Assembly: GCA_021849425.1 (NCBI GenBank)
Contig: JAJZSY010000011.1
Span: 21,504 to 85,503, forward strand
Length of the DNA stretch: 64,000 nucleotides
Origin: Pseudomonadota bacterium
GTDB lineage: Bacteria > Pseudomonadota > Alphaproteobacteria > Acetobacterales > Acetobacteraceae
Direction: 5' to 3'
This document shows positions 1 through 64,000 of this stretch, one piece after another. Position 1 is the first letter of the stretch. Each line of letters opens with the position of its first letter. The notes under the pieces were generated by a model, which saw only the letters and a program-made list of their open reading frames with translations, ran no database searches and was not told where the DNA came from. The translations under genes were made by a program, and so were the position numbers.

Positions 1-611
1 GGTCGAGGGCAGTTTCGAGAGTCCGGCGAAGCGGTCGCGCCGGGGCTGCCGGTGATCGAGAATGGCGACAAATGTGTGCTCGGCCCCGTGGCTCGACGTG
101 CCATCGAACAATGGCGGGTCGATGCCCTGCTTGCCGGCCTCGGCGGCCTGCAGAATGGTGCGGGTGTGCGCCATTGGGAACAATGTTCCGGGCGGCAGTT
201 TTTCGGTGCGCCCCTGCGGAACGAGATAGGTCACCTCGCCGCCCTTCGGGCCCATCACGGCGGTGCCCTGATCCTGCACCTTCATCGAGGTGCCGTTGCC
301 CTGGCGGAGCATGAAGGTGAAGCGCCGACCATTCTTCGCCTCCCAGGTATCGTAGTCGCTGACAGTGCGGCTCAGCGTGCCGTCCTGGTTGCGGATCAGC
401 AAGGTCATTTTCTGGCTGACCGTGTAGGCGCCGCAGGTGTTGCGGACGTCGAACACAAGGCGGCCGGTGGCGCCGGTGACGGAATGGCCGCGGACCTTGG
501 AAAGCGTCAGCGTGTATCTGGCATTCTGCCCGACCAGATGGATGGGCGCGCCGGCTGAGGCAACGGCGGGAAGGGCAAGTGCGGCGAGCAGGGCCGCAAC
601 GGGCAGAGTTT

Positions 612-615
<4 letters not shown>
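1..615 (-). CDS. EipB-like (DUF1849) periplasmic envelope protein, 3' end outside window
   Basis: I translated 205 codons on the minus strand; the gene runs off the left edge. The protein opens with a signal peptide ([21 protein letters not shown]) and continues with a beta-rich region holding [30 protein letters not shown] and FPMAHT. These resemble the DUF1849/EipB family, whose members fold as a periplasmic beta-spiral and support envelope integrity in alphaproteobacteria. The Cys in RNTCGAY would be the first of the conserved disulfide pair; the second lies beyond the edge. The ATG overlaps the uvrB stop (ATGA), so the two are probably co-transcribed. Family assignment is from memory of the motifs. 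Confidence 0.72.
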
Positions 616-2795
<2,180 letters not shown>

Positions 2796-2826
2796 GCGGA
2801 TGCGGTCCGGGTTCAGCCGTGCGGGG

Positions 2827-3297
2827 TCAGGACTTCTTCGACTCGACGAGATGCTTCATCTCGTCCATCGCCTCGGAGAAGCGCTTGTTCAGCGTCTCCA
2901 CCGCATCGTGGCTGGAGCGCTGGATGAGATCGCCGAGATCGCGCATGTTGGCGACGGCGCTTTCATAGGCGTTCTTGAGCAGCTCGGCCTGTTTCGCCGC
3001 GCGATCCTGCGAGCCGGTCACGGAGGCGAGGCCGCGCAGCTCCTCGGAGAGTTCGGTCATGGTTTTCTGCATGATCTCCATGTGCCGGCGGGCGACCGCC
3101 TGGGCCCCCTCAAGGGCGACGCGATTGGCTTCCGACAGCGCCTCGAGATTGCGGCGATAGGCGGCGAGCACGACCTCGACATCCGCCATGGCGGGAAGCT
3201 TCATCGCGCTGAACGCCTTGGTGAAGTCGAAATCCGGCAGGAAGGATGGCATCGCGCCATGTTCGGCGCCGTGCTTGGATTTGGGGGATTCGGCCAT
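2827..3297 (-). CDS. Phasin family protein
   Basis: A 156-residue mostly helical protein of the phasin type. Phasins coat polyhydroxyalkanoate granules and control their size. Typical features are the central [20 protein letters not shown] segment, followed by [12 protein letters not shown] and a long amphipathic helix ending [16 protein letters not shown] chose the ATG at 3297 because AGGAGAGGAG lies just upstream; a longer reading from 3327 has no such site. No PHA synthase lies nearby, although an acetoacetyl/hydroxybutyryl-CoA enzyme is found at 13.7 kb. Confidence 0.88.
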
Positions 3298-3390
3298 GGA
3301 ACGACTCCTCTCCTTGAGATGGGGCATCGATGAGCGGCAGATCGCGCTGCCGCCATAACTCTAGACCCGGCGCCACGGAATCGCGAGGGC

Positions 3391-4038
3391 TTATATGCCC
3401 TCCGCCGGGTCAGCCGAAAGGTCAGGCTCAGGGGTGAAGCTGGCATCGTCACCGGGGTCGGCGGCGAGCGGGCGGGTGCCGTTGAGCTGGAGGGCGGCCT
3501 GCTCGGCGCGGGTCAGGGCGGTGTCGAGGGCGGCCATCGTCGCCGAGAGATCCTCGCTGTCGTCACGCAGCCAGGCTCGCAAGGTCCAGGCCCAGACGGC
3601 GAGCAGCCCGCGCTTGCGCAGGGCGCCGCGCAGCCCGGCGGCGGAGACGCCGGCACCTTCCAGCATCCAGCCCATCGAGGCGAGATTGGCGCGGGCGAGC
3701 CAGCAGGCGAGCAGCGGGTCGGTCGGGACATGGCGCAGCAGGGCAATGACGCCGGCGCGATGCTGCTGGAGGAAATCGATGCGGCGCATGACGATGTCGA
3801 ACAGCCGGTCGCGCACCGCGCCATCCGATGCCGCACCGTGCAGGGCGTGCATGTCGGCAAGCCGGCCGAAACGGGCGAGGATCATCCCGGTGCAGGCGAA
3901 ACTGCGGCGGGCGCGATCAAGATCGAGCCCGCCATGCCGGGCGGCGGCGGCGGCGGTGACCCGGCGCCACCCCTGGCTGGCGCCGAGATCGAAGGCGGCG
4001 GCGACCAGATCCTGTTCGAAACGTTCCGTGCTGCTCAT
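3391..4038 (-). CDS. COQ9-like / TetR-fold protein beside coq7
   Basis: A 215-residue protein starting MSSTERFEQDLVAAAFDLGASQGW. The N-terminal half looks like a degenerate TetR-type helix-turn-helix (GWRRVTAAAAARHGGLDLDRARRSF), and the C-terminal part is an all-helical domain. COQ9 proteins have a TetR fold and present lipid substrate to COQ7; this gene lies directly downstream of coq7 on the same strand, 70 bases away. That context favours COQ9 over a DNA-binding regulator. The reading frame extends upstream to 4278, but the extension is Arg-rich and overlaps coq7, so I start at 4038. Confidence 0.72.
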   Translation of the reverse strand: MSSTERFEQDLVAAAFDLGASQGWRRVTAAAAARHGGLDLDRARRSFACTGMILARFGRLADMHALHGAASDGAVRDRLFDIVMRRIDFLQQHRAGVIALLRHVPTDPLLACWLARANLASMGWMLEGAGVSAAGLRGALRKRGLLAVWAWTLRAWLRDDSEDLSATMAALDTALTRAEQAALQLNGTRPLAADPGDDASFTPEPDLSADPAEGI

Positions 4039-4108
4039 GGGTGCAGATGTAGGATGGCGGGGCCGTGCTGCCAACCGCCCTGCCCCGCCGGCAATGCCAC
4101 GCTGCGGA

Positions 4109-4657
4109 TCAGACCCGTTCGCTGATCGCGATCGCGGCGCGGCAGCCGGCGCGGATCGCCCCCGAGAGCAGGCGATAGAACGGCGCCTGCTCCGCCTCGT
4201 TGGCGAGGCCGATGTCGCGGTGTTCCAGCTCTTCCTGGCGGAAGGTCTCGATCGTCGCGGAAAGTTCGGGCTCGGCATCGCCCAGGCGGTCGCGCTGGGC
4301 GGCGTAATGCGCGTCGATGGTTTCCTCGACGGCGACGGTGCAGGCCATCGCGGCGCGCGGGCCCATCGCCGCGGTGGCGGCGCCGAGGGCGAAGCCGGCG
4401 ATGCGCCAGAGCGGCAGCAGCGCGGTCGGGCGCACCCGGCGCTCGCCGACCAGGCGGGAGAACGTGTCGAGATGGACCTGCTCCTGCGCCTTCATGTGGC
4501 GCAGCGTGTCGCCATGGCGGCCGCGGCCGAGCACGGCGAGCTGGCCGGCATAGATCTGCTTGGCGCCGAACTCGCCGGCATGGTCGACCCGGATCATGCG
4601 GGCGATTTCCGCGCGCGGCGGACGATCGCCGGGGAGATAGTCGATGTCTGTGCTCAT
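4109..4657 (-). CDS. coq7: Demethoxyubiquinone hydroxylase COQ7
   Basis: This di-iron membrane-associated hydroxylase catalyses the penultimate step of ubiquinone synthesis, 6-hydroxylation of demethoxyubiquinone. The 182-residue protein has the repeated helix pairs of the family with iron ligands visible in DHAGEFGA, KAQEQVHLDTF, ETIDAHYAAQ and EELEHRDIG. Its start overlaps the dsbB stop by four bases, and the COQ9-like gene follows. The length is normal for the short bacterial form. Confidence 0.93.
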   Translation of the reverse strand: MSTDIDYLPGDRPPRAEIARMIRVDHAGEFGAKQIYAGQLAVLGRGRHGDTLRHMKAQEQVHLDTFSRLVGERRVRPTALLPLWRIAGFALGAATAAMGPRAAMACTVAVEETIDAHYAAQRDRLGDAEPELSATIETFRQEELEHRDIGLANEAEQAPFYRLLSGAIRAGCRAAIAISERV

Positions 4658-5130
4658 GCGTTGCTCCGTTTCTCACGGAAGATATGCGCGCTTGCCGCCA
4701 GCGCCACCACCAGCGACCAGATCAGGTCCATCGTCGCGAAGGACACCGGCAGGAAGGGGATGAGAAACACCGGCGCGTCGCACGAGGCGGAGGGGCGGAG
4801 CGGCAGGTTGGCGCCGAAGGACGGCGGCGGCGCGTTGCATTCCGGCAGCGGGCTCTTCCACCAGTGCTGCTCGGCGCCGACATGGACGAAGGCGATCGCC
4901 ACGTTGACGAAGAGCGCGAGGGCGGCGAGGCCGATCAGCACCCGGGCCGGCAGGCGCGGCAGGATCGCCGCGAGGATCCCGAGGGCGGCGGCGATGCGCC
5001 AGGGCCAGCGCTCGATATAGCAGAGCGGGCACGGGATCATCCGCAGCACGTCCTGGGCGAAATAGGCGGTGCCGAGGGCGGCGAAGGCGGCAAGGGCGAG
5101 AAACAGGCCATAACGCCGGTGCGATGTCAT
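4654..5130 (-). CDS. Disulfide bond formation protein DsbB family
   Basis: A 158-residue inner-membrane protein with four hydrophobic helices. The periplasmic loops carry the PCPLCYIERWP active-site pair and a second pair of cysteines (in PLPECNAP and SASCDAP). DsbB reoxidises DsbA and hands electrons to quinone, which suits a gene immediately upstream of the ubiquinone gene coq7. The coding regions overlap by four bases (ATGA), indicating translational coupling. Confidence 0.9.
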   Translation of the reverse strand: MTSHRRYGLFLALAAFAALGTAYFAQDVLRMIPCPLCYIERWPWRIAAALGILAAILPRLPARVLIGLAALALFVNVAIAFVHVGAEQHWWKSPLPECNAPPPSFGANLPLRPSASCDAPVFLIPFLPVSFATMDLIWSLVVALAASAHIFREKRSNA

Positions 5131-5224
5131 GCTGCGGATATGCCGGAGGGGCTGGCGGCGCGCAATCCGGCGGGGCGCAGGCCGGGCATCACGATCAGTG
5201 GCGCCGGTGCCCCCGCCGGGCGGT

Positions 5225-5694
<470 letters not shown>

Positions 5695-5698
<4 letters not shown>

Positions 5699-8604
5699 GC
5701 TGTGTCTCCTCGTGGATTGGTGATGCCGCGCGGATCGCCGAGATGGCGCACGAAGGACGTGCGGACGACGGCGGCCTGCGCCTCCATCGTGGCGATGATC
5801 CCGTCGAAATCAAGCGCGCCGGCGGCGGCGAGAATGGGGGCTAGGGCTGATTTCGGAGATTCGGGGCGGGGATCGGCGAGGCCGGTGATGCGGCGCATGG
5901 CCTGCACGGCGCGATACCAGCGATCGGCCGCGGCGAGCGCGCCGGCCTCGTCGGGGGCGAGCGCGCCGCAGGCTTCGAGGGCCGCGAGCGCCTCGGCGGT
6001 GCGCTGGCGGAACCGCGCGGGCTGGCCGCGGAAATGGACGAGTTGCAGCGCCTCGGCGATGAAGCCGAGCTCCATCATGCCGCCGGCGCGGTGCTTGAGG
6101 TCGAACGGGCCGGCGGGCGGGGCGTCGCGCGCGAGGCGGGCGCGCATCGCCACCGTATCCGCGCGGGTGGTCGCGGGCGGGACATCGCGCGCGAGGGCGG
6201 CGCGGAGTTCGGCATCGACCACCGGCGCGAAACCGCGGGTGGCGGCGAGCACACGCGCGCGGGTCAGCGCCAGGCGTTCCCAGGTCCAGGCTTCCTCGGC
6301 GTGGTAGCGGCGGAAGGCGGCGCGCGAGACGGCGACCGGCCCCTTGTTGCCGGACGGGCGGAGCCGCATGTCGACCGCGTAGATCGCCCCCTCGGCGCCG
6401 GGAGCGGTGATGGCGGCGACCAGCGCGTGCGCGAGGCGCGAGAAATACTGGCTCGGCGGCAGGCGGGCGGCGGCGGCTTCGGGCGGGTGGTCGTAGATCA
6501 GCATCAGGTCGAGATCGGAGCCGGGCTGCATCTCGCGCGCGCCGACCCGCCCGAGCGCGACGATGGCGAAGCGCCCGCCCCGCACCCGGCCGTGGCGGGC
6601 GGCGAAATCTGCCATCACCCGGGGCAGCAGGGCGGCGAGCGCGGCATCGGCGAGATCGGTCCGCCAGGTCGAGGCCTGATCGGCGTCGATCCGGCGTTCC
6701 AGTGTCGCGACCGCGAGGTGGAATTCCTCGCGCCGGACGAAGCGGCGCAGCGTGTCGAGCGCGGTTTCGAGATCGGCGGCGTCGCGCAGCAGGCGGCGCA
6801 GCGCGGGGCCGGGACGGGTGAAGCGGGCGACCGGGGCGAGCAGCGCATCGAGCGCGCCGGGATGGGTGGCGAGATGATCGGCGAGCGGCGGCGCGGCGCC
6901 GAGAACGGTCGCCAGCCGGTCGAGCAGCGCGGGGTTGTGCTGGAACAGCGAGAGCAGGCTGACGCCGGCGCTCTGGCGTTCCAGCATCCGGTCGAACCGG
7001 CGGAAGGCGAGATCGGGATCGGGCTGGCCGCCGAGGGCGCGCAGCAGCGCCGGCAGGATGGAATCGAGCAGTTCGCGGGCGCGCGCGGTGCGCAGCGCCG
7101 GCAGCGTGCCGTTGCGCCAGAGCCGGAGCCTGACCGCGAGATGTTGCGGATCGGCGAAGCCGAGCGTCCGCGCCTGCGCGGCGAAGGCGGCGGGGGCGGC
7201 GCCGGACTCGCCGGGATCGGGCGCGCCATCCTCGTCGCGGCCCGGATCGGCGTCGAAGAAATCGGCGAAGAGGGCGTTCACCGTCTCGCAGAGCGCATCG
7301 AGCCAAGCTGCGAAGCGCGCGGCGTCCGGCATGTTCATGAAGGTGGCGAAGCGGGCGAGGCCGGCCTCGGTCTCGGGCAGGGTGTGGGTCTGGCGATCCT
7401 CGACCATTTGCAGCCGGTGCTCGATCTGGCGGAGCGCGCGATAGGCGGCGGCGAGGTCGCGCGCGGCGGCGCGCGGCAGGTGGCCAGCGGCGGCGAGCGC
7501 GCGCAGGGCCGGCAGCGTGGCCGGGATGCGCAGCGCCGGCTCGTGCCCGCCCCAGACCAGTTCCAGCGTCTGCACGATGAACTCGATTTCGCGAATGCCG
7601 CCGCGGCCGAGCTTGACGTCGCGCCCGGCGATGCGGCCCGGGGCGTCGCGGCGGCGCTGGTCGATCCGCCGCTTCATCTCGTGGATTTCGGCGACCGCGG
7701 CGAAATCGAGATTGCGGCGCCAGATGAAGGGGCGGATCTGCTCGAGGAAGGACGCGCCGAACGCGCGGTCGCCGGCGACCGGCCGGGCCTTGGAAAACGC
7801 GGCGCGCTCCCACGTGCGGCCCTGGCTTTCATAGTAGCTGAGGGCGGCGGCGAGGCTTATGACCGGCGGGGTGGCGGCGGGATCGGGGCGCAGGCGCAGA
7901 TCGACGCGGAAGACCATGCCATCCGCATCGCGCTCGGTGAGCAGCGGGACGAGATCGCGCGCGAGACGCGCCATGGCGGATTGCGAATCGTCCCGGTAAA
8001 CGGAAGATGAAGGATCGAACAGCAGCACGAGGTCGATATCGCTCGAATAGTTCAACTCGCGCGCGCCGAGCTTGCCCATGCCGAGCACAGCGAAGCGGCT
8101 CGCCCGTTCGGGATCGGCCGGATCGGGCAGGCTGATGGTGCCGCGCGCGTGCAGGTGGCGCAGCAGATGGCGCAGCGCGAGGCCGATACTGGCATCGGCA
8201 AGGTCGGACAGCGCGGCGGTCACCTGCTCGACGCTCCAGGCGCCGGAGAGATCGGCCAGCGCGATGGCCAGCGCGGCACGCCGCTTGGCCTCGCGCAGGG
8301 CACGGCCGATCGCGGCGCGGGTGGCGAGCGGGTCGGCATCGCGCAGCAGGGCCAGCGCCTCGGCCATCACGGCGCCGGCGCCCTCGGCGAGCACGCGCGG
8401 CGGGATGTCGGGTTCGCGCAGGGCGAGATGGGCGAGATGCGGGGCGTTGCCGCCGAGACAGTCGAGCAGGGCGCGGCCGGGTGCCGCATCGGCGAAATGT
8501 CGCGCGGCGGGGCCGATCGCGGCGAAGTCCGCCGCGAACGACGCGGCGGCGCGCGTATCGGCGGGCGGCGGAAATCCGGGGGCCGGCGGCAGGAACTCGT
8601 TCAT
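5695..8604 (-). CDS. glnE: Bifunctional glutamine synthetase adenylyltransferase/deadenylase
   Basis: GlnE adjusts glutamine synthetase activity by adding or removing AMP, in response to PII. The 969-residue protein has two nucleotidyltransferase domains: the N-terminal de-adenylylase domain with YSSDIDLVLLFD (about 186-197) and the C-terminal adenylylase domain with GSDLDLMLIYD (near 693). Each is followed by a helical GlnD-type domain. The length matches the family. It diverges from the AsmA-like gene with only 17 bases between the start codons. Confidence 0.96.
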
Positions 8605-8621
8605 GCGGCCGGGAGTGTTCG

Positions 8622-11600
8622 ATGAGGCGGCGGCTGCGTCAAGCCGGGCGGGTCGCCGGGCATGTCGGCCATCACGGCGCGCGGCTGGCGGGCACGCTGG
8701 TGCTGGTTGTGCTGTTGCTGCTGGGGGTCGCGGCCTGGCGGCTCGGTCAGGGGCCGGTGGACCTGCCGCCGCTCGCCGCCCGGATCGGGGCGGCGGTGAG
8801 CGCCGCCGAGCCGGGACTGACCGTCACGGTGGGGCGCGCCGGGCTGGCCTGGGAAGGGTTCCGGCGCGGCGGCGCGCCGATCGACCTGCGCCTGGCCGAC
8901 ATTGTCATCCGCAACCGCTCGGGGGCGGTGACGGCGCGAATCTCGACGCTGCGGGTGCGGCTCGGCCTGGCCGCGCTCATTCGCGGCGCGATCGCGCCGG
9001 TCAGCATCGTCGCCCATCAACCCGCCATCGTGTTCCGCCCCGCCTTGCAGCCGGCGAGCGGGCTGGCGACGCCGCCGGTCGCGATCGGGGCGCTGCTGAC
9101 CCTCATTTCGCAATCGCCGCGGACCGGCCGGCTCGATCTCGCCGATCTGCGGCGCATCCGCATCACCGGCGCGCATGTCGCCATCGAGGCGGCGGGCGCG
9201 TTGCCCGGGCTTGCGGCGAACGATGGCGCGCTGGTCTTCACCCGCCGAAAGGACGGGCGGATGAGCGGCACCGCGCGCGCCGATTTCCGCCATGGCGGCG
9301 AGACGATCCCGCTGGTTCTCACGATCGTCGGCGAGGCCGGCGCGGGGCGGGTGACGGCGCTGCTCGGGCCGTTCGATCCGGCGCGGCTGATCCTGCCCGG
9401 CAGCCCGTTCGCGGCGGTCGATCTGCCGGTGATGGTCGCGGCCTCGTGGCCGGTGGGGCGGTTCGGCACGCCGGAACTCGATCTCGGCGTGAGCGCTGGC
9501 GGCGGGAGCATCGCCGCGGGAACCGGGCAGGTGCCGCTCACCGGCCTGCAGGCCCACGCGGTAGCGACGCGGGACGAGGTGAATCTGCGCGGCGCGCGGA
9601 TCGGTCTTGCCGGGGCGGGCGGCGCGGCGGGGCCGGTGGTGCGGCTGCACGGCCGCATCGCGCTGCGCGGCGCCCTGCCCGCCACGCTCGACGCGGCGAT
9701 CGACCGCTTCGATGCCACCGACCTGCCGCGCGACTGGCCGCAGGGCGTGCTGGCGGATGCGCGGCGCTACGTCACCCGGCACATCACCGCCGGGGTGGCG
9801 CGGGATGGGCGGTTCCACGCCATGTTCGATCTCGCGACCGGCGCGCTCGCACCGGGGGCGGCAACCGGCAGCTTCGCCGCGCGCAATGTGCGGCTCGACT
9901 GGTTCCCCGGCGCGCCGCCGATGACGGGGCTGGCCGGAACGCTGCACTTCACCGCGGATGACGCGCTCGACATCGACGCGACGGCGGGCCGGCTCGGCGA
10001 TCTCGCGCTGCGCGGGCACATGCGGATCACCACGCTCAGCCGGCACGACCAGACGGCGATCATCGACGCCCGTGCGGCCGGCGGGCTCGCCGATGCGCTG
10101 GCGCTGCTGCGCGCCCCGCCGCTCAGGCTGGCGGCGGGCAGGTTGCGGCTGGACAAGGCGAGCGGGCGGGTGTCGGCGCGGATCGAGGCGAAGGTGCCGC
10201 TGATCCGCCGGCTGGCCCTGGCCGATATCACGATCAGGGCAACGGCGGGGCTGGCGGCGCTGCATCTGCCGCTGCCCTTCGCCGGGCTCGCGCTCGAGGA
10301 CGGCAGCGCGGCGCTGGAGGTCGATCCGCACCATCTGGCGCTGCATGGCAGCGGAAGCGTCGCGGCGACCGCGACGCGCTTCACCGCTTCCATGGCGCTG
10401 CCGGGCGGGCCGCTCACGCTGGTCGCGCAGGCGGACCCGACGCGGAAGGCGCTGGCGCGGCTCGGCATGCCGGTTGCGGCGTGGCGGGCGGGGGCGGCAC
10501 CGCTCACCGTGACCTATCGCGACCGGGCGGGCGGCGGCGAGCTGGATATCGGCGCCGACCTGACCGGCACGACGCTCGCCGCGCCGGTCTTTGGCTGGCG
10601 CAAGGCGGCAGGGCAGCCCGGCCGGGCAACGCTGCGGATCGGGCTTGGCGGCGGCGCGTTCGGCGGGCTGGAATCGGCGCATCTGGAGGCGCCGGGCCTG
10701 CTGTTCGACGGGGTGCGGCAGGCCGGTGATCTGAGCATCGAGGCGGCGCGGCTCGGCGCGTTGCGGGGCAGCGGCACGCTGACGCCGCCGGCAGCGCCGG
10801 GCCGCCCGTGGCGGGTTTCGCTGGCCGGCGGAACGCTCGATCTCGCCGGGCTGGTCGCCCGCGCCCGCGCGCAGGCGGGCACCACCGCAGCACCCACCAA
10901 CCCCGCGCCGCGCCCCGCACCGCGCCCCGCATCGCCCGGCCCGGCCTGGCAGCTGCGCGCGCGGTTCGCCCATCTGCGCCTGCATGCCGCACCGGCGCCG
11001 CTGGCGGGGGCGACGGAGATCACCGCGACGGGAGCCGGCGCCCGCCTCGCCGGGTTGGAGGCGACACTGGCGCAGGCGCCGCGCAAGTCCGCGCGGCTGA
11101 ATTACCGCAGCACCGGCGGGATGACGCGAATCCGCCTCGACGCGCCGGATGCCGGCGCGCTGCTCGCGGCGGCGGGCGTGACCGGCGGGGTGAGACGCGG
11201 CACGCTGACGCTGGACGCGACGCGGCAAAACGGGCTGACGAAAGGGCGCCTCGGCATTGGCGATTTCCGGCTGACCGAGGCGCCGGTGATCGCGAAGGTG
11301 CTGCAGGCGCTGACCATTTACGGCATGCCGGCGGCGACGTCCGGCCCCGGCCTTGCGTTCACGAGGCTGGTCGCGCCGTTCACGATGAAAGGCCAGGTGG
11401 TGTCGCTCGGCGGGGCGCGGGCATGGTCGCCCTCGCTCGGGTTCACCGCCACGGGCCGGATCGATCTCGGGCAGAAGCGCTACGACCTCTCAGGCACGAT
11501 CGTGCCCGCCTATGCGCTGAACACCCTGCCCGGCCGGATTCCGCTGATCGGCCGGCTGTTCAGCCCGGAGAAGGGCGGCGGGCTGTTCGCCGCGCGCTAC

Positions 11601-11720
11601 ACCGTGGACGGGCCGTTCGGATCGCCACGGGTGATGGTCAACCCGGTCTCGGCGCTGGCGCCGGGATTCATTCGCGACCTGTTCGGCATCGGGCCGCCCG
11701 AGCCGAAATCAAAGCCTTGA
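8622..11720 (+). CDS. AsmA/YhdP-like (DUF3971) envelope protein
   Basis: A 1032-residue protein with one N-terminal membrane helix (about 21-42, LAGTLVLVVLLLLGVAAWRL) and a long periplasmic beta-rich body. The C-terminal third (KVLQALTIYGMPAATSGPGL, then LGQKRYDLSGTIVPAYALN) resembles the AsmA_2 domain found in YhdP-type proteins. This superfamily forms bridge-like grooves thought to move phospholipid between inner and outer membranes. A Pro/Ala-rich linker occurs near residues 755-775. I start at the ATG at 8622 because upstream sequence in frame overlaps glnE. Function is inferred from family. Confidence 0.8.
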   Translation: MRRRLRQAGRVAGHVGHHGARLAGTLVLVVLLLLGVAAWRLGQGPVDLPPLAARIGAAVSAAEPGLTVTVGRAGLAWEGFRRGGAPIDLRLADIVIRNRSGAVTARISTLRVRLGLAALIRGAIAPVSIVAHQPAIVFRPALQPASGLATPPVAIGALLTLISQSPRTGRLDLADLRRIRITGAHVAIEAAGALPGLAANDGALVFTRRKDGRMSGTARADFRHGGETIPLVLTIVGEAGAGRVTALLGPFDPARLILPGSPFAAVDLPVMVAASWPVGRFGTPELDLGVSAGGGSIAAGTGQVPLTGLQAHAVATRDEVNLRGARIGLAGAGGAAGPVVRLHGRIALRGALPATLDAAIDRFDATDLPRDWPQGVLADARRYVTRHITAGVARDGRFHAMFDLATGALAPGAATGSFAARNVRLDWFPGAPPMTGLAGTLHFTADDALDIDATAGRLGDLALRGHMRITTLSRHDQTAIIDARAAGGLADALALLRAPPLRLAAGRLRLDKASGRVSARIEAKVPLIRRLALADITIRATAGLAALHLPLPFAGLALEDGSAALEVDPHHLALHGSGSVAATATRFTASMALPGGPLTLVAQADPTRKALARLGMPVAAWRAGAAPLTVTYRDRAGGGELDIGADLTGTTLAAPVFGWRKAAGQPGRATLRIGLGGGAFGGLESAHLEAPGLLFDGVRQAGDLSIEAARLGALRGSGTLTPPAAPGRPWRVSLAGGTLDLAGLVARARAQAGTTAAPTNPAPRPAPRPASPGPAWQLRARFAHLRLHAAPAPLAGATEITATGAGARLAGLEATLAQAPRKSARLNYRSTGGMTRIRLDAPDAGALLAAAGVTGGVRRGTLTLDATRQNGLTKGRLGIGDFRLTEAPVIAKVLQALTIYGMPAATSGPGLAFTRLVAPFTMKGQVVSLGGARAWSPSLGFTATGRIDLGQKRYDLSGTIVPAYALNTLPGRIPLIGRLFSPEKGGGLFAARYTVDGPFGSPRVMVNPVSALAPGFIRDLFGIGPPEPKSKP

Positions 11721-11748
11721 CGCAAACGGCAGGAAGCATCCGCAAAGA

Positions 11749-11777
11749 TTGACTTGCCGAACGGCGCCCCATAGATC
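11749..11777 (+). promoter_or_regulatory. Candidate sigma70-type promoter for etfBA
   Basis: TTGACT at 11749-11754 and TAGATC at 11772-11777 are separated by 17 bases, 48 bases upstream of the etfB ATG. Seen by eye; no transcription data. Confidence 0.45.
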
Positions 11778-11824
11778 ATCCAACAGAGGACAGCGACGCG
11801 AAACGCCAAACCTGTGGAGTGACC

Positions 11825-12574
11825 ATGAAGCTGCTGGTGCCTGTGAAGCGTGTGGTTGATTACAATGTGAAGGTCCGGGTGAAATCGGATGGCAGCGGGG
11901 TCGAACTCGCGGGCGTGAAGATGTCGATGAACCCGTTCGACGAGATCGCGGTCGAGGAAGCGGTGCGGCTCAAGGAGAAGGGCATCGCCAGCGAAATTGT
12001 CGCGGTGTCGATGGGCGTGACGGCCTGCCAGGAGACGATCCGCACGGCGCTGGCGATGGGAGCCGACCGCGGCATCCTGGTCGAGACCGACGCCGAGTTG
12101 CAGCCGCTCGCGGTGGCGAAGATGCTCAAGGCGCTGGCCGCGCGCGAACAGACTGATCTCGTGATCATGGGCAAGCAGGCGATCGATGACGACATGAACG
12201 CCACCGGGCAGATGCTCGCCGCCCTGCTCGGCTGGCCGCAGGGCACCTTCGCGAGCAAGGTGGCGATCGCCGATGGCACGGTGACGGTGACGCGCGAGGT
12301 GGATGGCGGGCTGGAGACGGTCGCGCTCAAGCTGCCGGCGGTGGTCACGGCGGATCTGCGGCTCAACGAGCCGCGCTACGCCTCGCTGCCGAACATCATG
12401 AAGGCGCGCAAGAAGCCGATCGAGACGGTGAAGCCGGAGGATCTCGGCGTCGACCCGGCACCGCGGCTGACCACGCTGAACGTGGCCGAGCCGCCGCAGC
12501 GCAAGGCCGGGGTGAAGGTCGGCTCGGTGGCCGAACTCGTCGAGAAACTGCGCAACGAAGCGAAGGTGATCTGA
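11825..12574 (+). CDS. etfB: Electron transfer flavoprotein beta subunit
   Basis: EtfB pairs with EtfA to carry electrons from acyl-CoA dehydrogenases to the ETF:ubiquinone oxidoreductase. The 249-residue protein begins [20 protein letters not shown] and carries the signature [13 protein letters not shown] and the recognition-loop region [26 protein letters not shown] site precedes the ATG at 11825; a GTG two codons upstream is less likely. etfA follows after two bases. Confidence 0.96.
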
Positions 12575-12576
12575 TC

Positions 12577-13512
12577 ATGGCTGAGGTTCTGGTTCTCATC
12601 GAGCACGATGGCGCGCATGTGAAGCAGCCGGCGCGCAGCGCGGTTGCGGCGGCGGCGAAGCTCGGCACGGTGCATGCGCTGGTCGCCGGCGACGGCGTAG
12701 GCGGCGCGGCTGCGGAAGCGGCGGCGATCGCCGGGGTGGACAAGGTGCTTGTCGCCGACAGCCCGGCGCTGGCGCACGCGCTGGCCGAGCCGCTGGCCGA
12801 GCTGATCGTCAAGCTTGCCGGCAATTACACGCATGTTCTCGCCGCCTCGACCGCGACCGGCAAGAACGTGATGCCGCGCGCCGCCGCCCTGCTCGACGTG
12901 CAGCCGATCAGCGACATCGCCGGTGTGGTGGATGCCGATACTTTCGTCCGCCCGATCTATGCCGGCAACGCGATGGCGACGGTGAAATCCGCCGACGCCA
13001 GGAAGCTGATCACCGTGCGGGCGGCGAGTTTCGATCCGGCCCCGGCCGAAGGCGGGACGGCGGCGATCGAGACGATCGAGGCCGGGGTGGATGCCGGCGG
13101 TTCGAGCTTCGTCGGCGCCGAGCTTTCCAAGAGCGAGCGGCCGGAGCTGACGGCGGCGCGGATCGTGATTTCCGGCGGGCGCGGCATGCAGAACGGCGAG
13201 AATTTCGGCAAGCTGCTCGATCCGGTCGCCGACCGGCTGGGTGCCGCGGTCGGCGCCTCGCGCGCGGCGGTCGATGCCGGGTTCGTGCCGAACGATTACC
13301 AGGTGGGGCAGACCGGCAAGATCGTCGCGCCGGATCTCTATATGGCGGTCGGCATTTCCGGCGCGATCCAGCATCTCGCGGGGATGAAGGATTCCAAGGT
13401 GATCGTCGCGATCAACAAGGACGAGGACGCGCCGATCTTCCAGGTCGCCGATTACGGCCTGGTGGGCGACCTGTTCACCGTGCTGCCGGAGTTGCAGAAG
13501 GAACTCGGCTGA
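12577..13512 (+). CDS. etfA: Electron transfer flavoprotein alpha subunit
   Basis: The FAD-carrying subunit of the electron transfer flavoprotein (311 residues). The C-terminal domain has the FAD-binding signature [20 protein letters not shown], then [20 protein letters not shown] and [16 protein letters not shown], all characteristic. It is translated directly after etfB and, with the hydroxyacyl-CoA dehydrogenase downstream, suggests a fatty-acid or butanoate oxidation neighbourhood. Confidence 0.97.
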
Positions 13513-13554
13513 ACGCGCGGGTTTGAACGACATCAAGGCGCCGGGCGGCCATGG

Positions 13555-13601
13555 AGCATCATCCGATCAGATGGAGTCATCTGATCGGATAAAGAGGCTT
13601 T
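13555..13601. repeat. REP-like palindrome, copy 1
   Basis: A perfect 13-base inverted repeat (ATCCGATCAGATG at 13561-13573 and its complement at 13578-13590) with the loop GAGT. Flanking AGCATC and a degenerate GAGGCTT extend it. A second, closely similar copy lies at 56707-56754, also just downstream of a gene, so this is a dispersed family rather than a chance hairpin. Confidence 0.8.
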
Positions 13602-13627
13602 ATTTATCAACATCATGATTGATTTTC

Positions 13628-13680
13628 CTAGTGTCCACTTTCAATCTGAAATCCATCGGATTTCAGATTCAGGACACTAG
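13628..13680. repeat. 53-base imperfect palindrome, MITE- or REP-like
   Basis: CTAGTGTCC (13628-13636) pairs with GGACACTAG (13672-13680), and AATCTGAAATCC (13643-13654) pairs with GGATTTCAGATT (13658-13669), leaving an ATC loop and an asymmetric internal bulge. It stands 27 bases after the end of the REP-like element, between etfA and the hydroxybutyryl-CoA dehydrogenase. The outer ends carry CTAG, as in some small transposon-derived elements; no transposase is nearby. Confidence 0.7.
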
Positions 13681-13720
13681 CGGCTAGCCCGGCCTCTATT
13701 TCGATCGGAAGGAAATGCAG

Positions 13721-14596
13721 ATGGAGATCAAGACACTCGGCGTGCTCGGCGCGGGCGCGATGGGCAACGGCATCGCGCATGTCGCCGCCCTTTCCGGGCT
13801 CGATGTCGTGCTCGTCGACACCGCGCAGGCGGTTCTGGACAAGAGCATGGCGACCATGCGCAAGAACCTGGAACGCCAGGTGCAGAAGGGCACGATCGAT
13901 GCCGCCGCGGAGGCCGCCGCGCTCGCCCGCGTCTCGCCCATGACCACGCATGACGCCTTTGCCAAATGCGACATGGTGATCGAGGCGGTGCCGGAGCGCG
14001 AGGAGATCAAGCGCGCGGTCTATGCGCAGGTGATCCCGCATCTCGCGCCGCACGCGATCCTCGCCTCGAACACCTCGTCGATCTCGATCACCAGGCTCGG
14101 GCGCGCCTCGGGAATCGCGGAGCGGTTCGTCGGCATGCATTTCTTCAACCCGGTGCCGATGATGAAGCTCGTCGAGGTGATACGCGGGCTGGAGACGGCG
14201 GATGCGACGGTTGCCGCCGTCGAGGATCTGGCGAAGCGGATGGGCAAGATCACCATCGGCGCACAGGACATGCCGGGCTTCATCGTCAACCGCATCCTGG
14301 TGCCGATGCTCAACGAGGCCGTGTTCGCGCTGCATGAGGGGATCGGCGACGTGGTGTCGATCGACAACGGCATGAAGCTCGGCGCCGGGCACCCGATGGG
14401 GCCGCTGACGCTGTGCGACCTGGTCGGGCTCGATGTCGCGCTGGAGGTGATGCGCGTGCTGCATGCCGGGCTCGGCGAGGACAAGTATCGCCCCTGCCCG
14501 CTCTTGGTGAACTATGTCGAGGCCGGCTGGCTCGGCCGCAAGACCGGGCGCGGCTTCTACGATTATTCGACCAACCCGCCGACGCCGACGCGCTGA
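13721..14596 (+). CDS. 3-hydroxybutyryl-CoA dehydrogenase
   Basis: An NAD(P)-dependent dehydrogenase interconverting 3-hydroxyacyl-CoA and 3-oxoacyl-CoA (291 residues). It has the Rossmann motif GVLGAGAMGNGIAH, the catalytic His in GMHFFNPVPMMKLVEV, then GFIVNRILVPMLNEA and the C-terminal GHPMGPLTLCDLVGLDV. I prefer the ATG at 13721 because GGAAGGAA is six bases upstream; an ATG at 13715 is the alternative. Its place after etfBA fits short-chain acyl-CoA oxidation or PHB turnover. Confidence 0.93.
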   Translation: MEIKTLGVLGAGAMGNGIAHVAALSGLDVVLVDTAQAVLDKSMATMRKNLERQVQKGTIDAAAEAAALARVSPMTTHDAFAKCDMVIEAVPEREEIKRAVYAQVIPHLAPHAILASNTSSISITRLGRASGIAERFVGMHFFNPVPMMKLVEVIRGLETADATVAAVEDLAKRMGKITIGAQDMPGFIVNRILVPMLNEAVFALHEGIGDVVSIDNGMKLGAGHPMGPLTLCDLVGLDVALEVMRVLHAGLGEDKYRPCPLLVNYVEAGWLGRKTGRGFYDYSTNPPTPTR

Positions 14597-14612
14597 AGCG
14601 GAATCGTCACGG

Positions 14613-14643
14613 AAAACCCGGCGCCGCGCGGCGCCGGGTTTTT
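14613..14643. terminator. Bidirectional intrinsic terminator
   Basis: A perfect 9-base GC stem (CCCGGCGCC, loop GCGC, GGCGCCGGG) is preceded by AAAA and followed by TTTTT. It lies between the convergent dehydrogenase (+) and EamA transporter (-) genes and can terminate both. Confidence 0.88.
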
Positions 14644-14662
14644 GCGTTTCAGAGGCGCTGCT

Positions 14663-15553
14663 TCAGGATTTCCACTGGCTGAGCACGACGCTGGCGATGA
14701 TCAGCGCGCCGCCGAGCACCTGGGCCGGGGCGAAGATCTCGCCGAAGGCGGCGCCGACGAGCCCAGCCCAGACCGGCTCCAGCGTGTAGATCAGCGTGGC
14801 CCGGTTGGCCGGAATGCTGCGCTGCGCCCAGTTCTGCGCGACCAGGACGAAGGCGGTGGCGAGGCCCATGCCGGTCATCGCCGCGAAGGGAAAGGCGTGG
14901 GTGGTGAGCATGATGCCGCCGCGCACCGCCTCGACGGCGAGGGAGATCACGCTGACGGTGACAAGCTGGACGATGGCGATGCGGCGCGGATCGGCGGTGA
15001 GCGCGCTGTGGCCGATCAGCACGATTTCGAAGGCCGCCCCCAGCGCGCCGGCGAGGGTGAGCCACTGGCCGCGGTCGAAGGCGAGCGAGAGCCCCGTGAC
15101 GCCGGAGACGAGGACGAGGCCGGCGAAGGCGAGCGCGAGGCCGGCAATCGCGAACAGGCCGGGGCGGCGGCGGAAGATCAGGAATTCGAGCAGCGGGACC
15201 ATCGGCACGTAGAGCGCGGTGAGAAACGCGGACTCGCCGCTCGCCACGGTGCGCAGCCCGTCCGCCTGCAGGCCATAGCCCAGGAACAGGACCAGGCCGA
15301 TGGTGACGCCGCCGGCGACCTCCCGCCGGGTGAAGCTCGCCGGATGCGGGCGGGTGACCAGCACGACGGCGAGCGCCGCGACGCCGAAGCGCCAGCCGAC
15401 AAAGGCGTAAGGCCCGATATAGGGCAGCGACAGGCGGGTGAGCAGGAACGTCCAACCCCAGATGACGGTCACCGACAGCAGGACCAGGACCGGGGCGTTC
15501 GGACGCGACAGGAAGCCGGAAACCGGCGATGAGGGGCGGGCGATATCGCTCAT
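14663..15553 (-). CDS. EamA/DMT-family membrane transporter
   Basis: A 296-residue integral membrane protein with about ten hydrophobic helices arranged as two EamA repeats; the first starts VLVLLSVTVIWGWTFLLTRL and the second around LALAFAGLVLVSGVTGLS. The family exports amino acids, nucleotide-like compounds or other metabolites; the substrate cannot be read from sequence. It stands alone between convergent and divergent neighbours. Confidence 0.87.
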   Translation of the reverse strand: MSDIARPSSPVSGFLSRPNAPVLVLLSVTVIWGWTFLLTRLSLPYIGPYAFVGWRFGVAALAVVLVTRPHPASFTRREVAGGVTIGLVLFLGYGLQADGLRTVASGESAFLTALYVPMVPLLEFLIFRRRPGLFAIAGLALAFAGLVLVSGVTGLSLAFDRGQWLTLAGALGAAFEIVLIGHSALTADPRRIAIVQLVTVSVISLAVEAVRGGIMLTTHAFPFAAMTGMGLATAFVLVAQNWAQRSIPANRATLIYTLEPVWAGLVGAAFGEIFAPAQVLGGALIIASVVLSQWKS

Positions 15554-15599
15554 GCGCCATCATCAACGCGATCGGCGCGCGCGCGGCAAGCCCGCCCGG

Positions 15600-18158
15600 T
15601 CAGACGAGGCGCAGCCTGGCTTCAACGACATCCTCCTCGCCCTGGATATGGGCGATCGAGAAGCCGAGATGGCGGATGAAGGCGAGCATCGGGTGGTTGT
15701 CGGCCAGGACCTGGCCGACGAAGTCGACCACGCCCTCGTCGCGCGCCCAGTCGATCAGGTCGCCCATCAGGACCGAGCCGAGGCCAACGCCCTTCGCGCC
15801 GCTCTCGACGAGGATGGCGAACTCGCCCTCGGTGCCGTCGGTATCGGAGCGGACCAGGCGGGCGACGCCGACCGTCTCGCCGGTCGCGGTTTCGACCGCG
15901 ATCAGGGCGAGTTCACGGCCGTAGTCGACCTCGGTGAGGCGGACCACCTGCTCGGGGGTGAGCTGGCGGACGGCGGAGAAGAAGCGGAAGCGGACATCCT
16001 CGGGCGTGAGGCGGGAGAACAGGCGCTGATGGGCGGCGGCGTCTTCCGGGCGGATCGGGCGGATCTGGAATCCCCTCCCCTTCAGCGTCAGCGCGTGGGC
16101 GAGATGGGCAGGATAGGGGGTGATCGGCAGTTTCGCGCGGCGTTCGCCGGGCGCGTGCAGGGTGATCCGCACATTGGCCGCCACCACCCCCGCGCCGGTG
16201 GCGAAAAGCGGATCGACCTCCAGGCGCTCGATTTCCGGCCAGTCGACCACGAGCTGGCTGATGCGGACCAGCGCGCCGGCGACGGCGGCGCGATCCGCCT
16301 CGTCGATGCCGCGGGCGGGGCGGAGCAGCGCGTTGCCGCCGGCGCGGCGGATCAGCCCCTCGGCGAGCTTCAGGTTGAGCGGCGGCAGATCGAAGGCGAG
16401 GCGCGAGGCGTCCGCCGCATCGCCGCCGCCGGGGCCGAAGCCGATGGTGGGACCGACGAAGGGCTGCTCGCCGACCAGGATGCGCAGTTCGCGCGCGCGG
16501 GGAAGCTGGCGCTGGACGAGGAAGCGCGCGCCCTCGGGGAAATCACCCCGGCGGCGCAGGCGGGCGGTGATCAGGGCGGCGGCGGCGCTGGCGGAGGCGG
16601 CATCCGGCAGGTCGAGCGAGACGCTGCCCTCGGGGCGGCGCTGCGCGAGATCGGGGTGGGACACCTTCACCACCACCGGAAAGCCGATCGACGAGGCCGC
16701 CGCCGCCACATCCTCCGCCGCATCGACGATGCGTGTTTCGGCGGTCTCGATGCCGTAGGCACGCAGGATGGCGAAGCCGGCATCCTGCGGCAGGGCGAGG
16801 CGGCCGCCATTGCGGGCGAGAGACAGGGCGGCGTGGACGGCGGCGCGGTCGGGGGCGACATCGAGCACGGCGGAGGGCGGCAGTTCGCGGGCGGCGGCGC
16901 GGATGGCGGCGTAACGGAGGAGGTCGCCAAACCCCTCGACCGCGCGTTCCGGCGTGGCGAAGGCGGCGACCCCGGCTTCGGCCAGGCGGCGGCGCTGCGG
17001 GGCGGCGGTGGTCTCGCCGAGCACGGCGGCCAGCAGCGGCGCCCTGATGCTGCCCGAACAGGCGATCAGCCCGGCGATCGCGGCATCGTCCGCCGGGCCG
17101 GACGGGGCGTGAATGACCAGCACGCCGCCCACCTCGGGGGAGGCGGCGAGCATGGCGGCGACATCGGCAAGGCGGGTGCCGGGCGCGTCCGGCAGGGCGA
17201 TCGGGCCGGAGGCAGGCGGCATGTCGCCGAGCAGCAGGCCGAGAACCCGCCGGGTTTCGTCCGACAGCACGGCAAGCCCGATCCCGGCGGCGAGCGCCGT
17301 ATCGGCGGCAAGGCGGCACGCGCCCTCGCTGTTGCCGAGAATGGCGAGGCGCTCGCCCTGGGCGGGGCGGGCGCGGGTAAGGGTTTCGGCGGCGGCGAGA
17401 AATTCGCCGAGGCTGGTGGTGAGCAGGACGCCGGCGCGGCGCAGCGCGGCCTCGAACCCGGCGAGCGCGATGCCGCTGGGATCGCCCAGCCGCGCGCCGG
17501 GGACGATGGCGACGATCGGGCGCAGGCGCGCCGCCGCGCGGGCGGCCGAGAGGAACAGCCGCGGATCGCGCAGCCCGGCGATTTCCATCAGGATCGGGCC
17601 GGTTCCAGGGTCGCGCGAGAGATGATCCAGCACCCGGCCGAAGCCGATATCCGCATTGCCGCCGATGCCGACGACATGGGAGAAGCCGATGCCGTTGGGC
17701 GCCGCCCAGTCGATCACCGCGCGGGCGAGCGCCGGGGACTGGCCGAGCAGCGCAACGCGGCCGGGCGGCGGCGGCATGTGGCTGCGCAGCGCGTTGAGCC
17801 GCGCGGCGGGTGCCGCGATGCCGAAGGAGCGCGGGCCGATGACCCGCACGCGGGCGGCGAGCGCCATCTCGCGCAGCCCTTCGACCGCGGCATAGACCAC
17901 CGCCGCGCCGCGGACGCGGCCGGCGAGGCCGGCGATGACACCGGGAACCGCCTCCGGCGGATCGGCGACCAGGGCGAGATCGACACCCGCCTCATCCTCG
18001 CCGGGCCGGACGATGCGGCCGGGGAAGCCGCCCGCCACGAGCGAGTCGCCGAGGGCCTGGCCGACCGCTGTCTCCGCGCCCGAAAGCAGCACGGATTTCG
18101 GCGTGAACAGGGCTTCGGGGTCGAAGCGGTTGACGATGGAATAGCCCAGCGGCTTCAT
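15600..18158 (-). CDS. Pat-like protein: acyl-CoA synthetase domain fused to GNAT acetyltransferase
   Basis: An 852-residue fusion. Residues to about 230 form a CoA-binding succinyl-CoA-synthetase-like domain, followed by an ATP-grasp domain (AILRAYGIETAETRIV, FPVVVKVSHPDLAQR), and the last 160 residues are a GNAT domain (FRFFSAVRQLTPEQVVRLTEVDY, ESGAKGVGLGSVLMGDLIDWA). This order is that of Pat, which acetylates lysines of enzymes such as acetyl-CoA synthetase. Where active ADP-forming synthetases have SHTG, this protein reads GDPSGIALAG, so the catalytic His seems absent and the synthetase part is probably a sensor. Targets are unknown. Confidence 0.87.
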   Translation of the reverse strand: MKPLGYSIVNRFDPEALFTPKSVLLSGAETAVGQALGDSLVAGGFPGRIVRPGEDEAGVDLALVADPPEAVPGVIAGLAGRVRGAAVVYAAVEGLREMALAARVRVIGPRSFGIAAPAARLNALRSHMPPPPGRVALLGQSPALARAVIDWAAPNGIGFSHVVGIGGNADIGFGRVLDHLSRDPGTGPILMEIAGLRDPRLFLSAARAAARLRPIVAIVPGARLGDPSGIALAGFEAALRRAGVLLTTSLGEFLAAAETLTRARPAQGERLAILGNSEGACRLAADTALAAGIGLAVLSDETRRVLGLLLGDMPPASGPIALPDAPGTRLADVAAMLAASPEVGGVLVIHAPSGPADDAAIAGLIACSGSIRAPLLAAVLGETTAAPQRRRLAEAGVAAFATPERAVEGFGDLLRYAAIRAAARELPPSAVLDVAPDRAAVHAALSLARNGGRLALPQDAGFAILRAYGIETAETRIVDAAEDVAAAASSIGFPVVVKVSHPDLAQRRPEGSVSLDLPDAASASAAAALITARLRRRGDFPEGARFLVQRQLPRARELRILVGEQPFVGPTIGFGPGGGDAADASRLAFDLPPLNLKLAEGLIRRAGGNALLRPARGIDEADRAAVAGALVRISQLVVDWPEIERLEVDPLFATGAGVVAANVRITLHAPGERRAKLPITPYPAHLAHALTLKGRGFQIRPIRPEDAAAHQRLFSRLTPEDVRFRFFSAVRQLTPEQVVRLTEVDYGRELALIAVETATGETVGVARLVRSDTDGTEGEFAILVESGAKGVGLGSVLMGDLIDWARDEGVVDFVGQVLADNHPMLAFIRHLGFSIAHIQGEEDVVEARLRLV

Positions 18159-18326
18159 CGCGTCTCCTTCGGCCCGGGGGCCGGAAACAGGGCTGGCGCG
18201 CGCAAGGCACCCCGCGCGGCGCCGGCGCGACGTTCGGGATCGGCCGGGAGACTAGACCGATCCGCCGCCCGATGAAACCGCCCCTGCGGGCAGCGCCGGA
18301 TCAGCCGATCGGATGGCGCGGGGCGC

Positions 18327-18671
18327 TCAGCTCGACGGGCCGATGATTTTCGGCGCCGGCAGGGCGGCGCCGCTGCCGACATAGGCCGGGTTGGCGTTGC
18401 GCACGCAGCTTGCGATCATGTCGCGGCGGGCGTGGATGCGGGCCAGGCGATCATAGGGCGCCGCGGCATCGGGCGTGCCCTGGAACGGGGTGGCGAACTG
18501 GTCGGTGCGGGAGAGATAGGCGTAGTCGTGCATCCGGTCATAGGCGTTCGCCTGCCGCGTGCAGGCGGCGATATCGGCCCGCTCGGCCGGCGAGGCGGGC
18601 GGCGGCGCGCCGAAGGTGCAGGCGGCAAGTGGCAGGCTCAGCAAGGCCAGGGTCAGGATCGGGCGCGGCAT
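18327..18671 (-). CDS. Small predicted lipoprotein
   Basis: A 114-residue protein opening MPRPILTLALLSLPLAAC, a clear lipoprotein signal with Cys18. The mature part has no family I recognise; it contains DRMHDYAYLSRTDQFATPF and two further cysteines (IAACTRQAN, IASCVRNAN) that could form a disulfide. Its 5' end overlaps the previous minus-strand gene by 19 bases, so it is probably the last gene of the kup operon. Confidence 0.68.
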   Translation of the reverse strand: MPRPILTLALLSLPLAACTFGAPPPASPAERADIAACTRQANAYDRMHDYAYLSRTDQFATPFQGTPDAAAPYDRLARIHARRDMIASCVRNANPAYVGSGAALPAPKIIGPSS

Positions 18672-19150
18672 GGCGATTGTTCCTCGGAGTGGCACGGCAG
18701 CAGTTGCGCGCGCAGGGCGTTCTCGTCGAGAGCGCCCGTGTCGGTCAAGCCGGTGCGGGCGGCCGCGCCGAGCAGCGCGCCGTCGAGCTCGGCGGCGCCG
18801 CGGTCGAGCCGTACGAAACGCGCCGCCCACCCTCCCTGCGCGAGCAGGGCGACGAGGCCGAGCAACCGCAGGCAGACGGAGACGCCATGCGCCGTCGAGA
18901 GATCGGCAATGCGATCGACCGAGGAGGCCCAGACCCTGGCGTCGCGATCGCGCAGCACGACATCGGGGCCGCCGGCGAAGCGGAAGCCGCGGCGCGGCCC
19001 CTCGGCGCCGGCGCGGGCGGCGCGGTGCGCCGCTTCCCAGGCCTGTTCGAGATCGCGCTTCTGCACGCGCGGCAGCCGTGTCGGCGGCAGCGGCACGAGA
19101 TGCAGCTCGGTGCCGTCGGCGGCGACGGCGCGGGGAATGGCGGGGGCCAT
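18653..19150 (-). CDS. Protein of unknown function downstream of kup
   Basis: A 165-residue protein I do not recognise. It has an Arg/Ala-rich N-terminal half (QKRDLEQAWEAAHRAARAG) and a hydrophobic stretch near 90-105 (VCLRLLGLVALLAQGG), but no signal peptide. It starts five bases after the kup stop and overlaps the lipoprotein gene, which supports it as a real member of the operon. Confidence 0.6.
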   Translation of the reverse strand: MAPAIPRAVAADGTELHLVPLPPTRLPRVQKRDLEQAWEAAHRAARAGAEGPRRGFRFAGGPDVVLRDRDARVWASSVDRIADLSTAHGVSVCLRLLGLVALLAQGGWAARFVRLDRGAAELDGALLGAAARTGLTDTGALDENALRAQLLPCHSEEQSPCRARS

Positions 19151-19155
19151 GTCCC

Positions 19156-21048
19156 TCAGATGGCGATCCGCACGCCGAGTTCCACGACGCGGTCGGACGG
19201 GATCTTGAAGAATTCGGTGGCCGAGATCGCGTTGCGCAGCATGAACAGGAAGATCGCGCGGCGGATGAAGCCGAGCTTGGGGACGGTGGCGGCGACGATG
19301 GTTTCGCGGCCGAGGAAATAGCTGATCTGCATCGGGCTGAAGGGCAGGCCCCGCTCGCGCAGCAGGTCGAGCGCGCGGGGGATATTGGGGCTTTCCATGA
19401 ACCCGAAGGAGAGCAGCACGCGATAGACCCCCTCGGAGAGTTCCTCGATCTTGGCGCGCCGCGCATCGCCCACGAAGGGAACGCCGGGATTGCGCACGGT
19501 CACGAACACCACGGTTTCGTGCAGCACCTTGTTATGCTTGAGGTTATGCAGCAGCGAGGACGGCGTGTATTCGGGATTGCCGGTCAGGAAGACCGCGACG
19601 CCGGGAACCCGGACGATGCGCGATTGCGGCAGCCGGCCGAGAAAGGAGGCGAGCGGCAGGCTGTCCTGCTGCCAGCGCTGGTGCAGCAGGGCGCGGCCGC
19701 GGCGCCAGGTGGTCATGATGGTGATGAGGCTGAAGCCGATGGCCAGCGGCACCCAGCCGCCCTCGAACACTTTCAGCACGTTGGAGCTGAAGAAGGCGAA
19801 ATCGACCAGCCCGATCGCGCCGAAGACCAGCACGGTGCGGCGGAGCGGCCAGTTGAAGTGGCGGAAATAAACGAAGGCGGCCAGCGCGTTCGTCGACAGG
19901 AAGGTGCCGGTGACGGCGATGCCGTAGGCCGAGGCCAGCGCGGCGGAGGAGCGGAAGCCGAGCACCAGCAGCACGACGATGACGAGCAGGAAGCTGTTGA
20001 CCGGCGGGACATAGATCTGCCCCTGCTCGGTCTCGTTGGTGTAGCGGATCGGCATGCGCGGGAGCAGGCCGAGCTGGGTGCTCTGCCGGGCAACCGAATA
20101 GGCGCCGGAGATCACGGCTTGACTGGCGATCACTGTCGCGACGGTCGCCAATATGACCATCGGCACCACCAGAGCATGCGGCAGCAGAAAGAAGAACGGG
20201 TTGCTCGCGGCGTGCGGTTCGCGGATGACGAGCGCTCCCTGGCCGAAATAGTTGAGCAGAAGGCAGGGCAGGACGAAGAACAGCCAGGACACGCGGATCG
20301 GCTTCGCGCCGAAATGCCCCATGTCGGCGTAGAGGGCTTCCGCGCCCGTCACCGCAAGGACGACCGAGCCGAGCGCAACGAAGGCGAGAAGATCGTGCCG
20401 CATGATGAACGCGGCGCCGTAGACAGGAACCAGCGCGCGCAAAACATTCGGGTGAATGAAGATCTGGTGAAGACCAAGCGCGCCGATCACCACGAACCAG
20501 ATCACCATGATCGGGCCGAACGCTCCGCCCACCCGCGCCGTGCCGAACCGCTGGACGAAAAACAGCACAAGAATGACCGCGATGGCGATCGGGAGCACGA
20601 ATTCCTTGAGCCCCGGGGAAACCACCTCCATGCCCTCGACGGCGGAAAGCACCGAGATGGCCGGGGTGATTGTCGCATCGCCGAAGAACAGGCCGGCACC
20701 GCAGATGCCGATGATGCCGATGATCCATTTCGTCCGGCCGGATTGGGTGACGCGCTGGGCGAGCGCCATCAGCGAGAGCGTGCCGCCCTCACCCTCGTTG
20801 TCGGCGCGCATGATCAGCAGGACATATTTGATGGTGACGGTTATGACCAACGCCCAGAAGATGAGCGAGAGCAGACCGAGGACGTCGGATTCCTGAAGTT
20901 TGTTGCCCGGGAAATATGATAGCGAGGCCTGCACCGCGTAGAGCGGCGAGGTGCCGATATCGCCATAGACGACACCGAGCACGCCGATCAGGCCGGCGAG
21001 ACGGAGCTTCTCGCCGGGAGAGCCGTGCGGCGCGGCGGTTTCGCTCAA
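19156..21048 (-). CDS. kup: Low-affinity potassium transporter Kup
   Basis: A potassium/proton symporter of 630 residues with about twelve membrane helices and a C-terminal cytoplasmic domain. The family signature [14 protein letters not shown] is near the N-terminus, followed by [17 protein letters not shown] and [19 protein letters not shown]. Its start overlaps the stop of the LutA-like gene by four bases. Acidophiles often keep several K+ uptake systems to build a reversed membrane potential; applying that here is inference. Confidence 0.97.
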
Positions 21049-21836
21049 GCGGCGCTCCCGTCCCGGCCGCGACCGATCGGCGGTACCTCGCCGGTCATGC
21101 CGGCGAGCACCTCGGCGACATGGCGCACGGCGACGGGCTTGCCCTCGCGGGTCAGCCGGCCGGCCATGTTCAGCAGGCAGCCGAGATCGCCGGCGAGCAG
21201 CAGGTCCGCACCGGTGGACGCGATATCGGCCGCCTTGTCGGAGACCATGCGGGCCGAGATGTCGGGGTGCTTGACGCAGAACGTGCCGCCGAAGCCGCAG
21301 CAGACCTCGGGCGTGTCCATCTCGACGAGTTCAAGTCCCTCGACGCGGGAGAGCAGCGCACGCGGCTGCTCCTTGACGCCGAGTTCGCGCAGACCGGCGC
21401 AGGAATCGTGATAGGTGGCGCGCTGGGGAAGGGCGACATCGAGGCCGGAGAAGCCAATCACGTCGACCAGGAAGCTGGTGAGTTCGAAGGTTTTCGCCGC
21501 GATGGCGTCGGCCCTGAAGCGCAGGTCGGGGTCGGCCTCGAACAGGCCGGGCATGTGCTTGCGAAGCATGCCGGCGCAGGAGCCGGAGGGGGCGACGACA
21601 TAATCGTAGCCGGCGAGCGCGGTAAGCAGGCCTTCGGCCAGGGCGCGGGCGGTTTCATGATCGCCCGAATTGTAGGCGGGCTGGCCGCAGCAGGTCTGCG
21701 CCCGTGGCACCTCGACCGTGCAGCCGGCCGTCTCGAGCAGGCGGATGGCGGCGAAGCCGACGCTCGGCCGGTAGAGATCGGCGAGGCAGGTGACGAACAG
21801 GGCGACGCGCGGGCGCGCCGCGGCGGCTTCACTCAT
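21045..21836 (-). CDS. LutA/YkgE-type (Fe-S)-binding oxidoreductase subunit
   Basis: A 263-residue protein with two CCG domains: [10 protein letters not shown] (near 49) with downstream [10 protein letters not shown], and [14 protein letters not shown] followed by [15 protein letters not shown]. These bind an iron-sulfur cofactor in LutA, a subunit of lactate oxidation complexes. LutB and LutC, the usual partners, are not adjacent; instead mltA is upstream and kup downstream with ATGA overlaps on both sides. The partner must be elsewhere or different. Confidence 0.88.
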
Positions 21837-23032
21837 GAGGACGCTCCCTTGGCGGATGACGATGTGGCGGCCTGCCGGGGCAGGAAGACGAAGATGCGGC
21901 CGGTTTCGGCCTCGGCGCTCGCCCGCGCCGCGGCCTCGCTGCCGAGACCGAAGAAGACTTGCAGCGCCGAGGTGCCGTGGGCGCCGACATCGACATCCTG
22001 CGCCGTGGTCAGGCGCGCGAGGGTCTTGGTGGCGATAAAGACGGGCGCGCCGAGCGGGATCGTCTTCGCGTCGACCGCGGCCGAGCCTTCCGGCGACAGC
22101 GGCACGCCCAGCGCGCCCGGCGTGCCGAGACCATCCGGCACGCCGCTTATGCGCTTGAAGAACACGTAGTTCTTGTTGGCGTCCATCAATCCGCGCGCGG
22201 CGGTGGGATGGGCGAGCAGCCAGGCGCGGATCGAGGCGATCGAGACCTGGTCCGGCTTGAGATATCCCTTCTCGACCATCAGCTTGCCGATCGGCGTGTA
22301 GACGCGGCCATTGGTGCCGTCGAACCCGAGATCGATCAGCGTGCCATCGGGCAGGCGCAGCCGGGCCGCGCCCTGGAGCTGGATCATGTAGGCATCCACC
22401 GGATTCTTCACCCAGGCCACGACCTTGGCGAGGCGGCGAATCGCGCCGCCCTCGATCTCGGCGCGGCTGTAATAGGGAACCATGGTGCCGTAGCGCAGCC
22501 GGCCGACGATGCGCCGCTTGCCCGTCGTGTCGCGGAAGGCGGCGAGATTGGCGTCGACCAGGTCGCGCGGGCGGGCATAGATCGGCACGACATAGCCGCG
22601 TTCGCGGATTTCCGAACCGGGATAGACCGGCTCGTAATAGCCGGTGATCCGGGTGGTGCCGGAGGCGGCATAGGGCACGAGCCAGGTCTGGAAGAAGCTC
22701 TGCGCCGCCGCCGCATCATCCGGCGGCACCGACTCGGCGGCGGCGCAGGCGTCGCGCCAGTCGCCGGCCTTGCCGCCGAGCGTGTCGGCGAGGCCGGCGC
22801 CGCCCAGCGCCTGGTCGACCGGCATGACCGAGATCACCTTGCAGGAACGCTGGAACGCCGGCAGGCCGGCGACAGCTTCATCCACGTTCCAGCCCGGCAG
22901 CGCGCTGTAGGCGACACGGGACAGGCCCCCGGCGGCGGTATCGGGTCCGCCGGGGCGCGGCAGGGCGCAACCGGCGAGCAGGAGGAGGGCGGCGAGGCAC
23001 GCCGGGGCATGACGCGACATGATGGCGCGCAT
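21833..23032 (-). CDS. mltA: Membrane-bound lytic murein transglycosylase A
   Basis: A peptidoglycan-cleaving lipoprotein (399 residues). The signal peptide ends LLLLAGCALP, giving the lipidated Cys. The 3D domain and barrel are recognisable from TGYYEPVYPGSEIRERGYVVP, GAARLRLPDGTLIDLGFDG and NKNYVFFKRI. The catalytic Asp region reads AQDVDVGAHGT, differing from the common AQDTGGAIKG, but the Asp is kept. Met5 (MSRHAP) is an alternative start. The coding region overlaps the LutA-like gene by four bases. Confidence 0.92.
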   Translation of the reverse strand: MRAIMSRHAPACLAALLLLAGCALPRPGGPDTAAGGLSRVAYSALPGWNVDEAVAGLPAFQRSCKVISVMPVDQALGGAGLADTLGGKAGDWRDACAAAESVPPDDAAAAQSFFQTWLVPYAASGTTRITGYYEPVYPGSEIRERGYVVPIYARPRDLVDANLAAFRDTTGKRRIVGRLRYGTMVPYYSRAEIEGGAIRRLAKVVAWVKNPVDAYMIQLQGAARLRLPDGTLIDLGFDGTNGRVYTPIGKLMVEKGYLKPDQVSIASIRAWLLAHPTAARGLMDANKNYVFFKRISGVPDGLGTPGALGVPLSPEGSAAVDAKTIPLGAPVFIATKTLARLTTAQDVDVGAHGTSALQVFFGLGSEAAARASAEAETGRIFVFLPRQAATSSSAKGASS

Positions 23033-23035
23033 GGC

Positions 23036-23701
23036 TCAGCCGCTACGCGCCGCGGCGAGCCGCCATGTCGGGTCGGCGGCGCCGAGCTGCTTCTCGAAGG
23101 TCCAGAGATCCACGATCTCGGTCATCGACTCGGTGCCGGCGATCACCTGGCCCTGGCCGTCACGCGTGTAGTTCTGCTGGTCGGAGACGAAGCGCACGAC
23201 GATGACCGCCTCGCCGCCGATGGTGTCGGCCTCGTCGATCGTGGTCTCGACGAGGCGGAGAATTTCGGTGTGCTGGGTTTCGCCGGCCGCGTTGCGCGCG
23301 TCGATCGCCTGCTCGAACGTGGCCAGCACGGACGGCGTCAGCAGCGATCGCAGCACGGCGACATTGCCGGCGGCGAAGGCGAGCACGATGCGGCGGAAAC
23401 TGGCCTCGGCCATTTCGAGAAAGCGAGGCGGATCGAAACCCCGCTCCGCCTCGGCGATGCGGGCGAGAGCCTGGCCGACGACCGTATGCGGCGCTGGCAG
23501 CGGACGCGCGGGGCGGGGCGGCTCGGCGACGCCGTCGATGACCGGCGGCCCGGACTGACGCGCCGCGCCGCCGGCGGAGGGCTCGGCCATCGGCGGCCGC
23601 TCGAAGCCGGTGCGGCGGCCCAGCACGCTGCGCAGGCGCAGCGCGAGGAAGCCCGCGACCAGCGCGAGAAGAACGATATCAACGGGAAATCCGGTATGCA
23701 T
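23036..23701 (-). CDS. Tim44/TimA-domain membrane protein
   Basis: A 221-residue protein with an N-terminal membrane helix (PVDIVLLALVAGFLALRLRS), a Pro-rich linker (about 48-75) and a C-terminal Tim44-like domain (FLEMAEASFRRIVLAFAAGN, then SDQQNYTRDGQGQVIAGTES, EIVDLWTFEKQ). Alphaproteobacterial TimA proteins are relatives of mitochondrial Tim44. The gene sits directly before mltA, a conserved alphaproteobacterial pairing as I recall it, and begins the operon that runs on to kup. Confidence 0.85.
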   Translation of the reverse strand: MHTGFPVDIVLLALVAGFLALRLRSVLGRRTGFERPPMAEPSAGGAARQSGPPVIDGVAEPPRPARPLPAPHTVVGQALARIAEAERGFDPPRFLEMAEASFRRIVLAFAAGNVAVLRSLLTPSVLATFEQAIDARNAAGETQHTEILRLVETTIDEADTIGGEAVIVVRFVSDQQNYTRDGQGQVIAGTESMTEIVDLWTFEKQLGAADPTWRLAAARSG

Positions 23702-23830
23702 GACGACAACGACACCTGTTTATGCGGGCGGGCCCCTCCCCTCGTGATAGGCCGAGCGCGCCGCGCCCGCAACCGCGAGGCAGAGCGCGGCGGTTTGCCG
23801 AAGCCGCCGGCTCGGGCTATCGACAGCACC

Positions 23831-24385
23831 ATGATTCTGCTTCGTCACGGCCAGAGCGAGTTCAACCTCCACTTCACGGCAACGCGGCAGGACCCGGGAA
23901 TCGAGGATCCCGGCCTGACGGAGCAGGGGCACGCGCAGGCCGCCGCCGCCGCCGCGGAGCTGGCGGCACGCCCGCTGCGGCGGCTCATCGTCTCGCCTTA
24001 CACGCGCGCCTTGCAGACGGCGGCGCCGATGCTCGCGCAACGCCGCCTCGATGTGGAGATCTCGCCGGATATCCGCGAGCGGTTCCACTTCACCTGCGAT
24101 GTGGGCAGCCCGCCGGATCGCCTCGCCGCGCGGTTTCCGGATCACGACTTCACCCATCTGCCGCCGCGCTGGTGGCCGGAGCGGACGGAATCCGAAGCCG
24201 CCGTGATCGAACGCGCCAACCGCTTCCGCGCGGCGATGGCGGCGCGGCCGGACTGGCGGCAGACCATCGTGGTCAGCCATTGGGCCTTCATCCTCGCACT
24301 GACCGGACAGTCACTGACCAATGGAACGTGGATCGAGTATGATCCCGCCTCGCCGCCGCCGTCGTCGCTGACCTGGCGCCCCTGA
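23831..24385 (+). CDS. Histidine phosphatase family protein
   Basis: A 184-residue cytosolic phosphatase of the phosphoglycerate-mutase-like superfamily. The catalytic LLRHGQSEFN is at the start, the second Arg in SPYTRALQTA, the acid in ERFHFTCDVGS, and the second catalytic His in VVSHWAFILA. Substrate is unknown. It diverges from the Tim44-like gene and reads toward the efflux operon but is separated from it by 131 bases. Confidence 0.88.
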   Translation: MILLRHGQSEFNLHFTATRQDPGIEDPGLTEQGHAQAAAAAAELAARPLRRLIVSPYTRALQTAAPMLAQRRLDVEISPDIRERFHFTCDVGSPPDRLAARFPDHDFTHLPPRWWPERTESEAAVIERANRFRAAMAARPDWRQTIVVSHWAFILALTGQSLTNGTWIEYDPASPPPSSLTWRP

Positions 24386-24516
24386 CCGCGGACCGGCGCC
24401 GGAGATCTTGAAACGTGCGCTGGACATCCAGATTTCTGCCGTCGAACAAACATTCATGCGCCAAGGCGGGCGCGGAAAGGCGGCGGGCGCGTGACGGGAC
24501 GATCGGAGGCTGCCGC

Positions 24517-25923
24517 ATGAGGCTGTTTCGCCTCGCCTCAGCCGCCCTGCTGCCGCTGGGTCTTGCCGGGTGCGCCGTCGGCCCGGCGTTTCACCCGCCG
24601 AAAACCCCGGTTCCGGCCCGGTTCGCCGCGGCGGCGGAGGCCAAACCGGCCTGGCCGAAACCGGGATGGTGGCGCCAGTTCGGTTCCCCGGAACTCGACC
24701 GGCTGGTGGCGGCGGCGAAGGCGCATAACTTCACCGTGATCGAGGCGATCGACCAGCTCGAGGCGGCCAACGCGCAGGCGCAGATTGCCGGCGCACCGCT
24801 GCTGCCGGCGATCACGGCCAGCGGCAACGGATCGTTTCAGCAGGCGCAGACGAGCACCCAGGCCGGGCTGCGGACGGTGGATACGCGCAGCTTTACCGCG
24901 ACCTTCCAGGCCTCCTACCAGCTCGATTTCTGGGGCAGAAACGATGACGCGCTGCGCGCGGCGCAGGCGAACGCGGCGGCGGCGGCATTCAACGCGGCGA
25001 CGGTGGCGCTGACCGCCGAGGCGTCGGTCGCCACCGTCTATTTCCAGGTGCTGGCGTATGAGGACCAGCTCGGCATCGCCCAGCGCAACCTCAAGGCCGC
25101 CGAGGGGCTGCTGGCGCAGCTGCGGGCGGAATTGAAGGCCGGCATCGTCGATGCGCCGAGCGTGGCGCAGCAGGCCGCGCTGGTCGCATCCGAGCGGGCT
25201 AACATTCCCAACCTCGTCTCGCAGCTGCGCCAGGAAGCGATCGGCCTTGGGATTCTCACCGGGCAGGCGCCAGAATTCCTCCGCGTCCATGGCGGCTCGC
25301 TCGGCGCGCTGCGCGTCCCGGCACTGGCGCCGGGGCTGCCGGCGGGCCTGCTGACGCGGCGGCCTGACATCGCGGCGGCGGAGGCCACGCTGATCGCCGC
25401 CAATGCCAATGTCCGCGGCGCGATCGCCGCGTTCTTTCCGTCGATCACGCTGACCGGCTCGGGCGGCTGGCAGAGCAAGGCGCTGAACCTGCTTTTCGCC
25501 CCCGGCTCGACGCTGATTTCGGCGGCCACCTCGATCGCCCAGCCGATTTTCGAGGGCGGCGCGCTGAGCGGACAGTTGCAGGTGAGCCGGGCGACCTATC
25601 GGGAAGATGTCGCGAAATACGAGCAGGCGGTGGTGCAGGCGTTCACCGATGTCGAGACCGCGATGACGGCGCTGCGCTACGCGACCGCGCAGGAAGCGTT
25701 GCAGCTTGTCGCCGTCGCCCGCGCCCGCGCGGCGCTGGACGGCGCTCAGGCGCAGCTCAGGGCCGGCGTGGTCGATATCGGCACGGTGCTGAACGCCGAG
25801 CAGACCCTGCTGTCGGACGAGACGACGCTGGTGACGGCGCGGCTGACCCGGCTCGATGCCGCGGTCAATCTTTACAAGGCGATGGGCGGCGGCTGGACGG
25901 CCGGTGCCGGCAAGGATCACTGA
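24517..25923 (+). CDS. NodT/TolC-type outer-membrane efflux lipoprotein
   Basis: A 468-residue outer-membrane channel subunit with a lipoprotein signal MRLFRLASAALLPLGLAGC (Cys19). It has the two-fold repeat of the NodT group, including QLDFWGRNDDALRAAQAN and LLTRRPDIAAAEATLIAANAN, and ends near ITLTGSGGWQS and AVNLYKAMGGGW. It opens the four-gene RND efflux operon; the adaptor starts three bases after its stop. Confidence 0.94.
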   Translation: MRLFRLASAALLPLGLAGCAVGPAFHPPKTPVPARFAAAAEAKPAWPKPGWWRQFGSPELDRLVAAAKAHNFTVIEAIDQLEAANAQAQIAGAPLLPAITASGNGSFQQAQTSTQAGLRTVDTRSFTATFQASYQLDFWGRNDDALRAAQANAAAAAFNAATVALTAEASVATVYFQVLAYEDQLGIAQRNLKAAEGLLAQLRAELKAGIVDAPSVAQQAALVASERANIPNLVSQLRQEAIGLGILTGQAPEFLRVHGGSLGALRVPALAPGLPAGLLTRRPDIAAAEATLIAANANVRGAIAAFFPSITLTGSGGWQSKALNLLFAPGSTLISAATSIAQPIFEGGALSGQLQVSRATYREDVAKYEQAVVQAFTDVETAMTALRYATAQEALQLVAVARARAALDGAQAQLRAGVVDIGTVLNAEQTLLSDETTLVTARLTRLDAAVNLYKAMGGGWTAGAGKDH

Positions 25924-25925
25924 CG

Positions 25926-27086
25926 ATGGCGAAACGGCGCGGACGGATCATTTTCGGACTGGTGGCGCTCGCCCTAGCCGGCGCGGTGGCGTATCGGCTC
26001 GCGCACCGGGCGAAACCTCAGCGCCGCTTTGCCGCGACCGCGATCCCGGTGAAGGTGGCCAAGGCGACACGGCAGAACGTGCCGGTATATCTCGACGCGC
26101 TCGGCACCGTCGTCGCCTATCACACGGTGACGGTGCAGCCGATGATCACCGGCCCGCTCACCCGCATCCTGTTCACCCCGGGCCAGTTCGTGAAGACAGG
26201 TGACGTGCTGGCGGAGATCGACCCCGCACCCTATCGCGCGTCCCTCGACCAGGCGGAGGCGAAGCTCGCGCAGGACAAGGCGAGCCTGGCCAACGCGGAA
26301 CAGCAGGCGCGGCAATACGCTTCGCTGGTCAGACAGAACTACACCTCGAAACTGCAGGCGGCGACGGCGCTTGCCACCGCCGCCGAGGACCGCGCGCTGG
26401 TCAAGCAGGACGAGGCCAGCATCGAGACCGACCGGATCAATCTCGGCTACACGCGGATCACCGCGCCGATTTCCGGGCGCACCGGAATCCTCCAGGTGAA
26501 TGCCGGCAACATCGTCGGCCCCAACACGACCGGCGGCATCGTGGTGATCAACACGCTGCAGCCGATCTCGGTGCAGTTCAGCCTGCCGCAGCAGGACCTG
26601 CCGCAGATCGTCGGCGCGATGAAGCGCGGCAAGGTCGACCTGCTCGCGACCGAGGAAGGCGACCCGCAGACCGCGAAGGTGCTCGACCGCGGCACCCTCG
26701 CCGTGCTCGACAACACGGTGAACGCCAGCACCGGCACGCTGACGCTCAAGGGCACGTTCGCCAATCCCGATCTCACGCTCTGGCCGGGCGCTTATGTGAA
26801 TGTCCGCACGCTGGTGCGGACGATCGGCGATGCGGTGACGGTGCCGCCGGTCGCGGTGCAGCAGGGGCCCGGGGGCAGCTTCGTGTTTCTCGTGAAACAT
26901 CCGGCCAAACCCGGCGGCGCCTTCACCGTGGTGGACCGGACGGTGACGCTGGGCGTGCAGACGGCGAGCGATGTCGTCATCACCAGCGGACTGGCCCCCG
27001 GTGACGAGGTGGTGACCGAGGGCAATTCGCGCCTCAAGGGCGGATCGGCGATCAAGATCGTCACGGATACCGCCGGCAAGCCGTGA
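25926..27086 (+). CDS. RND efflux periplasmic adaptor, MdtA-like
   Basis: A 386-residue membrane fusion protein. One N-terminal helix (FGLVALALAGAVAYRLAH) anchors it; the lipoyl halves flank a coiled hairpin (QPMITGPLTRILFTPGQFVK, then YTRITAPISGRTGILQVNAG), followed by a beta-barrel and membrane-proximal domain. It links the two permeases downstream to the outer-membrane channel upstream. It ends in a GTGA overlap with the next gene. Confidence 0.94.
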   Translation: MAKRRGRIIFGLVALALAGAVAYRLAHRAKPQRRFAATAIPVKVAKATRQNVPVYLDALGTVVAYHTVTVQPMITGPLTRILFTPGQFVKTGDVLAEIDPAPYRASLDQAEAKLAQDKASLANAEQQARQYASLVRQNYTSKLQAATALATAAEDRALVKQDEASIETDRINLGYTRITAPISGRTGILQVNAGNIVGPNTTGGIVVINTLQPISVQFSLPQQDLPQIVGAMKRGKVDLLATEEGDPQTAKVLDRGTLAVLDNTVNASTGTLTLKGTFANPDLTLWPGAYVNVRTLVRTIGDAVTVPPVAVQQGPGGSFVFLVKHPAKPGGAFTVVDRTVTLGVQTASDVVITSGLAPGDEVVTEGNSRLKGGSAIKIVTDTAGKP

Positions 27087-30000
27087 ACATTTCCGCCCCG
27101 TTCATCGCCCGGCCGGTCGCGACGTCGCTGCTCGCGATCGCGTTGTTGCTGATCGGCGCGCTGGGGTATCGGGCGCTGCCGGTCTCCTCGCTGCCGCAGG
27201 TGGATTTTCCGACCATCCAGGTGGTCACGAAACTTCCCGGCGCCTCGCCGGACACCGCGTCGAAACTGCTGACCGCACCGCTGGAGCGGCAGTTCGGGCA
27301 GATCGCCGGGCTGGCGGCGATGAGCTCGATCTCGAGCCAGGGGACCAGCGCGATCACGCTGCGCTTCGACCTTTCGATGCCGATGACGACGGCGGCGCAG
27401 GACGTGCAGGCCGCGATCAACGCCGCCTCGGGCACACTGCCGCCGAACCTGCAATATCCGCCGACCTATTCCGAGGTGAACCCGGCGGACGCGCCGATCC
27501 TGACGCTGGCGCTGACCTCGCGCACGCTGCCGCTCGATGCGATTGCCGATGCGGCGCAGACCCGCCTGGTGCCCAAGCTCTCGCAGGTGAAGGGGGTGGG
27601 CAAGGTGACGGTCGAGGGCGGGCTGACCAGGGCGATCCGCATCGACGTGAACCCCGCCCGGCTCGCCGCCTATGGCGTGTCGCTCGAGGATGTGCGCAAC
27701 GCCATCGCCAATGCCAACCAGTCCGGCGCCAAGGGCGCGCTGGATGGGCACAATCAGGCCTACACGATCGGCGCCAACGACCAGATCACGGTGCCGGCGC
27801 AGTATCGCGGCCTGATCATCGCCTATCGCAAGGGCGCGCCGGTGCGGCTTGCGGCGGTGGGGACGGTCGGCTCGGGCCTCGAGAACGACCTGCAAAGCGC
27901 CAGCTATGACGGCACGCCGGCGGTGGTGATCGACATCCAGCGTCAGCCGGGGGCGAACATCGTCAGCACGGTGGCGGATGTGCGGGCGGCGCTGGCGGGG
28001 CTGCGCGCGGCGATGCCGCCGGGGATCGATGTGAAGATCGCCGCCGACCGGACGGGGACGATCCGCGCCTCGGTGCGCGATGTGCAGATCACGCTGATCA
28101 CCGCAGCGCTGCTCGTGGTGCTGGTGATCTTCCTGTTCCTGCCCAATCCGCGCGCGGTGCTGGTGCCGGCGGTGGCGCTGCCGCTCTCGATCATCGCGAC
28201 CTTCGCGGTGATGAACGAGCTTGGCTTCCAGCTCGACAATCTTTCGCTGATGGCGCTCACCGTGGCCTCGGGCTTCGTGGTCGACGACGCGATCGTGATG
28301 ATCGAGAACATCGTCCGCTTCATCGAGCAGGGGGAATCGCCGCTGCGGGCCGCCTATCTTGGCAGCGCGCAGATCGGCTTCACCATCGTCTCGCTCACCG
28401 TGTCGCTGGTTGCCGTGTTCATTCCGCTGCTGTTCATGCCCGGGGTGATCGGCCGGCTGTTCTCGGAATTCGCGGTGACGCTGTCGATCGCGGTGGTGAT
28501 TTCGGCGGTGGTGTCACTCACGCTGACGCCGATGATGAGCGCGCGGCTGCTGCGCGGCGCCGAGGCCTCGCAGCCGGGGCGGATCGCGCGCGCGGCGGAG
28601 GCGGCGCTGGCGGGGCTGCGGGAGCGCTACCGCGCCGGCCTCGCGTGGAGCCTGCGTCACCAGCGGCTGATGCTCGCGACGTTCGGGGTGACGGTGGTGG
28701 CGACCGGCATCCTGTTCGCGATCATTCCCAAGGCCTTGCTGCCGCAGGAGGATACCGGCGCGATCGTCGCCGTGACCGAGGGGGCGCAGAGCGTTTCGCT
28801 CGCCGCGATGACCCGGCTGCAGGACCGCGCGATCCGCGCGATCCGCGCCGATCCGGCGGTCTCCGGCGTCACCTCGCTGCTCGGCTCCGGCCTGGCCAAT
28901 CCGACGCCGAATACCGGCCGGCTCGGCATCACGCTCAAGCCGATCGGCCAGCGCGCCGCGATCGGCGCGGTGATGGCACGCTTGCAGGCGCGGCTTGCCG
29001 GGATTGCGGGGCTGCACGCCTACATGCAGCCGGTGCAGGACATCACGCTCACCTCGCGGGTCTCGCCCACGCAATATCAATACACGCTCACCGATGCCGA
29101 CCAGGCGGAGCTTGACGCCTGGGCGCCGAAGATCCGCGCCGCCCTCGCCGCGCTGCCGCAGCTCACCGATCTTGCGAGCAACCAGCAGAACGAGGGGCTG
29201 GAGACCTATATCGACGTCAACCGGACCGCGGCGGCGCGGCTCGGCATTTCGATGGCGACGATCGAGGCGACGCTCTACGACGCGTACGGCCAGCGACAGG
29301 TCAGCACGATCTATGCGCAGAACGCGCAATATCGCGTCGTGCTCGGGGTCGATCCCGCCTATGCGCGCTCGCCGCAGGCGCTGGCCAGCCTTTACGTGCC
29401 GACCGGCAGCCTTTCGGCCAGCACATCGACCGCGTCGCTCGGCCCCGGCGGGTCGGTGAGCGGAACCGGCACCACGACCACGGGGGCTGCCGGCAGCACC
29501 GGCACGAGCGTTGCCGGCGAGGTGCCGCTGCTGGAGGTGGCGAAGATCGACCAGCGCTACGGCCCGCTCGCGATCACAAGGGAAGACCAGTTCCCCTCGG
29601 TCACGCTCAGCTTCAACCTCGCGAAGGGCGCGTCGCTCGGCACGGCCGAGGCGGCGATCGGCCGGGCGGAGCGGAACCTCGGCGTGCCGGATACGGTGAG
29701 CGGCCAGTTTTCGGGGGCGGCGGCCGCGTTCGAGACCTCGCTCGCGCAGGAGCCGTGGCTGATTTTCGCGGCGCTGGTCGTCATCTACATCGTGCTCGGC
29801 GTGCTTTATGAAAGCACGATCCATCCGGTGACGATCCTGTCCACCCTGCCCTCGGCCGGGATCGGTGCGCTGCTCGCGCTGATGCTGTTCGGCGCGGATT
29901 TCACCCTGGTGGCGCTGGTCGGCATCGTGCTGCTGATGGGCATCGTGAAGAAGAACGGCATCATCATGGTCGATTTCGCGATCGAGGCCGAGCGCACGCG

Positions 30001-30280
30001 GGGGGTGAGCCCGGAGGCGGCGATCACCGAGGCGGCGATCCTGCGGTTCCGCCCGATCATGATGACGACGATGGCGGCCCTGCTCGGCGCGGTGCCGCTG
30101 GTGCTGGAGGGCGGCGCGGGGGCGGAGCTGCGCGCGCCGCTCGGCATCACCATCATCGGCGGGTTGCTGGTCAGCCAGTTGCTCACGCTGTTCACCACCC
30201 CGGTGATCTATCTCGCGATGGACCGGCTGCGGCCGGCGCGGCGGGAAGCGCCAGCGGCGCAACCCGGCCCGGCGGACTAG
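27083..30280 (+). CDS. RND multidrug efflux permease, MdtB-like
   Basis: A 1065-residue proton-driven inner-membrane pump with 12 helices and two large periplasmic loops. It opens with GTG (MNISAPFIARPVATSLLAIA), and its TM4 carries GFVVDDAIVMIENI with the paired aspartates for proton relay. The second periplasmic loop contains a low-complexity Ser/Thr/Gly insertion (about residues 774-811) that I do not expect in MdtB. MdtB and MdtC work as a heteromultimer; the next gene is the MdtC counterpart. Confidence 0.95.
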   Translation: MNISAPFIARPVATSLLAIALLLIGALGYRALPVSSLPQVDFPTIQVVTKLPGASPDTASKLLTAPLERQFGQIAGLAAMSSISSQGTSAITLRFDLSMPMTTAAQDVQAAINAASGTLPPNLQYPPTYSEVNPADAPILTLALTSRTLPLDAIADAAQTRLVPKLSQVKGVGKVTVEGGLTRAIRIDVNPARLAAYGVSLEDVRNAIANANQSGAKGALDGHNQAYTIGANDQITVPAQYRGLIIAYRKGAPVRLAAVGTVGSGLENDLQSASYDGTPAVVIDIQRQPGANIVSTVADVRAALAGLRAAMPPGIDVKIAADRTGTIRASVRDVQITLITAALLVVLVIFLFLPNPRAVLVPAVALPLSIIATFAVMNELGFQLDNLSLMALTVASGFVVDDAIVMIENIVRFIEQGESPLRAAYLGSAQIGFTIVSLTVSLVAVFIPLLFMPGVIGRLFSEFAVTLSIAVVISAVVSLTLTPMMSARLLRGAEASQPGRIARAAEAALAGLRERYRAGLAWSLRHQRLMLATFGVTVVATGILFAIIPKALLPQEDTGAIVAVTEGAQSVSLAAMTRLQDRAIRAIRADPAVSGVTSLLGSGLANPTPNTGRLGITLKPIGQRAAIGAVMARLQARLAGIAGLHAYMQPVQDITLTSRVSPTQYQYTLTDADQAELDAWAPKIRAALAALPQLTDLASNQQNEGLETYIDVNRTAAARLGISMATIEATLYDAYGQRQVSTIYAQNAQYRVVLGVDPAYARSPQALASLYVPTGSLSASTSTASLGPGGSVSGTGTTTTGAAGSTGTSVAGEVPLLEVAKIDQRYGPLAITREDQFPSVTLSFNLAKGASLGTAEAAIGRAERNLGVPDTVSGQFSGAAAAFETSLAQEPWLIFAALVVIYIVLGVLYESTIHPVTILSTLPSAGIGALLALMLFGADFTLVALVGIVLLMGIVKKNGIIMVDFAIEAERTRGVSPEAAITEAAILRFRPIMMTTMAALLGAVPLVLEGGAGAELRAPLGITIIGGLLVSQLLTLFTTPVIYLAMDRLRPARREAPAAQPGPAD

Positions 30281-30283
30281 GCG

Positions 30284-33200
30284 GTGAACGTCTCCTCGGT
30301 CTTCATCCGGCGGCCGATCGGCACGACGCTGCTCGCCCTCGGCATCCTGATCGCGGGTATCCTGTCCTATCTGAGGCTGCCGGTGGCACCGGTGCCGAGC
30401 ATTCCGATTCCGGCCATCGTCGTTTTCGCCTCCGACCCGGGGGCCTCGCCGGCGGTGATGGCGAGCACCGTCGCGGCACCGCTGGAACACGCGCTCGGCA
30501 CGATTCCGGGGCTGAACGACATCCGCTCGCAGAACTCGGTGGGGTCGACATCGGTGGTGGTGCTGTTCAATCCGGGACCGGATATCAGCGTCTATGCCCA
30601 TGCGGTGCAGGCCGCGATCAACGCCGCCCTGCCCAACCTGCCCTCCTCGATGCCGCGGCGGCCCTATTACAAGGAATTCAACCCGGCCTCGCGCCCGGTG
30701 ATGACGCTCGCGCTCACCTCGGAGACGATGAGCCTCGGGCAGATCTACAACGTTGCCGACACGGTGCTGGACCAGCGGCTGGCGCAGGTGCCGGGGGTGG
30801 CGCAGGTCGGCATTTATGGCGGCGGGTCGCCGGCGGTGCGGATCCGGCTGCATCCGCAGGCGCTCGCCGCCGCCGGGCTGACCGGCGCCGATGTCTACAA
30901 CGCGGTGCGCAGCGCCAATGCCACGCAACCGCTCGGCGTCATCGAGGGGCCACACCGGGCCTGGACGCTGGTGGCCAACGGCCAGATCTCGGCCGCCGCG
31001 CAATATCGCGACATCGTGCTGAAATCGGCATCCGGCGCGCTGCTGCGCCTGTCAGATGTCGCCTCGGTCATCGATGGGGTCGCCAATACCCAGCTTTCCG
31101 CAACGGCGAATGGCAGGCCGGCGATCACCATCGAGATCACCAAGACCGCCGATGCGAATATCATCCGCACGGTGGAGGGGATCCGGAAACTGCTGCCGGA
31201 CATCCGCACCTGGCTGCCGCCCTCGGTGAAGCTCTCGATCCTGAACGACCGCACGACGACGATCCGCGCAAGTGTCGCCGACATCCAGATCACGCTGCTC
31301 ATCACCATTCTGCTGGTGCTGGTGGTGGTGACGCTGTTCATGCGCCGGCTGACCCCGACGATCGCCGCCGGCATCACCGTGCCGCTCTCGCTGGCCGGAA
31401 CCGTGGCGGCGATGTGGGCGCTCGGCTTCACGCTCGACAATTTCTCGCTGCTCGCGCTGACCGTCTGCGTCGGCTTCGTGGTCGACGATGCGATCGTGAT
31501 GATCGAAAACATCGTCACCCAGCACGAGCGGGGGCTGAGCGGCATCGAGGCCGCGCTGGTGGGGGCGCGGCAGATCGGCTTCACCGTCGTCTCGATCACC
31601 GCATCGCTCGTGGTCGTGTTCCTGCCGCTGACGCTGATGGGCGGCATCATCGGCGACCTGTTCTACGAATTCGCGATGACGCTTTCGATCGCGATCCTGA
31701 TTTCGGGCGCGATCTCGCTGACGGTGACGCCGATGATCTGCGGGCGGTTCATGGGGCGGACGCCGAAAGCGGGGCGGGATTCGCGGCCGGCCCGCGCGAT
31801 CGACCGGCTCTATCGCCGCAGCCTCGATGCCTATGCAAGCAGCCTCGACTGGGCGCTCGCGCATCGCTGGCTGATGCTGGCGAGCTTCGCGCTCACCGTG
31901 GCGCTCACCGTGTTTCTCTACATCAAGGTGCCCAAGGCGTTCATTCCCGAGCAGGATTCGGGGCTGATCATCGGCCATACGATCGCGCCGTCCGACGTGT
32001 CGTTCTCGCGGATGAAGCGGCTGGAGGGGCGCGTGGTCGCGACCATTCTCGCCAATCCGGCGGTCGAGGCGGTCAGCTCGCGGATCGGCGTGGCCAACGG
32101 ATTTTCCACCGCCAACCGGGGCCACATGTTCATCCAGCTCAAGCCGCTGTCGCAGCGCAGCGCCTCGGCGCAGCAGGTACTGACGCAGCTGCAGGCGCGG
32201 CTGTCGCAAATTCCCGGCATCTCGACGACCATGTTCGTGGCGCAGGACCTGTTTTTCGGCGGCCAGTCGAATGGCGGGGAATACAGTTTCTCGATCGTCG
32301 ATCCCTCGCTCGCGGGGCTGGCCGATGTCACCGCCGAGATCGAGCGCAAGCTGCGCACGCTGAAGCAGATCGGCAATGTCTCGACCGACCAGGACAAGGC
32401 GCAGACGCAGATCACCGTCGAGATCGACCGCAAGGCGGCGGCGCGGCTCGGCGTCTCGATCGCGGCGATCGACGACGCCTTGCAGAACGCCTTCGCGCAA
32501 CGGCAGATTTCACGAATCTACGAGGCGCAGAACCAGTATTCCGTGGTCCTGAAAGTGCCGGAGGGGCTCGATCGCTCACCCTTGGATCTGCAGCACGTCT
32601 ATGTTGCCGGCACCGGCGGGCCGGTGCCGATCGCCGCCGTCGCGCGTCTGGTGCGGGCGACGGCACCGCTCTCCGTCACCCATCTCGACGGGCTGCCCGC
32701 AGGGACGATCAGCTTCAACGTCGCCAAGGGGGCCGCGCTCGGCCAGGCGATCGCGGCGGTGAAACAGGCGATCGCGGAGCTGCCGCTGCCGGCCGCGGTG
32801 AAGATCAGCTTCGGCGGCAATGCGCGCTATTTCCTGCAATCGCTGAGCGCCGAGCCGCTGCTCATTCTCGCCGCGCTGGTGGCGATCTATATCGTGCTCG
32901 GCGTGCTCTATGAGAGCCTGGTGCAGCCGCTGACGATCCTCTCGACGCTGCCCTCCGCCGGCGTCGGCGCGCTGCTGGCGCTGCTGCTCACCGGCACGCC
33001 GCTCTCGGTCATCGGCATCATCGGTATTTTCCTGCTGATGGGGATCGTCAAGAAGAACGGCATCCTGCTGGTGGATTTCGCGCTGAACGCCGAGCGCGCG
33101 CACGGCATGACGCCGGCCGAGGCGATCCGCGCCGCCTGCCTCGAACGCTTCCGGCCGATCATGATGACAACGCTGGCCGCCGCCCTCGGCGCCCTGCCGC

Positions 33201-33376
33201 TGGCCTTCGCGGTCGGCACCGGCGAGCAGTTGCGCCGGCCGCTGGGCATCGCGGTGATCGGCGGGCTGATCGTCTGCCAGGCGCTGACGCTCTACACCAC
33301 GCCGGTGATCTATCTCGCGGTCACCGGGTTCGGCCGGCGCCGGGCGCGGCGGCTGGCGACCATGCCGGCGGAATGA
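30284..33376 (+). CDS. RND multidrug efflux permease, MdtC-like
   Basis: A 1030-residue RND pump starting with GTG (MNVSSVFIRRPIGTTLLALG), three bases after the previous gene. TM4 again has GFVVDDAIVMIENIV, and the C-terminal half has YESLVQPLTILSTLPSAGVG and GIVKKNGILLVDFALNAE. The tandem pair with one adaptor and one NodT channel reproduces the MdtABC arrangement. Exported compounds cannot be read from sequence; no two-component regulator is adjacent. Confidence 0.95.
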   Translation: MNVSSVFIRRPIGTTLLALGILIAGILSYLRLPVAPVPSIPIPAIVVFASDPGASPAVMASTVAAPLEHALGTIPGLNDIRSQNSVGSTSVVVLFNPGPDISVYAHAVQAAINAALPNLPSSMPRRPYYKEFNPASRPVMTLALTSETMSLGQIYNVADTVLDQRLAQVPGVAQVGIYGGGSPAVRIRLHPQALAAAGLTGADVYNAVRSANATQPLGVIEGPHRAWTLVANGQISAAAQYRDIVLKSASGALLRLSDVASVIDGVANTQLSATANGRPAITIEITKTADANIIRTVEGIRKLLPDIRTWLPPSVKLSILNDRTTTIRASVADIQITLLITILLVLVVVTLFMRRLTPTIAAGITVPLSLAGTVAAMWALGFTLDNFSLLALTVCVGFVVDDAIVMIENIVTQHERGLSGIEAALVGARQIGFTVVSITASLVVVFLPLTLMGGIIGDLFYEFAMTLSIAILISGAISLTVTPMICGRFMGRTPKAGRDSRPARAIDRLYRRSLDAYASSLDWALAHRWLMLASFALTVALTVFLYIKVPKAFIPEQDSGLIIGHTIAPSDVSFSRMKRLEGRVVATILANPAVEAVSSRIGVANGFSTANRGHMFIQLKPLSQRSASAQQVLTQLQARLSQIPGISTTMFVAQDLFFGGQSNGGEYSFSIVDPSLAGLADVTAEIERKLRTLKQIGNVSTDQDKAQTQITVEIDRKAAARLGVSIAAIDDALQNAFAQRQISRIYEAQNQYSVVLKVPEGLDRSPLDLQHVYVAGTGGPVPIAAVARLVRATAPLSVTHLDGLPAGTISFNVAKGAALGQAIAAVKQAIAELPLPAAVKISFGGNARYFLQSLSAEPLLILAALVAIYIVLGVLYESLVQPLTILSTLPSAGVGALLALLLTGTPLSVIGIIGIFLLMGIVKKNGILLVDFALNAERAHGMTPAEAIRAACLERFRPIMMTTLAAALGALPLAFAVGTGEQLRRPLGIAVIGGLIVCQALTLYTTPVIYLAVTGFGRRRARRLATMPAE

Positions 33377-33383
33377 GGCACGA

Positions 33384-34475
33384 TCAGCCGGCGATCTGCA
33401 TCTCCCGCGCCTGTTCGAGCGGCCAGCGCGGCCGGCAGCGCACGGCGAGCGGGTCGGCCCCCTGCCCTGCGCGCAGGCGCTCGATCGCCGCCCAGGCGAC
33501 CATGACCGCATTGTCGGTGCACAGGCGCAGCGGCGGCGCGGCGAGCGGCAGGCCGGCTTCGGCGGCGACGCTGGCCAGCGCGGCGCGCACCGCCTTGTTG
33601 GCGGCGACCCCGCCGGCGACGACGACCGCCGTCGCACCCGGCAGCATGGCGAGGGCGTGGCGCAGCCGGTCGGCCAGGGCGGCGACGACCGCATTCTGGA
33701 AGGCGCGGGCGAGATCGGCGGCGAAATCATGCGGCAATCCGCCGTCCGGCTGGCGGGCGACGAGCTGGGCTACGGCGGTCTTGAGGCCGGAGAAGGAAAA
33801 GTCGCAGCCCGGGCGGCCCAGCATGGGGCGCGGCAGGCTGAACTGCCCATCCCGCCCCTCGGCGGCGAGGCGCTCCAGCGCGGGGCCTCCGGGATAGGGC
33901 AGGCCGAGAAGTTTCGCCACCTTGTCGAACGCTTCGCCGGCGGCATCGTCAAGCGTGGTGCCGAGCCGGCGGTAGCGCCCCACCCCCTCGACCGCGATCA
34001 GCGCGGTGTGCCCGCCGGAGACGAGCAGCAGCAGATAGGGGAACTCCGGCGCGGCGGCGCCCGCATCCGGCAGGCGCGCGGTGAGCGCATGGGCTTCGAG
34101 ATGATTGACCGCAAGAAAGGGCACGCCGGCGGCCAGCGCCATGCCGCGCGCGGTGTTGGCGCCGACGATGAGGCCGCCGATCAGGCCGGGCCCGGCGGTT
34201 GCAGCGATCGCGGCGAGGCCGGACGGCGCGGCGCCGGATGCGGCCAGCGCGCGACGGACCATGTCCGGCAAGAGGGCGAGATGCGCGCGGGCGGCGATTT
34301 CCGGCACCACGCCGCCGAAGGGGGCATGATCGGCGATCTGGCTGGCGACGAATTCGGCGCGGATCCGCCCCGCGCCGTCGAGCACGGCGCAGGCAGTCTC
34401 GTCGCACGAGCTTTCGATCCCGAGAACCAGGGAGTCGGGGCCGAACCCCGCGAAACTTGCGGCTTTTCTTTCCAT
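33384..34475 (-). CDS. tsaD: tRNA N6-adenosine threonylcarbamoyltransferase TsaD
   Basis: Transfers the threonylcarbamoyl group to A37 of ANN-decoding tRNAs, with TsaB, TsaE and TsaC. The 363-residue ASKHA-fold protein has [14 protein letters not shown], the metal-binding [25 protein letters not shown] and [14 protein letters not shown]. It diverges from hemC with 23 bases between starts, a common alphaproteobacterial arrangement, and converges on the RND permease. Confidence 0.97.
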
Positions 34476-34498
34476 CCCGTTCCTTTTAAGCAGAGGAG

Positions 34499-35500
34499 AT
34501 GCACCAGGAAAGCTCGTCGGGCGGCAAGGTCGCCCCCCATTCCGGCCGCCGGCTGCCCCTGCGGGTTGGCACGCGCGGATCGCCGCTCGCCGTCCGGCAG
34601 ACGGACATGTTCCTCGCCGCGCTGCGCGAGATCTGCCCCGCGCTCGGATTCGCGCCGGACGCCTTCGCCCCCGAGATCATCAGCACGACGGGCGACCGGG
34701 TGACCGACCGCCCGCTCGCCGAGATCGGCGGCAAGGGGTTGTTCGCCAAGGAAATCCACGAGGCGCTGCTGGACGGACGAATCGATTTCGCGGTGCACAG
34801 CCTGAAGGATCTGGAAACCACCCTGCCCGATGGCATCATCCTCGCCTGCACGATGAAGCGCGAGGACGCGCGCGATGCGCTGATCCTCGCCGACGGGCTC
34901 GGCGCGGCGAACGCGGGCGACATCTGGGCGAGCCTGCCGAAGGGCGCGCGGGTCGGCACCTCGTCGGTGCGGCGGCAGGCGCAGCTGCTGCATGCCCGGC
35001 CCGACCTGCAGATCGGCCTGCTGCGCGGCAATGTCCGCACCCGGCTGGATGCGGCGCGCAACGGCACGTTCGATGCGACGCTTCTCGCCCTCGCCGGGCT
35101 GCGACGTCTCGGCTTCGAGGAGGAAGTCAGTGCCGCGGTCGACCCGGACGCGATGGTGCCGGCCGCTTGCCAGGGAATCGTGGGCATCACCGTTCGCGCC
35201 GCGGATACGCGGCTCGCCGAGCTGCTCGCCGCGATCGAGAATCACGAGGCGAAGGCGGTTTCCAAGGCGGAGCGTGCGCTGCTCGCCGCGCTCGACGGCT
35301 CCTGCCGGACGCCGATCGGCGGATATGCGCGGCTGCTGCCGGATGGCAACCTGCATCTGACCGGACTCACGGCGCGGCCGGATGGCAGCTTCCTGCTCAA
35401 GCGCAGCGAGGTGGCGAACGCCGCCGACGCGGTGCGGCTGGGGGCGGAACTCGGCGCCTCGCTGCGGCGCGACAGCCCGGCCGACATCTTTCTTGACTGA
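34499..35500 (+). CDS. hemC: Porphobilinogen deaminase (hydroxymethylbilane synthase)
   Basis: Polymerises four porphobilinogens into hydroxymethylbilane in heme and tetrapyrrole synthesis. The 333-residue protein has [46 protein letters not shown] sequence, and Cys269 in [12 protein letters not shown] for the dipyrromethane cofactor. AGAGGAG precedes the ATG. The hemD reading frame begins inside its last codons. Confidence 0.97.
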
Positions 35501-36206
35501 AACGGGCGCAACCGATCCGCTCACCATATTGGTGACCCGCCCCGAACCGGGCGGCAGCGCCACCGCCGCCGCCCTGCGCGCGGCCGGGCATGTTCCGGTT
35601 CTCGCCCCCTGTCTCGAGATCGAGGCGCTGCCGGCAGCGCTGCCGGCGGTGATGGACGCCATCGTCGTTGCCAGCGCCCAGGCGCTGCCGGGATTGCCGC
35701 CAGCCCTGCGCGCCGTGAAGCTCTTCGCGGTAGGCGATGCCACCGCCGCGCGGGCGCGGGCCGCCGGGTTCATCTCGGTCGCCAGCGCCGCGGGAACGGC
35801 GCGGGATCTCGCGGCGCTGGTGGGCGCGCGGCTCGCGTCCGGCGCGCGGCTGCTGCTGGCCTGCGGCGCGGGGCACAGCACGGATCTCGCCGCCGACCTG
35901 CGCCGCCGCGGCTTCCGGGTGACGCGCCGCGTGGTCTATCGCTCGCGCCCGGCCCGGGAACTCGACGCGGCGGCGCGGGCGGCGCTGGAGGCCGGCGACG
36001 TCGACCGGGTGATGGTATTTTCGCCCGCGAGCGCGCGCAGTTTTGCAACCCTCGTCACCGCGGCCGGGCTCGACGGGGCGCTGGCCGGCGCGGTTGCCGT
36101 GGCGATCAGCCCGGCGGCGGCGGCCCCGCTCTCCCGCCTGCCGTTTCGCGAGATCCGCAGCGCGGTTTCGCCCGATCAGGATCACATGTTACCCTTGTTG
36201 CCATGA
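35493..36206 (+). CDS. hemD: Uroporphyrinogen-III synthase
   Basis: Closes hydroxymethylbilane into uroporphyrinogen III. The family is poorly conserved, but the N-terminal ILVTRPEPGGSATAAALRAAGH, the middle LFAVGDATAARARAAGF and FSPASARSFATLV are as expected, and it follows hemC. The start is unusual: I use TTG at 35493, eight bases before the hemC stop, because no ATG lies at a suitable place; about 237 residues result. Its stop overlaps the next gene's ATG. Confidence 0.86.
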   Translation: MTETGATDPLTILVTRPEPGGSATAAALRAAGHVPVLAPCLEIEALPAALPAVMDAIVVASAQALPGLPPALRAVKLFAVGDATAARARAAGFISVASAAGTARDLAALVGARLASGARLLLACGAGHSTDLAADLRRRGFRVTRRVVYRSRPARELDAAARAALEAGDVDRVMVFSPASARSFATLVTAAGLDGALAGAVAVAISPAAAAPLSRLPFREIRSAVSPDQDHMLPLLP

Positions 36207-37156
36207 GCGAGCACGACCCGAATCACACCCCGCCCGAGTCCTCCGCCACCGCCGATCCGGCACCAGCCCCGGCGCCCGAGCCGCAGGCCGCCGAACCCGC
36301 TGCCACACCGGATGCGGCAGGCGCGTCCCGGCACCGGCGCAAGGCGATCGGCCTCGTGGCGGTCGCGATCCTGTTGCTTGCGGGCGGCGAGCTCTTCCTG
36401 TTCCGCGCCCAGCTCGGCGCGGCGGGACAATCGGCCCGGATCGACCAGCTCTCGACCCGGCTCGGCGCGCTGCGCGACCGCGTCGCGGCGCTGGAGCAGA
36501 AACTCGCCAGCGTTGCCACGGCGGCAGACAAGCCGGCGCCCGCCGCACCCGCCCCGGCCCTGCCCGCTGATCTCGCGGCACGGATCGGCAGGATCGAAAC
36601 CAGCATCGCGGCGCTGTCGACCACCACCCTCGCCGATCATGCGGCGGTGACGCGGCTTCGCCAGCAGAGCGGCGACCTGCCGGCGCTGGTGACGAAGGCG
36701 AAAACCCTCGCCCTGATCGCGCAGGCCAGCCTGAACCTGCAGAACGGTCTGCCGCTTGGCGAGATTCCCGGCGCGCCGGCGGCCCTTGCGGTTTATGCCG
36801 CGGCGAAGCCGCCGACGCTTGCCGGGCTGAAGGCGAGCTTTGCGACCTATGCCGTGGCGGCGGCGCGCGAAGCGGGCGACGCGGCGGCGCAGGGCGGCTT
36901 CTGGCAGCAGGCGACCGCGCGGGTGGAAAGCCTCGTGACCTTGCGGCACGGCGACAAGGTGCTGGTCGGCAGCCTGGCGGAGGGCATTCTCGGCAAGGCG
37001 CGCGCGGCGCTGGCGCGGGACGATCTCGGCGCCGCGGTGAACGACCTCGCGAAGCTGCCGCCCAAGGCCGCATCGGCCATGAAGCCCTGGACGAATGAGG
37101 CGACCGGGTTGATCGCGGCACGGGCGGCGCTGGCCGCGATGGCGGAGAAAGCCTGA
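36203..37156 (+). CDS. Mitofilin-like (COG4223) membrane protein of the heme operon
   Basis: A 317-residue protein with a Pro/Ala-rich cytoplasmic N-terminus, one membrane helix (about 48-66, AIGLVAVAILLLAGGELFLF), a coiled coil (RIDQLSTRLGALRDRVAALEQ) and a helical C-terminal domain with EILGKARAALARDDLGAAVNDLAKLP. The C-terminal part resembles the mitofilin domain of mitochondrial Mic60, for which alphaproteobacterial proteins encoded in heme operons are the known relatives. It overlaps hemD by four bases and hemY by one. Confidence 0.85.
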   Translation: MSEHDPNHTPPESSATADPAPAPAPEPQAAEPAATPDAAGASRHRRKAIGLVAVAILLLAGGELFLFRAQLGAAGQSARIDQLSTRLGALRDRVAALEQKLASVATAADKPAPAAPAPALPADLAARIGRIETSIAALSTTTLADHAAVTRLRQQSGDLPALVTKAKTLALIAQASLNLQNGLPLGEIPGAPAALAVYAAAKPPTLAGLKASFATYAVAAAREAGDAAAQGGFWQQATARVESLVTLRHGDKVLVGSLAEGILGKARAALARDDLGAAVNDLAKLPPKAASAMKPWTNEATGLIAARAALAAMAEKA

Positions 37157-38340
37157 TGCTGCGCGCCTTCCGCTTCGGCCTTGTGGCGATCGTCCTGCTC
37201 GGCATCGCCTGGTATCTCGCCAGCCTGCAGGGGCAGGTTACGGTGGAGATCGGCAGCTATGCCGCCAGCGCGTCGACGCCGGTGGCGATCCTGCTGCTGG
37301 CGCTTCTGGTCGCCGTGGCAATTCTGGCGCTGGGCCTGCTGCGCGGTGCGCTCGGCCTGCCCCGGCGCGTGGCGGCAAGACGCGGACGCGCGCGGCGTGA
37401 TGCCGCCGACGCCGCCTCGCTGCGCGCACTCGCCGCGCTCGCCGCCGGCGATATCGGCGCGGCTTCTGGCCATGCGCGAACGGCGCGGCGCCACGCGCCC
37501 GATGCGCCATTGCCGCTTTACGTGAGCGCCGAAACGGCGCGGCAGAGCGGTGATGCGACGACGGCGGAGGCGCTCTTCGCTGACCTCGCCAAGCATGGCG
37601 ACGCGGGGTTTCTCGGCTGGCGCGGCCTGCTGAGCGCGCGGCCGCTGCCGCAGGACGATCAGGATGGGCTCGCACTTGCCGCCGAGCGGGCGCGCAAGGC
37701 GGCGGCCTCCTATCCCAGTTCCGGCTGGCTGCGCGAGCAGCGCGTGCGGATCGCGCTGGGACAGGGGCGGTTCGGCGAGGCGGCACGGCTTGCGACCGAC
37801 GCGCCGGCGCGCGCGGCGCTGGCCATCATGGCCTCGCGCGAGGCCGCCGGCGAGCCCCTCGCGATCGACTGGGCGCGAGAGGCGGTGCGCGCGGCGCCGG
37901 ATCTGCCGGAAGCGTATCTCGCACTGTATCAGGCGCGGGAAAAGGCCGGCCAGACATGGCGGGCCAGGCGCGTGCTGAAGCGCGGGTGGCGAATCGCCCC
38001 GCACCCTGATCTTGGCGAGGCGTGGCTTGCCGGTGTGAACGCGCCGCTGGAGCGCGCCGCCGCGGCGGCGCGGCTCGCGGCGATCAATCCGGGCCACCCG
38101 GAGAGCGAGGCCCTGCTGGCGCGCACCGCCCGCGCGGCGAAGCTGACCGGTGAGGCCGAGCGGCACGAACGGCGGAGCGGCGGCAAGGGCGCCTGGATCT
38201 GCAAATCCTGCGAGACCGAACACGAGGCCTGGCAGCCGACATGCCGCAAATGCGCGGCCATCGGCTCGCTCGGCTGGATGCGGCACGAGGGCGCGGCGCC
38301 TACGCCTCCCCTGCTGCCGGCGCCGCAACCGGCGGGGTGA
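37156..38340 (+). CDS. HemY-type TPR membrane protein with C-terminal zinc ribbon
   Basis: A 394-residue protein with two N-terminal membrane helices (FGLVAIVLLGIAWYLASL and VAILLLALLVAVAILALGLL), a helical TPR-like body (EAYLALYQAREKAGQTWRARRVLKR) and a C-terminal pair of CxxC motifs (CKSCETEHEAWQPTCRKC) that looks like a zinc ribbon. The N-terminal part is the HemY_N domain. The exact role in heme synthesis is not established for this family. Its 3' end overlaps the reconstructed end of the convergent acyltransferase gene by 41 bases. Confidence 0.88.
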   Translation: MLRAFRFGLVAIVLLGIAWYLASLQGQVTVEIGSYAASASTPVAILLLALLVAVAILALGLLRGALGLPRRVAARRGRARRDAADAASLRALAALAAGDIGAASGHARTARRHAPDAPLPLYVSAETARQSGDATTAEALFADLAKHGDAGFLGWRGLLSARPLPQDDQDGLALAAERARKAAASYPSSGWLREQRVRIALGQGRFGEAARLATDAPARAALAIMASREAAGEPLAIDWAREAVRAAPDLPEAYLALYQAREKAGQTWRARRVLKRGWRIAPHPDLGEAWLAGVNAPLERAAAAARLAAINPGHPESEALLARTARAAKLTGEAERHERRSGGKGAWICKSCETEHEAWQPTCRKCAAIGSLGWMRHEGAAPTPPLLPAPQPAG

Positions 38341-39473
38341 TGCGCCGCCGCCGGGCCGGCGGGCCGCGCTCGACGCCGTAATGCAATGCCGCGGCGAGAA
38401 GAATCGAACCGGCGAGCGTCGCCCCCCCCCCAACACAGGCTGAACAGCGCGGGATCGCCGGCAAGCCTTGGGCCAAGCAGCAGCGCCAAAGCGCGGCCAA
38501 GTGGCTCGTTGACGAGGTAGAGCGGATAGGAAACCAGCCCAAGCCATAGAATCGGGCGGGCACCGAGGACGCGTGCCAGCGGCCGGAGCGGCCGCGAGGA
38601 CGGCAAACGCTCTGCCGCGACCGCCACCGCCCAGCCGAGCGGCGGCAGGGCTTTTGCCACCCTGCCCCAGCCCGCGCCATGCGTGGCGCCGAGCGCCATG
38701 GCCACGATCAGCAGTATGACGAAAAAGCGTCCCGCCCGCTCTCCCGCGCCACCCCGCCAGAAGCGCGCGGCGGCGATGCCAAGCGCGAAATAGGCGGCCT
38801 GGTTCGGCAGAAACGCACGGCTGAAGCGCCAGGGCATCGGCAGGCAGCAAGCGTAGAGTCTGGCGAGGACCGCCAGCGCGACAAAGGCCAGGGACAGGCG
38901 CACAAGCGCGCGGTCACCGCCATCGAACCCGCACGCGAAGATGGCGATCACGGCATAGAATTGCCATTCGGTGGAGAGGCTCCAGGCCGGGCCGAGCAGG
39001 GCGAAGGGCGCATCGGGCAGCACCGCATGCGGCAGCGCGCCATGCACGAAGAGAAGATGGGCCAGGATTTCGAGGACGGGATGGCGCGGCGGGCCGGACG
39101 GCCAGATGGCCCGCGCCGGGGCGTTCGGCGCAATCCAGTTCATGGCGGCGTAGGGGGAGCCGGCGGCGAGCATCAGCAACGCCGCACCGGCCAGCACGAC
39201 GAGATAGACCGGCAGCAGCCGCCGCGCCCGCGCCGCCAGAAACCGCCGCCGATCCCCGCCGAACCGCGCGAGGGATTGCACGATCACCAGCCCCGAGAGG
39301 GCAAAGAACAGATCGACCGCGGCAAGGCCGTGGCTGACGAACGCTTGCGCGAGACGCATGGCAAGTGGCGGCAATGGCAGGAACGGCACCAGGTGGCCCG
39401 CCGTCACATAGAGCGCGAGCAGACCGCGCAGACCGTCGAACCGGACCAGTCTGCCCATGCGACGGTCTGCCAT
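38300..39473 (-). CDS. Acyltransferase 3 family membrane protein, frame shifted at a G10 tract
   Basis: A multi-helix membrane acyltransferase starting MADRRMGRLVRFDGLRGLLALYVTAGHLVPF, with the family's catalytic-type His in TAGHL and PAWSLSTEWQFYAVIAIFA. Such enzymes O-acetylate surface sugars. At 38422-38431 ten Gs on the coding strand break the frame after LFSLCW; removing one G continues as ATLAGSILLAAALHYGVERG, which is the expected last membrane helix, ending TAG at 38300. As written, translation would instead run on to 37929 through non-membrane sequence. The gene is either phase-variable, decayed or a sequencing error. Start at 39473 has AGGAC upstream. Confidence 0.75.
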
Positions 39474-39538
39474 GTTTTCGTCCTGCGCCACCATGGCGCG
39501 GACGATATAACAACTTCAGATTGTATTGAACAGGAAAA

Positions 39539-39793
39539 TTACAGTCGGGGGCGGCCCAGCAACGCGTGATAGGCCACCAGCACGATCACCGCGCCGACCA
39601 CGGAGACGAACAGGCTGTAGAGAAAGCCGCCGCCCGGGGCGAAGCCGAGCGTCATGAAGATCTGCCCGCCGACCAGCGCGCCGACAATGCCGAGCACCAT
39701 GTCGAGAACCGGCCCCTTGCCGGCATTGTCGACGATATGGCTCGCGATCCAGCCGGCGATCAGGCCGAGAATGATGAAGCCGATCAGATGCAT
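39539..39793 (-). CDS. GlsB/YeaQ/YmgE-family small membrane protein
   Basis: An 84-residue protein with three hydrophobic helices and the Gly-rich pattern GLIAGWIASHIVDNAGKGPVLDM, GIVGALVGGQIF. This is the transglycosylase-associated family, often induced by stress; the molecular function is not settled. It stands alone between the acyltransferase and hpnL. Confidence 0.9.
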   Translation of the reverse strand: MHLIGFIILGLIAGWIASHIVDNAGKGPVLDMVLGIVGALVGGQIFMTLGFAPGGGFLYSLFVSVVGAVIVLVAYHALLGRPRL

Positions 39794-39863
39794 GGGCCGG
39801 TATCCTCCTGGTGGATGCGGTTCAGGACATGGGAGGCAGCGCGGGCGCGAACAAGCCCGCCGG

Positions 39864-40928
39864 TCAGCGCAGCTCGCCGGAGACGGGTTGCAGTCGGCGC
39901 GCTTCGATCCCTTGCCAGGCGAGCAACACGGGCACCGCGATGACGAGGTCGCGCGCGCGCCGCAACAGCGAGACCGAAAGCGCGATATCCGGCGGAATGC
40001 CGAACACGGCGCCGAGCAGCGTGTAGGCGGCCTCCTGCACGCCGAGGCGGCCGGGGATGAAGAAGCCGGTGGAGAGGATCGCGTGCAGCAGCGCCTCGAT
40101 CACCAGGGCATCGCGGAGGGAGATGCTCTGCCCCAGCGCGCGGAAGGCGACGAAGGACGCGATGCCGGTGCCGAACCAGCAGAGCAGGTGCATCGACGAG
40201 GCGGCGACGAGCCGGCGGCGGCGGGCATAGATCGCATCCAGCGCCGATTGCAGCCGCCCGATCCCGATCGCGGCGGAATCGGCGGACTGGCCGGCGATCC
40301 GCATCGCGAGGCCGCGGAACAGGCGGCTCATGCCCTTCTGCATCAGCAGGAATGTCGCCCCGGCAGCGAAGGCGACGCCGAGCCCGATGCTCATCGGCAG
40401 GACCAGCGGGCTGTGCGGCACCAGCGCGATCAGCAGGACCACGCCGATGGCGACGAAAACGAGTTCGGCGAGGAATTCCAGCGTGACGTCCGCAAGGGTC
40501 GAGGCGGCGGCATCGGCGAAGGCCACGCCGCCGAGCGCGATCGCCCGGCCGCCGATCACGAAGCCGCCGACATGCGAGAAGGGCAGGAACTCGCCGGCCG
40601 AATCGCGCACCATCCGGCCCCAGTAGAGCAGCAGGAAGCTGCCGCCGTGGCGGCGGCGCAGCAGTAGCCGCCAGGCCAGGGCCAGCCCGGCGATGATCAC
40701 CATCTGCACCCCGAGATAGGCGATGAACCCGGACAGGCTCACCCGTTCGAGCGCATGCGCGACATCGTCCCAGCCGAACCAGGCGATGGTGCCGGTGAAC
40801 AGCAGCAGCCCGACAAGGCCGAAGACCGTGGGCCAGATACCAAGCCGGCGGATCACGCGCGCGGGCTCCGCGTGGAAGTCCGCGTGGAAGACTGGGCAGA
40901 CGGTGATCGCAGCACTGGTTTCTCGCAC
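39864..40928 (-). CDS. hpnL: HpnL, hopanoid-associated membrane protein
   Basis: A 354-residue integral membrane protein of the lysylphosphatidylglycerol-synthase membrane-domain superfamily (TVFGLVGLLLFTGTIAWFGW, EFLPFSHVGGFVIGGRAI, STGFFIPGRLGVQEAAYTLL). Divergence from hpnA identifies it as HpnL, a candidate hopanoid transporter or modifier. About 156 bases separate it from hpnA, space for a shared promoter region. Met start at 40928 is the longest; a shorter one cannot be excluded. Confidence 0.86.
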   Translation of the reverse strand: MRETSAAITVCPVFHADFHAEPARVIRRLGIWPTVFGLVGLLLFTGTIAWFGWDDVAHALERVSLSGFIAYLGVQMVIIAGLALAWRLLLRRRHGGSFLLLYWGRMVRDSAGEFLPFSHVGGFVIGGRAIALGGVAFADAAASTLADVTLEFLAELVFVAIGVVLLIALVPHSPLVLPMSIGLGVAFAAGATFLLMQKGMSRLFRGLAMRIAGQSADSAAIGIGRLQSALDAIYARRRRLVAASSMHLLCWFGTGIASFVAFRALGQSISLRDALVIEALLHAILSTGFFIPGRLGVQEAAYTLLGAVFGIPPDIALSVSLLRRARDLVIAVPVLLAWQGIEARRLQPVSGELR

Positions 40929-41084
40929 TCCCGGCGGGACAATGATCGTCAGGTGGCGGCGATACGTGGACCGCCGGATTCCGCCCCCTTAGCAGATTAT
41001 GGCGGATCGCGGTATCGCCTGCCGGTGCGGGCGGCACTTTGCCTCGGCGCGGCCGATCAAGTATGCCCACGGCAGGCTTTCTTT

Positions 41085-42167
41085 ATGGCAGGCATGAGCA
41101 ACGATTCTCTTCCCCCGTCCGGAACGGCCGCCCGCCCCGCCGCAGACGCGCCGGTTCTGGTGACCGGCGCCACCGGCTTTGTCGGCGCCGCCGTGGCAAG
41201 GACGCTCTCGCGGCAGGGGTTCCGGCTGCGGCTGCTGCATCGCGCGTCGAGCGACATGAGCAACCTTGCGCAGGTGCCAGGCGAACGGGTGGTCGGCGAT
41301 CTCACCGACCCCGCATCGCTTGCCCGGGCGGTCGAGGGCTGCGCGCACGTGTTTCATGTGGCCGCGGATTATCGCCTCTACGTGCCCGATCCCGCGGCGA
41401 TGCGGGCGGTGAACATCGACGGCACCATCGCGCTGTTCCGCGCGGCGCGCGCGGCCGGGGCGGGCCGCATGGTCTATACCAGCAGCGTCGCGGCGCTCGG
41501 CCTGACCGCGGATGGCAGCCCGGCCGACGAGACGACGCCGCATGCGGCGGAGGATCATGTCGGCCCCTACAAACGCTCGAAATACGAGGCAGAGCTGGCG
41601 GTGAAGCATCTCGTCGCCGAGGGGCTGGATATCGTGATCGTCAACCCGGCCGCTCCGGTCGGGCCGGGCGACATCAAGCCGACCCCGACCGGCCGCATGG
41701 TGCTCGACGCGGCCCGCGGCCACATGCCGGCCTATGTCGAGACCGGAATGAACATCGTGCATGTGGATGACGTGGCCGAGGGCCATCTGCTCGCGCTGGC
41801 GCACGGGCGGAGCGGCGAGAGCTACATCCTCGGCGGCGAGAACCTGATGCTCTCCGAGATCGGGCGGATGATCACCCGGCTGGCCGGCAAGCCGCCGCCG
41901 CGGGTGAAGCTGCCGATCGGCCCGCTGATGCCGATTGCCGCGATCATGGAAGCCTGGGCGCGGATCTCGGGTCACGAGCCGCTGATGACGCGCGACATGC
42001 TGACCATGGCGCGCAAGAGGATGTTCTATTCCTCGGACAAGGCGCGGCGCGAACTTGGCTACCGCGCCCGCCCGGCGGAGGCGGCGATGCGCGATGCCCT
42101 TGCCGATTTCTGCCGGCGCGGCAAGCTGCCGAGCCTCGCCTTCGACCCGGACGGGGCTTCCGCATGA
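41085..42167 (+). CDS. hpnA: HpnA, hopanoid-associated sugar epimerase/dehydrogenase
   Basis: An extended short-chain dehydrogenase of about 360 residues with VLVTGATGFVGAAVAR for NAD(P) binding and the YKRSKYEAE segment that supplies the catalytic Tyr/Lys. HpnA is implicated in building the hopanoid side-chain sugar. I start at ATG 41085 (MAGMSND); an ATG three codons later is equally possible. It begins the hpnABCDE operon and overlaps hpnB by four bases. Confidence 0.93.
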   Translation: MAGMSNDSLPPSGTAARPAADAPVLVTGATGFVGAAVARTLSRQGFRLRLLHRASSDMSNLAQVPGERVVGDLTDPASLARAVEGCAHVFHVAADYRLYVPDPAAMRAVNIDGTIALFRAARAAGAGRMVYTSSVAALGLTADGSPADETTPHAAEDHVGPYKRSKYEAELAVKHLVAEGLDIVIVNPAAPVGPGDIKPTPTGRMVLDAARGHMPAYVETGMNIVHVDDVAEGHLLALAHGRSGESYILGGENLMLSEIGRMITRLAGKPPPRVKLPIGPLMPIAAIMEAWARISGHEPLMTRDMLTMARKRMFYSSDKARRELGYRARPAEAAMRDALADFCRRGKLPSLAFDPDGASA

Positions 42168-43291
42168 CCTTCCTCGCGGTGCTGTCGGTGCTGATCTGGA
42201 TCTATCTCTACCTGCTGCACGGACAGTTCTGGCAGAGCGGGCCGGAACTCGCGCCAGCGCGACCGGCCGAGCCCGTTGCGGTGGACATCGTGGTGCCGGC
42301 GCGCGACGAGGCGGAGACGATCGCGGCGGTCGTGCGCTCGCTGCTGGCCCAGGAGTATGACGGACCGTTCCGGGTCATTCTGGTCGATGATGGCAGCGCC
42401 GATGGCACCGGCGAGATCGCGGCGCGGGCCGCGGAGGGCGATCCGCGCTTCGTGCTGCTGCGCGGCGGCGACAAGCCGGCCGGCTGGTCGGGCAAGCTCT
42501 GGGCGCTGGAGCAGGGCGTGGCACAAGGCACGGCGCCGGTGCTGCTGTTCACCGACGCCGATATCGTTCACGATCCGCGGCATCTGGCGACGCTGGCGGC
42601 CCGGCTGGCGAGGCCGGAGCGCGGCGCGCGGCTGGACATGGTTTCGGAAATGGTGCGGCTGAACTGCGAGAGTGCGGCCGAGCGCGCGCTGGTTCCCGCC
42701 TTCGTCTATTTCTTTCAGATGCTCTACCCGTTCGCGCGGGTGAACGACCCGCTCGATGGCACCGCCGCGGCGGCCGGCGGCACGGTGCTGATCCGGCGCG
42801 AGGCGCTGGAGCGGGCCGGCGGGCTTGCAGGGATGCGCGACGCGCTGATCGACGACGTGACGCTGGCGAGCCGGGTCAAGCGGGGCGGCGCCGTGTTCCT
42901 CGGCCATTCCGGTCTCGCCCGCTCGATCCGCCCCTATCCCCACCTTGCCGACATCCGGGCGATGATCTCCCGCACCGCCTTCACCCAGCTGCGCTATTCT
43001 GGGCTGCTGCTCGCCTTGACGCTGGTGGGCCTCGCGATCGTGTGGCTCGTGCCGCCGATCGCCCTCATCTTCGGCGACGAGGGTGCTGCGCTGTGCGGGC
43101 TGATCGCCTCGCTGCTCGCGGTGCTCAGCTACCAGCCGACGCTGCGGCGCTACGGCCGCGGCTGGTACTGGGCGCTGGCGCTGCCGCTGATCGCGCTGGT
43201 CTACATGGAGGCGACGTTGGCCTCGGCCCTGCGATACTGGCGGGGCACAGGTGCGGCCTGGAAGAACCGCGATTACGGTGCCGGCGCATGA
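42164..43291 (+). CDS. hpnB: HpnB, hopene-associated glycosyltransferase
   Basis: A 375-residue membrane-bound GT2-type glycosyltransferase. The A domain shows VDIVVPARDEAETIAAVVRSL, ILVDDGSADGT, LLFTDADIVHDP, and the C-terminal part has three hydrophobic helices (LLLALTLVGLAIVWLVPPIA). Hopanoid clusters regularly encode it between hpnA and the squalene genes. Overlaps of four bases at both ends show a coupled operon. Confidence 0.93.
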   Translation: MTFLAVLSVLIWIYLYLLHGQFWQSGPELAPARPAEPVAVDIVVPARDEAETIAAVVRSLLAQEYDGPFRVILVDDGSADGTGEIAARAAEGDPRFVLLRGGDKPAGWSGKLWALEQGVAQGTAPVLLFTDADIVHDPRHLATLAARLARPERGARLDMVSEMVRLNCESAAERALVPAFVYFFQMLYPFARVNDPLDGTAAAAGGTVLIRREALERAGGLAGMRDALIDDVTLASRVKRGGAVFLGHSGLARSIRPYPHLADIRAMISRTAFTQLRYSGLLLALTLVGLAIVWLVPPIALIFGDEGAALCGLIASLLAVLSYQPTLRRYGRGWYWALALPLIALVYMEATLASALRYWRGTGAAWKNRDYGAGA

Positions 43292-44124
43292 GTGAAGCCG
43301 CGAGCATCGAGCAGGCCTCGGGCAAGGACCGGGGCGACGAGAATTTTCCGGTCGGCTCCTGGCTGATCCGCGCCGGGCTGCGCCGGCATGTGCATGCCTA
43401 TTACGCCTTCGCGCGCAATGCCGACGACATCGCCGATCATCCCGATCTGGCACCGGCCGAAAAGATCGCCCGGCTCGACGCGATGGAGGCGGTGCTGGAT
43501 GGCGATAATCCGGCGCGCTCCCCCTCGGCGGCGCGGCTGCGCGAGAGCCTGGCGGCGACGAAGGTCGATTCCGTCCATGCCCGTGAATTGCTCATCGCGT
43601 TCCGGCAGGATGCGACCAAGACGCGCTATGCGAGCTGGGACGAGCTGATGCAATATTGCCGCTATTCGGCGGCACCTGTCGGGCGCTACGTGCTCGACCT
43701 GCACGGCGAGAGCCGCCAGAGCTGGCCGGCCTCCGACGCGCTGTGCGCCAGCCTGCAGGTGCTCAATCACCTGCAGGATTGCGCGAAGGATTTCAACGCC
43801 CTCGACCGGTCATACATCCCCGGTGACTGGTTGCAGGCGGTTGGCCTCGCGGCGGATGCCGTCACCGCCGCAACGACGCCGGCGGCGCTGCGCTCGGTGT
43901 TCGATGCGATGCTGAAAAAAACGGCGGAACTGAACGCGACGGCGGCGCATCTGCCAGGCTTCGTGGTTGCGCGCGGCTTGCGGGTTGAGACGGCGATCAT
44001 CGTCGGCCTTGCCCGCCGGCTGCATCGCCGGCTGTTGACCGAGGACCCGCTGGCCGGGCGGGTGAAACTGCGCCGGCGCGATGCCGCGGGCGCCGTGCTC
44101 GCCGGGCTGGCCAGGCTTGTGTGA
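43288..44124 (+). CDS. hpnC: HpnC, hydroxysqualene synthase
   Basis: A 278-residue prenyl-condensing enzyme of the squalene/phytoene synthase family. In the bacterial three-step route HpnD makes presqualene diphosphate, HpnC converts it to hydroxysqualene and HpnE reduces that to squalene. Key segments are ENFPVGSWLIRAGLRRHVHA, YYAFARNADDIADH and LQVLNHLQDCAKDF, the last replacing the second Asp-rich motif. The start overlaps hpnB (ATGA). Confidence 0.95.
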   Translation: MSEAASIEQASGKDRGDENFPVGSWLIRAGLRRHVHAYYAFARNADDIADHPDLAPAEKIARLDAMEAVLDGDNPARSPSAARLRESLAATKVDSVHARELLIAFRQDATKTRYASWDELMQYCRYSAAPVGRYVLDLHGESRQSWPASDALCASLQVLNHLQDCAKDFNALDRSYIPGDWLQAVGLAADAVTAATTPAALRSVFDAMLKKTAELNATAAHLPGFVVARGLRVETAIIVGLARRLHRRLLTEDPLAGRVKLRRRDAAGAVLAGLARLV

Positions 44125-44137
44125 TGTTGCTGCTGTG

Positions 44138-45010
44138 ATGTTCATGACGACCAGCGCCACCCGCTTCGCCGAGGATGCCGCCGCCGTGGCCGCCGCCACC
44201 CGTGCCGCCGGCACCTCGTTCTATCGCGGCATGAGCGTGCTGCCGGCGCCGCGCCGCACCGCGATGTACGCGATCTATACGTTTTGCCGGGTGGTGGACG
44301 ACATCGCCGACGAGGAGGCGCCGCTCGCGGCGAAGCGCGACGGGCTCGATGCCTGGCGCCGGCGGATCGACGCGCTGCCCGAGGGCGGCGATGACGCGGT
44401 CACCCGCCTGCTGCGCGATGCCTCGCTGCGCTACGCGCTGCGGCGGGAGGATTTCCACGCGATCATCGACGGGATGGAGATGGATGCCGGCGCGCCGATC
44501 ATCGCACCCGACATGGCCGTGCTCGATCTTTATTGCGACCGCGTGGCCTCGGCGGTGGGGCGGCTGTCGATCAGGGTGTTCGGCGAGGTTTCGGCCCAGG
44601 GCGACAGGGTCGCGCATCATCTCGGCCGGGCCCTGCAACTGACCAATATCCTGCGCGATGTCGGCGAGGATGCGGCGCGGGGGCGGATTTATCTGCCGCG
44701 CGAGGCGCTGGAGGCCGCAGGTGCGGCCGCCGATCCGGGAACGCTGCTGGCCGATCCGGGACTGAAGCGGGCAATGGCCGAGATCGCCGGTCTGGCGGAG
44801 CAGCATTTCGCCGAGGCCGACGCCGCGATGCGCGGCTGCGACCGCCGCGCGGTGCTGCCGGCGCGGATGATGGCGGACGCCTATCGGCCGCTGCTCGGCG
44901 TGATGCGCGAGGCCGGGTTCGCCCATCCCGAGCGGCGTCCCAGCCTGCCCGCCTGGCGCAAGCTGCGCCTGGCCGCTGAGCTTCTCATCCGGACCGACCG
45001 GCGCCGATGA
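44138..45010 (+). CDS. hpnD: HpnD, presqualene diphosphate synthase
   Basis: A 290-residue squalene-synthase-family enzyme that condenses two farnesyl diphosphates. Both Asp-rich metal sites are present (YTFCRVVDDIADEEAP and LTNILRDVGEDAARGRIYLP), with SFYRGMSVLPAPRRTAMYAIY before them. Two start codons (44138 and 44144) are two codons apart. It overlaps hpnE by four bases. Confidence 0.95.
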   Translation: MFMTTSATRFAEDAAAVAAATRAAGTSFYRGMSVLPAPRRTAMYAIYTFCRVVDDIADEEAPLAAKRDGLDAWRRRIDALPEGGDDAVTRLLRDASLRYALRREDFHAIIDGMEMDAGAPIIAPDMAVLDLYCDRVASAVGRLSIRVFGEVSAQGDRVAHHLGRALQLTNILRDVGEDAARGRIYLPREALEAAGAAADPGTLLADPGLKRAMAEIAGLAEQHFAEADAAMRGCDRRAVLPARMMADAYRPLLGVMREAGFAHPERRPSLPAWRKLRLAAELLIRTDRRR

Positions 45011-46239
45011 GCTGCGTCCATGTGATCGGCGCCGGCATGGCGGGGCTCTCCGCCGCCACCGCCCTCGCCGCGCGCGGGCGGCAGGTCGTGCTCCACGAGG
45101 CGGCGAAATGGGCGGGCGGGCGTTGCCGTTCCTATCACGATACCGCTCTTGGCTGCCGCATCGACAACGGCAATCACCTGCTGCTGTCGGGCAACCGCGA
45201 CACGATGGCCTATCTGCGCCGAATCGGCGCCGAGGACACGCTGACCGGGCCGGACCGCCCGCTGTTTCCCTTCATCGATCTCGCCTCGGGCGAAGCCTGG
45301 ACGCTGCGGCTCAACCACGGAAAGCTGCCCTGGTGGGTGCTGCGCCGGAGCTGGCGCGTGCCGGGCACGGGCGCGCTCGACTATCTCGCGCTGCGGCGGT
45401 TGGAGCGCGCCGGGCGGGACGACCTCGTGGCCGGAATGCTGGGCGGGCTCGGCACGCTGTATGACCGGCTGCTCGAACCGCTGGCGATCGCAGCACTCAA
45501 CACGAAGCCGGAGGCCGCCTCCGCCGCGCCGCTGGCGGCCGTGGTGCGGGAGAGCCTCGCGCGCGGCGGCGCCGCGACCATGCCGCGGATGCCGAAGGTC
45601 GGGCTTTCGGAAAGCTTCGTCGATCCCGCCCTCGCCTATCTGCGCACGCACGGCGCCGAATTGCGGTTTGGCGCGCGGGTGGCCGGGCTGACGGTGACGG
45701 ATGGGCGGGTGAGCGGCCTGGCCGGCCCGAATGTGGATGAGATCGTCGGTGCGGAGGATGCGGTGATTCTGGCGACGCCGCCCTGGGTCGCGGCCGAGCT
45801 GCTGCCGGGGCTCACGGTGCCGCAGATGCACGAGGCGATCATCAACCTGCATTTCCGTGCCGGAATCGAACCCGGACCGGCGGGGCTCTATGGGCTGATC
45901 GGCGGCACCGCGGAATGGGTGTTCGAGAAATCCGAGGTCGTGTCGGTCACCATCAGCGCCGCCAATGACCGGCTCGGACAGGATACGGACGAGCTGGCCG
46001 CCGAGGTCTGGGCCGATCTCCGGCGCGGTTTCGGGTTGCCGCGGACGATCCCGCCCTATCGGGTGGTCAAGGAAAAGCGCGCAACCTTTGCCGCAACGCC
46101 CGCGCAACTCGCCCGGCGGCCCGAAGCGCGCACCGCTCTGGCCAACCTGATTCTCGCCGGCGATTATACCGCGACGGGCCTGCCCTCGACCATCGAAGGG
46201 GCGATCCGGTCGGGCGGCAGCGCGGCAAACGAGATCTGA
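45007..46239 (+). CDS. hpnE: HpnE, hydroxysqualene dehydroxylase
   Basis: A 410-residue FAD-dependent amine-oxidase-like protein that reduces hydroxysqualene to squalene. The dinucleotide-binding motif VHVIGAGMAGLSAATALAARG is followed by WAGGRCRSYHD and a C-terminal ILAGDYTATGLPSTIEGA. It is the last gene of the hpnABCDE operon; squalene-hopene cyclase, often next, is not here. Confidence 0.94.
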   Translation: MSCVHVIGAGMAGLSAATALAARGRQVVLHEAAKWAGGRCRSYHDTALGCRIDNGNHLLLSGNRDTMAYLRRIGAEDTLTGPDRPLFPFIDLASGEAWTLRLNHGKLPWWVLRRSWRVPGTGALDYLALRRLERAGRDDLVAGMLGGLGTLYDRLLEPLAIAALNTKPEAASAAPLAAVVRESLARGGAATMPRMPKVGLSESFVDPALAYLRTHGAELRFGARVAGLTVTDGRVSGLAGPNVDEIVGAEDAVILATPPWVAAELLPGLTVPQMHEAIINLHFRAGIEPGPAGLYGLIGGTAEWVFEKSEVVSVTISAANDRLGQDTDELAAEVWADLRRGFGLPRTIPPYRVVKEKRATFAATPAQLARRPEARTALANLILAGDYTATGLPSTIEGAIRSGGSAANEI

Positions 46240-46588
46240 TCTCGATTTTCGAGTCCCAGGAAAGCCGAAAGCCCAGGGCCGACGCCGTACTGGCACCGCA
46301 CTGCCGCAACATTCCGTTTCAGACGGAAAATCAGGGATTTGGCATTATTTCGATGCTATCTCGCAACGGTTTCATGGCGCGCCGACAGCTTTGCAAATCT
46401 GCAACACTCGGCATTCGTTAGTTCGGCGGCCCCGCGATCCGGTTATTTCCGCTTGACCGTCGGTGACTTAGGCGGAATGGTTGACATTAATTTGTAAGAG
46501 TCATGGCGCGCAAGAACAGCGCCGGCATCGGGAGGCAACGGGAAACGGCATGCGCGCCTGCGGCATGACTGATCGTCTGGGCAATCGT
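46240..46588. other. 349-base gap between hpnE and the ROK regulator
   Basis: The flanking genes are convergent. I see no convincing gene. A weak 6-base hairpin (TTCCGT/ACGGAA, about 46312-46328) lies after hpnE, and a TTGACA at 46481-46486 has no good -10 partner. No clear terminator. Confidence 0.4.
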
Positions 46589-47785
46589 TCACGACTCGAT
46601 CATGGGCCGGGCGCGATCGAGGCGAACCGGCGGATCATCGAGGAATTGCTGGAGCGCGAGCGCGATGCCGCCCATGGACGCGGCGATGCCGCTCATTTCG
46701 GAGACGACGATCTCGACATCCCGGTAGATCGCGGCGAGCGCATTGGCTTCCAGCGTTTCCATCGCCGCGGGCAACAGGAACGGCGCGAGTTGCGCGAGGC
46801 TGCCGCCGAGCACGATGCGGCGCGGGCTGATGATATTGATCAGGTTCGCAAGGCCGAGGCCGAGATGACGGCCGGCTTCGGCCATCACCGACCGCGCCAC
46901 CGCATCGCCGGCCTCGCAGGCTTCGCGCGCGGCCGCAACATCGCAAGCGCGGTGGCCGCGGGCGGCAAGATCGCCCAGGATCGCGCGTTCGGAAACATAG
47001 GCCTCGAAGCAGCCGCGCGCGCCACAGCCGCACGGGCGCCCGCCCGGGACGATCTTCATGTGGCCGATTTCGCCGGCGAGCCCGTGCGGGCCGCGATAAA
47101 GCTCGCCCATCAGATAGAGCCCGCCGCCGATGCCGGACCGGCCCATGACATAGATGAAATCGGCAATGTCGCGACTGGCGCCGAACAGATGCTCGGCAAG
47201 GGCTGCGGCCTTCACGTCGTTCTCGACGCGGACGGGAACTTTCATCCGCGCGGTGAGCGTGCCGGCCAGGTCGAGATCCCGCCAGCCGATATTCGGCGCG
47301 AAGACGACGCGGCCGCCGGTGGTGACGAGCGCAGGCACCGCGACGCCGACCGCGAGCAGCATGCTGCGCGGGGCCCGGAGCGCGCGCAGGGCGGCGGTTA
47401 TGCCGGCGCGCACAGCGGCGATCGCATCCTCGGGGGAGGTGCTGCCCGGCACGACGAGATCGGTGCAGGCGGCGCCATCGATCGTGGAGATCAGGATGCG
47501 GATGGCATCGGGCTCGACGCCGATGCCGGCCAGATAGCCGGCGCGCGGATCGAGACTGAGCGCGGTGGTCGGCCGACCGGCGCGGCCGGTCGGCGCCTCG
47601 GTATCGCGGCGGACGATCCCGCCCGATTCGAGATTGCTGATGATGATCGAGATGGTCGCGGGATCGATCCCCGAAATCTGCGAGAGCTTCTGCTGCGAGA
47701 TGCCCGGATTCTGGCGGATCATGTGGAACAGCCGCGCCGAATTGATCCGCCGGACCAGTGCCGAATTGACGCGCGCCCGGGTCAT
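46589..47785 (-). CDS. ROK-family transcriptional regulator
   Basis: A 398-residue regulator with an N-terminal winged helix (NPGISQQKLSQISGIDPATISIIISNLESGG) and a C-terminal ROK sugar-kinase-like domain containing the zinc site GGRPCGCGARGCFEAYVS. NagC- and XylR-type relatives repress sugar genes and release DNA on ligand binding. GGGGAGGGGAA precedes the ATG I chose at 47785; the frame extends to 47842. It diverges from an OprD-like porin, its most likely target. Confidence 0.9.
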   Translation of the reverse strand: MTRARVNSALVRRINSARLFHMIRQNPGISQQKLSQISGIDPATISIIISNLESGGIVRRDTEAPTGRAGRPTTALSLDPRAGYLAGIGVEPDAIRILISTIDGAACTDLVVPGSTSPEDAIAAVRAGITAALRALRAPRSMLLAVGVAVPALVTTGGRVVFAPNIGWRDLDLAGTLTARMKVPVRVENDVKAAALAEHLFGASRDIADFIYVMGRSGIGGGLYLMGELYRGPHGLAGEIGHMKIVPGGRPCGCGARGCFEAYVSERAILGDLAARGHRACDVAAAREACEAGDAVARSVMAEAGRHLGLGLANLINIISPRRIVLGGSLAQLAPFLLPAAMETLEANALAAIYRDVEIVVSEMSGIAASMGGIALALQQFLDDPPVRLDRARPMIES

Positions 47786-47851
47786 TTCCCCTCCCCCGGC
47801 GGCCGGATCATCGCGCCCCGCCGGCCGCGAAACCGACGCCATGAATCTTTC

Positions 47852-47880
47852 TTGACATTGAAAACGCTCCTCTCTACTGG
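47852..47880 (+). promoter_or_regulatory. Candidate promoter for the OprD-like porin
   Basis: TTGACA at 47852-47857, 17 bases, then TACTGG at 47875-47880. The -10 match is modest. The rest of the gap to 48162 holds no gene that I can support, so a transcript from here would have a leader of about 270 bases. Confidence 0.35.
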
Positions 47881-48162
47881 TTTCTTAAAGAGTAAAAATA
47901 ATTCGTGCAAGCGAGACGCAGAGCGCACCGCACGAAGAACAGACGGGGACGAAACGATGCCGGTTGCGGCAACTGAACGACAGCATCGGGTTTGCGGACA
48001 CCCGCGCGCGGCACAAGCCCGGCGCGCTTTCCACGCGGCATGGCCTGGCGCGGCCATCGCCTCTGTCCACCCGCCGCAGATGGCGAAGCGGCGGGCTGGA
48101 TCCGCGCGCATGGCGCGGATTTCGCCAACAAAAAAATCTTTCAACATGGAGGTTCAACCATA

Positions 48163-49635
48163 ATGCGAAACATCGGCAACCAGGCGGGCAGCGCCCCGGC
48201 CCGGTCCGCGACGCGGAAGCTGCGCCACGCCGCATGCGCCGCGGGCGTGATCAGCCTTTTCGGCCTCGCTCCGCTGGCGCACGCGCAAAGCCTGGGCGAC
48301 GCGCTGCGGCAGACCACGTTCCAGGGCATGGTCGGCGCGATCCACTTCGACTATGGCAACAACGGTCACTCGACGAAGAGCACGCACTCCTTCGCGATCG
48401 GCGGCCATCTGATCGCCCATACCGGCTCGTTCGACGGGTTCAGCGTCGGCCTCGGCGGGTATACCGCACAGTCGCTCGGCCTCTACAGCAAGAACAACGC
48501 CGGTGACAAAGTTCACTACGATGGCGAACTCACCGGTTCGCATTACGGCATCCAGTCGTTCCGGCAGGCGTATCTGCAGTATCAGACGCCGAAAGTGGAA
48601 ATCCGCTTCGGCCGTCAGCTGATCCAGACGCCGTATGCCAACCAGGATTACTACACGTTCAACCCGCGCGCCTTCATGGGCGTTGCCGGCGTTGTGAACG
48701 TGCTCGGCGACGGTTCGAACAAGGTCGATGCCGGCGCGCTCAGCCTCGATGGCAATCCGGCGGCGTTCAGCGTCTTCATGACGCGGATGTTCACCTATGA
48801 AAGCCGCTATGCAAGCTCCTTCGTTGCCAACAACCGCTATTCCGGCACCAAGCCGACCAACGGCTTCATCGCGATCGGCGCGCGGTATCACGGCAATGTC
48901 GGCTCGACCCAGCTGACGGCGCAGGCGTGGTATTACGATTTCTACCAGTACGCGCAGCTCCTTTATGGCCAGGTCGATCTCGTGCAGCCGCTCGCCAACG
49001 GCCAGGCCATCTTCGGCTCGGTGCAGGGGCTGACCGAGGGCAACTCGGCCGGCAATGCGTCGCGGATCGAGGCTTTCACCAGCAACAGCTCGAACTCGAT
49101 CAATGCGCATCTGTACGGCGCCAAGCTTGGCTACTCGTTCGGCGACGGCAGCATCGCGCTCATCGGCAACTATGCTCCGACCGAATACAACTCGTTCCAT
49201 CACGGCGGCGTGCTGCACCCCTATAACGACAATACCGGGACCAGCTTCACCGACACGATGCAGAACGGCGTTCCGAATCTCGGGCCGGGCTATGCGTACG
49301 GCATCACGTCCAACTACGACTTCCTCAACAAGAAGCTGAAGGTGGGCGTGACTTATGTGCGGTATCTCGTTCGCTACGGCTATGGCGGGGATGCGCAAAA
49401 CTACACGAGCTATGCGGGCCCCTACAGCTTCCCGAATGCCAACTACATTCCGAACCAGCAGCTCTGGGCGCTCGACGCGAATGCGTCATACGATCTGTCC
49501 TCGATCCTCAAGGGGCTTTCGGTGGCGGAAGACACGGACGTGACCGTTGCGGAAAACCGGGCGGGCTATACCGGTACCGCGCATTACAACAACCCTTACT
49601 TCAGCAGCCGCTTCTACCTCGAATATAATTTCTGA
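48163..49635 (+). CDS. OprD-like outer-membrane porin
   Basis: A 490-residue protein with a signal peptide ending LAPLAHA-QS and a beta-barrel pattern of alternating aromatic and polar residues (TSNYDFLNKKLKVGVTYVRY), ending with the typical C-terminal aromatic, FYLEYNF. Features such as FRQAYLQYQTPKVEIRFGRQ resemble OprD-type channels for small organic solutes. A long signal region (about 42 residues) precedes the mature part. GGAGG lies 11 bases before the ATG. Divergence from a ROK regulator suggests carbon-source control. Confidence 0.82.
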   Translation: MRNIGNQAGSAPARSATRKLRHAACAAGVISLFGLAPLAHAQSLGDALRQTTFQGMVGAIHFDYGNNGHSTKSTHSFAIGGHLIAHTGSFDGFSVGLGGYTAQSLGLYSKNNAGDKVHYDGELTGSHYGIQSFRQAYLQYQTPKVEIRFGRQLIQTPYANQDYYTFNPRAFMGVAGVVNVLGDGSNKVDAGALSLDGNPAAFSVFMTRMFTYESRYASSFVANNRYSGTKPTNGFIAIGARYHGNVGSTQLTAQAWYYDFYQYAQLLYGQVDLVQPLANGQAIFGSVQGLTEGNSAGNASRIEAFTSNSSNSINAHLYGAKLGYSFGDGSIALIGNYAPTEYNSFHHGGVLHPYNDNTGTSFTDTMQNGVPNLGPGYAYGITSNYDFLNKKLKVGVTYVRYLVRYGYGGDAQNYTSYAGPYSFPNANYIPNQQLWALDANASYDLSSILKGLSVAEDTDVTVAENRAGYTGTAHYNNPYFSSRFYLEYNF

Positions 49636-49653
49636 GGTTTCCGGCCAAAACGA

Positions 49654-49689
49654 CGCGCCCGGGTCAATGGCCCGGGCGCGTTTTCTTTT
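49654..49689 (+). terminator. Intrinsic terminator of the porin gene
   Basis: A perfect 10-base stem (CGCGCCCGGG and its complement) with a 7-base loop, followed by TTTTCTTTT, 18 bases after the porin stop. It also separates the porin from the convergent lipoprotein gene. Confidence 0.88.
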
Positions 49690-49813
49690 GCACGGCTCGG
49701 CAATGCCAATGCCGGATCAGACAGGCCCGGACGCAGGCCGGTTGCAGGAGGAAGAGGCACAATTAGCCGATCAGAGAAGTCCCTCCGATCGGGCGAGGCT
49801 CCAGGACGGCGCT

Positions 49814-50368
49814 TCAAAGATGCCGGCCGCGCTCCACCAGAAACTGCGCCGGCAGCACATTCGCGCCGACGAAGTGCAGCGTCATCAGGCGGCCGTTCCA
49901 GTAAGGACGGAAACACAAGGGCTGCTGCTTGCCCTTCAGGCTCCAGCATGCATCCTTCGGATTGACCGACTGGATGCCAGTCTCATCGACGACGTGCCCC
50001 TCGGGACTGACCACGCGCATGGTGAGTTGGCCGCCCGGCGCAACATAGATCGAGGTCCGCCCGCCATCCGCAAGCGGGCGATACAGCGTGTTGCCCAGGG
50101 TCAGATGCAGGAAGCCGATCTTGGTCAGCGGCTGGCCGTAATTCGAATAGCCGGTCCCAAGGCCGGGGCCGGCGGCCGGTGCCACCGCGCTGGCGGACGC
50201 CGCGGCACTTCCGGAGGCAGGCTGCGCGCCCGTTTGCAGGCCATGACCCGACATGCAGCCGCCCAGAGCCAGGGCGGGGATCAGCCACGCCAAATGCCGC
50301 AAGCCTCGCGCTCGCCCCGGCGCCGAAGCAGAACCGCTCCGTTCCGCCCGCATCGACTTCACTCTCAT
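49814..50368 (-). CDS. Predicted lipoprotein, last gene of the repeat-protein operon
   Basis: A 184-residue protein with a basic N-terminus and a lipoprotein signal ending LIPALALGGC. An Ala/Ser/Pro-rich stretch follows, then a beta-rich part (TKIGFLHLTLGNTLYRP, TSIYVAPGGQLTMRVVSPEG) and two cysteines (DACWSLKG, PLCFRPYW) likely to form a disulfide. I recognise no family. It is 78 bases downstream of, and co-directional with, the secreted-protein genes. An outer-membrane accessory role for the fibre system is inference; it does not look like a CsgG-type pore. Confidence 0.65.
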   Translation of the reverse strand: MRVKSMRAERSGSASAPGRARGLRHLAWLIPALALGGCMSGHGLQTGAQPASGSAAASASAVAPAAGPGLGTGYSNYGQPLTKIGFLHLTLGNTLYRPLADGGRTSIYVAPGGQLTMRVVSPEGHVVDETGIQSVNPKDACWSLKGKQQPLCFRPYWNGRLMTLHFVGANVLPAQFLVERGRHL

Positions 50369-50446
50369 GCTGCTATCCGATCCGGCAGGTTATCGTCGAG
50401 TTGCGGATATACCGGCCAGGTCTCGCATCGGCCGCGGCGCCGGGCT

Positions 50447-50848
50447 TCAGTGAACAATATTCAGGCTCACATTGCCATCCGATATGGGATTGGGCGCCGA
50501 TATCCGGCCAGGTACCACTTCATCCCAGAGCAGAACGCCATTGCCTCCCTTCGATTGCGCGGAGAGCGAGGGGGCAACCGATGGGATGCCCTGGGCGGTG
50601 GCCGAGGACATCTGTTGAACCGATAGCGGCGAAAGGGGCAGACCGATCTTCTGGATGGTCACCAATTCGACATGGCCGCCAGACCGCACCGCGCGCTCCG
50701 CGCCCTGCGCTCTTGCAAGTCCGGGGGCGAGGGCGCTGGCGGCTACCGCCACGCCGAGCCAGAAGCGAAGAGATCGCACCAGTGCGGATTTTCCAGGAAG
50801 AGGCCCTAAGCCTCCGTGCATTTTTTGCATGAGCGGGTTCCATCTCAC
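50447..50848 (-). CDS. Secreted protein of unknown function in the repeat-protein operon
   Basis: A 133-residue protein whose first 47 residues hold a signal peptide (SLRFWLGVAVAASALAPGLARA); the true start may be Met7 or Met10. The mature part is about 85 residues, Ser/Val-rich, with VELVTIQKIGLPLSPLSVQQ and a C-terminal ISDGNVSLNIVH. That end recalls VVNITLNH, which closes the one-repeat protein at 52331. Its start overlaps the previous gene's stop by four bases. Confidence 0.6.
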   Translation of the reverse strand: MRWNPLMQKMHGGLGPLPGKSALVRSLRFWLGVAVAASALAPGLARAQGAERAVRSGGHVELVTIQKIGLPLSPLSVQQMSSATAQGIPSVAPSLSAQSKGGNGVLLWDEVVPGRISAPNPISDGNVSLNIVH

Positions 50849-51585
50849 CGTGGCAGCATGGCCTGCATTACATGGTTGGCCTGGGCGGCATTCAGAAGCT
50901 GGGTCTGCATTCCGCTGATGTCGATGTTCAGCGTGCGGGTCTGCTGGATGATCTGGCCATTCACCGGGTTCTGGATCAGCGTCGACATTCCCGAAGAACC
51001 GACGGTATTGGCGATCATCGTGTAGAGCTGATTACCCGAGACGCCACCGCCATTACCACCCGCCGGCGGAACGAAGCTTGTGAAGGTCGTGCCCGTGGGC
51101 GTCGAACTCTGCTTGTTGATGACGCCTGCAGGTTTGGCCGCATTAATGACATCACCGAACGATGAGACCCTCTGCGGAGTCTGGGAGGTGGACGTGTATC
51201 CCTGCCCATTCAGGACGCCGCTCACCATATCGGGTGAAGTCGAGCGGAAGGCGGGGGAAATCTGCTGGGTCAGATGGCTGATGTCGCCTGACAGGTTCTG
51301 CACGGCCTGCCCGTTGACGAGCGTCTGGATCGAGAAGCCGAAATCGATGCCGATGCCGCGATCATTGGGCAGCGAAAATCCGCCGCGCATCCGGGCAAGT
51401 ATCGCATCCGGCACAATCGGCAAGCCATGTGAGGCAAAGCCGCCCGCGCCGGCGGAAACGGAAAAGCCCGGCGATCCCCCGCCGGGCGGACTGGCCGCGG
51501 CCGAAGCCCGGCCGATCGAGAGAGGCAGGACGCTGGCGGTACCCAGAAGCATGATCAGCATCGAGCGTGACATGACGCGCACCAT
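50845..51585 (-). CDS. Secreted protein with a double-glycine-like site next to a C39 peptidase
   Basis: A 246-residue protein with a signal peptide (LIMLLGTASVLPLSIGRASA). Residues 57-70 read IVPDAILARMRGGF: Met at -4, Leu at -7 and Val at -12 relative to Gly-Gly match the hydrophobic pattern of double-glycine leaders cut by C39 peptidases. After it come GIGIDFGFSIQTLVNGQAVQ and a Gly/Ser/Thr-rich middle. Near the C-terminus, TLIQNPVNGQIIQQTRTLNI (about 202-221) resembles the repeat of the neighbouring small protein. Starts at 51585 and 51573 are both possible. The C39 gene lies four bases upstream. Confidence 0.66.
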   Translation of the reverse strand: MVRVMSRSMLIMLLGTASVLPLSIGRASAAASPPGGGSPGFSVSAGAGGFASHGLPIVPDAILARMRGGFSLPNDRGIGIDFGFSIQTLVNGQAVQNLSGDISHLTQQISPAFRSTSPDMVSGVLNGQGYTSTSQTPQRVSSFGDVINAAKPAGVINKQSSTPTGTTFTSFVPPAGGNGGGVSGNQLYTMIANTVGSSGMSTLIQNPVNGQIIQQTRTLNIDISGMQTQLLNAAQANHVMQAMLPR

Positions 51586-51589
51586 TTCC

Positions 51590-52306
51590 CTAAAACGTGT
51601 TTTGCAGCTGCCAGCCATTGGCCGGCAGTCCGAGATCGCGAAGCTGGAAGTGAGCCAGAGACACCGGCGGCTGCGGCACGGCGTTCCAGACCGCCGGATT
51701 GTTGAAGGCGAGCCGCGCCTGCGGCAGATCTGACGTGATCGCGAAAAAAATGCCGCTCCACTGCTTCGCGAAGGTGGCAACCGGCTCGGCCCTCAGGCCG
51801 AGGCTGGGATCGGAGAGCAGCACCTCGCCATCGCGCACGCCGCGGACGAGAACGAAATGATGATACCCGTGATAATCTATGAGGACGATCGCCGGCACCC
51901 GAACCTCGCTCAGCTTCGCGAGGCTGGCCTTGAACCCGTTCGACGGGATGTGATGCCGGGCGAGATAGTTCTTCATGTCGAGCAGGGAAAAGCCAAGCCG
52001 GCGGATCTTTGCCTCGTCGCCATGCCGGTACATGCTTTTGAAAACCGTCTCCTCGCTGACCGGCACGTGATAGACATAGGTCAGAAGCGTCGCCAGCGCC
52101 GCGGAGCCGCAGGAAAAATCATATTTCTGATGGACCGTGCTGGTGAATTTCATATCCTGCCAGCTGCGCACGTGCATATGGGCGCCGCTGATCGCGGTGT
52201 TGGGCAAGGCGAACTGCAAGACATCGGCCCGGGCCTGGGTGGAGGCGAGACAGGCCGCCACAACCAGGGCGATGGCTCTGCCAAATCTGAAAATCGACCC
52301 GAACAT
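51590..52306 (-). CDS. Periplasmic C39-family cysteine peptidase
   Basis: A 238-residue protein with a signal peptide (AIALVVAACLASTQARA) and a stand-alone peptidase C39 fold. The oxyanion Gln60 and nucleophile Cys66 are in HQKYDFSCGSAALATLL, the His in YHGYHHFVLVRG (149/150) and Asp166 in LLSDPSLG. There is no ABC transporter portion, so it acts in the periplasm, as FapD of the Pseudomonas Fap amyloid system does. The likely substrate is the double-glycine-like protein encoded next to it, or the repeat proteins. Those target assignments are inference. Confidence 0.85.
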   Translation of the reverse strand: MFGSIFRFGRAIALVVAACLASTQARADVLQFALPNTAISGAHMHVRSWQDMKFTSTVHQKYDFSCGSAALATLLTYVYHVPVSEETVFKSMYRHGDEAKIRRLGFSLLDMKNYLARHHIPSNGFKASLAKLSEVRVPAIVLIDYHGYHHFVLVRGVRDGEVLLSDPSLGLRAEPVATFAKQWSGIFFAITSDLPQARLAFNNPAVWNAVPQPPVSLAHFQLRDLGLPANGWQLQNTF

Positions 52307-52330
52307 CGCGCCTCGCCCCCCGATCGCGGC

Positions 52331-52651
52331 TTAGTGGTTGAGCGTGATGTTCACGACCGTCGAGGTCTGGAACAGCGCATTGCTACCGGTGTTCTGGATG
52401 ACCGTGGTCAGCCCCTCGTTCCCGGAAATCGAGTTGGTGTTCGAGATCGCGCCGGTGGTGCCGGATGCCGAATTGCCAAAGGACGTTGCCTTCAGCTTGC
52501 TCATCGGAATGTCGCGCCCGTGAGATGCGGCAAGGGCGGAGGCGGAAACCGGCGTGCCGAACGGATTGCCGCCACCGGCGGCATATCCGGCAACCGGGAC
52601 CGCGATGATTGACAGCGCGAGGATGTAGGTGGCTGGGATCTTTTTTGGCAT
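52331..52651 (-). CDS. Small secreted protein with a single amyloid-like repeat
   Basis: A 106-residue protein with a signal peptide (ILALSIIAVPVAGYA). The mature part is about 80 residues, Asn/Ser/Thr-rich, and ends SGNEGLTTVIQNTGSNALFQ followed by TSTVVNITLNH. The QNTGSNALFQ core (86-95) is one copy of the module present four times in each of the two large neighbours. One copy in a short protein suggests a minor subunit or nucleator, comparable in logic to CsgB or FapB. It follows the major repeat gene after 66 bases containing a strong hairpin. Confidence 0.72.
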   Translation of the reverse strand: MPKKIPATYILALSIIAVPVAGYAAGGGNPFGTPVSASALAASHGRDIPMSKLKATSFGNSASGTTGAISNTNSISGNEGLTTVIQNTGSNALFQTSTVVNITLNH

Positions 52652-52673
52652 GAAGGCCGCTCCTCAGGAGAAT

Positions 52674-52700
52674 GCGTGCACATCGCGAGGATGTGCACGC
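52674..52700 (-). promoter_or_regulatory. Hairpin between the major repeat gene and its operon
   Basis: A perfect 11-base stem (GCGTGCACATC and its complement) with a 5-base loop lies between the two genes, with no T-run after it. It could act as an mRNA stabiliser or processing site letting the upstream subunit be made in excess; a full terminator is less likely. Confidence 0.6.
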
Positions 52701-52717
52701 CAGGCTCACACGCGGTG

Positions 52718-53728
52718 TTAGCGGACCGCAGCCACGGAAACCGAGTTCTGGATCAGGCTGTTGGCGCCCGTATTCTGCGAGGCCTGCAGCACGCCCTGCG
52801 CACCGTTGAACGAGCTGTCCATGCTCACCTTGGCCGAACCGTTGGCGAGGTTCGCGGTATTGCAGTAGACGCCGCCATTCGTGTTGGCGTTGGCGACAGC
52901 GCCGGCGAGGGCGTCGGAGCTCGCCGCAACCAGCTTGACCGTTCCGATCGCGGCCGAATTCTGCATCAGGCTGTTCGCGCCGGAGTTCTGGTTCACGTTG
53001 ACCACGCCGTTCACACGGTCGAAGGACTTGGTGATGGTCGAGGAGGCATTGGCGCTGTGCTCACGGGCGTAGTTGCCGGCGACGGCACCCTTATTGTCCG
53101 CATCGGCGAGCGAACCGGCGAGGGTCAAGGCGGTGCCGCTTACCGGGTTGACCGCCGCAACGGCCGCCGAGTTCTGCAGCAGGCTGTTGTTGCCGGCGTT
53201 CTGGTTCAGCTGGGCGACACCATTGAAGCCCTCGTAGGAGTTGCCGACCGTGGCGGTCTGGGTCACGCTGCCATCGTCACGGTCCCAGGAGCTGCGCGGG
53301 CCGATCTCATCCTCGTTGCCCATCACGCCGCCATAATTGCCCGCACCGGCAACCGCGAGACCGAGGCCGACCGTGTAGCTCTTGCCCTCCGGGTTGTGGA
53401 CATAGGCGAGCGCCAGGGAGTTCTGCAGCTGGCTGTTGGCGCCGGCATTCTGCGCCTGGTTCGAAACGCCCTTGGCGCCCGAATTGTAGGAATTGGTCAG
53501 GCTGGCGCTGTTGGTCTGGCGGCCCATGTTCGCTTCGTTGCCGGCGACAGTGCCGCTATTGGCCGCAGAGGCCCAGGCAACGAACGCGTCGAAAGTGATC
53601 GGCGCCGGCGAATGGTTGTTGTGCTTACCCTGATGCGACCCACCGTCATCGCCGTTACGGGCGAAAGCAATAACCGGAGTCACCGCGAGGATGGAAAGGG
53701 CCGCGCCCATCAGAAGAACTTTACGCAT
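52718..53728 (-). CDS. Secreted four-repeat protein A, putative amyloid/fibre major subunit
   Basis: A 336-residue protein with a signal peptide (MRKVLLMGAALSILAVTPVI then AFA). Four modules have cores at 93-110 (QNAGANSQLQNSLALAYV), 176-193, 247-264 and 318-335 (QNTGANSLIQNSVSVAAV), spaced 71-83 residues apart. Each core is preceded by S-[FY]-N-x-x-x-G-V and, further upstream, by an N-x-G-x-V-x-G-N-x-A block, so the whole unit is about 50 residues. Q, N, G and S content and regular spacing recall curlin (Q-x-G-x-x-N-x-A-x-x-x-Q) and FapC repeats, but the spacing is its own. A sigma54 promoter lies upstream. Fibre function is inferred. Confidence 0.8.
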   Translation of the reverse strand: MRKVLLMGAALSILAVTPVIAFARNGDDGGSHQGKHNNHSPAPITFDAFVAWASAANSGTVAGNEANMGRQTNSASLTNSYNSGAKGVSNQAQNAGANSQLQNSLALAYVHNPEGKSYTVGLGLAVAGAGNYGGVMGNEDEIGPRSSWDRDDGSVTQTATVGNSYEGFNGVAQLNQNAGNNSLLQNSAAVAAVNPVSGTALTLAGSLADADNKGAVAGNYAREHSANASSTITKSFDRVNGVVNVNQNSGANSLMQNSAAIGTVKLVAASSDALAGAVANANTNGGVYCNTANLANGSAKVSMDSSFNGAQGVLQASQNTGANSLIQNSVSVAAVR

Positions 53729-53840
53729 GACAATAAATCTCCACTTCCCTAAGGGTTGGCTGCGCCATTTCCTTTGACGAAGCCCTTGTTTCATTCATTA
53801 CAGACTGATGTTTTTCAAATCTGTCTGTGCATCTTGTTAA

Positions 53841-53855
53841 GCAATTGGCATGCCA
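53841..53855 (-). promoter_or_regulatory. Sigma54 (-24/-12) promoter of repeat protein A
   Basis: On the minus strand TGGCATGCCAATTGC has GG and GC separated by exactly ten bases, matching the TGGCAC-N5-TTGC consensus at all but one position. Transcription would start near 53829, about 100 bases before the ATG. It lies in an AT-rich 233-base gap next to the sigma54 activator gene. Confidence 0.82.
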
Positions 53856-53961
53856 ACTGGATTTGGTTTTATTATATTGTTTGTTTTCAATGATTTTATG
53901 ATTTCTGGAAGTATTAAAAATATCGAATACAATTATTTATGATTTCATGTGACGTATTGCG

Positions 53962-55149
53962 TTACGTTTTCGCCGTCTGCTCGGCGTAACATTCGCGATC
54001 CTCTTCGCGGCATTCGTTACGAATATCCTGGATCATCTGGTCGAGCTTGAACCGCTCGATCAGGCGATAGATCGTCATCCGCGAAATGCCGAGATTTTCC
54101 GCCGCTTCGGTCAGGTTGCCGCCGCACTGGCGGATCATGTCGACCAGCTCTCCGCGGCGCTCGGCGGCGGAGCGACGCCGCTCGGTCCGCGGCCGCCGCA
54201 CCGTGTCGTTCGCCGGACGCGGCGCCGGCTGCACCGCCGGAGGTGAAGGCACCAGTTCCGGCACAAACCCGTCTTCGAGATCGCCCGCATCGATCGTGTC
54301 GTCGTCACAAACGACGACCGCCCGCTGAACCACCGCCATCAACTCGCGGATATTGCCCGGCCAGCCGTAGGACAGCAGGCGCCGCTGCGCCGCCTCGGTG
54401 AAATTCATCTCGCCCCGCCCCATCTCGCCGGCGAATTTGCGCAGGAAAAACAGGGCAAGGGTCAGAATGTCATGCCCACGTTCCCGCAGCGGCGGGCTGT
54501 GGATGGTCAGCACCTTGAGGCGGAAGAACAGATCGCTTCGGAACGTTCCGGCATCGATCAGGCTGGTGAAATCGACATTCGTTGCCGAAACGATCCGCAC
54601 ATCGACCGGAATCTGGTCGACGCCGCCAACCAGCTGGATGGTCTTTTCCTGCAGGACCCGCAGCAGGTATCCCTGCATGTCCGCCGGCAGATGACCGACC
54701 TCGTCCAGAAACAGCGTGCCGCCCTGCGCGGCCTCGATGATGCCTTTCTTGCGGGTCGCCGCGCCGGTGAACGCGCCTTTTTCATAGCCGAACAATTCCG
54801 AGGCGATCAGCGTCGGCGGAATGGCGGCGCAGTTGATCACACGAAACGGGCCCCGCGCACGCGGCGAACGATCGTGAATCGCATGGGCGATGAGTTCCTT
54901 GCCCGTTCCGGTTTCACCCGTGATCAGGACCGGCGCATCGCTCGCCGCATATTTGCGGATCAGGTTGAAGATCGTGCGGATTTGCGGGCTGTCACCGACG
55001 ATGCACCGCTCCGAACCGGAGCGGAGTACCGCAGCAATCTTGGCCTCATCGACATCTCTTTGTGCATCGCTTCGGCCGACCACGCCGGAAGCGTATGAGC
55101 CGCGATAGGCGCTGACCGGAAGTCTCTCAGAGCATCCCGAACGTATCAT
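53962..55149 (-). CDS. Sigma54-dependent activator without a sensory domain
   Basis: A 395-residue AAA+ enhancer-binding protein. Walker A is GETGTGKE (78-85), the sigma54-contacting loop GAFTGA (125-130) and Walker B GGTLFLDEVGHLP (143-155). A Pro/Arg-rich linker leads to a Fis-type helix-turn-helix (LTEAAENLGISRMTIYRLIE). Only about 50 residues precede the AAA+ domain, with no receiver, PAS or GAF domain, so control may come through its own expression or a partner, as for PspF. It sits between two repeat-protein genes that both have sigma54 promoters and is their obvious activator. Confidence 0.92.
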   Translation of the reverse strand: MIRSGCSERLPVSAYRGSYASGVVGRSDAQRDVDEAKIAAVLRSGSERCIVGDSPQIRTIFNLIRKYAASDAPVLITGETGTGKELIAHAIHDRSPRARGPFRVINCAAIPPTLIASELFGYEKGAFTGAATRKKGIIEAAQGGTLFLDEVGHLPADMQGYLLRVLQEKTIQLVGGVDQIPVDVRIVSATNVDFTSLIDAGTFRSDLFFRLKVLTIHSPPLRERGHDILTLALFFLRKFAGEMGRGEMNFTEAAQRRLLSYGWPGNIRELMAVVQRAVVVCDDDTIDAGDLEDGFVPELVPSPPAVQPAPRPANDTVRRPRTERRRSAAERRGELVDMIRQCGGNLTEAAENLGISRMTIYRLIERFKLDQMIQDIRNECREEDRECYAEQTAKT

Positions 55150-55219
55150 TAAAAAGATTCTCCGGTCCCAAATTTTATGTTTATCACGCGGAAATCTTAA
55201 TAATTAACCGTAACCCATT

Positions 55220-55246
55220 ACGCAACACATTTTATACGTGTGTTAC
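55220..55246. promoter_or_regulatory. Candidate activator-binding inverted repeat
   Basis: AACACA (55224-55229) and TGTGTT (55239-55244) form an inverted repeat inside ACGCAACAC...GTGTGTTAC. A related word, ACGCAATAC, lies on the minus strand at 53954-53962 upstream of the other sigma54 promoter. Position about 220 and 100 bases upstream fits enhancer sites. Weak evidence. Confidence 0.25.
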
Positions 55247-55463
55247 AAATCATGAAATAACTTTTAGTAGAATTTTCATGTATTTGTATATCGTTTATCG
55301 GAATATAACTTAAGGAAAATATTCTGGAAATCATACAATTCTTGGTTGTGTGACGTTGAGGTGACGCCGCAAGATTGTCGAAGGCGGCAATGCTGAGCAC
55401 CGCGACAGATCGGACAAAACCATGAAAATTGTTTTAAATCAGTACTCTGTGAGAAAATTGGAA

Positions 55464-55478
55464 TGGCACTAAAATTGC
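55464..55478 (+). promoter_or_regulatory. Sigma54 (-24/-12) promoter of repeat protein B
   Basis: TGGCACTAAAATTGC is a full match to the TGGCAC-N5-TTGC consensus, followed by TT. The expected transcript start is near 55490, giving a leader of about 67 bases. Confidence 0.9.
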
Positions 55479-55556
55479 TTAATGAAAATTTAGAATAGCA
55501 ATCTCAATTTTTATCCGAGCCTGCCACTGGCAGGACAAGACAAGGCGAGGCGAACA

Positions 55557-56693
55557 ATGAAACAAAAAACAAGAATTATATTTGGAGTATCATCGGCTTT
55601 GATTTTCAGCGTGGCGGCGCGCGCTGGGAATCAGTCCATCGAGAGCTATATAAATCTTGCCGCTGCTCAGAATAATGCGCGCTCGATTCGGAATTTTTCG
55701 AATGATGGCGGCGTCAATATCGCCGGACAGTGGCATTTCATCGCCTCTGCCGTGTCGAACCGATCGTTCGACGAGAGCGCCGGGATTGGAACCAGCAGCC
55801 AGAATGCCGGCGCGAACAGCGTCCTGCAGAACTCCGTCTCGGTCGCATACATCTCTTCCTGCGGGCTCTGCATCGGCCCCGGGATTGGCAGACGCGGGGT
55901 GGTGATCGGCGCGGCCAGCAACATGGCGATTTCAGCCGGGAATCATGATTACCCCGGATACGGTCAGGCAAGCCCGGCATCCTCCGGCGGACAGCCCGGC
56001 AATAATGGCGGATCGGGGAGTAACGGCGGGACCAGCGGTGGGACCGGCGGCGGAACCGGATCGGGGACCAGCGGCGGGACCGGCGGCGGAACCGGCGGCG
56101 GAACGGGAAGTGGTACGCCGGCCAGTTTCGGCCTGACCGCGCAGGGGAGCGATCCCTTCGCCACCGTCAGCCAGTCGTTCAACAATGATGTCGGCATCTT
56201 CACCATCAACCAGAACGGTGGCGCCAACAGCACGGTCCAGACAGCGACAGCCGTGGCAGCGCTCGACACCGCGGGTTCGATCGGCGCGGCGGAGGCCGCG
56301 GCAAAGGCGCAGAATTCAGCGCGTTCGCGGCAAAACACCTCGTACAGCATCGACACCCCGACAACCTCGACCGTGCAGAGCAGCATGGATCATTCGACCG
56401 GCGTGCTTGGTCTCGCCCAGAATACCGGGTCGAACGCGGTCGTGCAGAACGCCGCTGCGGTCACGGCAATCAGCGCGCGGGTTGCCCCTGCCAGCGCACT
56501 GGCCCTGGCCGCGGCTTCATCGTTCAATCAGGCATCGCTCAGCGGAAACTATGCCTCTTCGATCGGGCAGACGAACGCGGTGTCGATGGACCAGAGCTAT
56601 AACGGGACGAGCGGTATTCTGATGGCTGCCCAGAATGCCGGAGCGAACTCGATCGTGCAGAACAGCGTGTCGGTCGCGTCGATCCGCCCGTAA
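55557..56693 (+). CDS. Secreted four-repeat protein B, putative amyloid/fibre subunit
   Basis: A 378-residue protein with a signal peptide (IIFGVSSALIFSVAARA). Repeat cores lie at 82-99 (QNAGANSVLQNSVSVAYI), 219-236, 288-305 and 359-376 (QNAGANSIVQNSVSVASI). Between the first and second is a Gly/Ser/Thr linker (about 144-188) built from GGT, GGG and GSG units, and an SCGLC pair near 102. The C-terminal unit SMDQSYNGTSGILMAAQNAG is almost the same as that of protein A (SMDSSFNGAQGVLQASQNTG), so the two are paralogues. It is transcribed away from the activator gene from its own sigma54 promoter. Confidence 0.8.
   Translation: MKQKTRIIFGVSSALIFSVAARAGNQSIESYINLAAAQNNARSIRNFSNDGGVNIAGQWHFIASAVSNRSFDESAGIGTSSQNAGANSVLQNSVSVAYISSCGLCIGPGIGRRGVVIGAASNMAISAGNHDYPGYGQASPASSGGQPGNNGGSGSNGGTSGGTGGGTGSGTSGGTGGGTGGGTGSGTPASFGLTAQGSDPFATVSQSFNNDVGIFTINQNGGANSTVQTATAVAALDTAGSIGAAEAAAKAQNSARSRQNTSYSIDTPTTSTVQSSMDHSTGVLGLAQNTGSNAVVQNAAAVTAISARVAPASALALAAASSFNQASLSGNYASSIGQTNAVSMDQSYNGTSGILMAAQNAGANSIVQNSVSVASIRP
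55986..56120 (+). repeat. Gly-rich coding tandem repeat
   Basis: Short GC-rich units encoding GGT/GGG/GSG recur through residues about 144-188 of repeat protein B, for example GGCGGGACC and GGCGGAACC. Such tracts often change length between strains. Confidence 0.65.
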
Positions 56694-56706
56694 GGGGCGC
56701 ATGGCT

Positions 56707-56754
56707 AGAGCATCATCCGATCGGATTAGTCATCTGATCGGATAAAGATGCTCT
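56707..56754. repeat. REP-like palindrome, copy 2
   Basis: ATCCGATCGGAT (56715-56726) pairs with ATCTGATCGGAT (56732-56743) with one wobble, and outer arms AGAGCATC (56707-56714) and GATGCTCT (56747-56754) extend the stem. Most bases match the copy at 13555-13601. It lies 14 bases after the repeat protein B stop and could end or stabilise that transcript. Confidence 0.8.
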
Positions 56755-56813
56755 GGTTATCAATATCATAGGGCACTTTCCGGATCCGGCGGGGTCCGGA
56801 AAGCCGCCCTCAG

Positions 56814-57635
56814 TCATGGCCGGCACTCGCCCTGCCATGAAGCGCGGCGACTGAGCAGCGCCAGCACGGCAAACGCGCAGGCCAGAAGGGCTGCACCGAG
56901 GGCGGCGCCCGCGTAGATGTCCCCGCGATCGGTCAGGGCGAAAACCTCGACCGGCGCCGTCACCCATTGCGGCGGATACAGCATGATCGACGCGCCCAGC
57001 TCTCCCATCGACAGGGCGAAGCCGAGCGAAAGCGCCGCCAGGATCTGCGGCAGAAGCAACGGCAGCGTTATCGTGATGAGAACCCGCGACCGCGTCGCGC
57101 CGAGCGACCCGGCGATCTCTTCAAGGTTTTGCGGCAGAAGCTCAAGGCCCGCACCGATCGTTGCATAGGCATAGGCCATGACCAGGACGACATGGGCGAG
57201 GATGACCAGAATCGCCGTTCCGTTCAGCAGAATCGGCTTGCGGCTGAAGGCGATCAGCAGGGCGAGGCCGATCGTCGACGAGGGCAGCGCGACCGGCAGG
57301 AAATAGAGCGTGTCGAGCGCGCGGCGGAGGGAACGCGGCAGGCCGCGCGCCGCCAGCGCCCCGCCACCCCCGAGCAGCAGCGCGCCGGCTGAGGCCAGCA
57401 ACCCGGTTGCAACACTGTGCAGCAGGGCGGCGCCCTGATCTCCCGACGCCAATGCACGCATATGATGAAGTGTCAGGCGCGAAGGCAGCACTCCATTCCA
57501 TTGCGCGGTGAAAGCGGCCAGCAACAGCAGAAGCAGGGGCAGGCCGAACACACCCCCGAACAGCGCCGCCACGGCAAGGCGGGCCCACCGCTTCGTCGTC
57601 GGCAGGAACACCAGCTGGCTCATGAGGCCAGCCAC
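56814..57635 (-). CDS. ABC transporter permease, PhnV-like
   Basis: A 273-residue inner-membrane permease with six hydrophobic helices and the coupling-loop motif EEIAGSLGATRSRVLITITLP (EAA type). It matches the second permease of 2-aminoethylphosphonate transporters. Its start overlaps the first permease gene by 16 bases. It closes the four-gene operon. Confidence 0.85.
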   Translation of the reverse strand: MAGLMSQLVFLPTTKRWARLAVAALFGGVFGLPLLLLLLAAFTAQWNGVLPSRLTLHHMRALASGDQGAALLHSVATGLLASAGALLLGGGGALAARGLPRSLRRALDTLYFLPVALPSSTIGLALLIAFSRKPILLNGTAILVILAHVVLVMAYAYATIGAGLELLPQNLEEIAGSLGATRSRVLITITLPLLLPQILAALSLGFALSMGELGASIMLYPPQWVTAPVEVFALTDRGDIYAGAALGAALLACAFAVLALLSRRASWQGECRP

Positions 57636-58477
57636 GCGCCGAGCCGGGTAATGCCGAGGCGGTAGAGCGCAAAGACGGCAAGCGAGAGACCAGCGTCGCA
57701 GACCGCGATGATGCTCGCCCCCGCATAGTTGAATTGCTGCACCGCATCGCCATAGATCAGCATCGGCAGGGTGATGACATTCTTTGCCCCCATCACCAGC
57801 ATGATGCCGAATTCATTCAATGTCAGCAGCAGGCAGAGTCCGCCACCCGCCAGCAGGGACGGAAGCAGTGCCGGGACAACGACGCGACGGACCACGCCGA
57901 TCGGCCCCTCGCCGAGACCGCTCGCCATTTCGAGCAGCGCGGGATCGAGCGACTGGAACCCGGCGAGCAGCGGACGCAGCACGAAAGGCGTATAGAACGT
58001 CACCTCCGCCAGGACGACACCCCAGAACCCGTAGAGAAAACTCGCCGACTGACGTGAACCGTCGAGCAGCGGCGCAAGCAGCGCCGTCATCAGGCCGGCG
58101 TTTCCGTAGAGAAACGTGAGGGAAAGCGCGATCAGAAACGAGGGAAAGGAAAGATAGGCGTCCACCAGCCGGCCAAGGGACGCCGCACCGCGGAACGGCG
58201 CCAGGTTGAGAAGCAATGCCAGGACAAACCCCAGCAGAAGACACAAGATCGTCGCGGTCAGGGCGATCCGCAGCGTGTGGCCGAGTGCGCTTGCAAAGAC
58301 CCGGGAGCTGATGACCTGCAGTGCCGGCGCGAGGCTCCAGCCCTTTGCCCCGCGGAAGGCGGCGGTGATCATCAACCCAAGCGGATAGAGCAACAGAAGG
58401 AAAACCGCCGCGAGGAACGGCACCAGTGTGATGGCGCGCCGCCATCGCCGGCCGGCGCCTGGCCCGGTGCCGTTCAT
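57620..58477 (-). CDS. ABC transporter permease, PhnU-like
   Basis: A 285-residue permease starting MNGTGPGAGRRWRRAITLVP; the frame is open further upstream, but that part overlaps the ATPase gene and is not family-like. The EAA motif appears as MASGLGEGPIGVVRRVVVPAL. With the downstream permease it forms the membrane channel. Its ATG overlaps the ATPase stop. Confidence 0.86.
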   Translation of the reverse strand: MNGTGPGAGRRWRRAITLVPFLAAVFLLLLYPLGLMITAAFRGAKGWSLAPALQVISSRVFASALGHTLRIALTATILCLLLGFVLALLLNLAPFRGAASLGRLVDAYLSFPSFLIALSLTFLYGNAGLMTALLAPLLDGSRQSASFLYGFWGVVLAEVTFYTPFVLRPLLAGFQSLDPALLEMASGLGEGPIGVVRRVVVPALLPSLLAGGGLCLLLTLNEFGIMLVMGAKNVITLPMLIYGDAVQQFNYAGASIIAVCDAGLSLAVFALYRLGITRLGAWLAS

Positions 58478-59559
58478 GCCTCCGCAACCAGGCAGGCGCG
58501 GCCGGGATCGAAGCCGAGCGTCACCATGGCCCCGACCGCCGGAGCGCCCTGCCCTGCCGGCAGATCGATCCTGAGCGGGTGCGCTCCCGCCACGGCCTGG
58601 ACGCGCTGCACCGGCCCCATCCACTGCACGCCGGTGATCCGCGCTGCAATCCGGTTCGGGCCGGTTGCGCCGATTTCGATCGCATGCGGGCGCAGACAGA
58701 GCAGCGGACGCGGAGCCGGGCTTCCCGATGCGGTCCTGACCGTCAGGTGCTGTCCGTCGAAATTCACCACCGCGAGATCGCGATGGCAGGCTTCGAGACG
58801 GACCGGGAGCAGATTTGCCTGGCCGAAAAATTCCGCGGCGTATCGATGTTCGGGCGTTTCGTAGAGGCTGCGCGGAGTCCCGCACGCGGCAATCCGGCCC
58901 TCGCGCATCAGCACGATCCGGTCGCCAAGCGCGATGGCCTCGCCCTGATCGTGCGTGACATAAACGATGGCCAGTTCAGGCAGTCTGGCATGAAGGCTGC
59001 GAAGTTCATCCAGCAGCCCGGCACGCAAGGGCGCATCGAGGGCGGAGAGCGGTTCGTCGAGCAGCAGGACCGGCGGGCGAATCGCCAGCGCGCGGGCAAT
59101 CGCGACGCGCTGCTGCTGACCGCCGGAAAGTTCGCGCGGATAACGGCCGGCAAAACCAGCCATGCCGACGAGATCGAGACAGGCGGCAACACGCTCGGCA
59201 ATCTCCGGCTTCGGCAGGCGACGCGCGTTGAGACCGAAGCCGACATTGGCGGCCACCGTCAGATGCGGAAACAACGCGTAATTCTGCACGACCATGCCAA
59301 GCCCGCGGGCATGGGGCGGCAGCGCGGTGACATCGCGCCCGGCCAGCATGATCCGCCCCGAAGTCGGCGGCACGAAGCCGGCAATCGCGCGGAGGATGGT
59401 GGATTTGCCCGACCCGGACGGGCCGAGCAGCACCTTGACTTCGCCCGGCGCCACAGACAGCGAAACGCGATCGAGCGCCACCGCCCCTCGATACCGCACC
59501 GTCACGGTATCGAGGGCGATGGACGCCGTCAGCGAAGTGTCGGGATCAGCGTCGCGCAA
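58474..59559 (-). CDS. ABC transporter ATP-binding protein, PhnT-like
   Basis: A 361-residue ATPase with Walker A GPSGSGKST, Q-loop VVQNYALFPHLTV, signature LSGGQQQRVAIARAL, Walker B LLLDEPLSALD and switch His in YVTHDQGEA, followed by a TOBE domain from about residue 270. It powers the two permeases. The order binding protein-ATPase-permease-permease equals phnSTUV for 2-aminoethylphosphonate. Confidence 0.9.
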   Translation of the reverse strand: MRDADPDTSLTASIALDTVTVRYRGAVALDRVSLSVAPGEVKVLLGPSGSGKSTILRAIAGFVPPTSGRIMLAGRDVTALPPHARGLGMVVQNYALFPHLTVAANVGFGLNARRLPKPEIAERVAACLDLVGMAGFAGRYPRELSGGQQQRVAIARALAIRPPVLLLDEPLSALDAPLRAGLLDELRSLHARLPELAIVYVTHDQGEAIALGDRIVLMREGRIAACGTPRSLYETPEHRYAAEFFGQANLLPVRLEACHRDLAVVNFDGQHLTVRTASGSPAPRPLLCLRPHAIEIGATGPNRIAARITGVQWMGPVQRVQAVAGAHPLRIDLPAGQGAPAVGAMVTLGFDPGRACLVAEA

Positions 59560-59607
59560 TGCCTGGTCCCATCTGGCCCGTCACGCCGCGCGCGGCCGGC
59601 ACCGGTC

Positions 59608-60666
59608 TCAACTGCCGGTGACGCGATGCCAACGGGCGATGTTGGCATCGAGCCCGCCCAGAACCCCGGTCCAGTCCGGCGACCAGACATCGACACCGTG
59701 CATGATCCCGGCCAGCGCCTCGGCCGTCTTGCCACGCGCCGGAACATCGCTCCGCACCGGAAAGCCGCGGGCGACATCATAGACGGAGTCCTGCGCCTCG
59801 CGACCCAGCAGGAAGTCGATCAGCCTCGCCGCCGCGGCGGCGTGCGGCGCATTCTTCACAAGGGCGATATCGTAGGGGATCGGCATGGTGATGCGGCGGC
59901 CGCCATGCGCCGGGAAGAAGATGCCGAGATGCGGGTATTGCCGCATCTGGGCGAAATTCATCTGCACATCGCCATTCGCCACGAGGATTTCGCCCTTGTC
60001 GACGAGCCCGGCAAGGCGCCCGGTCGAGGCCGACGGTCCCAGATTGTTGGCCTGGAGCTTGCGCAGATAGGCAAACCCCTGATCCGCGCCGCCCATCGCC
60101 TGGATGATCTCAAGCATCACCGCGGTGCCGTCACCGGCCTGGCCGGGGGTTGAATACTGCAGCCGGTTTTTCAGGCCCGGCGCGAGCAGCGCGGCGTAGG
60201 TCGCCGGCGGCGCCTTCAGTTCTGCCGTGTTGTAGATCCAGCAGGCATAGTTGTTGACCAGCGGGAACCAGAGATCGCGGGCGCTGCGGGTGGAAGCCGG
60301 AATGACGCCGAGAGACGATGGCTTCATCGGCGCCAGCACACCGAGAGATGCCGCCTTCTGCATGAAGGGCGGCAGGGTCACCAGCACATCCGCCTGCGGA
60401 TTGGACCGTTCGGCGAGCACACGGTTGACCACCACGCCCGAGCCCGCCTCGACATACCGCACCGCGATGCCGGTTTTTTTGGTGAAGGCGGCAAAGACGG
60501 TGTCAAACCAGTTGGGTTTGCCATCCTTCAGGCCATCGGCCGAATACACGGTGACGACGCCGCTGGCGCGGGCGGCGCGCGTGGCCGCCACGCTCGCCAA
60601 AGCGGCGGAGCCGGCCAGCGCGGTGCGGCGCGAAACGCCGGTTCGGATCGGGGTCGGGATTGGCAT
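59608..60666 (-). CDS. 2-aminoethylphosphonate-type substrate-binding protein, PhnS-like
   Basis: A 352-residue periplasmic binding protein. The N-terminus has a twin-arginine-like signal ([20 protein letters not shown]). The mature part (VVTVYSADGLKDGKPNWFDT, GSGVVVNRVLAERSNPQADV) is like iron/thiamine/phosphonate class binders and closest, in my memory, to PhnS. GGAG precedes the ATG. No phosphonatase or transaminase gene accompanies the operon, so the substrate is tentative. Confidence 0.8.
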   Translation of the reverse strand: MPIPTPIRTGVSRRTALAGSAALASVAATRAARASGVVTVYSADGLKDGKPNWFDTVFAAFTKKTGIAVRYVEAGSGVVVNRVLAERSNPQADVLVTLPPFMQKAASLGVLAPMKPSSLGVIPASTRSARDLWFPLVNNYACWIYNTAELKAPPATYAALLAPGLKNRLQYSTPGQAGDGTAVMLEIIQAMGGADQGFAYLRKLQANNLGPSASTGRLAGLVDKGEILVANGDVQMNFAQMRQYPHLGIFFPAHGGRRITMPIPYDIALVKNAPHAAAAARLIDFLLGREAQDSVYDVARGFPVRSDVPARGKTAEALAGIMHGVDVWSPDWTGVLGGLDANIARWHRVTGS

Positions 60667-60828
60667 CTTGAACTCCGCTTTTGCGTGTTTGCGGGTTCAT
60701 AACAGGCATCACGCCAGGGGGGCCGATCAAGCGCGTCCGTGTTATCGTTTCGTGATACCCACAAAAGGCTAGGCACCGAGACGAACGGGTTGGCATTGGC
60801 CATGCCATGCGTGGTAGAGGCGCTGCCG

Positions 60829-62040
60829 ATGGCAGAAGCTGAAATCATGCGGCGCGGGGCGTCAGAGGGCGGGCGGCGCGACCTTCTGTTCGATGTCACC
60901 CGGCTTGCCGGCCGGCTGCTCGAAGGCAAGCGGCCGACGGGGATAGACCGGGTTAGCCTTGCCTATCTGCGCCATTTCGGGACCGGGGCGATGGCGCTGG
61001 TGAGGCACCGGGGGCGCTGGGTGCAGATTCGCGAACAGGCGGCGATGCGCCTTTTCGGCGCCCTGCTCGGCGAGCCGGGAGCGGCGGCGCGAGTGGTACG
61101 CACGCTCGTCGCGCAGCACTTTCTCGCGCCGCGCCGGATCAGGCCGGGTTCGATGCTGTTCAATACCGGCCATAGCGGGCTGGACGAGGTTTCCTATGGC
61201 GCCATGGTCCAGCGCTTCGGGCTGCGGCCGGTCTATTTCCTGCACGACCTGATCCCGATCACCCATCCCGAATATTGCCGGCCTGGCGAGACCGCGCGCC
61301 ATGAAATGCGGCTTGCAACCATGATCGAGACCGGGGCGGGGCTGGCGGTGAACTCCGAGGTCACGGCGCGCGATCTTGCACGTTACGCGGAGGGGCGGAA
61401 CCTGCGGATGCCGCCGCTCGTGGTCGCCCCGCTGGGCACCGAACCGCTTAAACTGCCGGCGGCAGCGCCGCAGGAGACCGCTCCCTATTTCGTGATGCTG
61501 GGCACGATCGAGCCACGCAAGAATCACCTCGCGATGCTGCATCTGTGGCGCCGGATGCTGGAGACGACCCGCGCGGAGACGGTTCCCTCGCTCGTGATCA
61601 TCGGTCAGCGCGGATGGGAGTGCGAGCAGGTGATCGACCTGCTGGAGCGCTGCGTCGTGCTGCGCGGCAAGGTCCGCGAGCTGAACGGCTGCGATGATGA
61701 CACGCTGGCCACTTGGCTTGCCGGGGCGCGGGCATTGCTGTTTCCCTCCTTCGTCGAGGGGTTCGGCATGCCGCTGGCCGAAGCCCTCGCCCTCGGCGTT
61801 CCGGCGATTGCCAGCGACCTTCCGGTGTTCCGCGAAGTGGCCGGTGATATTCCGGACTATCTCGACCCGCTGGATGGTCCGGCCTGGCAACGCCTGATCC
61901 TCGATTACGCGATGCCAGACAGCGCGGCGCGCGGCGCGCAGATGACGCGGCTGCGACATTATGCCGCGCCGGACTGGGCCGGTCATTTCCGAATCGTCGG
62001 CGATTTCCTTGACCGGCTCGGCACGGGACAACCGGCATGA
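60829..62040 (+). CDS. Glycosyltransferase family 4 protein
   Basis: A GT-B glycosyltransferase of about 403 residues. The C-terminal half has MLGTIEPRKNHLAMLHLWRR, then LLFPSFVEGFGMPLAEALAL, the donor-binding signature of GT4. The N-terminal half (FDVTRLAGRLLEGKRPTGID) is typical of enzymes making exopolysaccharide or LPS. Start choice is uncertain: ATGs at 60802, 60829 and 60847 are all in frame. It overlaps the KpsC-like gene by four bases. Confidence 0.85.
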   Translation: MAEAEIMRRGASEGGRRDLLFDVTRLAGRLLEGKRPTGIDRVSLAYLRHFGTGAMALVRHRGRWVQIREQAAMRLFGALLGEPGAAARVVRTLVAQHFLAPRRIRPGSMLFNTGHSGLDEVSYGAMVQRFGLRPVYFLHDLIPITHPEYCRPGETARHEMRLATMIETGAGLAVNSEVTARDLARYAEGRNLRMPPLVVAPLGTEPLKLPAAAPQETAPYFVMLGTIEPRKNHLAMLHLWRRMLETTRAETVPSLVIIGQRGWECEQVIDLLERCVVLRGKVRELNGCDDDTLATWLAGARALLFPSFVEGFGMPLAEALALGVPAIASDLPVFREVAGDIPDYLDPLDGPAWQRLILDYAMPDSAARGAQMTRLRHYAAPDWAGHFRIVGDFLDRLGTGQPA

Positions 62041-63083
62041 ACCCGCCGCCCGCGCTTCTGTCTGACTGGCCGGACATCGTTACCGTTCATGGCTTCCCGC
62101 GATGGAAGTGGCGCTATGTGCGCCGCTGCCTGCCTGGCCGCAGGCTGAAATTCGTCGGCGCCGATGCCGGGGCGCCCGAGGCGGGCGGCCTGCTGCTCTG
62201 GGGCATGGCGCCGGTGCCGGCGGGGACGAGGGCGAATCTGCCGGTCGCGCGCATGGAGGATGGGTTTCTCCGCTCGGTGGGCCTTGGCGCCGAACTGACC
62301 CGGCCGCTCTCCTGGGTCATCGACCGGCGCGGCCTCTATTACGATTCGTCCCGGCCATCGGATCTCGAGGAGCTGCTCGAAGGCTGGGCCATGCCGGAAG
62401 CGTTGCGGGAGCGGGCCGCGGCGCTGCGACAGGGCGTGCTGCGGGCGGGGCTTACGAAATACAATCTCGCGGGCCCGCAATGGCAGCGGCCGGCGGGGAC
62501 GCGGGAGGTGGTTCTGGTGCCCGGGCAGGTGGAAAGCGATGCGTCGCTGGCGTTCGGCGCGCCGGGACTGCGATCGAATATCGGGCTTTTGCAGGCCGTG
62601 CGGGCCGCGAAACCGGACGCCTATCTGGTCTACAAGCCGCACCCGGACGTGGTGGCACGGCTGCGGCGCGCGGGGATCGCGGAATCCCGCGCCGCGGAAA
62701 TCGCCGACGAGGTGATGACCGACAGCCCGATGCAGAACGTGCTCGAATCGGTGGATGAGGTTCATGTGATGACCTCCCTCGCCGGCTTCGAAGCCCTGTT
62801 GCGCGGCCTGAAGGTGGTTTGTCATGGCCAGCCCTTCTACGCCGGCTGGGGGCTGACGGAAGACAAGCTGCCGATCCCGCGCCGGACGCGCCGGCTCAGC
62901 CTCGACGAGCTCGTGGCCGGCGCGCTGATCCTCTACCCCGTCTATATCGGCGCCACGTCACCGATCGAACCCGAGGATGCGCTGGCCGAACTCGCATCCT
63001 GGAAGTCGCGCGAGGCCGGCACAAAACGCCCATTTCAGGAACTCTATCGCGCCCTGCTGCGCCTCTTTATCGGGGTGCGCTGA
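62037..63083 (+). CDS. KpsC/LipA-like capsular polysaccharide glycosyltransferase, single-domain form
   Basis: A 348-residue protein with RMEDGFLRSVGLGAEL, SWVIDRRGLYYDSSRPSDLE, YLVYKPHPDVVARLRR and HVMTSLAGFEALLRGLKVV plus GQPFYAGWGLTED, all signatures of the KpsC family that adds beta-Kdo to the lipid terminus of group 2 capsules. KpsC is usually about twice this size with two such domains; this one has a single set. Coupled to the GT4 gene upstream. Confidence 0.82.
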   Translation: MNPPPALLSDWPDIVTVHGFPRWKWRYVRRCLPGRRLKFVGADAGAPEAGGLLLWGMAPVPAGTRANLPVARMEDGFLRSVGLGAELTRPLSWVIDRRGLYYDSSRPSDLEELLEGWAMPEALRERAAALRQGVLRAGLTKYNLAGPQWQRPAGTREVVLVPGQVESDASLAFGAPGLRSNIGLLQAVRAAKPDAYLVYKPHPDVVARLRRAGIAESRAAEIADEVMTDSPMQNVLESVDEVHVMTSLAGFEALLRGLKVVCHGQPFYAGWGLTEDKLPIPRRTRRLSLDELVAGALILYPVYIGATSPIEPEDALAELASWKSREAGTKRPFQELYRALLRLFIGVR

Positions 63084-63189
63084 GTCGATTCCGACAAGGC
63101 AGATTCTGGCCACCGGGCAGCGAATTTGCCCCTTTATTGCGCCGGACAAACGTGACAAAGGATTACATGGCAGTAGTACTTAAGGTGGG

Positions 63190-63423
63190 ATGGGCGTGGC
63201 GAACCGGCGGTTGCGGGCGGAAATTTACCAGCGGATCGCGGATGTTCCCGGACAAATCTGGGACGACCTCATCGCCGGCTCACATGAAACCTTAAGCCGC
63301 ACGTTCTGGAGCGTTCTGGAAGCCTCGGGCCTTAACGATTTCGAGTATCGCTATGTGCTGTTCTTCGATGAGCAGGGACAGGTGTCAACGGCGGATCAAA
63401 ACCAGGCCGGCGTGGCGGCGTAA
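63190..63423 (+). pseudogene. 5' fragment of a GNAT/FemAB-like gene cut by an IS element
   Basis: AAGGTGGG precedes an ATG and 64 codons of apparently normal protein (EIYQRIADVPGQIWDDLIAG, TLSRTFWSVLEASGLNDFEY). The opening resembles the start of large GNAT/FemAB-like acyltransferases. Near 63383 the sequence changes to an IS end, and the last 13 codons and stop come from the IS. The rest of the gene should lie beyond the other end of the element. Confidence 0.62.
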
Positions 63424-63449
63424 AAACCAGCCACTGGATTGTGACGTGA

Positions 63450-63491
63450 CGGATATGAGAACGGCCCCTGCAGGGGCCGTTCTCATATCCG
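63450..63491. repeat. 42-base perfect palindrome inside the IS end
   Basis: GGATATGAGAACGGCCCC and its complement meet around TGCA with no mismatch, with one more pair outside. It lies 21 bases after the istB stop. No T-run follows, so it is not a standard terminator. Confidence 0.85.
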
Positions 63492-63512
63492 CAGCCTGCT
63501 TGGCGGTGGGTA

Positions 63513-64000
63513 TCAGCTGTCGTTGATTTCGCCGGTCTCTGGATCATGAGGCAGGTCGTCACCGGCCTTTTCGATACCCTTCCGGCGCCGGGCGCGGGAT
63601 TGCTTCAGGCGGTAGCTTTCGCCGTTCATCTCCAGGATCTGGACGTGGTGCGTGAGACGGTCGAGTAGCGCGCCGGTCAGCCGTTCGGCGCCAAAGACGC
63701 TCGTCCAATCCTCGAAGGGCAGGTTCGAGGTGACGATGGTTGAGCCGCGCTCGTGCCGCTGGCTGAATACCTCGAACAGCAATTCTGCACCGGTCTGCGA
63801 CAACGGCACGTAACCCAGTTCATCGATGATCAGGAGTTTGAGACTGGCAAGCTGCGCCTGCAGTCTCAGCAAACGGCGCTCGTCCCGTGCCTCCATCAGC
63901 TGGTGCACCAGGCCAGCCGCCGTCATGAACCCCACGGACAGTCCGCGCTGGCAGGCCGCCAGACCAAGAGCCAGAGCGACATGCGTCTTGCCGGTGCCGG
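63513..64000 (-). CDS. istB: IS21-family transposition helper ATPase IstB, 5' end outside window
   Basis: IstB is the AAA+ partner of the IstA transposase. The readable part starts within Walker A (GTGKTHVALALG) and continues LLIIDELGYVPLSQTGAELL (Walker B), then STIVTSNLPFEDWTSVFG and LLDRLTHHVQILEMNGESYR. The C-terminal end is intact; about 100 residues are missing at the window edge. Confidence 0.94.
   Translation of the reverse strand, partial: GTGKTHVALALGLAACQRGLSVGFMTAAGLVHQLMEARDERRLLRLQAQLASLKLLIIDELGYVPLSQTGAELLFEVFSQRHERGSTIVTSNLPFEDWTSVFGAERLTGALLDRLTHHVQILEMNGESYRLKQSRARRRKGIEKAGDDLPHDPETGEINDS

Follow-up and report, generated by a model that had tools for sequence, protein, structure and literature searches.

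A predicted Fap-like amyloid locus with four-repeat subunits and a detached fapF in an Acetobacteraceae bacterium

The locus at positions 49814-56693 of the window, that is, of the whole 64-kb stretch of DNA analysed here, very probably encodes homologues of the Fap amyloid proteins. These are predicted to build surface amyloid fibres via a FapF-like pore whose gene lies outside the locus. The reading is drawn from sequence, namely from homologies, a conserved gene order, sigma54 sites and a FapF on another contig. Judging by the closest named matches in the databases, at 77% and 79% identity, and by the related loci, the organism is probably a member of Acetobacteraceae close to Acidiphilium. 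A preliminary description had proposed a fibre secretion locus of eight adjacent open reading frames under sigma54 control; as a whole, this proposal is partly supported. All eight frames are present in the ORF list at the coordinates it gave, and every one of them is open. The features are as follows:

49814..50368, minus strand: lipoprotein of 184 aa with the lipobox LGGC, closing the unit
50447..50848, minus strand: small secreted 'LWDE' protein, 133 aa counted from GTG (translation may begin further inside)
50845..51573, minus strand: FapE-like protein, 242 aa, leader VPDAILARMRGG followed by F
51590..52306, minus strand: FapD-type C39 peptidase, 238 aa, signal peptide (judged by eye)
52331..52651, minus strand: one-repeat mini-subunit (mono106), 106 aa
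52718..53728, minus strand: repA, FapB/FapC-like subunit with four Fap repeats, 336 aa, start at 53728
53841..53855, minus strand: sigma54 -24/-12 site TGGCATGCCAATTGC, 127 nt before the repA start
53962..55149, minus strand: sigma54 activator, AAA+ and Fis-type HTH
55464..55478, plus strand: sigma54 -24/-12 site TGGCACTAAAATTGC, 93 nt before the repB start
55557..56693, plus strand: repB, second FapC-like subunit with four Fap repeats, 378 aa

The minus-strand unit runs from repA through the mini-subunit, the C39 peptidase, the FapE-like protein and the LWDE protein to the lipoprotein. Upstream of repA, and read in the same direction, lies the sigma54 activator; repB is transcribed divergently. 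No Rfam match at gathering scores was found in 46000-60500.

As had been claimed, repA and repB are paralogous, with 38% identity over 184 columns (E 6e-21). Each was said to carry four Q-N-x-G-x-N-S-x-x-Q-N modules; all four are exact in repA, while in repB two are exact and two degenerate. The small protein described as having one module does have one, in degenerate form. In the comparison with FapB and FapC models that the preliminary description had suggested, repA matches NCBIfam FapB at 1.1e-8 and repB matches FapC (NF058558) at E 2.7e-4, both below the curated cut-offs. Since no window or genome match to the Fap models of NCBIfam attains a curated cut-off, standard annotation would probably leave these proteins hypothetical. 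The minimal published Fap repeat is given as G-x4-N-x3-G-x6-N in the 2013 survey (PMC3792158). The strict published pattern fits two of the four repA modules and none of the four in repB. On the six-position Fap core, all eight modules score 5 or 6 of 6, and repA departs from the core only by Ala or Ser in place of one Asn. Stretches scoring at least 4 of 6 number six in repA and seven in repB, against shuffle means of 0.55 and 0.49. Four modules are also seen in 32 of the 36 database homologues of repA (the other four have 3, 3, 5 and 7), as well as in the repA copies of all 14 related loci, the L016 copy being cut by its contig. All 36 homologues carry the precomputed Pfam label PF27129; the repeat family is, therefore, already in Pfam under some name.

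Structure prediction, also proposed earlier, yielded a repA model that resembles the FapC cross-beta fibril. Two of the five models were confident (82) and three were poor (33-38), from an alignment of 18 rows. A Foldseek search gave no match at E up to 0.001, and a PDB sequence search with the repA alignment gave nothing at E up to 1; the kinship of repA to PDB entries is, as modelled, visible by fold only. Both the imperfect repeats of FapB/FapC type and the predicted FapC fold are found in the subunits.

The C39 domain claimed for the periplasmic protein is confirmed by Pfam (E 1.9e-17), and the Cys, His and Asp of the C39 centre are conserved (alignment of 5). Against the FapD profile NF058616, this protein gives E 2.6e-43 and 147.9 bits, the cut-off being 330 bits. 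The locus, like Fap, has a FapD-type periplasmic C39 peptidase. In a tree of 31 FapD proteins, a small sampling chosen by the analyst, the 11 canonical ones are separated from the 20 of Acetobacteraceae and Acidithiobacillus by a branch with 100/100 support, and the row nearest to the window is L005.

The FapE-like protein of 242 aa is missed by the curated FapE profile NF058559, so its relation to FapE is distant. Through a profile-profile comparison of 18 divergent FapE-like proteins (no canonical FapE in the set) with 11 canonical FapE, it was observed that the two families match with a probability of 95.9 and E 5.5e-9 over 32 columns including the leader. It is by this comparison that FapE is recognized in the locus. 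In single-profile searches, one of the 11 canonical FapE fell below 1e-3; the reverse search brought in no divergent one. An AlphaFold model of the FapE-like protein was poor (pLDDT 54) and was not used.

The 32 aligned columns comprise LxDxELxxMRG[GRK][FY] plus the following stretch. Counted from a cut after RG[G/R/K], the hydrophobic residue at -12, Glu/Asp at -8, Leu/Met at -7 and Gly at -2 occupy the places they have in double-glycine leaders of C39 peptidases. Most of the FapE examined carry a putative leader laid out in this way and ending in RGG, RGR or RGK. A strict pattern for it was found in 13/20 divergent and 10/11 canonical FapE, in 3/21 LWDE proteins and 2/18 mini-subunits, and in 4 of 2849 other ORFs (all frames, same loci), one of the four being FapF. 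With a looser score, hits were obtained for 11/15 type I, 5/5 type II (one elsewhere) and 11/11 canonical FapE, for 6/21 LWDE proteins and for 4/18 mini-subunits; the respective shuffle expectations are 1.33, 0.46, 1.16, 0.69 and 0.95. The negatives (subunits, C39 proteins and lipoproteins) gave 0/49, with 3.8 expected. Scores below 4.5 were seen for 4/15 type I FapE, that of the window included, for 15/21 LWDE proteins and for 14/18 mini-subunits, and in L019 the top-scoring spot differs from the RGG site. These counts are not a blind test, as both score and pattern were set after the sequences were seen, on the positions usual for double-glycine leaders; cross-matches between families and the mini-subunits of L014 and L019 (ORFs in longer frames) were excluded beforehand. 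In the window, the FapE-like leader has Ile at -8, one position off the strict pattern, and the leaders of the LWDE protein and the mini-subunit are degenerate.

With such a leader, FapE becomes a testable candidate for the FapD substrate. In a 2017 paper, this substrate is left open and Fap proteins are stated to lack canonical C39 sequences (PMC5557850), and a 2025 review names FapE and FapF as presumed targets of FapD (PMC12822426). The 2017 paper also reports that no peptides of Pseudomonas FapE were seen in about the first 70 residues (PMC5557850). The leader of the canonical FapE of L036 ends at residue 40; the missing stretch is compatible with a cut there and does not match it in length. 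It may tentatively be suggested, at somewhat less than even chances, that FapD proteins are periplasmic double-glycine proteases, and that FapE bears a C39-type leader (hydrophobic at -12, acidic or amide at -8, Leu/Met at -7, Gly at -2 and Gly/Arg/Lys at -1), which has spread here to the mini-subunit and the LWDE protein. A protease cut, and not a chaperone, would then free the starters of the fibre. The shared leader is a precise, mutable candidate site, most explicit here as RGG. No literature on a C39-type leader in FapE was found among titles and abstract openings, mostly of non-subscription sources.

The sigma54 control that had been proposed is backed by two sites. The strict -24/-12 pattern TGGCA-N6-TTGC has only two matches in the 64-kb window, one before repA and the other before repB, where 0.47 would be expected by chance (single-base shuffles). 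For the pattern with one more base, 0.12 are expected by dinucleotide shuffles, two of which gave two matches. The claimed activator has an AAA+ domain (PF00158, E 2.2e-67) and a Fis-type HTH in the Pfam search, with no sensor domain in the Pfam listing, and a search of the genome for the sigma54 DNA-binding domain gave a single match, hence one rpoN. The same site recurs 125-168 nt upstream of the chosen repA start in 10/13 readable related loci (the upstream region of L016 is cut by its contig). It is present in 8/8 loci having both an activator and a readable upstream region, and also in L009 and L011, whose stretches end before an activator could show. No site was found in L013 and L015, which have long flanks and no activator, and L008 (5.3 kb) has neither. 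Homologues of the activator (E up to 1e-60) are found in 9/14 related loci and 8/10 fetched canonical fap loci. It has also been reported that fap expression falls in P. fluorescens UK4 when rpoN is mutated (PMC8202526). Taken together, the canonical neighbours and the mutant data indicate that sigma54 control is not peculiar to the window locus.

A single scan of named genomes, with 36 pattern matches of which 15 were confirmed, yielded the 14 related loci. FapD, the FapE-like protein and the mini-subunit are present in 14/14, with the mini-subunit homologue directly before FapD, and the core gene order is kept in all of them. Members of the LWDE protein profile occur in 11/14 loci with the LWDE motif conserved; lipoprotein homologues occur in 11/14 and in none of the three Acidithiobacillus-type loci. 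The preliminary description had named absence of the gene group as a unit in related genomes as grounds against its proposal; no such absence was seen, the FapD-type C39 gene being present in 14/14 loci and the sigma54 activator in 9/14. Among viral contigs, 33 stretches matched the pattern and none encodes a relative.

The window is devoid of fapF, and no fapABCDEF or fapBCDEF operon including it was found there. An outer-membrane protein at 48163-49635 was considered as the missing pore and rejected: it has one Pfam match far below cut-off, none in NCBIfam or PDB, and was also missed by the FapF profile at 1e-5. Elsewhere, the genome does encode the FapF pore, in two homologues. One belongs to a second Fap locus on contig C46, consisting of an activator, FapF, a one-repeat subunit, a mini-subunit, FapD, a FapE-like protein and LWDE, so that the genome has two Fap loci in all. 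The other stands alone on contig C31; it is an open frame, matches NF058560 at E 2.8e-43 (below the cut-off), and shares 66% identity with the FapF of L005 and 45% with the copy on C46. The C31 FapF is, by sequence, the likely partner of the window locus, since it is closest to the FapF of L005, whose FapD is also the nearest row to that of the window in the tree. A search of the 19 kb around the C31 copy gave no strict sigma54 site. The FapF homologue of L010 matches the PDB FapF at 3e-36. In 13/14 related loci, FapF lies within the fetched stretch. A detached fapF is accepted by the 2013 survey, according to which fapA is often deleted as well (PMC3792158). Linkage of fapF is common in Fap and is not defining.

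The detached pore raises the question of whether the locus is in decay, left over from a Fap operon whose linked fapF has gone, and unable to form fibres any more. There is a precedent in the 2013 survey, where two A. ferrivorans matches in one strain are regarded as the remains of a partially deleted operon (PMC3792158), and repA is found in just one of the four listed genomes of the genus. However, all eight frames of the locus are open, the core gene order is kept in 14/14 loci, sigma54 sites recur before repA in 10/13 readable loci, and the C31 FapF is open and closest to a linked one, which makes decay an unlikely explanation. It is quite improbable that a Fap-like secretion unit of the Fil type exports a non-amyloid adhesin or pilus-like filament here. 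The C39 protein does match FilB as well (4e-30), and all four tested FapF homologues also match FilC; the FapD and FapF scores, however, exceed those for FilB and FilC, and the subunit model resembles the FapC cross-beta fibril. A curli-type system, suggested by a repeat said to recall curlin, is scarcely credible: neither repA nor repB matches the curlin repeat PF07012 in Pfam at E up to 1, and a curli identity was rejected with the subunits lacking any Pfam match.

In the favoured reading of a Fap-type fibre system, the neighbouring activator would drive RNA polymerase carrying sigma54 to transcribe repA and repB, and the products would pass the inner membrane by Sec. The FapE-like protein would be cut by the FapD-type peptidase just behind the RGG that ends its leader; the LWDE protein and the mini-subunit may be further substrates. 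FapF would export the subunits, whose four layers would stack into FapC-type beta-solenoid fibres.

The locus shares with Fap of Pseudomonas the FapB/C-type repeats and fold, the C39 FapD, a FapE with a similarly laid-out leader, an adjoining sigma54 activator and a FapF homologue in the genome. It differs in having four repeats instead of three, the order repA-mini-FapD-FapE-LWDE-lipoprotein, a detached fapF and a divergent second subunit gene. The FapE leader ends in RGG here and in GR or GK in 11 canonical FapE, and the one-repeat mini-subunit, the LWDE protein and the lipoprotein are extra to textbook Fap. The locus had been said to parallel Fap with a gene set matching neither Fap nor curli; the parallel and the layout of its own stand, and the set proves to be one of divergent Fap relatives. 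The Fil system likewise combines a C39 peptidase with a FapF-like pore, with weaker profile scores against Fil.

Surveys of 2025 report the canonical order in >90% of clusters and a single operon in 99.5% of genomes (PMC12392863, PMC12822426), with three repeats in 94.2% of FapC (PMC12392863); three repeats are usual for Fap and not defining. The stricter of the filters applied in the latter asks for at least three further genes with Fap-profile matches within 5 kb (PMC12392863). The window locus would probably fail it, as besides the paralogous subunit only FapD and a profile-missed FapE are near. The 2025 review describes Fap as an amyloid that is 'fixed' in evolution, its synteny being conserved and its repeats nearly always three in number (PMC12822426); against such statements, the present lineage has four repeats, with different partners and a different layout. 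No literature on Fap in Acetobacteraceae was found, as judged from titles and the openings of abstracts, again mostly non-subscription.

Fap of Acidithiobacillus (loci L016-L018) has the same core gene order and a four-repeat subunit, and differs in lacking a lipoprotein homologue in the three loci and in forming its own FapD branch. This layout has been partly known since 2013, when a detached fapF and FapC with 4-8 repeats were reported for Acidithiobacillus (PMC3792158). Family-wide, repA was found in 4 and FapF in 12 of 200 genomes, all four being among the 12. Three of the four repA-positive genomes appear to be those of L006, L010 and L014 and, given their kinship, are non-independent. 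In the genus, FapF was found in two of the four listed genomes. Vesicles of 'F. caldus' (Acidithiobacillia) have been reported to contain FapF and FapD and to attach to sulfur (PMC10853474), a hint that fibres of this kind could serve attachment in acid habitats.

A second Fap locus is present in the genome from which the window derives (G000), on another of its contigs:

contig C46, L019:7788-13525, second Fap locus

The genes of this locus encode an activator, FapF, a one-repeat subunit, a mini-subunit, FapD, a FapE-like protein and the small secreted protein LWDE. A strict sigma54 site (TGGCA-N6-TTGC) precedes the gene of the one-repeat subunit, which was recognised by eye. Loci of a similar kind are found in four further genomes within the family (L057-L060).

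In two other genomes, from the class to which the window belongs (loci L043 and L044), the genes for FapB/C-like proteins, FapD, a canonical FapE and FapF are organised in operons, and an additional gene of about 200 aa sits between fapE and fapF. No activator was found within the 16 kb fetched for these loci. As for the activator of the window's own locus (window 53962-55149), no sensor domain was recognised in the Pfam listing.

Of the 19 FapF rows, one of which is a wrong-frame fusion (L014), 7 show a stretch close to where the coiled coil ends that resembles the double-glycine-like leader of FapE, the predicted cut site of the FapD peptidase. Examples are LLDSEMATLRGA and LAPDDLVTMRGR, and the rows concerned are as follows:

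L005, L007, L043, L056, L057, L058 and the lone FapF homologue on contig C31 of G000, FapF with leader-like stretch

FapD cleavage in this region of FapF was already a matter of speculation in 2017. The heptads of the coiled coil could, by chance, give rise to part of this stretch.

Within and beside the window's locus, the following features were recorded:

window 56009-56116, Gly/Ser/Thr-rich linker of the four-repeat subunit repB, built from 12-nt repeats
window 48163-49635, 490-aa outer-membrane-like protein, adjoining the Fap locus
window 56814-60666, genes for ABC transporter components (ATPase, permeases, binding protein), adjoining the locus, assigned by eye from ORF translations

The 490-aa protein had no family match at or above the cut-off in Pfam or NCBIfam, and no PDB match.

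Elsewhere, one genome carries two adjoining fap gene sets (L038), in which FapD, FapE and the LWDE protein are each encoded twice.
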